DNA from: an uncultured Clostridium sp.
GTDB taxonomy: Bacteria; Bacillota; Clostridia; Lachnospirales; Lachnospiraceae
Length of the DNA: 32,932 nucleotides
Reading direction: 5' to 3'
NCBI GenBank assembly: GCA_945915475.1
Contig: CAMEFI010000035.1
Span: 1 to 32,932, forward strand
Numbering within the stretch: the stretch's first letter is position 1; every line of letters begins with the position of its first letter. The notes below the pieces were generated by a model. It made no database searches, was not told where the DNA came from, and saw nothing but the letters and a program-made list of their open reading frames with translations. Below, piece after piece: positions 1 through 32,932 of this stretch. Both the position numbers and the translations under genes were made by a program.

Positions 1-1
1 C

Positions 2-502
2 ATTGAAGAACGCATTATGTTGAGTGCACAGATTGACGGAAGTGCGCGTACACAGTTTGCACTCAATGATGTTGTCATACATTGGACAGGAGATCTGTCG
101 ATGTTGCAGCTTCAGGTGTATGTTAATGGTAATTTCCTGACCACCTATCATGCAGATGGAATTATTGTTGCAACACCAACGGGATCGACCGGATATAATC
201 TGTCAGCAGGAGGTCCTATCGTTGATCCAAAGTCCAAAATGCTTCTTCTGACACCGATCAACGCACATGATCTGAATGGACAAAGTATTGTTCTGAGTGC
301 GGATGATGTTGTAGAAATTGAGATGGGAAGCAGACGTTTTCAGAAAGACGAGAAAGCGTGTGTCAGCTTTGATGGAGATACAACGATTCATATGAAGGTC
401 GGAGACCGGCTTAGGGTTGCGAGAGGCAACAGTGTCATACAAATCTGCAAGTTGAACAATCAAAGCTTTCTTGAGATACTTCGCAAGAAGATGCAAAGAT
501 AG
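2..502 (+). CDS. nadK: NAD kinase, C-terminal part (5' end outside window)
   Basis: Phosphorylates NAD to NADP in the cytoplasm. The reading frame is open from the first bases (IEERIMLSAQ) and runs to TAG at 500-502, so only the C-terminal part is present; the GGDGT motif would lie upstream. Seen here are ALNDVVI (the usual NE pair reads ND), the TPTGSTGYNLSAGGPIV signature of the NAD kinase family, and a late FDGD. It is followed by argR after only 10 bases, as is usual in the Clostridia cluster that ends with argR, recN and spoIVB. Identity is secure from the TPTGSTGY block. The ATG at 17 is internal, not the start. Confidence 0.93.
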   Translation: MEERIMLSAQIDGSARTQFALNDVVIHWTGDLSMLQLQVYVNGNFLTTYHADGIIVATPTGSTGYNLSAGGPIVDPKSKMLLLTPINAHDLNGQSIVLSADDVVEIEMGSRRFQKDEKACVSFDGDTTIHMKVGDRLRVARGNSVIQICKLNNQSFLEILRKKMQR

Positions 503-512
503 GAGATGGATT

Positions 513-962
513 ATGAAGACAAGACGACAGGCGAAAATACTTGAATTGATCCAGCAGAATAATGTGGAGACACAGGAGGAATTATCGGCGTATCTTGAAC
601 GTGAAGGATATCAGGTTACACAGGCAACGGTATCACGCGATATTCGCGAATTAAAGCTGACCAAGATTGCAACGGACAATGGAAGACAGAAATACGCTGT
701 AATTGCGGATGCAGACACGGGAATGCTTGAAAAATACGCGCGTGTTCTCAGAGAAGGTTATGTATCGATGGATATTGCACAGAATATCCTTGTGATCAAG
801 ACGGTATCTGGTATGGCAAGTGCTGTCTGTGCAGCGATTGATGCCATGAAGATGAACGAAGTGGTTGGTTCGATTGCAGGCGATGATACCTTGATCTGCA
901 TTATCCGAACGAACGATGATGCGGTCAAAACTATGAAGAAGCTTCGCAAGATTGTAGAGTAA
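513..962 (+). CDS. argR: Arginine repressor ArgR/AhrC
   Basis: Arginine-responsive transcription regulator of 149 residues, the normal family length. The N-terminal winged helix (about residues 1-70) contains TQATVSRDIRELKL, the ArgR DNA-recognition signature. The C-terminal oligomerisation and arginine-binding domain contains GSIAGDDTLICIIR, with the paired aspartates of the arginine pocket. I chose ATG 513 because AGGAGA at 501-506 lies seven bases upstream; the longer frame from 471 would overlap nadK and has no ribosome binding site. The gene sits 10 bases after nadK and 44 before recN, an operon-like arrangement conserved in Clostridia. Confidence 0.95.
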   Translation: MKTRRQAKILELIQQNNVETQEELSAYLEREGYQVTQATVSRDIRELKLTKIATDNGRQKYAVIADADTGMLEKYARVLREGYVSMDIAQNILVIKTVSGMASAVCAAIDAMKMNEVVGSIAGDDTLICIIRTNDDAVKTMKKLRKIVE

Positions 963-1006
963 GGAAAAAGACATATACATACTTTGGGAGAGTAGAAGGA
1001 GAATAT

Positions 1007-2677
1007 ATGTTACAAAATCTGCATGTGAAGAATCTGGCTCTTATAAATGAAACAGAAGTTGAATTTAAGGATGGACTTAATATTCTGTCCGGAGAGACAG
1101 GTGCCGGTAAATCAATTATTATCGGATCCATTAATTTGGCGCTTGGTGAAAAAGTACAAAAGGAAATGTTGCGCGACAATGCTGACACGGCTTTGGTTGA
1201 ACTCGTATTTTATGTGGAGAATCCGGCTACACTTGAAGCCGTTCGGGCACTGGGGATTGAAGTGGAAGATGAGACGATCATCTTAAGCCGGAAGATTACG
1301 GCGGGACGTGCGATTGCCAGAATCAATGGGGAAGCCGTATCAGCGTCCAAGATGAAGGAAGCTGCGGCACTGCTGATCGATATTCATGGTCAGCATGAGC
1401 ATCAGTCACTCCTTTCGAAACGCAAGCATTTAGAAATATTGGATCTGTTTGCAAAGGATCTGCTAAGGGAACAAAAACAGAAGCTTTCCGTTTGTTATCG
1501 CGAGTATCGTAAACTTCTGGATGAATTGGAACAGTCGGATTCTGACACGGAGGAGCGTGCAAGAGAATTGTCGTTTCTTGAATATGAAGTGAAAGAAATC
1601 GAGGATGCAAATCTGACACTGGGGGAAGACGTTGAACTGGAGGAACAGTTTCGAAAATATTCAAACGGAAAGAAGATCCTTGATGCGATTCATGTGGTAC
1701 AGGCGGCAACCGCGGAAGAGGACGAGAGTGCTTCGGAGCGTATCAGCCGTGCGGTAAGAGAATTGGCTGGTGTGTCCGGATATGACAAACGGGTCGAAGA
1801 ATTAGAAAATCAGCTGACGGAAATTGACAATCTGCTTGGAGATTTCAATCGTGAGGTGGCGTCTTATCTTTCGGAAGAAGAGTTTGATAACGAGACCTAT
1901 TTTGAGATTGAAAAGAGACTTGATTTCATCAATCATCTGAAATCCAAATATGGAAACTCCATAGAGCAAATATTAGAGTCTTACAATAGTAAGTGCGAAC
2001 GCATAGCAGTATTAAAGGATTATGATGAATATTTAAATCAACTTTTAAGTAAAATCAATCATAAAAAGCAAGAACTCACACAACTTTCGGATGAGGTGTC
2101 TGCAATTCGACAGAAAGAGAGTGTTGTGCTCACGAATGCAATCCGCCAGGCTTTAATGGATCTGAATTTTCTGGATGTCCGTTTCACGATGGAATTTCGT
2201 AAAATTGATTTTACCGAAAACGGAACCGATGAAGTTGAATTTATGATATCGACCAATCCGGGCGAGCCTTTAAAACCACTTGGCAAAGTTGCTTCCGGAG
2301 GAGAACTTTCGCGTATTATGCTTGCAATCAAGACGGTTCTTGCGGAGAATGATCACATTGAAACATTGATATTTGATGAGATTGATAGCGGAATCAGTGG
2401 GCGTACGGCACAGATGGTTTCCGAGAAGATGAATGAACTCGGCAGATCGCATCAGATTATATGTATCACACATCTTCCGCAGATCGCAGCCATGGCAGAT
2501 ACGCATTTTCTGATTGAAAAATCGGTTGAGAACGATACAACCGTATCGCATATTCATGAGCTGTCGGATGAGGAAAGTGTACAGGAGCTTGCCCGTATGC
2601 TTGGTGGGGTTGAAATTACAGACAAGGTTGTCGAAAATGCCCGCGAAATGAAGAAAATGGCTTACATGAAAAAGTAA
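1007..2677 (+). CDS. recN: DNA repair protein RecN
   Basis: SMC-like ATPase that acts early in double-strand break repair, on the nucleoid. The 556 residues match the family. Walker A GETGAGKS is at residues 29-36, a long coiled-coil region occupies roughly 150-370, the ABC signature SGGELSR lies near 430, and Walker B LIFDEIDSGISG near 455, followed by ICITHLPQIAAMAD. AAGGAGA ends seven bases before the ATG. It is the last gene of the nadK-argR-recN run; a hairpin that ends in five T residues (2682-2734) follows immediately and overlaps the start of spoIVB, so the two genes are probably separate transcripts. Confidence 0.96.
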   Translation: MLQNLHVKNLALINETEVEFKDGLNILSGETGAGKSIIIGSINLALGEKVQKEMLRDNADTALVELVFYVENPATLEAVRALGIEVEDETIILSRKITAGRAIARINGEAVSASKMKEAAALLIDIHGQHEHQSLLSKRKHLEILDLFAKDLLREQKQKLSVCYREYRKLLDELEQSDSDTEERARELSFLEYEVKEIEDANLTLGEDVELEEQFRKYSNGKKILDAIHVVQAATAEEDESASERISRAVRELAGVSGYDKRVEELENQLTEIDNLLGDFNREVASYLSEEEFDNETYFEIEKRLDFINHLKSKYGNSIEQILESYNSKCERIAVLKDYDEYLNQLLSKINHKKQELTQLSDEVSAIRQKESVVLTNAIRQALMDLNFLDVRFTMEFRKIDFTENGTDEVEFMISTNPGEPLKPLGKVASGGELSRIMLAIKTVLAENDHIETLIFDEIDSGISGRTAQMVSEKMNELGRSHQIICITHLPQIAAMADTHFLIEKSVENDTTVSHIHELSDEESVQELARMLGGVEITDKVVENAREMKKMAYMKK

Positions 2678-2681
2678 TATT

Positions 2682-2734
2682 GATCGCATACTATTCTTAG
2701 TTTGGGAAACGGAGATATAGTATGCGATCTTTTT
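2682..2734 (+). terminator. recN terminator hairpin overlapping the spoIVB start
   Basis: A perfect 13-bp inverted repeat (2682-2694 and 2717-2729) is followed by TTTTT, the form of an intrinsic terminator. The right arm contains the spoIVB ATG at 2722 and the loop contains its ribosome binding site, so any recN read-through transcript would end here or hide the spoIVB start. Confidence 0.7.
2687..2693 (+). promoter_or_regulatory. Candidate forespore (sigma-F/G-type) -10 element of spoIVB
   Basis: CATACTA is an exact match to the sigma-G/F -10 consensus known from Bacillus, and spoIVB is a forespore gene. It lies in the left arm of the recN terminator hairpin. A transcript starting about 7-10 bases downstream would lack that arm and leave the spoIVB start codon free. 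The -35 region near 2665-2670 (CATGAA) is a weak match, so this is tentative. Confidence 0.4.
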
Positions 2735-3900
2735 CGGTAAAGTTGTTTAAAAATATAATTTTGATTTATTTATGTGCTCTTATCTGCTTTATTTATACGT
2801 CGATGATGGATGCAATACCGGAACATGTTTATATGGAAGAGGGAAGTACCTTGTCCCTGTCACGTAAAATTCCGGTTGAAGTGGCTGCATGTGAGAATCA
2901 TAGCATCTACTCATCGAAAGATATTGGAAGTAGTACCTATGAGAGCTTGCTTGCAAGAAAAAAGGCGGATGGGAATGAAACGCTTACAATTGGTCAGCAT
3001 AAGATGATTTGTTACCTGTTCGGTATATTTCCAATCAAGGAAGTCGAAGTTTCGGTGATTAAAAGTACGAATTTAAGACCATCCGGACATGTGGTTGGAA
3101 TCTATGGCATTACAAACGGTGTCTTTGTCCTTGGGAGCAGTCCGGTTGAACTTGCTGACGGAACCTTCCGTCAGCCGGCAGAACATGTCCTTTTTCCGGG
3201 GGATTATATTCTGGCAGTAAATCATCATGCTGTCACGTCCAAAGAAGACCTGACAGTGCTGATTCAGAAAAACGAAACAGTATCCATGGTTCTTACGATT
3301 CTGCGCGGAAATGAACAGATTGATGTATCTGTGACACCTGTTCTTGCAAAAACAGGTGAGAACAACAAATTAAACTATATGCTTGGAATCTGGGTCAGAG
3401 ATGATATGGCAGGCATCGGAACGATGACATATTATGATGATAACGGAAATTATGGTGCACTGGGACATGGAATCGGAGACGGAGAGACCGGAGAGTTGTT
3501 AAAGCTGGATAAGGGGTATCTGTATGAGGCGGATATTCTCGGAATTAAGAGAGGGCAAAGAGGCGATCCGGGAGAACTGGAGGGCGTCATAAGTTATCGT
3601 AAGACAAGCATGCTTGGAACCGTAAGACAAAATAGCGATATCGGAATATATGGAAAATTAAATGATGAATATATAAATGAAATAAGGGACAAGAATAAAC
3701 CATATTTGCTGGGATTCAAACAGGACTTAAAGACAGGGGAAGCCTATATTATATCCGATGTATCCGGTGAGAGGCAGGCCTATCATATTATGATGGATTC
3801 ATTTGATTATTCCCCTTCTGACCGGAATAAGGGAATTCATTTTTATGTGGATGACGAAAGACTTCTTAGTCTGACCGGGGGAATCGTACAGGGAATGTGA
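2722..3900 (+). CDS. spoIVB: SpoIVB sporulation signalling protease, truncated before its catalytic serine
   Basis: SpoIVB is an S55-family serine peptidase secreted from the forespore, which cleaves SpoIVFA to trigger pro-sigma-K processing. Seen: a membrane anchor at about residues 11-28, a PDZ domain at about 115-205, and the catalytic histidine block GALGHGIGD (His249). The aspartate region FYVDDERL is at 374-382, then TGGIVQGM ends at residue 392 with TGA. The family continues from GM into SGSP, which holds the catalytic serine, and then about 30-40 more residues. The break is therefore at the active site, and the following DNA is mobile-element sequence. As it stands the protein should be inactive. 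GGAGA precedes the ATG by seven to eight bases. Confidence 0.93.
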   Translation: MRSFSVKLFKNIILIYLCALICFIYTSMMDAIPEHVYMEEGSTLSLSRKIPVEVAACENHSIYSSKDIGSSTYESLLARKKADGNETLTIGQHKMICYLFGIFPIKEVEVSVIKSTNLRPSGHVVGIYGITNGVFVLGSSPVELADGTFRQPAEHVLFPGDYILAVNHHAVTSKEDLTVLIQKNETVSMVLTILRGNEQIDVSVTPVLAKTGENNKLNYMLGIWVRDDMAGIGTMTYYDDNGNYGALGHGIGDGETGELLKLDKGYLYEADILGIKRGQRGDPGELEGVISYRKTSMLGTVRQNSDIGIYGKLNDEYINEIRDKNKPYLLGFKQDLKTGEAYIISDVSGERQAYHIMMDSFDYSPSDRNKGIHFYVDDERLLSLTGGIVQGM

Positions 3901-3914
3901 GTGAGTTATAATTA

Positions 3915-3969
3915 GGACAACACAGGAAAGCCAGTAAAATCAAGGGTTTGCGGTGTCTGTCCTTTTTTT
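3915..3969 (+). terminator. Terminator-like hairpin at the left end of the element
   Basis: GGACAACAC (3915-3923) pairs with GTGTCTGTCC (3953-3962) with one bulge, followed by seven T. It would end transcription coming from truncated spoIVB. Lying about 15 bases inside the junction, it could also be part of the recombinase recognition end. Confidence 0.45.
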
Positions 3970-4030
3970 ATTGACCAGTAAAAGCGGACGAAAATTTGTA
4001 AAATTAAAAATGCAAGGGAGGAACGTGGGT

Positions 4031-4234
4031 ATGGCAAGTAAGAATGTGAGGAGAATGAAGGTGTATGACCAGAGTGGATATCAGTACAAGGATACACCGA
4101 CTATTATGATGAAGGGGCAGTGGCTTAAGGAGTTTGGCTTTTGTCAGGGAACACAGATTGAAGTACATTGCGAGGATGGCAAGCTGACGATTACTAAGGT
4201 TGGTGGAGGTGATATGGAACCGTCTATTGCATAA
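4031..4234 (+). CDS. SymE-like small protein (type I toxin family fold)
   Basis: A 67-residue protein whose core TIMMKGQWLKEFGFCQGTQIEV and LTITKV resemble the SymE / AbrB-like swapped-hairpin family (the pattern is P-x-I-x-L-x-G-x-W-L-x-x-x-G-F). SymE is an RNA-associated toxin in E. coli; in Clostridia, relatives are common inside conjugative elements and their role is not established. AAGGGAGG at 4013-4020 supports ATG 4031; an in-frame GTG at 4025 is possible. It stands alone between a terminator-like hairpin upstream and a strong terminator downstream, so it has its own transcript. No antisense RNA gene was recognised. Confidence 0.65.
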   Translation: MASKNVRRMKVYDQSGYQYKDTPTIMMKGQWLKEFGFCQGTQIEVHCEDGKLTITKVGGGDMEPSIA

Positions 4235-4259
4235 GGAAGAAAGCGTATTGTTGTATGTG

Positions 4260-4291
4260 GAGGATAGAGAAATCTGTCCTCTTATTTTTTT
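4260..4291 (+). terminator. Intrinsic terminator after the symE-like gene
   Basis: GAGGATAGA (4260-4268) and TCTGTCCTC (4273-4281) form a 9-bp stem with one G-U pair and a GAAA loop, followed by a T-rich run (4282-4291). Confidence 0.75.
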
Positions 4292-4387
4292 GTCTAAAAG
4301 GAGGGAGTGGTGCAATTTACTCATTGAAAGGCAGTAAGGAAGCCCGGCTGATTTTGAGGGCGGGTAAGGAGAAAGGAGAGGATGCCT

Positions 4388-6679
4388 ATGAGTAAAGAAG
4401 GACAGACAAGTAACCGTGCTTTTATGCACAGAAGTATTCCATATCGGAATTGTTTTGAAGAGGATGGAATGATTGAGGTTGAAACGGGAGTTTATACGAG
4501 GGGGTATAGGGTTTTGCCGCCGGAGGGGGAGGTGAAGGGGAACTACAATTCCAAGGTGACGCGGATGTATATGGAAAAGATTTTGGTAAAGCTGTCGGAG
4601 TGGTTTTCTTTTGAGTTTACGATCAGGAACTGTCACATGGATAAGGGGGAGTATCTTTCCAAGGTTACGATTGAAGAGAGGGAGGATGCGTATACGCATT
4701 TGAGAAGGCTGTACAACAGGGTGCTTCAGGAGAATTGTGATATAGGACATAACAATTTTACCAGAGAGGTTTATCTGACCGTTTCTATGGAAGCGGATAC
4801 GCCGGATGCGGCACTGAAATGTTTTGAGGATGCGGATGAGTGGATGAGGGCTCTGTTTTTGGAGATGTATGGTTTTCGGTTGGTGCCTATGGAGCTTTCG
4901 GAGAGATTGGAGCTTTTGTATTGTATCTATCATCCGGAACCGGAGGCAGCACCATTTGGAAGCAGGGTGGATTATGACGGCAGGGGCTTTTCAATCAAGT
5001 CAATGCAGAGAATGAAGATGGACACCAAGGATGTGATTTCGCCGGAACGTTATGAGTGTAAAGAGAGGGATTACATGAGGGTGGGAAAATTTTATGTGAG
5101 GTCTTTCTTTATTAACAGCATTCCGGAGAGTGTACCGGACAGTATGCTTCTGGACTTGTCTTCGGTTTCATCGAATTCCATTTTGTCTGTTCATTATCAG
5201 AGCGTGGATCAGGAGCTGGGCTTTCAGGTGGCTGCAAAGCTGGTCAGGGAGAATACGGAGGTAAAGAATATTCCGATACGGGATACGGTTGCTGATCGTA
5301 AGGAGCACAGGATGAGGCGGCAGGAGAGAAGTATTCTGGACAGTGAGGATGAATATTTCTATCGTAGTGCGCTGGGCAGGTTCAAGCAGGCAAAGGCAAA
5401 GAATCAGCCGTCTATTCAGGCGTCGTTCATTATTGTGTTATATGCGGAGAGTCTGGAAGAGCTAAACAGGGATTCGTCCCTTTTATATCTGTCAGCCTCC
5501 AAGTATGTATGCCAGATCAGATGTCTGGATTTACAGCAGAATGAGGGTTTTCAGTCGGTGCTGCCACTGAATAATCTGAAGGTGAGTGTCGGGAGGATGT
5601 TTTCTGTGGAAGAGATGGCGGTTATGCAGCCCTTTAGCATTCAGGACATTTTTGAGAAGGTTCGTACTTTTTACGGGTTAAATGCCATTAATGACAATTT
5701 CGTGTTTATGGATCGGAGTAATTATCCTACTGCCATGATTGCGGGGATTTCCAATACGGGAAAAACAAGTGCTGTAAAGCGTGAGGCGGCGAATACGCTT
5801 ATGTGTACCAGGGATGATGTTGTTATTCTTGCAAAATGTCCGGGGGAGTACAGAGCATTTACAGAGGCTATGAATGGTCAGATAATCGGAGAATTTTATC
5901 CTGATATTTTTGATAAGGACAGCAACTATAACCTGAACAATGACAAGAGTATTTTACAGAAGGTCTTTATGGAAGCATATCTGACTGCAAGAGTTGGTTT
6001 TCACAGACAGCGGGTTTTGCCGGAGGTTTTACAGGCACAATATGAGCAGGCGGAGAGGGAAGCAGGGATTTTGTGTCATTTTGCTTCATGGAATGAGGCG
6101 CTTATGTATGCCAAGGATCATCCTGTGGAGATGCAGCTTTTTGTGAAGTCTATGGAGCAACAGTGCTTTGCTGCGGATTGTTTAAGCGGAAACAGGCGTC
6201 TTACGGTTATGGGGTTTACGCGGGAGGATGAGCTTTTGATGAATCTGGACTATCTCTGGAATTATGCCGTACAGAGCAAAAAGAAGAACCGCACGGTATG
6301 GATTTATGTGGATGGGGCGGATGATCTGGTTTATTCCACCACTGCCAGCGATTATCTGGTCAGTATTTTAGAGCGTGCGGAGATACTTAAGATTCCGGTT
6401 ACTCTTGTGATTCAGGATGCGGTGCATATTGTGACAAATCAGAAAGCGGTTATTGAGTTTGATTATCTGTTGAATAAGATCCGGTATTTTAAGCTGCTGT
6501 CCCTTGGACCGGTGGAGCGGAAGAAATTTGTTGAGAGACTGAATATTTCGCAGCAGCTTGTTCCGTATATTGTGGAGCGGGAACCGGGTGAGGGGGTTCT
6601 GATTACACCATCTGCGAATATTGCGGTCAATGACCATTTTGAAAGCAGGGAAAATGAGTTTTATCAGGTATTTTATTAA
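4388..6679 (+). CDS. VirB4-like conjugative transfer ATPase (CD1110-type)
   Basis: Cytoplasmic AAA-type ATPase that energises the type IV secretion channel during conjugation. The 763 residues are full length for Gram-positive VirB4 proteins. Walker A GISNTGKT is at residues 453-460, Walker B VWIYVDGADD at about 637-646 and the final GEGVLITPS block near 735. I prefer ATG 4388 because AAAGGAGAG at 4372-4380 leaves seven bases of spacing; ATG 4382 would leave almost none. The next gene is the NlpC/P60 protein, the order found in C. difficile CTn elements. Upstream partners normally in this operon (coupling ATPase, VirB6-like membrane protein) are absent, so the operon seems to have lost its front part. 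Confidence 0.85.
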   Translation: MSKEGQTSNRAFMHRSIPYRNCFEEDGMIEVETGVYTRGYRVLPPEGEVKGNYNSKVTRMYMEKILVKLSEWFSFEFTIRNCHMDKGEYLSKVTIEEREDAYTHLRRLYNRVLQENCDIGHNNFTREVYLTVSMEADTPDAALKCFEDADEWMRALFLEMYGFRLVPMELSERLELLYCIYHPEPEAAPFGSRVDYDGRGFSIKSMQRMKMDTKDVISPERYECKERDYMRVGKFYVRSFFINSIPESVPDSMLLDLSSVSSNSILSVHYQSVDQELGFQVAAKLVRENTEVKNIPIRDTVADRKEHRMRRQERSILDSEDEYFYRSALGRFKQAKAKNQPSIQASFIIVLYAESLEELNRDSSLLYLSASKYVCQIRCLDLQQNEGFQSVLPLNNLKVSVGRMFSVEEMAVMQPFSIQDIFEKVRTFYGLNAINDNFVFMDRSNYPTAMIAGISNTGKTSAVKREAANTLMCTRDDVVILAKCPGEYRAFTEAMNGQIIGEFYPDIFDKDSNYNLNNDKSILQKVFMEAYLTARVGFHRQRVLPEVLQAQYEQAEREAGILCHFASWNEALMYAKDHPVEMQLFVKSMEQQCFAADCLSGNRRLTVMGFTREDELLMNLDYLWNYAVQSKKKNRTVWIYVDGADDLVYSTTASDYLVSILERAEILKIPVTLVIQDAVHIVTNQKAVIEFDYLLNKIRYFKLLSLGPVERKKFVERLNISQQLVPYIVEREPGEGVLITPSANIAVNDHFESRENEFYQVFY

Positions 6680-6685
6680 GGCACA

Positions 6686-6716
6686 GGCGGTGGGAAGCAA
6701 TTCTTACCGCCTTTTT
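6686..6716 (+). terminator. Terminator-like hairpin between virB4-like and nlpC genes
   Basis: GGCGGT (6686-6691) pairs with ACCGCC (6706-6711) and is followed by TTTTT (6712-6716), directly before the ribosome binding site of the next gene. It could attenuate expression of the cell-wall hydrolase relative to VirB4. Confidence 0.55.
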
Positions 6717-6732
6717 GGAAGGAGGCATTGGC

Positions 6733-9603
6733 GTGAGTGAGAAAATGGATAGAGCTGTTGATGCTGCAAAGCAGGAGTGTATTGAAAAACGGCAGTCCGG
6801 TACGGGGGAGCAGGAAAAGAGGCAGAAGCTTCACCGGTTTAAGCAGGGCATTGACATGGTGCAGCCAGTCAGCAATGTGGGGGATGTATCGGTTCAGACC
6901 ATAAAGAGGGAGTTAGAGCATTCGGATGAGAATTATTATGCCGGAATGCAGGAAACGAAGAAATATACTACCCCTGCGCTGGATGCAGCAGCCATTATGA
7001 GTGCAAAGGAGCTTGCAAAGGGAATTAAGGCTGAGCTGAACCAGATTACCATTGCAGGTGGTCAGGTGCATGGGCTTATCAGGGAAGGTAAACTGTCAAT
7101 GGTGGACTTGGCTGATAAAAAGCTTTTGAGGGAGAGACTGGATGCCATAGATGGGCTTTCTGTTTTTCAGAAACACCAGATAGGAAAATTCAGGGAGGCA
7201 GCATATGAGCTTTTGGTGGTAAAGGATGCCATTGAAAAGAAGCAGGGGGTAGCAGACAAGCTGGAGGCTCCGCTTAAGGCACATCTGAAATCAAAGGAGT
7301 TTTTTGATCTACAGCAGGAGAAAACCAATGAATTGCTAAAGGTTTATTTTAAGACAAGCGGGAATGATGTGCTTAGGAATGTAAATCCGGCGGGCATGAG
7401 TGAGAAGAGGCTTAAGAAATTATTGGCTTCCGGGGAGAGAAATGGATTTACAGCTTCGGATGTTGCGGCAATCCGTCTGGCAGGAAGACAGATGAGGTAT
7501 CGTGAGTCGAGGATTCGTATTGGGAGATTGCTGAACATTCGTAAGCGTGTTGAAATGCTCCGCTATTATGCAGAGAGGATGGAGGGTGTCACAAGTGAGG
7601 GGATAAAGCAGATTTCCACAGTGGTACAGGTTATGCATGGTGCCTTTGCAGTTGGAAAGTTTGGCTTGAAAGCAGGGATTGTGACAGCTTCTTTTGCAGG
7701 GAAATATACGGGAGTTTCTTTTTTGCTTCATAAGCTGAATCAGATTCGCAATGAAAAGACGGAGCAGTTAAAGAAGTTGACGAAAGAGACTGTTAAGAAC
7801 AGTAAGCCATATAAGGCTGTTTCTGAAAAGAAGGAGGCTGTGAAGGAGAAGGCTTCGGCTGCGAAGAATAAGGTAAATGAAAAACTGGATCAGTATTCTG
7901 CTGTACAGAAGTATAAGAAAGCGCAGGCAAAGGCGAAGGAAAAGGCAAAGAGTGCGGCAAAGAAAGCCAATCAAACAAAGGCGGCAGCAAGGGCTGCAGG
8001 GCGTCAGGTGAAGCAGGAAGCGGATATTGTGCTGTCGCCGGTACGATTTGTGGGTAAGGCTGTCAGCAAAGCAGGGGGATTCTTTGGTAAAATGAGATTG
8101 GCTCTTATGGCATGTGCCGGAATTATCGTTGCTGTGTTTCTCATGATTATCGTGCTTGTAAATGCAATTCTCTCCATCTGTAAGACGGAAGCAAGTGCTG
8201 CAGTTTCTGTGATACTTACTGAGAACGAAAACTTTATTGCGGAAATGAACTCTGCTTTACAGGCAAAGGCAGATGAGAAAAAGGCGGATGCGGAGAAAAT
8301 AGCAAAGGGTACACCGATGAATCCTGATGTGCTGGAGGGACATACCATTTCAAAATATGGGCATCCTGACGGGAATGGGGATTTTACAGGAGGAAGTAAG
8401 ATTATCTATCTGGACGGCAGTGGGAATGTCATCTTGAATGGGATGAACAATATTAAGGATTGTATTGCTATGGCGTATGTCATAATGGATGGAGATTTTG
8501 ACACGAATACCAGAGCAAGAGATGATTTGATTATAGATTTGTGGGAGCTGATGAATCCGGCTGTTACATATAAGGAATCGGATATCTATACTTGTACCGG
8601 GGGATGTGACAGCTTTTCCTATTCCTGTGATAATGCTTCGGATTATGCAACGATAAGCGCTTATCAGGAAGATGGCGTTGGGTTTTATGGAGAGGTAAAG
8701 GCATACAGCGAGTATGGGGATAGTTATACCGTCACTTGCGGCGGGTGTAAGGATGATAAGGGTAAGACCTTTTATCATTCCACACAGACCGGGACAGGTG
8801 AGGCAGAACCTGCCAGCGGATGTGAGAATTATACTGTGTCATACGTTTGTGACGGTCATTTGGTCACTGTATGCTATGGGCATAAGGATGTGGAAGTATA
8901 TGTGACGGTTAAGATGATGGAGGAGATGTTTGCAAGCGGCGAGCTGCCTTCCTCAGATGGCAAAAGCTATCAGGCTTACCTTTCAAGCTTTGCCGGTTGG
9001 ACGGAGGATAACAGGGAGTGGGTGCGCTGTCTGGTAAATACGGACTGGTATGATACTTATGGGGTTGATCCCAGCGGAGGAACGGGCTTTGTTGCCGGAA
9101 GCGGCATGACACCGGAGGAAATATCGGCGATTACAGAGGCTTATGGGGATTTAGATGCCACAAGAAAAGCTCTTTGTTCGGATGCTATGAGTTTTGTGGG
9201 GATGATTCCATATTATTGGGGTGGTAAAGCGAGTGCAAAGGATTATGCTGCAAATGGTTTTCATGCGACGGTTACTCCGGATGAAAAGGGCAGAAACAAG
9301 AAGGGCTTGGATTGCTCGGGATTTGTTCAGTGGGTGATATGGCGCGTTACGGATGTAAAGCTTGGGGCTTCCACCGGAACGATTACAGAGGGGATGGAGC
9401 AGATATCGGCTAATGAATTACAACCGGGGGATTTAGGTTTAATGGCAGTCCCTGGCTCTGCATCAAATCATGTGGGTGTTTTTGTGGGATATGATGAGAG
9501 CGGGCAGGCTTTGTGGTGCCATGAGAATTCCGGTGCCGGGAATGTATCGGTCAACAATACGACCTGCTTCAGATTGTATTATAAAATTATAGATTTTGAT
9601 TAA
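6733..9603 (+). CDS. Membrane-anchored NlpC/P60 peptidoglycan hydrolase of the conjugation machinery (CD1108-type)
   Basis: A 956-residue protein that probably opens the cell wall for the transfer channel. Order: a long helical cytoplasmic region rich in Lys/Ala/Glu (to about 440, with a coiled-coil stretch near 340-440), one membrane segment at about 456-485 (ALMACAGIIVAVFLMIIVLV), an extracellular Cys-rich region at about 615-720 (CTGGC, CGGC and later Cys pairs), then an NlpC/P60 domain from about 810. Catalytic residues visible: Cys861 in GLDCSGFV and His913 in SNHVGVFVGY, with a further His in WCHENSG. GTG 6733 is chosen because AAGGAGG at 6718-6724 fits it; the next in-frame ATG is 6745. 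It follows virB4 after a terminator-like hairpin. Confidence 0.85.
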   Translation: MSEKMDRAVDAAKQECIEKRQSGTGEQEKRQKLHRFKQGIDMVQPVSNVGDVSVQTIKRELEHSDENYYAGMQETKKYTTPALDAAAIMSAKELAKGIKAELNQITIAGGQVHGLIREGKLSMVDLADKKLLRERLDAIDGLSVFQKHQIGKFREAAYELLVVKDAIEKKQGVADKLEAPLKAHLKSKEFFDLQQEKTNELLKVYFKTSGNDVLRNVNPAGMSEKRLKKLLASGERNGFTASDVAAIRLAGRQMRYRESRIRIGRLLNIRKRVEMLRYYAERMEGVTSEGIKQISTVVQVMHGAFAVGKFGLKAGIVTASFAGKYTGVSFLLHKLNQIRNEKTEQLKKLTKETVKNSKPYKAVSEKKEAVKEKASAAKNKVNEKLDQYSAVQKYKKAQAKAKEKAKSAAKKANQTKAAARAAGRQVKQEADIVLSPVRFVGKAVSKAGGFFGKMRLALMACAGIIVAVFLMIIVLVNAILSICKTEASAAVSVILTENENFIAEMNSALQAKADEKKADAEKIAKGTPMNPDVLEGHTISKYGHPDGNGDFTGGSKIIYLDGSGNVILNGMNNIKDCIAMAYVIMDGDFDTNTRARDDLIIDLWELMNPAVTYKESDIYTCTGGCDSFSYSCDNASDYATISAYQEDGVGFYGEVKAYSEYGDSYTVTCGGCKDDKGKTFYHSTQTGTGEAEPASGCENYTVSYVCDGHLVTVCYGHKDVEVYVTVKMMEEMFASGELPSSDGKSYQAYLSSFAGWTEDNREWVRCLVNTDWYDTYGVDPSGGTGFVAGSGMTPEEISAITEAYGDLDATRKALCSDAMSFVGMIPYYWGGKASAKDYAANGFHATVTPDEKGRNKKGLDCSGFVQWVIWRVTDVKLGASTGTITEGMEQISANELQPGDLGLMAVPGSASNHVGVFVGYDESGQALWCHENSGAGNVSVNNTTCFRLYYKIIDFD

Positions 9604-9606
9604 GTG

Positions 9607-9641
9607 AAAGTCCTCTCTTAAATTGTAAGGAGAGGACTTTT
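9607..9641. terminator. Bidirectional terminator after the nlpC gene
   Basis: AAAGTCCTCTC (9607-9617) and GAGAGGACTTT (9630-9640) form a perfect 11-bp stem with A and T runs at its feet, placed between convergent genes. Confidence 0.85.
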
Positions 9642-9686
9642 AGACGTAATGAAGACAGGTTCATTTAACAAGAGTCCCGCCCAATC

Positions 9687-10145
9687 TTATAAATACATTT
9701 TTAAATTATATCTAAATCCATCTCGGCCCCAATTCAAAACTTCATCAATAATAATATCATTTTCTTCTATCCAAGATTCCACTATATTTCGTATATTTTT
9801 AATGGATGCCTTATCTGCATAAATAACATTTTCATTATACTCCTCATGGTCTATACTTTCCAGTCTGATTCTTCCGGCATGATTATATACAACAGTTGGT
9901 ATTATAAGGCTAGCCCTTAGTATTTTTTTCCCATTATAAATACGTTTTCCGAAAATACTTTTCTTATATTCTTCCTCTGGTGTGTGTATCCGGAAATCAT
10001 CTTTTATCATTTGAATTAGCATATTGGAGACTTCTGAAATATCATTCTCCTTATTTTCTAAGGTTTCTCGTTTTAATATCTCATTAAATTCTTTATCTGT
10101 TAATTCCAAACTTTTCATTTTTTTTATTTCATCTGCAAAACTCAT
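9687..10145 (-). CDS. Hypothetical AT-rich small protein
   Basis: I do not recognise this 152-residue protein. It is hydrophilic, has no membrane segment, and begins with a Lys/Glu-rich helical stretch (MSFADEIKKMKSLELTDKEF); the C-terminal half (KASIKNIRNIVESWIEEND, then LNWGRDGFRYNLKMYL) looks alpha/beta. GGAGAAGGGAG upstream of ATG 10145 is a good ribosome binding site. It is clearly more AT-rich than the transfer genes to its left and is transcribed against them, so it is probably separately acquired cargo. The insertion sequence lies about 150 bases upstream of its start. Confidence 0.6.
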   Translation of the reverse strand: MSFADEIKKMKSLELTDKEFNEILKRETLENKENDISEVSNMLIQMIKDDFRIHTPEEEYKKSIFGKRIYNGKKILRASLIIPTVVYNHAGRIRLESIDHEEYNENVIYADKASIKNIRNIVESWIEENDIIIDEVLNWGRDGFRYNLKMYL

Positions 10146-10286
10146 AGTTACTTACTCCCTTCTCCTTATTAAAAGACCAATTCATATGCTATTATTTCTA
10201 TATTAATATTAATCAAATTTCTAATTTTTCTCTTTGTCAAGATATATAAAATATACCACAAGATACTCAAAGTTACCATATATAAC

Positions 10287-10295
10287 AAAAAAACA
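10287..10295. repeat. Left target-site duplication of the ISLre2 element
   Basis: AAAAAAACA directly abuts the left terminal repeat and is repeated exactly at 12193-12201. Nine bases is the duplication length expected for the ISLre2 family. Confidence 0.85.
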
Positions 10296-10322
10296 GGCCG
10301 CGTAATTTTACCTTCGGAAAAA
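10296..10322 (+). repeat. Left terminal inverted repeat of the ISLre2 element
   Basis: Starts GGCCGCGTAATTTTACC and ends TCGGAAAAA. It matches the right end with a few substitutions and small gaps. Confidence 0.8.
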
Positions 10323-10434
10323 GCAGGATAGAGTTTACCCTCAGATGCTTTGATAAAGTATTAAGCATAGATTTGTTGGTTACACTATACACTTTTTCTT
10401 ACTGTGATGCAATGTTTCCCTTTGGGCAAACTTC

Positions 10435-10562
10435 TGCTTAGCTCTCTTGTTTGCCCTTTCGCCAGAAGGATCGGATATGTCAATAGCTAGCCGCGAAGCG
10501 GTGCTCTGCACCGTTGACTTATCCAATTCTTCTGGCTATTTTGTAGTCAAGAGTGCTAAGCA
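10435..10562 (-). ncRNA. Large nested stem-loop 3' of the ISLre2 transposase
   Basis: Three nested pairings are visible. The outer one is 15 bp with one mismatch (10435-10449 with 10548-10562), the middle one 23 bp with three mismatches (10461-10483 with 10514-10536). The apical part has two competing hairpins, CCGC-GAA-GCGG and CGGTGC-TCT-GCACCG. The whole sits in the 3' untranslated part of the transposase transcript. Whether it acts as RNA (stability, guide or regulatory RNA) or as DNA (transposase site) cannot be told from sequence alone. I know of no described RNA in this family. Confidence 0.5.
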
Positions 10563-10566
10563 TCAG

Positions 10567-10586
10567 ACTGTCTCTACTTAGACAGT
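10567..10586 (-). terminator. Hairpin at the transposase stop codon
   Basis: ACTGTCT (10567-10573) and AGACAGT (10580-10586) form a perfect 7-bp stem across the stop codon of the transposase. There is no T run on the minus strand, so it is a weak terminator at best or an mRNA 3' structure. Confidence 0.35.
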
Positions 10587-12082
10587 TTTCCCATTATCCC
10601 CTTATACCACATACCTTTTTCAATTTCCGGCATTACCGAATGGGTAATAGATTCTATAGATCTTCCTATTTCGCCATTTCGATTTCTTTCACTCTTTATG
10701 ATTGCCGATGACGTCAGGATATCGTTTTCTGCTCCGGCCGCTTTGGGCAATTCTTTTTCCTGATATCTGACAAGTTCTAACATATCTCCTCCATTAAGAT
10801 AATACGCTCTTAGCTGGCACATCTTTGATGCTCCTACAACACTCCAGCCCATTGCCTGCGTACTCATTCTTCTGGAGAGCGCATGGTATACATGCCCTTC
10901 TGTGCTGCTTCCTATTACTCCCTCTTCGTGCTTTAACCTCACTCTTGCCGGCATCCAATTATTCAGGATATAATCCCGGCTCTCATTGATTCTTTTTTCT
11001 CCTATTTCCGGATTCCTCAATGCGTCCTTCAGCCTCTCTGTGACAGCAATAAATTCCTCCTTGTCATCCTTTCGGATTGCATCACAGATTTCTTTCCTTG
11101 CATCGTCCGTACTGTCCAGCATGTGGCTTGTAAGTCGTGTTATATACTTCTGTAAGTGGAATTCATCCAGCACATAGGTTACACCGTTTATTCTTTCGGC
11201 TCCGGACGTGATCCATGAACCGCCATCTGCATTCAGATATATCCTTTTCACCTTGAGTATGTCGTAATGACTGCTCAGATACTCAAATATCTCATCCCAG
11301 AAAGCTTCGTTTTCCTTTCCACTGCACACTCTGCTGAAATAGTGTGGTTCTTTCAGTTTCCAGCGTTTGGACTTATGTTCATCCTCCTGTCCTTCATGGA
11401 TAATGCTTTCCGGCTCCAGTCCCTCATGGACTACCACCAGTTTTGCTATTAGACAATTATTCTTATATCCGCTTTCTGTCTTTTCCAGATCGCCTTTCTT
11501 TTCATTGAACTGTTTGGATATATGGTCCTCGTCTGCTTCAATGTAAAGATAATCGACTACTTTCTTTTCTTTGGGTTCTTCTGTAGCTCTGGGGAATTCG
11601 AGCTCGTGTATCTTACTCATTACAGCCTGCTTACTGACATCATCCTCAAGACTGGCAGCTTCTCCACCCTTTCGATATGAGGTCTGAACGGCTTCCTCCA
11701 ACAGTTTTGCAACTGCATCCTCCGTGAAACGTTCATGCTTATTCATCCCCATAATCCGATCAAGAAGATACACTCCGTCTTTTCCGGTCTCTTTGTCTAC
11801 GTAAAGTGTTTTCTTAAAGCATAACGTCCCTAAAGACGATATTAACTGCTTTGTATCATGATGTTCAACATGCCATTTCTTTTTCCGCATAACACTGTTA
11901 AAAATGAGTTTATCCGTATCCTCAAGACAGTCCTGGATAACCTTTAGTCCAAGCTTATGCACCTCTTCCGTAACCCCCAGAACCAATTCGGCCAGTTTTG
12001 TCGGATCCTTCATAAACTCTGTTTCAAGATTCTCAAAAATTTTAATGCTATTTTCTTCAAAATACTTTATACTGTTAATCAT
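10574..12082 (-). CDS. ISLre2-family (UPF0236) transposase
   Basis: A 502-residue transposase that mobilises the surrounding 1.9-kb element. The pattern of the ISLre2/UPF0236 family is visible: an N-terminal helical region, YLYIEADEDH (about residues 178-187) and RIYLNADGGSWI (near 290), which hold likely catalytic aspartates, and EGVIGSSTEGHVYHALSRRM (near 400) with the likely glutamate. The ATG at 12082 is chosen because AGGAAGG lies eight bases upstream; a GTG at 12091 is also in frame. The start codon and the bases before it form the 3' arm of an inverted repeat, suggesting translational control. The frame is intact with no frameshift. Confidence 0.9.
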   Translation of the reverse strand: MINSIKYFEENSIKIFENLETEFMKDPTKLAELVLGVTEEVHKLGLKVIQDCLEDTDKLIFNSVMRKKKWHVEHHDTKQLISSLGTLCFKKTLYVDKETGKDGVYLLDRIMGMNKHERFTEDAVAKLLEEAVQTSYRKGGEAASLEDDVSKQAVMSKIHELEFPRATEEPKEKKVVDYLYIEADEDHISKQFNEKKGDLEKTESGYKNNCLIAKLVVVHEGLEPESIIHEGQEDEHKSKRWKLKEPHYFSRVCSGKENEAFWDEIFEYLSSHYDILKVKRIYLNADGGSWITSGAERINGVTYVLDEFHLQKYITRLTSHMLDSTDDARKEICDAIRKDDKEEFIAVTERLKDALRNPEIGEKRINESRDYILNNWMPARVRLKHEEGVIGSSTEGHVYHALSRRMSTQAMGWSVVGASKMCQLRAYYLNGGDMLELVRYQEKELPKAAGAENDILTSSAIIKSERNRNGEIGRSIESITHSVMPEIEKGMWYKGIMGKLSK

Positions 12083-12151
12083 AGAGGGCACCTTCCTTTG
12101 TTTGTATTGGTTTTGTCGCTAAATACTTTATCACAAAGAGGTGCCCTCTAT
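12081..12151 (-). promoter_or_regulatory. Inverted repeat that can hide the transposase start codon
   Basis: A perfect 13-bp repeat, 12081-12093 and 12139-12151 (AGGTGCCCTCTAT in mRNA sense next to the start). A transcript entering from outside the element folds so that AUG is paired. A transcript starting inside the 45-base loop would lack the 5' arm and be translated. This is the known logic by which IS10 and IS50 ignore read-through transcription. Confidence 0.65.
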
Positions 12152-12164
12152 TTTCATTTTTCTA

Positions 12165-12192
12165 TTTTTCCGAGTAAAAATTTACGCTAGCC
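12165..12192 (-). repeat. Right terminal inverted repeat of the ISLre2 element
   Basis: Reading inwards on the minus strand it starts GGCTAGCGTAAATTTTTAC and ends TCGGAAAAA, the counterpart of 10296-10322. Confidence 0.8.
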
Positions 12193-12201
12193 AAAAAAAC
12201 A
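12193..12201. repeat. Right target-site duplication of the ISLre2 element
   Basis: AAAAAAACA, identical to 10287-10295. Confidence 0.85.
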
Positions 12202-12273
12202 TACATTTTTCTTGTTGTAAGAATCCGTGCAATTTACATAGTGAAGAACAAAATTACATGGAGGTGTCTATTT

Positions 12274-13575
12274 ATGAAACGAAAAAAAATCTTATGCTTA
12301 TTGGCTATCTGCACTGCGCTTTCCGCTATTCAGCCCATGGTTACACAGGCGGTAGAAATCAAAGAGGAACAAACACAGACAGAGCTGGTGATGGGGGATG
12401 GTTATGAAATCGTGGAAAACCATGAGACTGAAAAATCAGCAGTAACATCATGCTTTCTGTCGGTAGAAACTATCTGTCCAGAAGGCTTCGGGCTGAACAC
12501 CTATGTAATGATCATGGATGAACAGGACAACACATACCGAATCAGTATCAACGCTGAAAATGAGTATGTGGGACAGATATACCTTGCGCCCGGCAAGTAT
12601 CAGGTGACAGAGGTTTCCGTATTCGATGACTACAAGCAGGAATATCCTTTCATCATTACGGAGAATGAATTTATCTTGTCAGAGAATCAGAATAAAACGA
12701 TTTCGTTTACTATGAGAGATTATGAAAAAATTGAGGGAGAAATCGCTGAAAGAACAGAAAAAGACCAGAAGAAAAAAGAAACACAAGATGTGGTGTTTTC
12801 GGATACGCAGCTGTATGAAACAGGCTTAGAGAATGTGTTCATGCTGGGGACTGGAATGCTCTATTATGCAGTGGAGCATACGGGAACTGGAGCGGGAACT
12901 GTGGAAGCAAGCGGATATACTACAGGAGTTTATGATGTGGTGGTTAAGATTGTGAAATCCGGCGTGATTGGAGAGGCGCAGTTTCAAATCAGTATCGATG
13001 GCGGCAAAAGCTATATTGGTCAGGACGTTGTGGCGGATTCGTCAAAGATCGGGGATGCCGGGCTTACGCTGTATTTTAGGACGGAGCAGGATACGATGGA
13101 ATTTATTGAGGGGGATGCGTATTATTTATCTGTGCCTGAGACATTTCCTGTGACTGCTTCTAAGGCATGTGGTGCAAATGTTATTGTAACGGGGCATCCA
13201 ATGGAGGATCATGATTTTACAGTGACAATTCTTTCTTCCGGTGGACTTGGAAAATCAAGATTTACGGTAGTGAGTACCAAGGGGAAAGAAATCAACATCA
13301 CAGATGTGCTTCCTGAAGATGGTGTTTATGAGATGGAGGATGGTCTGTCATTGGTATTTGCAGATTCCCTGGATTATGAGAAGGGGCTTACTTATACGGT
13401 AACTGTGCGAAGCAATGATGATACTGTGAATTATTCGCCGCTTTACGTTCTTTTTGGGATAGTGGTTGTGATAGGAACCGGACTGCTTACAGTCTTAAGC
13501 GGCAGAAAGGAAAAGAAGGGGGAGTATTACATTCGCAGATACGCATGGCGGAAGGATGAGAAGGATTATGAGTAG
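12274..13575 (+). CDS. Secreted, membrane-anchored surface protein with two beta-domain repeats
   Basis: A 433-residue exported protein of unknown function. It has a signal peptide (KRKKILCLLAICTALSAIQ, cleavage probably after VTQA), a short beta-rich N-domain, a Lys/Glu linker, two related beta modules, and a C-terminal membrane segment (LYVLFGIVVVIGTGLLTVL) followed by Arg/Lys. The first module (GEAQFQISIDGGKSY ... GDAGLTLYF ... FIEGDAYYLSVPE) has the pattern of a small beta domain common in phage tail and surface proteins; the second (GKSRFTVVSTKGKEI ... DGLSLVFADSLDYEKG) is a degenerate copy. GGAGGTG seven bases upstream fixes ATG 12274. It overlaps the signal peptidase gene by about 20 bases. 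C. difficile CTn elements have a membrane protein at the equivalent place after the NlpC gene, so it may be part of the transfer surface; this is inference. Confidence 0.7.
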   Translation: MKRKKILCLLAICTALSAIQPMVTQAVEIKEEQTQTELVMGDGYEIVENHETEKSAVTSCFLSVETICPEGFGLNTYVMIMDEQDNTYRISINAENEYVGQIYLAPGKYQVTEVSVFDDYKQEYPFIITENEFILSENQNKTISFTMRDYEKIEGEIAERTEKDQKKKETQDVVFSDTQLYETGLENVFMLGTGMLYYAVEHTGTGAGTVEASGYTTGVYDVVVKIVKSGVIGEAQFQISIDGGKSYIGQDVVADSSKIGDAGLTLYFRTEQDTMEFIEGDAYYLSVPETFPVTASKACGANVIVTGHPMEDHDFTVTILSSGGLGKSRFTVVSTKGKEINITDVLPEDGVYEMEDGLSLVFADSLDYEKGLTYTVTVRSNDDTVNYSPLYVLFGIVVVIGTGLLTVLSGRKEKKGEYYIRRYAWRKDEKDYE

Positions 13576-13954
13576 GTGCAGAAGGATATTTTGGAATGGT
13601 GTTTGTGTAATAGCCTTGCTTATCCTGTTAAGCATGATTGGAAGTAAGATACTGACCGGATGGAGCAGTGTGTTTTCCTATCGGGTATTCTTTATCATGA
13701 GCGGGTCGATGGAACCGGAAATTAAGGAGAATGGGTTTGTGATTGGAAAAATACTTCCAGAGGACAGTGAGCCGGAAATTGGGAAAATATACGCTTACCG
13801 GAGGCAGGGACTATTTGGAGAGGAAATCATTATTCACAGGCTGATTTCAATAGGGGAGGATGGCAGCTATCAGTTTAAGGGGGATAATAATGAGCTGCCG
13901 GATGAAAGACCGGTGGAGAGAGAAGATATCGGGTATGTGATAGTGGTTTACTAA
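13556..13954 (+). CDS. SipW-like (S26B) signal peptidase
   Basis: Membrane-bound type I signal peptidase of the SipW/ER type, 132 residues. One N-terminal membrane segment (about residues 14-31), then MSGSMEP with the nucleophile Ser51, IIIHRL with His94 in place of the usual bacterial lysine, and FKGDNN with Asp110; these are the marks of the S26B branch. It lacks the C-terminal membrane segment of longer SipW proteins. The start overlaps the previous gene; ATG 13556 and ATG 13568 are both possible and neither has an ideal ribosome binding site, pointing to translational coupling. The natural substrate is plausibly the surface protein encoded just upstream. Confidence 0.82.
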   Translation: MRRIMSRCRRIFWNGVCVIALLILLSMIGSKILTGWSSVFSYRVFFIMSGSMEPEIKENGFVIGKILPEDSEPEIGKIYAYRRQGLFGEEIIIHRLISIGEDGSYQFKGDNNELPDERPVEREDIGYVIVVY

Positions 13955-13970
13955 AGGGGGAATCACAGGA

Positions 13971-14003
13971 AGAGGCGATTGTAGGGAGCAATCGCCTCTT
14001 TCT
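13971..14003. terminator. Terminator between the signal peptidase and NACHT genes
   Basis: AGAGGCGATTG (13971-13981) and CAATCGCCTCT (13989-13999) form a perfect 11-bp stem followed by TTTC; it sits between convergent genes. Confidence 0.8.
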
Positions 14004-14021
14004 GTGAAGATGGAACAAGTA

Positions 14022-17000
14022 TTAAATGTTTCCGCCATTATTTTGTAATTCATTCATGAGTTCGGTGCCTGCGGTTACATTTTTGAAGGAACAGCCATTT
14101 ATTACGATGCATGGCTTGTATGGGATATCAATGGATTTTCCTTCGCCCTTACGATGCAGTCTCATTAGTCTGTATTGTTCATAGCAGGCAAGAATGGTGT
14201 CATTATCCCAGGGGATAACTGTGTCCCAATAAGCAAAATCCATTTCATCGGAATCTTTTTCTCCATCATCAAAAACATAATGTACTGAGAAGGGATTGTT
14301 ATGCAAATCTTTCCAGAAATTGATATCGCGGTGATCAAATATTTTGATTACTTCTGAAAAGTCATCTGCACAATAAGCGTAATTGTTGCAATTCTTTTCG
14401 GTACGATATTGGTTTGACAGAGCAAAGTCATGTCTGCAGTAAATCATCTGTAATTTATCAAAGTTCTTTTTTAATGAAACCTCACGCTCACCATTAAAAC
14501 TGCAGCATCTTATATTTTGGAATGCTTCGTCAGCAGGGTAGTGATGAAGGAAAAAGCCATTTGTTACCCAATAAGTCTGATATTCTTCTTTTGTATAGGC
14601 AGCACCGGAACCTATATCATAGCTGTAATGAAGAAAGTCAGAAGCTGATTCCCTTGTTAAGGTAGGCATATAATATCGCCATTCTTTTTTATAGCTTGTT
14701 CCGTTTGGTCTGTGGCTGATTGAGTACATATCACAATGGGGTTCAATATGAGGTTTGTCATAATTGAAGTGTTCCACAATTGCAATCTGAATCTGTGGAA
14801 CTGTTGTGTCTGTATAACAGCCATCCACAAACAATTCATTGTCTGTGGATTTTGCGACACAATAAATGTTTTTGCTCTTGCAGTCGTATTCTAGACAGAA
14901 ACTGGAAAGTGTAATGAGCAGGTAATCTCCGGATGGATGGAACTGTATGCTTTCCAAGATGTCATAGGCTTGTAGGGTGGAGTATATAATTTCTCTTTCT
15001 CCGGTGTTAAGATTTATTAACTCTACATACTCATGACTGGGTTTGCTGAACATAATTGCCAGCTGCATCGTTTCTTCGTGATAACAGCATCCTGAAGCGT
15101 AATATTCAGGGTCGTGGTAACACAGGGAATTCATTAGCCTTATCGGTTCGCCACCGAATACAGATATACCATTAAATTGATGTACAAGAATTCCCAATTG
15201 ATGATGCTTGTCGTAAATCAAATCCCTTGTTTCATACAATTTGGTGTTATATCGGTGCAGAAGGGTATCATTTTCCGTGTCCCACTCATAAGTGTTCTCA
15301 GAGTTTCGGACAATGAAGCGATTCCAGCTTGGCGTAATATTGGGATAAAAAATCAAGTCCTCCAATTCATCATTATCATTTAGCAGATTACTTAAGGTTG
15401 CTATATCATAGGTCATTAAAATATGCTGCTGATTATTGCTGTTTATGGATACGCTGTAGCTCTTTTTTGGATATATGATATAACATTCGTCAGCCCGGTC
15501 CGGACAATAATGGATAGCGGAAGGTGTATTTCCATCATTTTCAAGGGTTATTTCTTCAAATACGATTTCGGCTTTGTTATCTTTACAAGAGAATAATTCT
15601 AACTGCCCGCTTCCTTCATTAAACAATAAGAAACAGTTTTGACTTGGGAAATACCTTGTTATCGGGTATGTGCCGGGTACTCCACTAAAATTATATAATT
15701 TATCTATACTGTCATTTATAGGAGAGCAGCGGAACAGTACACAAGGAATTGGGAGATATGAAGTATCCCAGCCATCGTCATAGTCGTATAGATCATCTTC
15801 CGTTTCGTTCACATATTCTTCTTCATTCTCATATTCCGGATAGAAATCTGCGGAATCAAAATTATCATATTCGCCGCTGAATGCATAAATATCTGATTTG
15901 TCATTAAGGGCATATAATTCAGTATGTTTCATAAAATCTGTAAATTCTTTGTGATAGCAGATACTTGTATCTTCGATATGAAAACAATATAAATATTTTT
16001 GATCAGCAAGATATAAAATATGTGCATTATCCTCTGTGAAGGAGAAACTTGTAATTGTCGTATGTGATGCAGGTGTTTTTAGGATGCGTGGTTTTTGCTC
16101 AGGATTATGCAAATCAAATACAAAAAGACAGGATTTTGGTAAATCGTCTATTTCGGTATTGTTATATGCCTTCGCAGCAAGCCAGCGACCATCCTTTGAT
16201 ACCTTCATATATCCATTTGGTGAGTAATCAGTAAACCCGTTTGGATCACCTGACTGCAAAATAAATTCAATGCAGCCGGATAGGATATCCCAGCATTTGA
16301 TTACACCGGACATATCCAAAGTAAAGCAGTGTTGACCGGAGTAAACATATTCCTCAATATTGCTTACATGATCATCCGGTTCAAGGAAATCATCCGGTAG
16401 AATGGAGTTATCAAAATTGGCAGCCAAGGTCTTCTTACATCCTTTTTTACTGCATGGCACTGAAAAAATATTACAGTGGCTAAAGTCAAGATTACTTAAG
16501 TCCATTCCGGATAGTTCCTGTCTGCCATAAACGATAGCAGACAAAATATTATGAAGCAGATGATGTGAGGGCTGATGTCCTTTTAATGTCCTGCAGAAAT
16601 CAATTGCTTTTGAAAGTACCTTTTGCTCGTCTGTAGCTGGATTTGGAAGCATCCAGTTCTGGGTTCGTTTATTCAAAACAGGCTTGTTATGATGTTCCAT
16701 CAAAATCTGGCTTATCAATTCTTTTTTGCTATGGTTCCAATAGAAGGAATTCAGAAAGTAATGATAAGTGTATTTTGCATTTCCGGAACTGTTTTTTGCA
16801 AAAGCATCAGGATTGATATACGGAAGCATTCTTAGCAGCTGTATATCAAACATGGCAGAGAAGTAATCTCTGAAATAGTGATGCACAAAAGAAAACTGAT
16901 TGCGCTCATTCATTTCTTTTTCCGGTGCAAGGTAATGATAGAGTATTCCCAGGTAATCAAAAGCACATCCGATTATTTTTGATGGCGCATTATCAAGAGA

Positions 17001-18674
17001 GACGAGGGAATTACATTTTTCCGCAAATAATTCAGCATTAAACTGAAAATCTTCAAATGGTGCAACACCGGATGGTACAAACATATATTGCAGAATCCGG
17101 AGCGCTTCATTGATACACGATTTTAAGCTGTTTTCCGACATGGAAAAGGAATCATTTCTTTCTAAAGTCCAGCCAATGTAGGGAAGAATGAAATCTAAGG
17201 TCAGGGCAGTATGCAGTTCTTCTAGGGGATTTGTCTGCGTATCTTTTGCACGCATTCTTGCATTATAAAAGGTTGAGTTACCGTGGAAGAAATAGTATAA
17301 AATTTCACCTCTTGTTTCGGGTAGATTCTCTTTTCCGGTGGTATATTCATAGGAAAACATACATAGGAAAAGGGGAACCTTTAAGCACTTCATTAAGGAC
17401 TTATTGGCTAAAGTGATACCAATAGCAGTTTCTGAAAAATTCCGTTCTTTCAAGTGCTCAATAATTTCTGTTTCTTCCAATCCAACCAGATATATATTCT
17501 GAAAAGAAGAGGTAAAGTGTGCTGCCTGTGTTTCACGACTGGTCGCAATAATACGAACATTTCTGTAATTATTGTGAATGGTAGTAATTTCATTACTTAG
17601 CATTGCTCTACAGGAGCAGCAATCTCCATTTTTTTCAACGCTTATTTCATTAAAGCCGTCCAACAGGAGAAGGTACTGGGGGATTCCGTTATCCGGTATC
17701 CGCTGAAATTCCTTTTCAATTTCTTTTAGAAGATTCTCAGAAACATCATCAAGTGACTGATGATTCTCAATCAGTTGCCCTACATATCGGGTTATAAAGT
17801 TTGTTTTCTTATGTTTGTCCTCGTACCAATCTGCAATATGTGCAGGGCATTGTTTCAATTCTATGAAAATAGGTACAGGGCGTCCGCTTTTATAGGTAGC
17901 AGGCTTATTTTTGCCAACCAGATATTCTTCCTGAAGTATCTGTTGAAGAAAGGTCGTTTTCCCGATTCCTCCCTCACCGGTAACAGCGATATCCTGCATC
18001 TCGTTTTCTTTGCAGAGATCCATCAATGGACGGACTTCACCATCAATGGTTCTGGCACGGAGCTGAAAGTTATCTTCGGTAACATAACCCTGCGGAAGGA
18101 GTCTTTCAATGATATTCAGTTCAAAGAAACGGCTTCCGTAGGCTCTTGAATCAAGAAAGGATCTTTGTTCTGCCTGCCATATCTTTTGCAGCATTGGGAA
18201 ATCAGTAAGAGGATTTTCTAAATGCATAAAATCAAGACTTAGATTGTATTCGGTTGTTTCAGATAACAGTGTATGATAGCTGCCCATAATCACACAAGCT
18301 GCGATAAAACGGGCAAGCTGATATGGAACATTGGGATTACAGGCAGCAATCAGCCTATCCTTATGTCCCTTTGGAAGATAGCTGCAACAAACGACCAATG
18401 ATTTTAATTTGTCATAAAGAGACAGTTTGTTATGTACCCTTGTTAAATATTTGGTATTGATTCTGTCACAGAACTGGTTGAAATTCGGTTCCTCACAGTA
18501 ATAATCCTGTCTGTCACCTTTAAGCCCTCGGGTTGAAAAAAGCTTCTTAGCGATATCTTCATAGGATGAAGCATTTGTCATGGTATCATCTGTAAATAAA
18601 AGAATATACAGGGCTACATTTGTTGAAAATGCACCTTCATCCTTTAAGACATGTAACACATCTCCAAGTTTCAT
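14022..18674 (-). CDS. NACHT/STAND NTPase with C-terminal beta-propeller (candidate immune sensor)
   Basis: A 1550-residue cytoplasmic signal-transducing ATPase. Residues 1 to about 225 form an N-terminal domain I cannot assign. The NTPase follows: Walker A GEGGIGKT at 233-240, Walker B LLLLDGFNE at 335-343 and sensor RIIATSRE at 374-381. A helical region follows, then a short pentapeptide-like stretch (LSGMDLSNLDFSHCNI, near 745). The remaining 750 or so residues are WD40/beta-propeller-like (GVIKCWDILSG; VSKDGRWLAAK; FHPSGDYLLITL) with one very acidic loop. AAGGAGG eight bases upstream supports ATG 18674 over the upstream GTG at 18695. Bacterial NACHT proteins are known antiphage sensors; the effector activity here is unknown. 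It is divergent from a sigma-like gene. Confidence 0.85.
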   Translation of the reverse strand: MKLGDVLHVLKDEGAFSTNVALYILLFTDDTMTNASSYEDIAKKLFSTRGLKGDRQDYYCEEPNFNQFCDRINTKYLTRVHNKLSLYDKLKSLVVCCSYLPKGHKDRLIAACNPNVPYQLARFIAACVIMGSYHTLLSETTEYNLSLDFMHLENPLTDFPMLQKIWQAEQRSFLDSRAYGSRFFELNIIERLLPQGYVTEDNFQLRARTIDGEVRPLMDLCKENEMQDIAVTGEGGIGKTTFLQQILQEEYLVGKNKPATYKSGRPVPIFIELKQCPAHIADWYEDKHKKTNFITRYVGQLIENHQSLDDVSENLLKEIEKEFQRIPDNGIPQYLLLLDGFNEISVEKNGDCCSCRAMLSNEITTIHNNYRNVRIIATSRETQAAHFTSSFQNIYLVGLEETEIIEHLKERNFSETAIGITLANKSLMKCLKVPLFLCMFSYEYTTGKENLPETRGEILYYFFHGNSTFYNARMRAKDTQTNPLEELHTALTLDFILPYIGWTLERNDSFSMSENSLKSCINEALRILQYMFVPSGVAPFEDFQFNAELFAEKCNSLVSLDNAPSKIIGCAFDYLGILYHYLAPEKEMNERNQFSFVHHYFRDYFSAMFDIQLLRMLPYINPDAFAKNSSGNAKYTYHYFLNSFYWNHSKKELISQILMEHHNKPVLNKRTQNWMLPNPATDEQKVLSKAIDFCRTLKGHQPSHHLLHNILSAIVYGRQELSGMDLSNLDFSHCNIFSVPCSKKGCKKTLAANFDNSILPDDFLEPDDHVSNIEEYVYSGQHCFTLDMSGVIKCWDILSGCIEFILQSGDPNGFTDYSPNGYMKVSKDGRWLAAKAYNNTEIDDLPKSCLFVFDLHNPEQKPRILKTPASHTTITSFSFTEDNAHILYLADQKYLYCFHIEDTSICYHKEFTDFMKHTELYALNDKSDIYAFSGEYDNFDSADFYPEYENEEEYVNETEDDLYDYDDGWDTSYLPIPCVLFRCSPINDSIDKLYNFSGVPGTYPITRYFPSQNCFLLFNEGSGQLELFSCKDNKAEIVFEEITLENDGNTPSAIHYCPDRADECYIIYPKKSYSVSINSNNQQHILMTYDIATLSNLLNDNDELEDLIFYPNITPSWNRFIVRNSENTYEWDTENDTLLHRYNTKLYETRDLIYDKHHQLGILVHQFNGISVFGGEPIRLMNSLCYHDPEYYASGCCYHEETMQLAIMFSKPSHEYVELINLNTGEREIIYSTLQAYDILESIQFHPSGDYLLITLSSFCLEYDCKSKNIYCVAKSTDNELFVDGCYTDTTVPQIQIAIVEHFNYDKPHIEPHCDMYSISHRPNGTSYKKEWRYYMPTLTRESASDFLHYSYDIGSGAAYTKEEYQTYWVTNGFFLHHYPADEAFQNIRCCSFNGEREVSLKKNFDKLQMIYCRHDFALSNQYRTEKNCNNYAYCADDFSEVIKIFDHRDINFWKDLHNNPFSVHYVFDDGEKDSDEMDFAYWDTVIPWDNDTILACYEQYRLMRLHRKGEGKSIDIPYKPCIVINGCSFKNVTAGTELMNELQNNGGNI

Positions 18675-18690
18675 TGCAAATTCCTCCTTA

Positions 18691-18718
18691 GTCACTTATT
18701 TGGCACTTATATGTCACT
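18691..18718 (-). promoter_or_regulatory. Three 11-bp-spaced direct repeats ahead of the NACHT gene
   Basis: GTCACT (18691), GGCACT (18702) and GTCACT (18713), the first two followed by TTAT. The period of 11 is about one helical turn. They end just upstream of the AAGGAGG of the NACHT gene, so they could be a repressor site or a 5' mRNA binding site. Confidence 0.4.
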
Positions 18719-18874
18719 GACAGTATTTTGCTTTGAAAGTAAAATAAAGTCACAAACAGTACAACATTATCTTATCACATTTTTTGCTTGATAGATATGC
18801 TGAACTGCCAATTCATGCGATTCGATCCGCGGAGAATTTGTCGGTGGCATGAAAAAACTAAATAACGATGAGTA

Positions 18875-18943
18875 GGTTACACCGAAACCGCTTTACCCCA
18901 AATGGAGATCATTTTGTAAAGCGGATTTGGTGTAGCCTGTTTT
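18875..18943 (+). terminator. Attenuator-like hairpin in the leader of sigma-like gene 1
   Basis: Arms 18875-18896 and 18916-18937 pair at 19 of 22 positions (left arm begins GGTTACACC, right arm ends GGTGTAGCC), with an inner AAATG/CATTT stem, followed by TGTTTTTG. This lies 45 bases before the gene start and has the form of an intrinsic terminator in a leader. Confidence 0.55.
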
Positions 18944-18955
18944 TGCATATAAATG

Positions 18956-18986
18956 GCTTCTCCTTTTGGGAACGAAAGGAGAAAGC
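18956..18986 (+). promoter_or_regulatory. Hairpin that can pair the ribosome binding site of sigma-like gene 1
   Basis: GCTTCTCCTTT (18956-18966) pairs with AAAGGAGAAAGC (18975-18986) with one bulge, so the AAAGGAG ribosome binding site is enclosed in the stem directly before ATG 18988. Confidence 0.55.
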
Positions 18987-18987
18987 T

Positions 18988-20040
18988 ATGCAGAAAAGAG
19001 AGATTGAAGAAATTTTAGGTTGTGGAAATTGTGCTGAGTTAAGTCCTGAATACCGTAAGGTGGCTTACTCTATTGCAGTTGATTTTGTAAAGCAGTTTAG
19101 TATTCCTGACAGTGGGTATATTCTTGATTTGGATTTGGTAAAACGGAGAATCGAAAATCTAATGTACCAAGATTTACTGAAAGATCCCTTTATTATTCCA
19201 TCTGAGTTCAGAAGTTTCTTTAGGCTTTCTGAGATTTTTATGGATGTAAAGGCGATAGATTTTCTGATTACGCTGGCAGGAGAAGAGGAAGAGTTTGCCT
19301 TTGAGTATATAAAGCATTTCTTTGCTCCGTTTATAATTTCCTACATGAGACATCATCAATTTATGATAAGCTCTTTAGACCAGAGAGAAGTTATCTCAAT
19401 ACTATACACGGAAACTTATTTTGCTGTCCGCAAATGTGCACAGAAGAGAATGGAGGAAGCAGCTCTGGCAATGCTGGAAGAAAGAGAGGCTAAGAAGATA
19501 TTCTTCAGCTTCAAAACGCTTAGCCTGATGTACAGGGCTGCTGTCAATGAACTATATGGTGTCGTAATTCTGCCATTTACATTGCACAGGAAGGATACGG
19601 AGCAGTACTACCGCTTTAGGGCAACTATTTCAAATACGAATCATCATTATGGAACTGGTGATGTGGCTGAATTATCCAATCGTCTGTCTATTGCAGAAAA
19701 TACGCTGCGGCAGTATTGGGAATTATACAATATGGAAGTATCCGGCTTTATTTCGACATCCAGTATGGCAGAAGATGAACGGACGGAAAATATGTATGGA
19801 GCTACTTATGAAACAGGATATGAACGCATGGACATTAACAGTATCCGTGATCATAAGTTTAGGTCAGAGGCTGACCGCAGGATTTTTGATCATCTGGTGG
19901 AAAATGCTTCAAGTACATTCTGCAGGAATGAGATTGAAGAAATTGGAACGACAAGATATCGCATCGGTCAGGTTTTGAATGATTTGCGCGTTGAATTTAA
20001 AGATGAAGTGCAAGTTTCAAGATTAATTCCAATTAAGTAA
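18988..20040 (+). CDS. Sigma-70-like regulatory protein, paralog 1
   Basis: A 350-residue protein whose layout resembles a divergent sigma-70 factor: a region-2-like helical stretch (SLDQREVISILYTETYFAVRKC, about 125-150), a region-3-like LPFTLHRKDTEQYYRFRA, and a region-4-like C-terminus (RRIFDHLVENAS ... NEIEEIGTTRYRIGQVLNDL). It is a clear relative of the 352-residue protein at 20097-21155: both open with P-x-(Y/F)-(R/K) then A-x-S-(I/L)-A and K-x-F-S, and both end with RIF and a TRY-containing helix. AAAGGAGAAAGCT fixes ATG 18988. The gene is divergent from the NACHT gene and its leader holds two hairpins, so expression is probably conditional. Sigma activity is inferred, not shown. Confidence 0.6.
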   Translation: MQKREIEEILGCGNCAELSPEYRKVAYSIAVDFVKQFSIPDSGYILDLDLVKRRIENLMYQDLLKDPFIIPSEFRSFFRLSEIFMDVKAIDFLITLAGEEEEFAFEYIKHFFAPFIISYMRHHQFMISSLDQREVISILYTETYFAVRKCAQKRMEEAALAMLEEREAKKIFFSFKTLSLMYRAAVNELYGVVILPFTLHRKDTEQYYRFRATISNTNHHYGTGDVAELSNRLSIAENTLRQYWELYNMEVSGFISTSSMAEDERTENMYGATYETGYERMDINSIRDHKFRSEADRRIFDHLVENASSTFCRNEIEEIGTTRYRIGQVLNDLRVEFKDEVQVSRLIPIK

Positions 20041-20055
20041 AGTCTTTTTGAGTAG

Positions 20056-20091
20056 AAAAGGGAATGGCAGTTTTATTTACCATTCCCTTTT
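20056..20091. terminator. Shared terminator of the convergent sigma-like genes
   Basis: AAAAGGGAATGG (20056-20067) and CCATTCCCTTTT (20080-20091) form a perfect 12-bp stem with A and T feet, usable in both directions. Confidence 0.85.
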
Positions 20092-20096
20092 GACGA

Positions 20097-21155
20097 TTAG
20101 AAGAATTCTTTTCTTATCTGATTCTTTAGTTTTGAAAGAGCATATCTGGTATATTCGTAATCATTTTTTAATTCATCATTGGTAAAGGATGCTCCGTCTG
20201 CTTCGGTCAAGCGATAGAAGATCCGCTGATCCCTGCTGTCTGTGAAGACCTGCTTCGTGAACAAATCCATCTCTACCTCGGAATAACCGGCTTCCATAGA
20301 TGGTGCAGTGCGGTCAATCATTGTATCGGACTCTTCATCATAGTAAGTAGCAGATACAATTCCATTGTGTTCAATTATATAAAGGGAATAGTAATCATAT
20401 GCTTTTCGAAGCGTAATCTTACAGCCATAATGAAGATCCTTTTCATCAATGGAGAAGAGGAGGTTTCTTTTAGAGCGTTCCTCATCTGAAAGATTGATTT
20501 CTTCGAGAAAACAGGCTAAATTTGACGGAGTAAGGGAGTACCGCTCGATAAAGTATGAGAGTTTCATATAGTTGGTATAATCATTTCTTGGCATACCAAA
20601 TGTGTGCATTTCTCCTCCAAGCTGTGTAATAGCGGCAAATAGTTCAAGGTCAAGGTAAGAGAAGGAAAAGGGATGCTCCGGGGAATAGCGCTCCAAGACT
20701 TTGAATAATGCAATCATCATTACTTCATCAACATCCGCCTCATCTAAATTTTTTATGTATGCTATTTTATGTTTCTTAAAGCTGTAAAGTTTTCTGGCAA
20801 AAAAGCAGATTACATATGGAAATGTTTCTTCTGGATAAGTCTTGTAGGTTTGAACCAATGTCTGGATATCTGCCGGACTGTAGAACAAAGTGTCAGCATT
20901 GATATATTTTGTAAATGTATTAGGGCTGAAATCAGGATTAGATCTCAACTGTTCATTTACAAGATTACAGACACGGGCATAAACAATATTAAAATCCATA
21001 AGGTAAAGACCGGTCATTGAAAAGGTCTTTTGATACCTGATTGCAAGAGAAGACGCTTTTTCCTTGAATTCAACAGGAATTGGAGCGGAGTTACATCTAA
21101 GTGTAGATGCGATAGATTGACGGGTTGCTGAGTTTGTTTTGTTTGGAATAAACAT
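20097..21155 (-). CDS. Sigma-70-like regulatory protein, paralog 2
   Basis: A 352-residue relative of the protein at 18988-20040, transcribed towards it. A region-2-like stretch is ADVDEVMMIALFKVLERY; a region-3-like segment is MPRNDYTNYMKLSYFIERY; the C-terminus (DQRIFYRLTEADGASFTNDELK ... TRYALSKLKNQI) is region-4-like. ATG 21155 is selected by GGAGG eight bases upstream; the upstream in-frame ATG 21188 has none. Its leader region (21163-21340) contains interleaved inverted repeats, an IncQ-type nick motif and a further perfect hairpin. Two related regulators in opposite orientation suggest duplication and divergence within the element. Assignment as sigma factors is moderate. Confidence 0.58.
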   Translation of the reverse strand: MFIPNKTNSATRQSIASTLRCNSAPIPVEFKEKASSLAIRYQKTFSMTGLYLMDFNIVYARVCNLVNEQLRSNPDFSPNTFTKYINADTLFYSPADIQTLVQTYKTYPEETFPYVICFFARKLYSFKKHKIAYIKNLDEADVDEVMMIALFKVLERYSPEHPFSFSYLDLELFAAITQLGGEMHTFGMPRNDYTNYMKLSYFIERYSLTPSNLACFLEEINLSDEERSKRNLLFSIDEKDLHYGCKITLRKAYDYYSLYIIEHNGIVSATYYDEESDTMIDRTAPSMEAGYSEVEMDLFTKQVFTDSRDQRIFYRLTEADGASFTNDELKNDYEYTRYALSKLKNQIRKEFF

Positions 21156-21188
21156 AGTCTTGTCCTCCATTTCATGATGTGTGGTCAT

Positions 21189-21283
21189 GCATGGAGAACA
21201 AAAACAGGTCAGAAGGGCGCACTTACCTAAGCCGTGTGGGTATTCTCCATGCGGTTACAGCAAGCCATCCGACTGGCCTGTTT
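21189..21283 (-). other. Candidate oriT-like / attenuator region with IncQ-type nick motif
   Basis: The minus strand reads GGTAAGTGCGCCCTTCTG; TAAGTGCGCCCT (21214-21225) is the nick-site core known from IncQ and pSK41/pGO1-type oriTs. Around it are two interleaved inverted repeats: 21189-21198 with 21243-21252 (10 bp, perfect) and 21202-21212 with 21273-21283 (10 of 11). The second, read on the minus strand, ends CCTGTTTTTG like a terminator. No MOBQ relaxase is visible in the window, so this may be a mobilisation site for another element's relaxase or a relic. Confidence 0.45.
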
Positions 21284-21300
21284 ATGTATTTGATTGTCCT

Positions 21301-21338
21301 CTTCGCAATGTTCGGATGCCTGCAGTGCCATTGCGAAG
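21301..21338 (-). other. Perfect 10-bp hairpin in the leader of sigma-like gene 2
   Basis: CTTCGCAATG (21301-21310) and CATTGCGAAG (21329-21338), a perfect inverted repeat with an 18-base loop. Confidence 0.55.
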
Positions 21339-21486
21339 CGATTTATATTAAATATGGTTCTTAACTTTGCAGCGAAAAACCATATATAATAAATATGAAA
21401 GATTTTTTAGTAGCTTGAAAAAAAGAGGTAAAATGTCATTTTATGTAATAATTAGCTGTCGATAATAGTTTGTATTTTTATATGTT

Positions 21487-21579
21487 AAAAAAAATAAAAA
21501 AAGTCACCCGGACGCAACATGATATTTCGTTATCCTGCTTTTGACAGGGACAACTGTAATATCAGCACATCCGGGTGGC
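21487..21579 (-). terminator. Long nested hairpin with U-rich tail ending the Cys-rich gene transcript
   Basis: On the minus strand the outer stem joins GCCACCCGGATG (21579 side) with CGTCCGGGTGAC (21503 side). Inside are GATATT/AATATC and GTT-TCCTG/CAGG-AAC type pairings, so nearly all 77 bases can pair. A run of T (TTTTTTTATTTTTTTT on the minus strand) follows. It terminates the small gene 21602-21769 and could also release a stable 3' RNA. Confidence 0.6.
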
Positions 21580-21601
21580 TGTGTTTACAAGCTTGAAAAA
21601 T

Positions 21602-21769
21602 TTATGCGGTTTGCAGTGGTAACAAATGAATGGGTATATCTTCCTTTGTTACAGCACATTTATGAAGAATAACTATATCTTCCTTGATTTGACCTTGAAT
21701 CTTGCAAATAAAGCAATGTTTTTTCCATTTGCAATCAACAGGGCAACGGTAAATATGTTCATTCATCAT
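21602..21769 (-). CDS. Small Cys-rich protein (55 residues)
   Basis: A short gene with all signals present: promoter TTTACA/TATAAT (21819-21848), ribosome binding site GGGGG at 21776-21780 six bases before ATG, and a strong terminator after the stop. The protein starts MMNEHIYRCPVDCKWKKHCF and has cysteines at 9, 13, 19, 22 and 38 plus histidines at 5, 18 and 36, suggesting metal binding. I do not recognise a family. It is divergent from the FtsZ-like gene and shares its upstream region, so it could be its regulator or partner; this is inference. An overlapping plus-strand frame (21626-21808) lacks these signals. Confidence 0.6.
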   Translation of the reverse strand: MMNEHIYRCPVDCKWKKHCFICKIQGQIKEDIVILHKCAVTKEDIPIHLLPLQTA

Positions 21770-21818
21770 GAAAATCCCCCTTTCATTAAACCTGAGTTGA
21801 TTTATTGATTATACATTC

Positions 21819-21848
21819 ATTATAAGGTGTCGAACTATATCTTGTAAA
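21819..21848 (-). promoter_or_regulatory. Promoter of the Cys-rich small gene
   Basis: On the minus strand TTTACA (21848-21843), an 18-base spacer and TATAAT (21824-21819); the start would fall near 21812. Confidence 0.6.
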
Positions 21849-21910
21849 TTCAAGGAAATTTACATCATTTTTCGATAATGTAATGGAACTATAATTGTAA
21901 ATCTGATGAA

Positions 21911-21931
21911 TTCGACAAAAGTTCGACAAAA
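21911..21931 (+). repeat. Tandem TTCGACAAAA repeats upstream of the FtsZ-like gene
   Basis: TTCGACAAAA at 21911-21920 and again at 21922-21931, 11 bases apart; the related TGTCGAA at 21828-21834 is in inverse orientation near the divergent promoter. This is consistent with an operator for a shared regulator. Confidence 0.4.
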
Positions 21932-21992
21932 CTTCACTTTTTATTCAATGTATGATATATTATCTACAAATAAAGTGCAAAAGGGGGAGCAT

Positions 21993-23309
21993 ATGGGAAA
22001 TAAATATCCGTTGAGTTTTGCCGTATTTTACCAGAGTATTATTAAGCACTGCAGTAATTACAATCAGTTTTATACGGTTCATGCACTGTTTTTTGGAAAG
22101 ATTATAGACAAGAATTCTTTTGTTGATAAAATTTCAGCAGGTACAGTTTCAGAGTATGTAAAAGCGAAAAGACCAATCAGAGCAGAGAGAGTTGAATTCA
22201 TATGTACCGCAACTATTTCTGAACTAGCAGAGCATATCAGAATTATTAATATTCAGGATATTTCATATGCGGTTGAAGCAATTAAGCGGTTGATAGCAAT
22301 CACGGATTTAAGCCGTGATTTGAAAAAGAAGCTTACAAGGAAAGCGGATGAGTATAGCAATAAGCTTGAATATATAGCAGAAATTTTTCAGATGTCAGTG
22401 AAGGTCTTCCGTAAGTTGGATTTGGACGATAAACAAATTAGTGAGCTGGATGCTATTTGGAATGGAGAAACAGAGAATATTGGTATTGGAAATGCCGATG
22501 TGAAACAAAATTCAAAATATACAAATAACTCCGATGAAGTGAAGTTCAGAGCTGGTTTTATAGACCATGTTAATGATATATTACAGGAAGAGGCTGGACT
22601 TTCAAGAAAAACCTTATATTTCCAGGGCGGTTCGGTGGAGTGTCATAATGTACTTCTTCCGGATGATTATGATAATCTGATAAGATTTTTAGGGAAATTC
22701 CTTGAAAAGAAAGGGCTTGTTGAGATTGACTTTGCGGATTTCCTCACAATATCGGGTCTGAATCCTGTGGAGAAGGAATTAATGAATGGAAGTCTTTCTT
22801 TGTATAGAATAATGGGAGATGTTGATTTCTGCATAAAAACGGTGAACGATTTACCAAAGCAGGAGTATGCTGGCGGGGTGCTCATAAATGCCAGCATTGG
22901 TAAGGCGACAGAGGTTCAGCAACTATATGATCTCTTTGCAGAAATAAACCTATACTTTGAGAATGCCGAATGTATTATTGGAGTGAATATAGATGAGGAG
23001 ATACCCGATAAACTGGTTATAGTATATTTGGCTGTTAGATATAGCAGTATGATTCATGAAAAAGTTAAGGTAAAGAACCACAGAGATAGTGTTTTAGAAC
23101 AAATTGAAAAGGAAATAATGGAACAATTTTTTTATGAACAACAATTTAGTGAACAGGAGAAATCCTCGGAGACACCTGAGTATTTAAAGAAAAGGCGTAT
23201 GTCAGGGGGCAGTTCGGCAAAAGATGGTCCTCAAATACCGAGTTTTTTGAAAAATAGAACTGTTATTCATAAAGCGGAAGATGACATTGAAGATATGGAC
23301 GATGAATAG
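21993..23309 (+). CDS. FtsZ C-terminal-half protein with an unrelated N-terminus (candidate FtsZ decoy or capper)
   Basis: A 438-residue protein. Residues 1 to about 180 are a helical domain I cannot assign (it includes GTVSEYVKAKRPI, faintly HTH-like). From about 225 the sequence follows FtsZ: KGLVEIDFADFLTI (240-253) matches the FtsZ T7 loop GLINVDFADVRTVM and keeps both aspartates (246, 249). GGVLINASIG (294-303) matches GVLxNITGG, and IIGVNIDEEIPDKLVI (328-343) matches the late FtsZ strand pair. The tail has a linker and PQIPSFLKNR (413-422), like the FtsZ C-terminal peptide that binds FtsA and other partners. The GTP-binding half with GGGTGTG is absent. ATG 21993 follows AAGGGGGAG. Likely role, by inference: binding FtsZ filament ends or FtsZ partners. 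Confidence 0.65.
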   Translation: MGNKYPLSFAVFYQSIIKHCSNYNQFYTVHALFFGKIIDKNSFVDKISAGTVSEYVKAKRPIRAERVEFICTATISELAEHIRIINIQDISYAVEAIKRLIAITDLSRDLKKKLTRKADEYSNKLEYIAEIFQMSVKVFRKLDLDDKQISELDAIWNGETENIGIGNADVKQNSKYTNNSDEVKFRAGFIDHVNDILQEEAGLSRKTLYFQGGSVECHNVLLPDDYDNLIRFLGKFLEKKGLVEIDFADFLTISGLNPVEKELMNGSLSLYRIMGDVDFCIKTVNDLPKQEYAGGVLINASIGKATEVQQLYDLFAEINLYFENAECIIGVNIDEEIPDKLVIVYLAVRYSSMIHEKVKVKNHRDSVLEQIEKEIMEQFFYEQQFSEQEKSSETPEYLKKRRMSGGSSAKDGPQIPSFLKNRTVIHKAEDDIEDMDDE

Positions 23310-23345
23310 CTAACTTTTATATTGTCTTTTTTATATTACGAAAAT

Positions 23346-23373
23346 TTGACTTTTTATGTAAACAATGTATGAA
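23346..23373 (+). promoter_or_regulatory. Promoter of the 23404 gene, resembling that of the FtsZ-like gene
   Basis: TTGACT (23346-23351), a 16-base spacer and TATGAA (23368-23373). The stretch ACTTTTTAT...CAATGTATGA is shared with 21936-21955 ahead of the FtsZ-like gene. Confidence 0.45.
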
Positions 23374-23403
23374 ATATATTAGATTTATCATCAGGAGGTA
23401 TAT

Positions 23404-23823
23404 ATGTCAAACTTTATACAATCAAAATTAAGTCATAAATCATTAGATGCTTTTGTACAAAAATACGCAACCACAGAACAAGATTCTCATGCAATTCCTT
23501 ATACGACTGAAAATGGTCAAAATATATTTTTTTATGTAGCTGATGTTTATATGGAATTAAATAATATAGAAGAATTCAAATATCTTTTAGGTCAAACTAT
23601 TCCATATCATTCAACTAATGCAGAGTTTCCTATTCAAGATTTGGCATTTATTAAAAACGAAGATGGCTCAAAACAATTATGGACTAAAAACTCAAAACTT
23701 TTAACACAATTTGTAACAATAGCCAACCGACTTACACTTTTAACGTTGAAAAAAGGTTCAAAAGGAGAACCAATCGCAAAACGTTCTGACAATGTAGTAC
23801 CAGTAATACATAAAGAAAAATAA
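23404..23823 (+). CDS. Hypothetical AT-rich protein (139 residues)
   Basis: I do not recognise a family. The protein is soluble, with no signal peptide or membrane segment, mixed alpha/beta, and ends in a basic tail (RLTLLTLKKGSKGEPIAKRS ... HKEK). AGGAGG lies about five bases before ATG. Its base composition is clearly more AT-rich than the relaxase next door, pointing to separate acquisition. It is 94 bases after the FtsZ-like gene, on the same strand, with its own promoter that shares a sequence block with the promoter region of that gene; the two may be expressed together. A long terminator-like hairpin follows. Confidence 0.6.
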   Translation: MSNFIQSKLSHKSLDAFVQKYATTEQDSHAIPYTTENGQNIFFYVADVYMELNNIEEFKYLLGQTIPYHSTNAEFPIQDLAFIKNEDGSKQLWTKNSKLLTQFVTIANRLTLLTLKKGSKGEPIAKRSDNVVPVIHKEK

Positions 23824-23835
23824 TAATCAAATGTC

Positions 23836-23873
23836 TGAAGCAAGGGAATGGTGTGAGCCATTCCCTTGCTTCA
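23836..23873. terminator. Perfect 16-bp hairpin between convergent genes
   Basis: TGAAGCAAGGGAATGG (23836-23851) pairs completely with 23858-23873 around a 6-base loop. No long T run follows on either strand, but its position between convergent genes fits a terminator. Confidence 0.65.
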
Positions 23874-23880
23874 TATAGAC

Positions 23881-26478
23881 CTATAACTCTACATCCACAT
23901 CTATGACATCTTTCTTTCCAGCTCCGGAAGGGGACTTGCCGGATGGCGTATCTTTGGCGTCTTTGTCCTCACGTTCAATAACCTCCGGTGCTTCATGGAC
24001 TTTTTCGTCAAAGAGGGAGCCAAAGATGAAGCTTGGGGATTCGGAGTAGGTCAACTGCTGTTTGAGTGTCAGCAAATCACGATATTCTGCAGAAAGCGAA
24101 GTACGTTCTGTCTCTAAGGCTTGGTATTCCTGGCGGAAGGTTTCTATTTCCTGTATGATTGCTTCGGGGTGGAGCGGATCAATGCCAAGAGATAAGAGCT
24201 CATTGGTCTGGTTACGGAGCTTTAGAAGGAGCAGCTGTTTCTTCTCGGTGATTCCGTCAACCTGAATGGACTTTACAAATTCTTCTGTCCGGTCTGGTTT
24301 TACTTCTACAGGCTTAACACAGTCAGGGGTCTGTCCCTGACTTAAGACATATCCGTACATACGGTCAAAGTCTGCCTTGCACATTTCGGATACTGGAATT
24401 GTAGAGTGGATATTTTTGGCATCCATAAAGGACTGCAGCTTTTGAACATCCATTGGACTGATAGCCGGAGAGTTTTTGAGTAATCCGGGTGCGGTTCTGG
24501 TAAAACCATTCATGTAGTCAAGGAGCTTTTTATATTCTGAGGGAAGGACATATTTTACATCCCGGTTCAGAGATAATCCATGCTCGGTAAGTCTTTGTGA
24601 CAGATAGAGGGCGGCATCTTCTCCAATCGGTGCTTCGGAAAAAGGATTGCTGCCATAGCAGTTATGGATATTGATGACATCATATTGAGTAAGTGTTGAA
24701 AGATTGACGGTCTTCGTTGGGGGAAAGCCATTTGGTGTAACCGGCGTGGTATATCCGGCGCCGGTTATGGCAATTCCGTGTGCTGATAGCAATGCAGCCA
24801 CTTCATCCATCTGGTATTTTTGTATCGGCTTGTCAAATTTCTGCTTCAGGAATTCGTTTCTTTTCTGGTAGGTGCGCTCCATTGTGACATCAACAGAGTT
24901 TTTCAGTGCGGATGGTGGGTCATTCCTTGTTCCCTTGAAAAATGAAAAGATTTCTTCTGCATCCATTGCGGAGATCCCGGAGAAGCCGTCTCCGGAAAGC
25001 GTGTATTCAGGGTGTTTCTGCAATGCAAGGTACAAATCACGCTTTTGGGTGCCGGACATAGGACAAAGAGCAGCCTTTGATTTCTGCACATCCATCTCTG
25101 AGGGACTATTTATCATTAAATCCGGCATTTGCCCGTCAGGCCAGTAACGGATAGAATCCACCATGTGCTTGGTGGATTTGTAAGCGGAAAGCATTGGGGC
25201 AATAATATCATAGTATTCCTTTTGGGGAGCCATTTTGTTCATTTCGGATTTTATATGGCTTAATTGGGCTCCAACGGCATCCAGCTTTCTTGTAAAAGCT
25301 TCTTTGTTTTCAAGGTTCATTTTTTGAACTGTGGTAAGTGCCTGTTCCATAAGCTCCAGCTTTCTGGAGATGGTGTGAGTGGTGGAAAAGCCTTTTGCCA
25401 TATACCGGCTGCCGACATGCCGGATCAGGGCGATTGCCTTGCGTATCAGAAGCTCCAAATCACTGCGCCGTCTGCCGTTCCAGTCATATCTTGCTATGGA
25501 TATGGTTTTCGGGCGTTTGCGGTATGCTTCGGGTTCCCTTCCGATAATGTATTCAGGAGTAGGAGCGTTTTCGTGGGTAAGGATGTTTTCTGAAAAAAGA
25601 GAGCCAAGCTCATAGGCATCTCCAAGGGTTTTGTCACGAATCTTTCTTGTATGTGTTTTGTTCCACCAGGTAATCGAATTTGCTTCCTGCCTGGCTATCG
25701 TATAGCCGTAGTCCTGCATAATGGTAATAAAATCTTCCCGGCTGTCACTGACGCTTCTGGCAGCAGCAATATCCCGTTTCATTTCTTCTTTCCATGAGAT
25801 ATTCTGTCTCTTGGCATCCCAATCTCGATAATTGTGATGTCCCTTGGATTTGGTAAGCTGTGAGCGCGGATCAGCAAACTTTAACTCTATGCCAAACTCG
25901 CGCTGAATGGCATCTGAGAGCTCACGAATCTCCATACGTTTATCTGCGGTAAGACAGAACTTGGACACTCCATCGGGCATGTAGGCATTTATGATGATAT
26001 GATTGTGTAAATGCTCCTTATTCAGGTGGGTGTCAACCACTGCCTGAACGCCAAGCCTTTCACAGAGCTCGATTCCAGCCTGATGTACGGTGTGACAGTC
26101 AAGGTCTGTCTCGGCAAAGGACTGGATGAGATGGATTGCAGTAACGGGCTCCTTGTGAACCATCCGGGTTGTTCCGGTAATTTTGTCCGTATAATCGAAA
26201 GTGGAATAGCGTTCGCCGTCATGGGAGGCAAGGTATTTTTCCCTTACAATGCCAAATTCCACTAAGGCAGTTTCAGGTTGACAGAGCACGCCGGATACTA
26301 AGAGTTCCTTATCTCCATCGTCCAGATTTGCAATTGTTTTTAAGGGATTTGCGGCATATTCCAAAGCATTGGAAAGTCCATTCATGCTGACAGAGGTTTT
26401 TTCCTGATTGGCTCCATAGTCAAGCAGATGGGACAGGTTGCTGCCATGAATGGCAATGGTTTTACAGATGGCGGTCAT
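23881..26478 (-). CDS. Relaxase / mobilisation nuclease (MobP-like)
   Basis: An 865-residue DNA strand transferase that nicks oriT and pilots the strand into the recipient. The N-terminal relaxase domain has LLDYGANQEKT, where Tyr21 is the likely nicking tyrosine, and the metal-binding motif DTHLNKEHLHNHIIIN at 149-164 with His151, His158 and His160 as ligands. The remaining 650 or so residues are helical, with a tail of Asp/Glu-rich sequence (REDKDAKDTPSG ... DVDVEL) that may be the transfer signal. The start overlaps the end of mobC by 17 bases, indicating translational coupling. It points opposite to the VirB4 and NlpC genes, unlike intact C. difficile CTn-type elements. Confidence 0.88.
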   Translation of the reverse strand: MTAICKTIAIHGSNLSHLLDYGANQEKTSVSMNGLSNALEYAANPLKTIANLDDGDKELLVSGVLCQPETALVEFGIVREKYLASHDGERYSTFDYTDKITGTTRMVHKEPVTAIHLIQSFAETDLDCHTVHQAGIELCERLGVQAVVDTHLNKEHLHNHIIINAYMPDGVSKFCLTADKRMEIRELSDAIQREFGIELKFADPRSQLTKSKGHHNYRDWDAKRQNISWKEEMKRDIAAARSVSDSREDFITIMQDYGYTIARQEANSITWWNKTHTRKIRDKTLGDAYELGSLFSENILTHENAPTPEYIIGREPEAYRKRPKTISIARYDWNGRRRSDLELLIRKAIALIRHVGSRYMAKGFSTTHTISRKLELMEQALTTVQKMNLENKEAFTRKLDAVGAQLSHIKSEMNKMAPQKEYYDIIAPMLSAYKSTKHMVDSIRYWPDGQMPDLMINSPSEMDVQKSKAALCPMSGTQKRDLYLALQKHPEYTLSGDGFSGISAMDAEEIFSFFKGTRNDPPSALKNSVDVTMERTYQKRNEFLKQKFDKPIQKYQMDEVAALLSAHGIAITGAGYTTPVTPNGFPPTKTVNLSTLTQYDVINIHNCYGSNPFSEAPIGEDAALYLSQRLTEHGLSLNRDVKYVLPSEYKKLLDYMNGFTRTAPGLLKNSPAISPMDVQKLQSFMDAKNIHSTIPVSEMCKADFDRMYGYVLSQGQTPDCVKPVEVKPDRTEEFVKSIQVDGITEKKQLLLLKLRNQTNELLSLGIDPLHPEAIIQEIETFRQEYQALETERTSLSAEYRDLLTLKQQLTYSESPSFIFGSLFDEKVHEAPEVIEREDKDAKDTPSGKSPSGAGKKDVIDVDVEL

Positions 26479-27058
26479 TTGCGGTCACTTCCTTTCCGTG
26501 AATCAGTTGTTGTGCAGCACGTTTTATTTCTTTGCGGAGAATCCGGACACCGGAGGCTCGGATGGATTTGCGGTTGTTTTTCGTGTAGGTGGCAACCTCC
26601 TTAAGGGTAGTCTGCGTATCGTTTGCAATCTGTAGCAGCCTTTGATAGTCAGCCTCATAGAGCTGCTGGCGAAGTGCAAGGGCAGCTATAAAGTTGTTCA
26701 GCTGTTCAATATAGGAAGATACTTTAACCGCAAGGGCAGAGATATCATCTGTATAAACAGAGATGACTATGGGCTCCCTGCGGGAAAGATATTCCCTGCG
26801 GATGAAGCGTGACAAAGGCAATCCCTTGGAGGCAGCCAGCAGTTCCTGATATTCCTTATCCGTGAAATATACCTTTACACAGCTGTCCAGCTTCAAGCTA
26901 TCCTTGGTGTTTTGGGGTTCCGGTGGAAGCTCCTGATGGTTTGACAGAAGCGGGGCAATCTGCTCATGGCAGAGCTTGGATAAGGATATTCCTCTGCTTT
27001 CAGCAATGGTTTCTAATTGTTCTTTTTCCTGTGGGGAAAGATAGAGTTTGATATACAT
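26462..27058 (-). CDS. mobC: MobC-like relaxosome accessory protein
   Basis: A 198-residue DNA-binding partner of the relaxase. It contains two similar segments of ribbon-helix-helix type, IKLYLSPQEKEQLETIAESR (2-21, then GISLSKLC) and VKVYFTDKEYQELLAASKG (then LPLSRFIRREYL), followed by a MobC-like helical domain (IEQLNNFIAALALRQQLYEAD). AAAGGAA six bases upstream supports ATG 27058 over the longer frame from 27100. It is the first gene of the mobC-relaxase pair; the non-coding region just upstream is where oriT would be expected. Confidence 0.78.
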   Translation of the reverse strand: MYIKLYLSPQEKEQLETIAESRGISLSKLCHEQIAPLLSNHQELPPEPQNTKDSLKLDSCVKVYFTDKEYQELLAASKGLPLSRFIRREYLSRREPIVISVYTDDISALAVKVSSYIEQLNNFIAALALRQQLYEADYQRLLQIANDTQTTLKEVATYTKNNRKSIRASGVRILRKEIKRAAQQLIHGKEVTANDRHL

Positions 27059-27571
27059 ATGCAATTCCTTTCTGATAACTGTGTATTGTCTCTCACTCAT
27101 ACAGCAGAAAAATCAACTTTTCAGCAGAAATTGAAGCAGGAGAACGCACCCACTCGCGCAGTTTGTTCTACGAAGCAGAAGGGTTTGGGCGAAGCCCAAC
27201 TAAGGAACAAGGGCCCGCTTGCGGGACTTTGTTCTCTGCTTGCTACAAAGAATGAGAGACGAATTGTAGGGGTTACACTGGGGAAATTGCACCGTCCGGG
27301 GAGCCGGGAAAAGAAAATGCAGGAACTGCTGTAACACATCAATAGCGAGATGCAGAAAAGAATCTGCCTGACAGAAAAAGTGGAAATCTCAAAAAAGAAG
27401 CATTTATTTTATGGAATGTGACATAAAAGCGAGGTCAGAAATGCTTGATGGCAGAAGAAAAGAAGATAGTGGCAGATACCAGCTTTCATAAGCCATAAGT
27501 GACAGTAAACTTATAGATTTTCCAATGGAAAAGATTGTGTAATTGATAGCAAAGGACATTTAGAGAAGTAT

Positions 27572-27610
27572 TGTGACACTAATACCTTTAGCGGAGCAGG
27601 AACTGTCACA
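27572..27610. other. Hairpin with a CGGAGCAGGAAC loop
   Basis: TGTGACA (27572-27578) and TGTCACA (27604-27610) are perfectly paired; the loop contains CGGAGCAGGAAC, which resembles the loop motif of the array at 29580-30120. Confidence 0.4.
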
Positions 27611-27689
27611 TGGCATAAAAGTGTGGAGGCTGGCAAATATCGTTCTTAGATTCTGAGCCGGAGGAAAGCAGCCACCCCTCTGGGGCTTG

Positions 27690-27814
27690 CCCTTGAGAAC
27701 AGGACGGAGGGATGATACAATGTGGGTTCCGACGGTGCAGAAAGTGAAATCTGTTCTTGAGTTCGTCGCCGTCGGTAGGTAATCCATGGCATCCCTCTGT
27801 CCTGTTGTCAAGGG
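27690..27814. repeat. Long imperfect inverted repeat (25-bp arms) with inner hairpin
   Basis: Arms 27690-27714 and 27790-27814 pair at 23 of 25 positions; inside, CCGACGG (27729-27735) pairs with CCGTCGG (27769-27775). It could be a structured RNA or a DNA site for replication or transfer. Confidence 0.6.
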
Positions 27815-27921
27815 TGGCGGGAACAGCCATAGACTTGGCTACAGAGCCTTATTTGTTAAGCTTCGTAGTGAATATATATATTAGTTTAGGAAATAATAAT
27901 ACAAATAAAGCGACATAAATA

Positions 27922-27951
27922 TTGACAAATAAAATATAAATATAGTACGAT
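27922..27951 (+). promoter_or_regulatory. Promoter of the AbiE operon
   Basis: TTGACA (27922-27927), an 18-base AT-rich spacer and TACGAT (27946-27951), about 20 bases before the antitoxin start. Confidence 0.6.
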
Positions 27952-27969
27952 AGCCATGGAGGTGAGAGC

Positions 27970-28596
27970 ATGTTAAAAACTTATTTGATGGAGAATTACG
28001 GATATAATGAGCCTATATTTCTCAATGATCTAGTGATTGAGGGACTGTCTGATAATGCAGTTCGCCAGTCAGTAAAGAGACTTGTCGCAAGTGGCTTTTT
28101 AGAGAGATATGATAATGGAATTTACTATATACCAAAGCGTGGTGGACTGTTAGGTAAAAGTTATCTTGATCCATCCATGGTTATTATGCGTAAATATGTG
28201 CAGAACAAATCAGAGATTTACGGATATGTTACAGGAATTTCTTTTGCAAATCAATTAGGATTAACAACGCAGATGCCTGCAGTTATAGAGGTTGTTACCA
28301 ACCGTGAAGCAACCAATGGACGAATGATTATGGTTGGGTCGCAGAGAGTCAGGATTAAGAAGCCTGCTATTACAGTTTCTGATTCCAATGCAGAGCTCTT
28401 ACAGCTTTTGGATACTATTGGTCAGGCTGAAAAATATACCGAACTTACAATAGAAGAAACGATAGAAACATTGATTTCTTATATGAGAAAAAAGCGTTTT
28501 ACAAAAGAACAATTATCAGAGGTATCTTCCGTTTTAACCGGTGCAACTGCTAAGAAGCTAATTGAATGGGGGATGATTTATGAATTTGCATCATGA
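27970..28596 (+). CDS. AbiEi-type antitoxin / transcriptional regulator (DUF6088-like)
   Basis: A 208-residue antitoxin of the type IV AbiE system, which represses its own operon and counters the toxin without binding it directly. The N-terminal winged helix is visible in LSDNAVRQSVKRLVASGFLERYDNGIYYIPKR (about 27-58), and the C-terminal domain begins near IYGYVTGISFANQLGLTTQ, a pattern shared by AbiEi-like proteins. GGAGGTG precedes ATG 27970 at six to seven bases. It overlaps the toxin gene by 17 bases, the coupling expected for such pairs. It has a clear promoter; no inverted-repeat operator was recognised with confidence. Confidence 0.8.
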   Translation: MLKTYLMENYGYNEPIFLNDLVIEGLSDNAVRQSVKRLVASGFLERYDNGIYYIPKRGGLLGKSYLDPSMVIMRKYVQNKSEIYGYVTGISFANQLGLTTQMPAVIEVVTNREATNGRMIMVGSQRVRIKKPAITVSDSNAELLQLLDTIGQAEKYTELTIEETIETLISYMRKKRFTKEQLSEVSSVLTGATAKKLIEWGMIYEFAS

Positions 28597-29494
28597 CAGA
28601 GAAGCATTTGAGGAACTAATAATCGGTGCTGCTAATGAGCTTGCAATACCAACGAATGTAATTGAAAAGGATTATTATGTAACAATCACGCTTAAGGCAT
28701 TATCAGAAAAGCTGGAGGATATGGTATTCAAGGGTGGAACCTCTCTTACGAAATGCTACCAGCTGTTAGACCGTTTTTCAGAAGACATTGATATATCTTA
28801 TACAGCTGAGTCAGGAACACCGGGAGATGCCAGAAAGAGGCAGTTAAAAAAAGCTGTTGTTACTACGATGGAGGAATTTGGATTTCCGATTACGAATCTT
28901 GATATGACAAGAAGCCGCAGGCATTACAACTGTTATAGAGCAACATACCCGTCTATGTATGAGCAGTCCAATATATTAAAGCCGGAATTGGTGGTGGAAA
29001 CCTATGTGGCATTGCTTCCGTTTCCGACAACGAAAAGAATGGTTGATAACTATATCTATCGTTTCTTAAACAAAATAAATCGTTTGGATTTAGCGGAGAC
29101 TTATGATTTGATGCCTTTTGAAATTACAACACAGACCATTGAAAGAACACTGGCAGATAAAGTTTTTGCACTTTGTGATTACTATATGCAAGGTGAGATC
29201 GAGCGACATTCCAGACATTTGTATGATATATACAAAATTGTACGCGCTATCGGTGTTACAGAGGAATTGGCTAAACTGATTCCGGAGGTAAGAGCCGTGC
29301 GTTCAGAACTGTCTATTTGCCCTTCTGCTAAGGAAGGTGTATGTGTAACAGATATTTTGAACGAAATGATGGAAAGTCAGGCCTACAGAAAAGATTATGA
29401 AGATATAACGCTGGGGCTGCTCTTTGTACCGGAAACATATGATACAGTGATACAGAGTATCAAACAGCTTGCAGATAGTGAAATTTGGAAATAG
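28580..29494 (+). CDS. abiEii: AbiEii toxin, nucleotidyltransferase
   Basis: A 304-residue nucleotidyltransferase toxin of the AbiE type IV toxin-antitoxin / abortive infection family. Characteristic residues are visible: EKDYYVT (29-35), FKGGTSLTKCY (50-60), RFSEDIDIS (65-73, the DxD metal pair) and, further on, RTLADKVFALCDYY. Full family length. The family transfers nucleotides to RNA substrates such as tRNA and halts growth; in this element it would serve phage defence and maintenance of the element. It overlaps the antitoxin gene. No terminator in standard form directly follows; the hairpin array begins 20 bases after the stop. Confidence 0.88.
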   Translation: MNLHHDREAFEELIIGAANELAIPTNVIEKDYYVTITLKALSEKLEDMVFKGGTSLTKCYQLLDRFSEDIDISYTAESGTPGDARKRQLKKAVVTTMEEFGFPITNLDMTRSRRHYNCYRATYPSMYEQSNILKPELVVETYVALLPFPTTKRMVDNYIYRFLNKINRLDLAETYDLMPFEITTQTIERTLADKVFALCDYYMQGEIERHSRHLYDIYKIVRAIGVTEELAKLIPEVRAVRSELSICPSAKEGVCVTDILNEMMESQAYRKDYEDITLGLLFVPETYDTVIQSIKQLADSEIWK

Positions 29495-29513
29495 ATAAAA
29501 TGGTGGTTGAAAA

Positions 29514-30120
29514 GCAGGTATACCGACCGAAGGGAGGTATTCCTGCCTACGATACCTGCAGAAGCCAGTAAGTGATATTCGGATTGCATGGTGTGACGGA
29601 GCAGGGCGAAGGAACACGATGCAATCCGCCAATAACTTATATCTGCAATTGCGGAAGAACACTACAGGTTTGCGGGCATGGCTGACCGAAGGGAAGCGAT
29701 GCCTATCCTATCTGAGCGACCTCGCAAGGTATGTAAGGAAGTATCAAAAAGCAGGGGATGAAGGATGTCTTTACGAAGTCATCAGGCAGCCCCTGCTTTT
29801 TGATATTTCCGGGGCTTGAAGTAAGGTTAAGATTAGGCGAAAACATATGGCAGCATATATGTAAGGTGTCTGCCAAAGGCAGTCACCGCAGGGAGCCAAT
29901 ACACAGGAAAACTATTACAGGCAGTAAGAGGTATATACTTATACTTCTTACTGCCTGTAATGGGTTTCCGTCCGGGGAGGAAAGGAAGTGGAGGAGGCAA
30001 GGCAGTCATGATGACCGGAGGGAGGCATGTCTGCCCTACGGAGCATAGAGGGAGAGGGAAATGAAATCTGGCTGTAATGTGTGCCGGAGCAAAGCGGAGG
30101 AACACGTTATAGACCAGCCA
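29514..30120. repeat. Array of long hairpins with two recurring motifs (non-coding)
   Basis: No gene in 745 bases, but dense pairing: 29514-29521/29552-29559 (8 bp), 29580-29589/29619-29628 (10 bp), 29742-29757/29790-29805 (16 bp), 29865-29887, 29914-29929/29946-29961 (16 bp), 30001-30010/30026-30035 and 30069-30074/30115-30120. Motif Y, GTGT-loop-ACAC with loop GMCGGAGCARRGCGRAGGA, occurs at 29591-29617 and 30079-30105 inside different outer stems. Motif X, TGACCGRAGGGARG followed by CCTAYS, occurs around 29525, 29683 and 30011. Possible structured RNAs, recombination sites or an origin. Confidence 0.6.
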
Positions 30121-30166
30121 AGAAAGTGGAGGTTGCCAGGGGGTAGGAATGGTACACATATTATGA

Positions 30167-30183
30167 ACAAAATAATGTACATT
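30167..30183 (+). promoter_or_regulatory. 17-bp motif upstream of the mini-PolC gene
   Basis: ACAAAATAATGTACATT, containing the palindrome AATGTACATT; a 16-of-17 copy lies at 32634-32650 ahead of the WYL-type gene. Probably a common operator or promoter element. Confidence 0.5.
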
Positions 30184-30239
30184 AATGATGTTATATTTAT
30201 CTCATAGGAAGCTTATCGGAAAAAGGAAAGGAGCAGACT

Positions 30240-32627
30240 ATGGGTTCGAAGAAAACAAGAATTGAACTTCACTGTCATAGTGTTTATAGCGAGAGAGATG
30301 GTGTAAGCAGTGTAAGAGATTTGATTACAGTAGCTGATAGATTAGGCATATCAGGGATGGCTTTTACGGATCATAATTCGGTTGCTGGATATGGAGAAAC
30401 TATGCGTTATTCCAGACAGATTCCAGAATTTCAGATGATATATGGAATGGAAGGGATTGTGGTGGATGATATAGATGCTAACAGAAATGCAGAATATAAT
30501 AAAATAGCATCGACATACCATGTTTCTTTTCTGATTCGCAATGAAATTGGAAAACAGAATCTCTTTCGGCTGATAACTAAGAGCAATTTTCAGTGTAAGG
30601 GAAAGCAATCAGTAATCCCTTGGAGTGAAATAGAAAAGCATAGAGAGGGATTACTAATAGGTAGTGCTTGTTCTGCCGGACAGTTATATGATTTGATTCG
30701 CACTGACGCAACAGAAGAGGAACTACATCGGATAGCGAAAAGGTATGACTATTTGGAAGTGCAACCTGCAGACAGTAAATTGTTCTTGATAAAGGATGCA
30801 TGTGATTATGATGCAGCAATTGCCAAAATACAAGAATACGATAGAAAGGTTGTAGATATTGGAGCGCGGCTTGACATTCCTGTTGTAGCTACCGGTAATG
30901 TTCATTTTGCGACTGCGGAGGAAAGTAGTGTAAGAGCAATTATTCAATGTTACTTAGGAAATGAAAACGACGAACAATATGCTCTTCAGATCAGGAGCAC
31001 TGAGGAAATGCTGGAGGCTTTTTCTTATTTGGGGAAGGAAAAAGCGTATGAGATTGTGGTTGAAAATACTCATAGAATAGCAGAGCAGATAGAAGAGTTT
31101 GAGGTGCTTCCTACTGAGACAAAGAAGTATTATCCGGTACTGGATAATGCATATGAAAGATTATCTGAGATTTGCTTTCAAAGGTTGAAAAAAATATATG
31201 GAAATACCATTGAACAGAGTATCTTGGATATACTTGATTGGGAACTGAATGGTCTTAGGGAGAGTGGTTCGGATTCTATTCTGCTTTTGGCAAAAGAATT
31301 GGTTAATGAGACAGGATTAAGTCCATATGAATTTGGCTATAGGGGAATTCTCGGAGGACTTTTAACTGCTTATCTGTGTGGACTCACCTGTATAAATCCT
31401 TTAGAAGCAAAGCTCTTACTTTACCCGGAGTTTGTAATAGGAATTGATGGCGACAAGGAAGTTGATATTGATTTCAATTTCCCGGTTAAATTCAGAGATA
31501 AAGTGCAGGCACTGTGCGCTGAACTGGAAGAGGTGGGAGATTCCTTCCATTCTGCTACAGTAGAAACCATGTCAGATTGGGAAGCATATTCTGCAGTAGA
31601 CGAATATGAGTCTTATCATGAGATTGAATATACACAGGAAAAGAGAGAATGGTTATTAAATCGCTTAAGAAATGTGATATGGAAACACTGTGAGCAACCA
31701 GAAGGAAATGTACTTGTTCCGGAAGGCTGTGATATTTCAGAATTTACGCCATTGGAAGATCTAAACCATGAAGTTAGTATGGTAAGCTACCATGACCTTG
31801 ATGGATATCTGTATAAGTTTGATGTCTTGACAAATGATTCTGTAGAAATGGTCTACAGGCTCATGAAAAGAACGGGGGTAAATGTTAAGGATATTTCCCT
31901 TGATGATGAGGATGTTGCGAAAATGTTTTCTGATAGAACTGTTTGGAACGGTGAAGAAAAAAAGGGAATGGATGCAATTGGTGTTCCAGAGTTCCAGACA
32001 CAGTATATGTATATTCTGGCCTGTCAAATTGGTGTTGATTCTTTTACGGATGTTGTTAAGGTAATTGCCTTAGCACATGGTACTGGTGTATGGTATGGAA
32101 ATGCGGAGGATTTATTAAAAGACGGTATCTATACGAAAGACAGCATATTAGCAACCAGAGAGGACATATTCGAATGTTTGCTGGTTTTGGGATTTTGCAG
32201 GGAGGAAGCTTTTGCAATAGCTGAATTTGTACGAAAAGGGAAAGCTTCCTACAGTCACTCAGAAAAGTGGGATAAGTGGAAACAAAAGATAATGGAAGCA
32301 GGTGCACCGGAGTGGTTTGTCTGGTCGTGCGAACAGATAAAGTATATGTTTCCTAGAGCACACGCTTACAGATATGCTTTGGATGCATGGTGGTGTGCGT
32401 GGTTTAAGTTTCATTATCCAAAAGAATTCTATCAAGTATATTTTGAGTTATGCAAAAATAGAAATTTGCTTGAAGTCATCAAAAAGGGAGAGGAAGCATT
32501 CAAACTATATAAGCAGGGATATTTTGCTGGAATGAGTGGTTCTGCTGGTAAGGAAGATACTTCTGGATTGATAATCCCAGATTTTTTGGTGGTGGAAGAG
32601 ATGTTTTCAAGAGGAATACGAATATAA
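30240..32627 (+). CDS. Miniature PolC-like DNA polymerase III alpha relative (PHP domain plus polymerase core)
   Basis: 795 residues against about 1440 for host PolC. The N-terminal PHP domain (ELHCHSVYSERDGV, His11/His13; FTDHNSV, 42-48) runs without the inserted exonuclease. PolC-type blocks follow: GLLIGSACSAGQLY, PVVATGNVHF, TTEEMLEAFSYLG-like RSTEEMLEAFSYLG, VDIDFNF (408-414) and YKFDVLTND (526-534). Asp409, Asp411 and Asp528 match the polymerase metal-binding aspartates in spacing. Later blocks are GVPEFQTQYM, ALAHGTGVWYGNAEDL and IKYMFPRAHAYRYALDAW. The OB domain, exonuclease, Cys zinc module and C-terminal domains are missing. AAAGGAG six bases upstream fixes the start. It could be an element replication polymerase or a non-catalytic competitor. 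Confidence 0.75.
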   Translation: MGSKKTRIELHCHSVYSERDGVSSVRDLITVADRLGISGMAFTDHNSVAGYGETMRYSRQIPEFQMIYGMEGIVVDDIDANRNAEYNKIASTYHVSFLIRNEIGKQNLFRLITKSNFQCKGKQSVIPWSEIEKHREGLLIGSACSAGQLYDLIRTDATEEELHRIAKRYDYLEVQPADSKLFLIKDACDYDAAIAKIQEYDRKVVDIGARLDIPVVATGNVHFATAEESSVRAIIQCYLGNENDEQYALQIRSTEEMLEAFSYLGKEKAYEIVVENTHRIAEQIEEFEVLPTETKKYYPVLDNAYERLSEICFQRLKKIYGNTIEQSILDILDWELNGLRESGSDSILLLAKELVNETGLSPYEFGYRGILGGLLTAYLCGLTCINPLEAKLLLYPEFVIGIDGDKEVDIDFNFPVKFRDKVQALCAELEEVGDSFHSATVETMSDWEAYSAVDEYESYHEIEYTQEKREWLLNRLRNVIWKHCEQPEGNVLVPEGCDISEFTPLEDLNHEVSMVSYHDLDGYLYKFDVLTNDSVEMVYRLMKRTGVNVKDISLDDEDVAKMFSDRTVWNGEEKKGMDAIGVPEFQTQYMYILACQIGVDSFTDVVKVIALAHGTGVWYGNAEDLLKDGIYTKDSILATREDIFECLLVLGFCREEAFAIAEFVRKGKASYSHSEKWDKWKQKIMEAGAPEWFVWSCEQIKYMFPRAHAYRYALDAWWCAWFKFHYPKEFYQVYFELCKNRNLLEVIKKGEEAFKLYKQGYFAGMSGSAGKEDTSGLIIPDFLVVEEMFSRGIRI

Positions 32628-32633
32628 ATATGT

Positions 32634-32650
32634 ACAAAATAATGCACATT
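32634..32650 (+). promoter_or_regulatory. Second copy of the 17-bp motif
   Basis: ACAAAATAATGCACATT differs from 30167-30183 at one position and lies just before the promoter of the WYL-type gene. Confidence 0.5.
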
Positions 32651-32654
32651 TTGA

Positions 32655-32684
32655 TTGCTGATAGACGCAAAGGTGCGATATAAT
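32655..32684 (+). promoter_or_regulatory. Promoter of the WYL-type regulator gene
   Basis: TTGCTG (32655-32660), an 18-base spacer containing CGCA-AAGG-TGCG, and TATAAT (32679-32684). Confidence 0.55.
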
Positions 32685-32733
32685 AAAGGAGAAATTCACA
32701 GATATTCTTTATAGGATTGTGAGGTTATGGATT

Positions 32734-32932
32734 ATGTATGCAACTGCCAATAAGAAAATGTTAAATATGCTGATTATTGACATTCTAAAAGAATACTCGG
32801 ATGAGAATCATAAGCTTACACAACAGGAGATAATCAGGCTTTTAAAGTCTAATTATGACATGGAATGTGATCGTCGTTCTGTTAAAAATAATGTGCTTTA
32901 TCTTAAGGAACTGGGCTATGATATTTACATGG
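32734..32932 (+). CDS. WYL-type transcriptional regulator, N-terminal part (runs off window)
   Basis: Only the first 66 residues are present. ILKEYSDENHKLTQQEII, then CDRRSVKNNVLYLKELGYDI, is the winged HTH seen at the front of Firmicutes WYL-domain regulators; the WYL domain itself would lie outside the window. GAGG near 32720 is the ribosome binding site and ATG 32734 the start. The gene has its own promoter and shares an upstream motif with the mini-PolC gene, so it may control both. The frame is open to the window edge. Confidence 0.7.
   Translation, partial: MYATANKKMLNMLIIDILKEYSDENHKLTQQEIIRLLKSNYDMECDRRSVKNNVLYLKELGYDIYM

Follow-up and report, generated by a model that had tools for sequence, protein, structure and literature searches.

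Genomic context of the FtsZ-like gene

The window (the whole stretch of DNA that was analysed, 32,932 nucleotides) comes from a spore-forming bacterium and carries a conjugative-type element inserted in spoIVB. The genes to the left of about position 3,900 are those for NAD kinase, argR, a recN-like protein and spoIVB. The spoIVB gene (2722-3900) is cut exactly after GGIVQGM, just before the catalytic-serine motif; the break falls within its S55 domain, of which profile positions 2-175 of 210 are covered, and element DNA follows. This amounts to a skin-like insertion into a sporulation gene. Another S55 gene, this one of full length, is located at G000:C18:53707-54327, and the 3' remainder of spoIVB did not appear in the S55 gene search. 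The element gene set comprises a VirB4-like ATPase (recognized by eye, with no Pfam match), an NlpC/P60 gene, a relaxase and a NikA-like gene. Judged by the relaxase, related elements are present in 4 of 200 family genomes, the source included; inspection by eye of the related elements L133 and L134 revealed no similar cargo. The features surrounding the FtsZ-like gene are:

10577-12091: UPF0236 protein inside the element
14022-18695: 1,557-residue NACHT-like protein in the cargo zone, a possible antiphage gene (PF05729, E 8.5e-6, just under the cut-off)
18868-20040 and 20097-21188: two convergent ORFs, distantly of sigma-factor type by eye (weak PHROG matches only)
21928..21962, + strand: promoter-like box ACTTTTTAT..CAATGTATGATATATTA before the FtsZ-like gene
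23341..23379, + strand: promoter-like box ACTTTTTAT..CAATGTATGATATATTA before the 139-residue gene
23404..23823, + strand: companion gene encoding 139 residues (ORF), on the same strand as the FtsZ-like gene
23836..23873, no strand assigned: 16-bp inverted repeat without mismatches, lying between convergent genes; a terminator scan did not flag it
23884..26478, - strand: MobA/VirD2-type relaxase of the element (PF03432, E 2.8e-20)
27970-29494: AbiEi/AbiEii type IV toxin-antitoxin pair

The NACHT-like gene, the two convergent ORFs, the FtsZ-like gene and the 139-residue gene are enclosed by the element genes, and the AbiEi/AbiEii pair comes after them. The FtsZ-like and 139-residue genes stand between the NACHT-like gene and the AbiEi/AbiEii pair. 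No Pfam or NCBIfam family was found for the two convergent ORFs. The promoter-like boxes lie 47 bases (FtsZ-like gene) and 41 bases (139-residue gene) upstream of the start codons, and the two genes are possibly co-regulated. With up to three mismatches the box occurs 3 times in the window against 0.92 expected, a count that is suggestive only, because 8 of 100 shuffles equalled it. The 139-residue gene matched the PolC model TIGR01405 (E 4.8e-5 and 3.4e-4; model positions 307-425). A BLASTP comparison with the host PolC gave no match over this region, and a profile of four PolC rows reported shuffles but not the gene; its apparent resemblance to part of PolC is doubtful. Across 98 genomes it has 5 matches at E <= 0.1, its own included. 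A 795-residue PolC/DnaE-like protein is encoded at 30240-32627; its matches to the PolC model cover positions 86-174, 372-679 and 728-1127, and leave out the exonuclease part at 175-371.

Layout of the 438-residue protein

The FtsZ-like gene and its parts are:

21993..23309, + strand: gene for a 438-residue protein with an N-terminal module, a segment like the C-terminal half of FtsZ and a two-peptide tail (ORF, GGGGGAG before the ATG)
21993..22430, + strand: N-terminal module, residues 1-146 (faintly similar to a DUF2806 protein at its N-terminus)
22653..23048, + strand: FtsZ-like segment, residues 221-352, covering the end of H7, T7, H8-H9, S8, H10, S9 and S10 (sequence tests)
22710..22751, + strand: T7-loop-like KGLVEIDFADFLTI at residues 240-253, with both aspartates retained and Glu in place of Asn (alignment A3)
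23169..23198, + strand: first C-terminal-peptide-like motif, ETPEYLKKRR, residues 393-402 (motif count)
23229..23258, + strand: second C-terminal-peptide-like motif, PQIPSFLKNR, residues 413-422 (motif count)

A longer in-frame start is also present at ATG 21906, but ATG 21993 looks better because GGGGGAG sits just upstream of it. The initial annotation had described three blocks in the order and spacing of FtsZ, and all three were located: KGLVEIDFADFLTI begins at residue 240, GGVLINASIG at 294 and IIGVNIDEEIPDKLVI at 328. The FtsZ-type order runs from the end of H7 through the T7 loop (DFAD), S8, H10, S9 and S10 to the tail, and in an alignment with 34 FtsZs (A3) the protein's row has a single one-residue gap over the stretch from the H7 end to S10. 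The N-terminal GTPase domain of FtsZ bears the tubulin signature GGGTGTG. This half is absent from the 438 residues, and Pfam recognized no FtsZ/tubulin GTPase family in them. As far as the sequence can tell, the locus is as the initial annotation had described it: a C-terminal half of FtsZ with its terminal peptide, lacking the GTPase half, attached to a different N-terminus and carried by a mobile element.

Sequence evidence for homology to FtsZ

Profile and shuffle tests support, at the level of sequence, homology of the segment to the C-terminal half of FtsZ, although every single score is weak. One profile was made from 22 FtsZs that were picked independently, by Pfam PF12327 and not by their likeness to the 438-residue protein. 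Against it the segment scored 17.4 bits (E 0.0023 among 20,003 sequences), and the best of 20,000 shuffles 10.8 bits; the whole protein scored 14.9 bits (E 0.014), and the segment's two matched pieces alone scored 4.4 and 11.1 bits. When 12 FtsZs picked by likeness were added, the resulting 34-FtsZ profile gave the segment 22.1 bits, versus 11.6 for shuffles. The substitution score in the aligned register is +45.6, which is 7 sd above the shuffle mean (-107, sd 21.5), and the hydropathy correlation in that register is 0.52 (maximum among 20,000 shuffles, 0.38), though the register test is somewhat favoured because the register itself was taken from an alignment. With the gap left out, the expected place still scores highest among the protein's 320 registers, though the score is negative.

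The initial annotation had staked its reading in part on a profile search of this region, and FtsZ is what such searches returned (TIGR00065, PF12327 and the 22-FtsZ profile). For residues 192-371, TIGR00065 FtsZ was the sole NCBIfam model matched (E 0.0024) and PF12327 the sole Pfam model (E 0.17). Both fall below their curated cut-offs (17.3 of 295.2 bits for TIGR00065, 12.6 of 27 bits for PF12327), and in the PF12327 run two unrelated long ORFs, at 14.6 and 14.4 bits, scored slightly above the FtsZ-like protein at 13.0. The Pfam signal is also fragile, because a cut running to the protein end matched PF00250 Forkhead instead. The uncut protein matched no Pfam family and had two weak NCBIfam matches, neither of them FtsZ. 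In phmmer searches of the PDB, FtsZ accounted for 8 of 10 matches with the segment as query (best E 0.041) and for 5 of 6 with the full protein (E-values of at least 0.04). A single-sequence hhalign comparison gave P 0.00039 but a probability of 35%. The C-terminal half had a match at E <= 1 in 114 of 392 order genomes, the source genome included. These comprise at least 29 non-self loci in frames of 373-438 residues, and all 12 that were aligned are FtsZ over that stretch.

Conserved positions and predicted fold

The FtsZ-like segment retains some parts of the FtsZ pattern and has lost others. Among columns at least 90% conserved in the 34 FtsZs, the protein is identical in 5 of 14 for H7-T7, in none of the 12 for H8-S7-H9, in 2 of 6 around S8 and in 4 of 9 for S9-S10; it differs in the single such column of H10. 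The S7 block is lost, no conserved column between the T7 loop and S8 being identical. In the T7 loop (N-x-DFAD) the DFAD is retained, so that both aspartates are present as the initial annotation had observed, and the preceding Asn is Glu.

These positions bear on the idea of a filament capper or monomer binder whose T7 face would engage the GTP face of host FtsZ and stall treadmilling. The two retained catalytic aspartates and the surviving part of the S9/S10 pattern speak for it, and the change of the T7 Asn to Glu and the loss of S7 speak against it. In S. aureus FtsZ, according to PMC8936486, the T7 Asn bonds the neighbouring subunit and coordinates K+. The same source describes mutations of the bottom interface as toxic, in contrast to those of the top interface, and places filament growth at the T7-exposing end; a protein offering the T7 face alone would meet the slow end. 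We regard capping as improbable; of what the earlier reading proposed, it has the weakest support.

AlphaFold2 run without an alignment gave a poor model with pLDDT 45.0 (the other four models, 29.9-33.2) and pTM 0.40, in which, low as the pLDDT is, the order of helices and strands reads like FtsZ H7 to S10. Of 870 Foldseek matches to this model at E <= 10, none reached 0.001, and neither FtsZ nor tubulin was among the best 50.

Relatives, origin and the N-terminal module

Apart from the protein itself, searches of 26 genomes of the genus and 397 of the family yielded no relative of the whole protein, and the plasmid, phage, IMG/VR and genome_contigs collections yielded none either. The C-terminal half had none in IMG/VR or genome_contigs and the N-terminal half none in IMG/VR; look-ups in these two collections seed on short exact peptides, so distant relatives are missed. 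Pattern searches of IMG/VR returned 12 stretches with the T7 motif and 6 with FxVFY, and all 18 were without FtsZ-like or similar context. One IMG/VR contig of 126 kb encodes a 311-residue FtsZ-like protein (L198:479-1414) in which the GTPase half is present and the T7 loop reads DFADF, much as in the 438-residue protein. The A3 profile found matches in 227 of 236 order genomes. A recent copy of the host ftsZ was considered as the source and set aside: pairwise BLASTP against host FtsZ yields short pieces only, namely an 18-residue piece at T7 (E 0.087) and pieces of the tail. Since no relatives were found, there is no conservation to show which parts of the protein matter.

Residues 1-146 show no FtsZ similarity, in agreement with the earlier statement that the N-terminus is a different one. 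The module has no Pfam family, and the PDB yields one match only, at E 2; no toxin, signalling, helix-turn-helix (HTH) or partition domain or family was recognized in it with Pfam and NCBIfam. One possible relative is L071, a DUF2806 protein that matches with its N-terminus (E 0.0013, pairwise BLASTP 4e-7); as the best of 299 genomes at that per-genome E, the match could be due to chance. Matches at E <= 1 occur in 55 of the 299 genomes, and a two-row profile of the module matched in 22 of 295 at E <= 0.05, the source being included in both counts. By eye, L073, L076, L077, L081 and L093, and L102, L107 and L112 from the two-row profile, are unrelated to the module; weak family matches to a sodium:alanine symporter, agcS and TatB were set aside as chance. 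Searches of plasmids and phages returned no match to the module and nothing better than E 7 for the L071 N-terminus, which also had none in IMG/VR.

A decaying or chimeric gene that now lacks a function, or a chance likeness to FtsZ, would fit the failure to find relatives in the searched collections, the weak single scores and the lack of an FtsZ fold in the best 50 of 870 Foldseek rows. We consider this quite unlikely, given that the frame of 438 codons is intact and has a good ribosome-binding site, that the segment scores 6.6 bits above the best shuffle and 7 sd out in the register test, and that the FtsZ block order is joined by tail peptides.

Paired tail peptides and a proposed action

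The initial annotation had noted a single FtsZ-like C-terminal peptide, PQIPSFLKNR, which was borne out; it had overlooked a second, ETPEYLKKRR, so that the 73-residue tail carries two peptides of FtsZ type within 30 residues. This tail has two copies of the pattern P-x-[FYW]-L-[KRN], against one in the 9,065 residues of 19 other window ORFs. None of 100,000 tail shuffles contained it twice, a result that is only a guide because the motif was picked after the sequence was seen. Neither peptide is at the very end of the protein: a 16-residue acidic stretch lies beyond the last, and host FtsZ ends at its peptide. The pair resembles host FtsZ's own, consisting of an internal KPSFLNN and a terminal IKIPEFLKRR. 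Two other full-length FtsZs of the genus carry KPSFLNG or KPSFLNN with the same terminal peptide, and two from other families have the end peptide only.

FtsA, SepF and similar factors read the C-terminal peptide of FtsZ. We tentatively propose, as a reading that may well hold but falls short of being probable, that the protein is a division-machinery mimic of the FtsZ-type C-terminal half and acts mainly through its paired tail peptides. The two peptides would dock on these readers in the host divisome, in place of FtsZ or beside it, and would either compete for the tail-reading factors or recruit the protein to them. The N-terminal module, together with the degenerate FtsZ domain, could then block or redirect the work of the Z-ring, the remaining FtsZ segment aiding docking or serving as a scaffold. 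A possible gain is that host division is held back while the element is active. Docking, the effect on division and the benefit to the element are all inferred here. The FtsZ-type segment, the likeness of the tail peptides to those of host FtsZ, and the relaxase and NikA-like neighbours speak for this reading; the acidic extension past the last peptide, the lack of relatives, the unexplained N-terminal module and the poor AlphaFold2/Foldseek outcome speak against it. Confidence in the proposed action is limited because any relative is lacking. The doubled tail peptide, as a feature of the sequence, favours titration of division partners among the two actions suggested earlier. Precedent in principle is provided by the arrest of division in cells with activated Tn916, as described in PMC9632896.

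The protein might instead be a tether, with a tail that addresses it to the Z-ring and an N-terminal module that binds DNA or membrane and brings the element or its machinery to the division site. By eye the module looks rich in helices and seems to include an HTH-like stretch. Neither an HTH nor a partition family was found, and the element is integrated in this assembly and therefore does not need its own segregation. We judge a tether very improbable.

Could the FtsZ segment be a bait?

Integrated decoys operate in plant immune receptors. By analogy, the FtsZ C-terminal domain could be bait within an antiphage protein that senses phage division inhibitors. This is the chief rival to the mimic reading, a possibility of some weight but on the whole not a likely one. 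The scheme, to which we give the same modest credence, is that a phage FtsZ inhibitor binding the T7-face bait would switch on the N-terminal module or the 139-residue partner. Retention of the T7-loop aspartates after loss of the GTPase half is consistent with a bait, as is the position of the gene between the NACHT-like gene and the AbiEi/AbiEii pair. According to PMC13423816, the synergy-loop face of FtsZ is where SulA and MciZ bind and where modelling places T7 Gp0.4 as well; the complex of Gp0.4 with FtsZ is what CapRelEbc senses. PADLOC, however, assigned 0 families to the protein and its two parts, the N-terminal module contains no recognized toxin or signalling domain, and a bait has no obvious need of two C-terminal peptides. 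The narrower form, in which the element captured a T7-bearing half of FtsZ within an immune protein and a phage inhibitor is the trigger, we hold to be unlikely.

Comparison with known systems

Through this protein the element may disturb or monitor the division machinery of its host. Known mobile-element agents that interfere with host division are, to our knowledge, proteins unrelated to FtsZ. Among the papers listed on FtsZ with antiphage systems or decoys, with C-terminal peptides, mimics, prophages and mobile elements, and with integrative and conjugative elements, no title or abstract opening described an FtsZ C-terminal half without its GTPase half. The protein shares with FtsZ (TIGR00065; PF12327) the order of H7 end, T7 DFAD, S8, H10, S9-S10, linker and C-terminal peptide. 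Unlike FtsZ, it has no nucleotide-binding half, has lost the S7 block, has Glu for the T7 Asn, begins with an unrelated N-terminal module and continues 16 residues past the last peptide. If the reading is true, an agent made from the C-terminal half of FtsZ would be a natural dominant-negative or decoy, and the roles of the FtsZ C-terminal domain and C-terminal peptide would become separable.

We know of no FtsZ building block in Gp0.4, Kil, SulA or MciZ. The FtsZ inhibitors T7 Gp0.4 and lambda Kil are phage-encoded; SulA, MciZ and Gp0.4 bind the synergy-loop surface (PMC13423816, PMC8936486). The growth-arrest genes orf17/orf16 of Tn916 likewise belong to a conjugative element whose activation arrests host division; they act with host yqaR, and the abstract of PMC9632896 mentions no FtsZ-like part. 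CapRelEbc also couples phage inhibition of FtsZ to immunity, but it senses host FtsZ in trans and consists of toxin and antitoxin domains, with no FtsZ domain described in the available text of PMC13423816. An agent made from an FtsZ half would also make it possible to test directly whether immune proteins of bacteria contain parts of those host proteins that are targets of phages.
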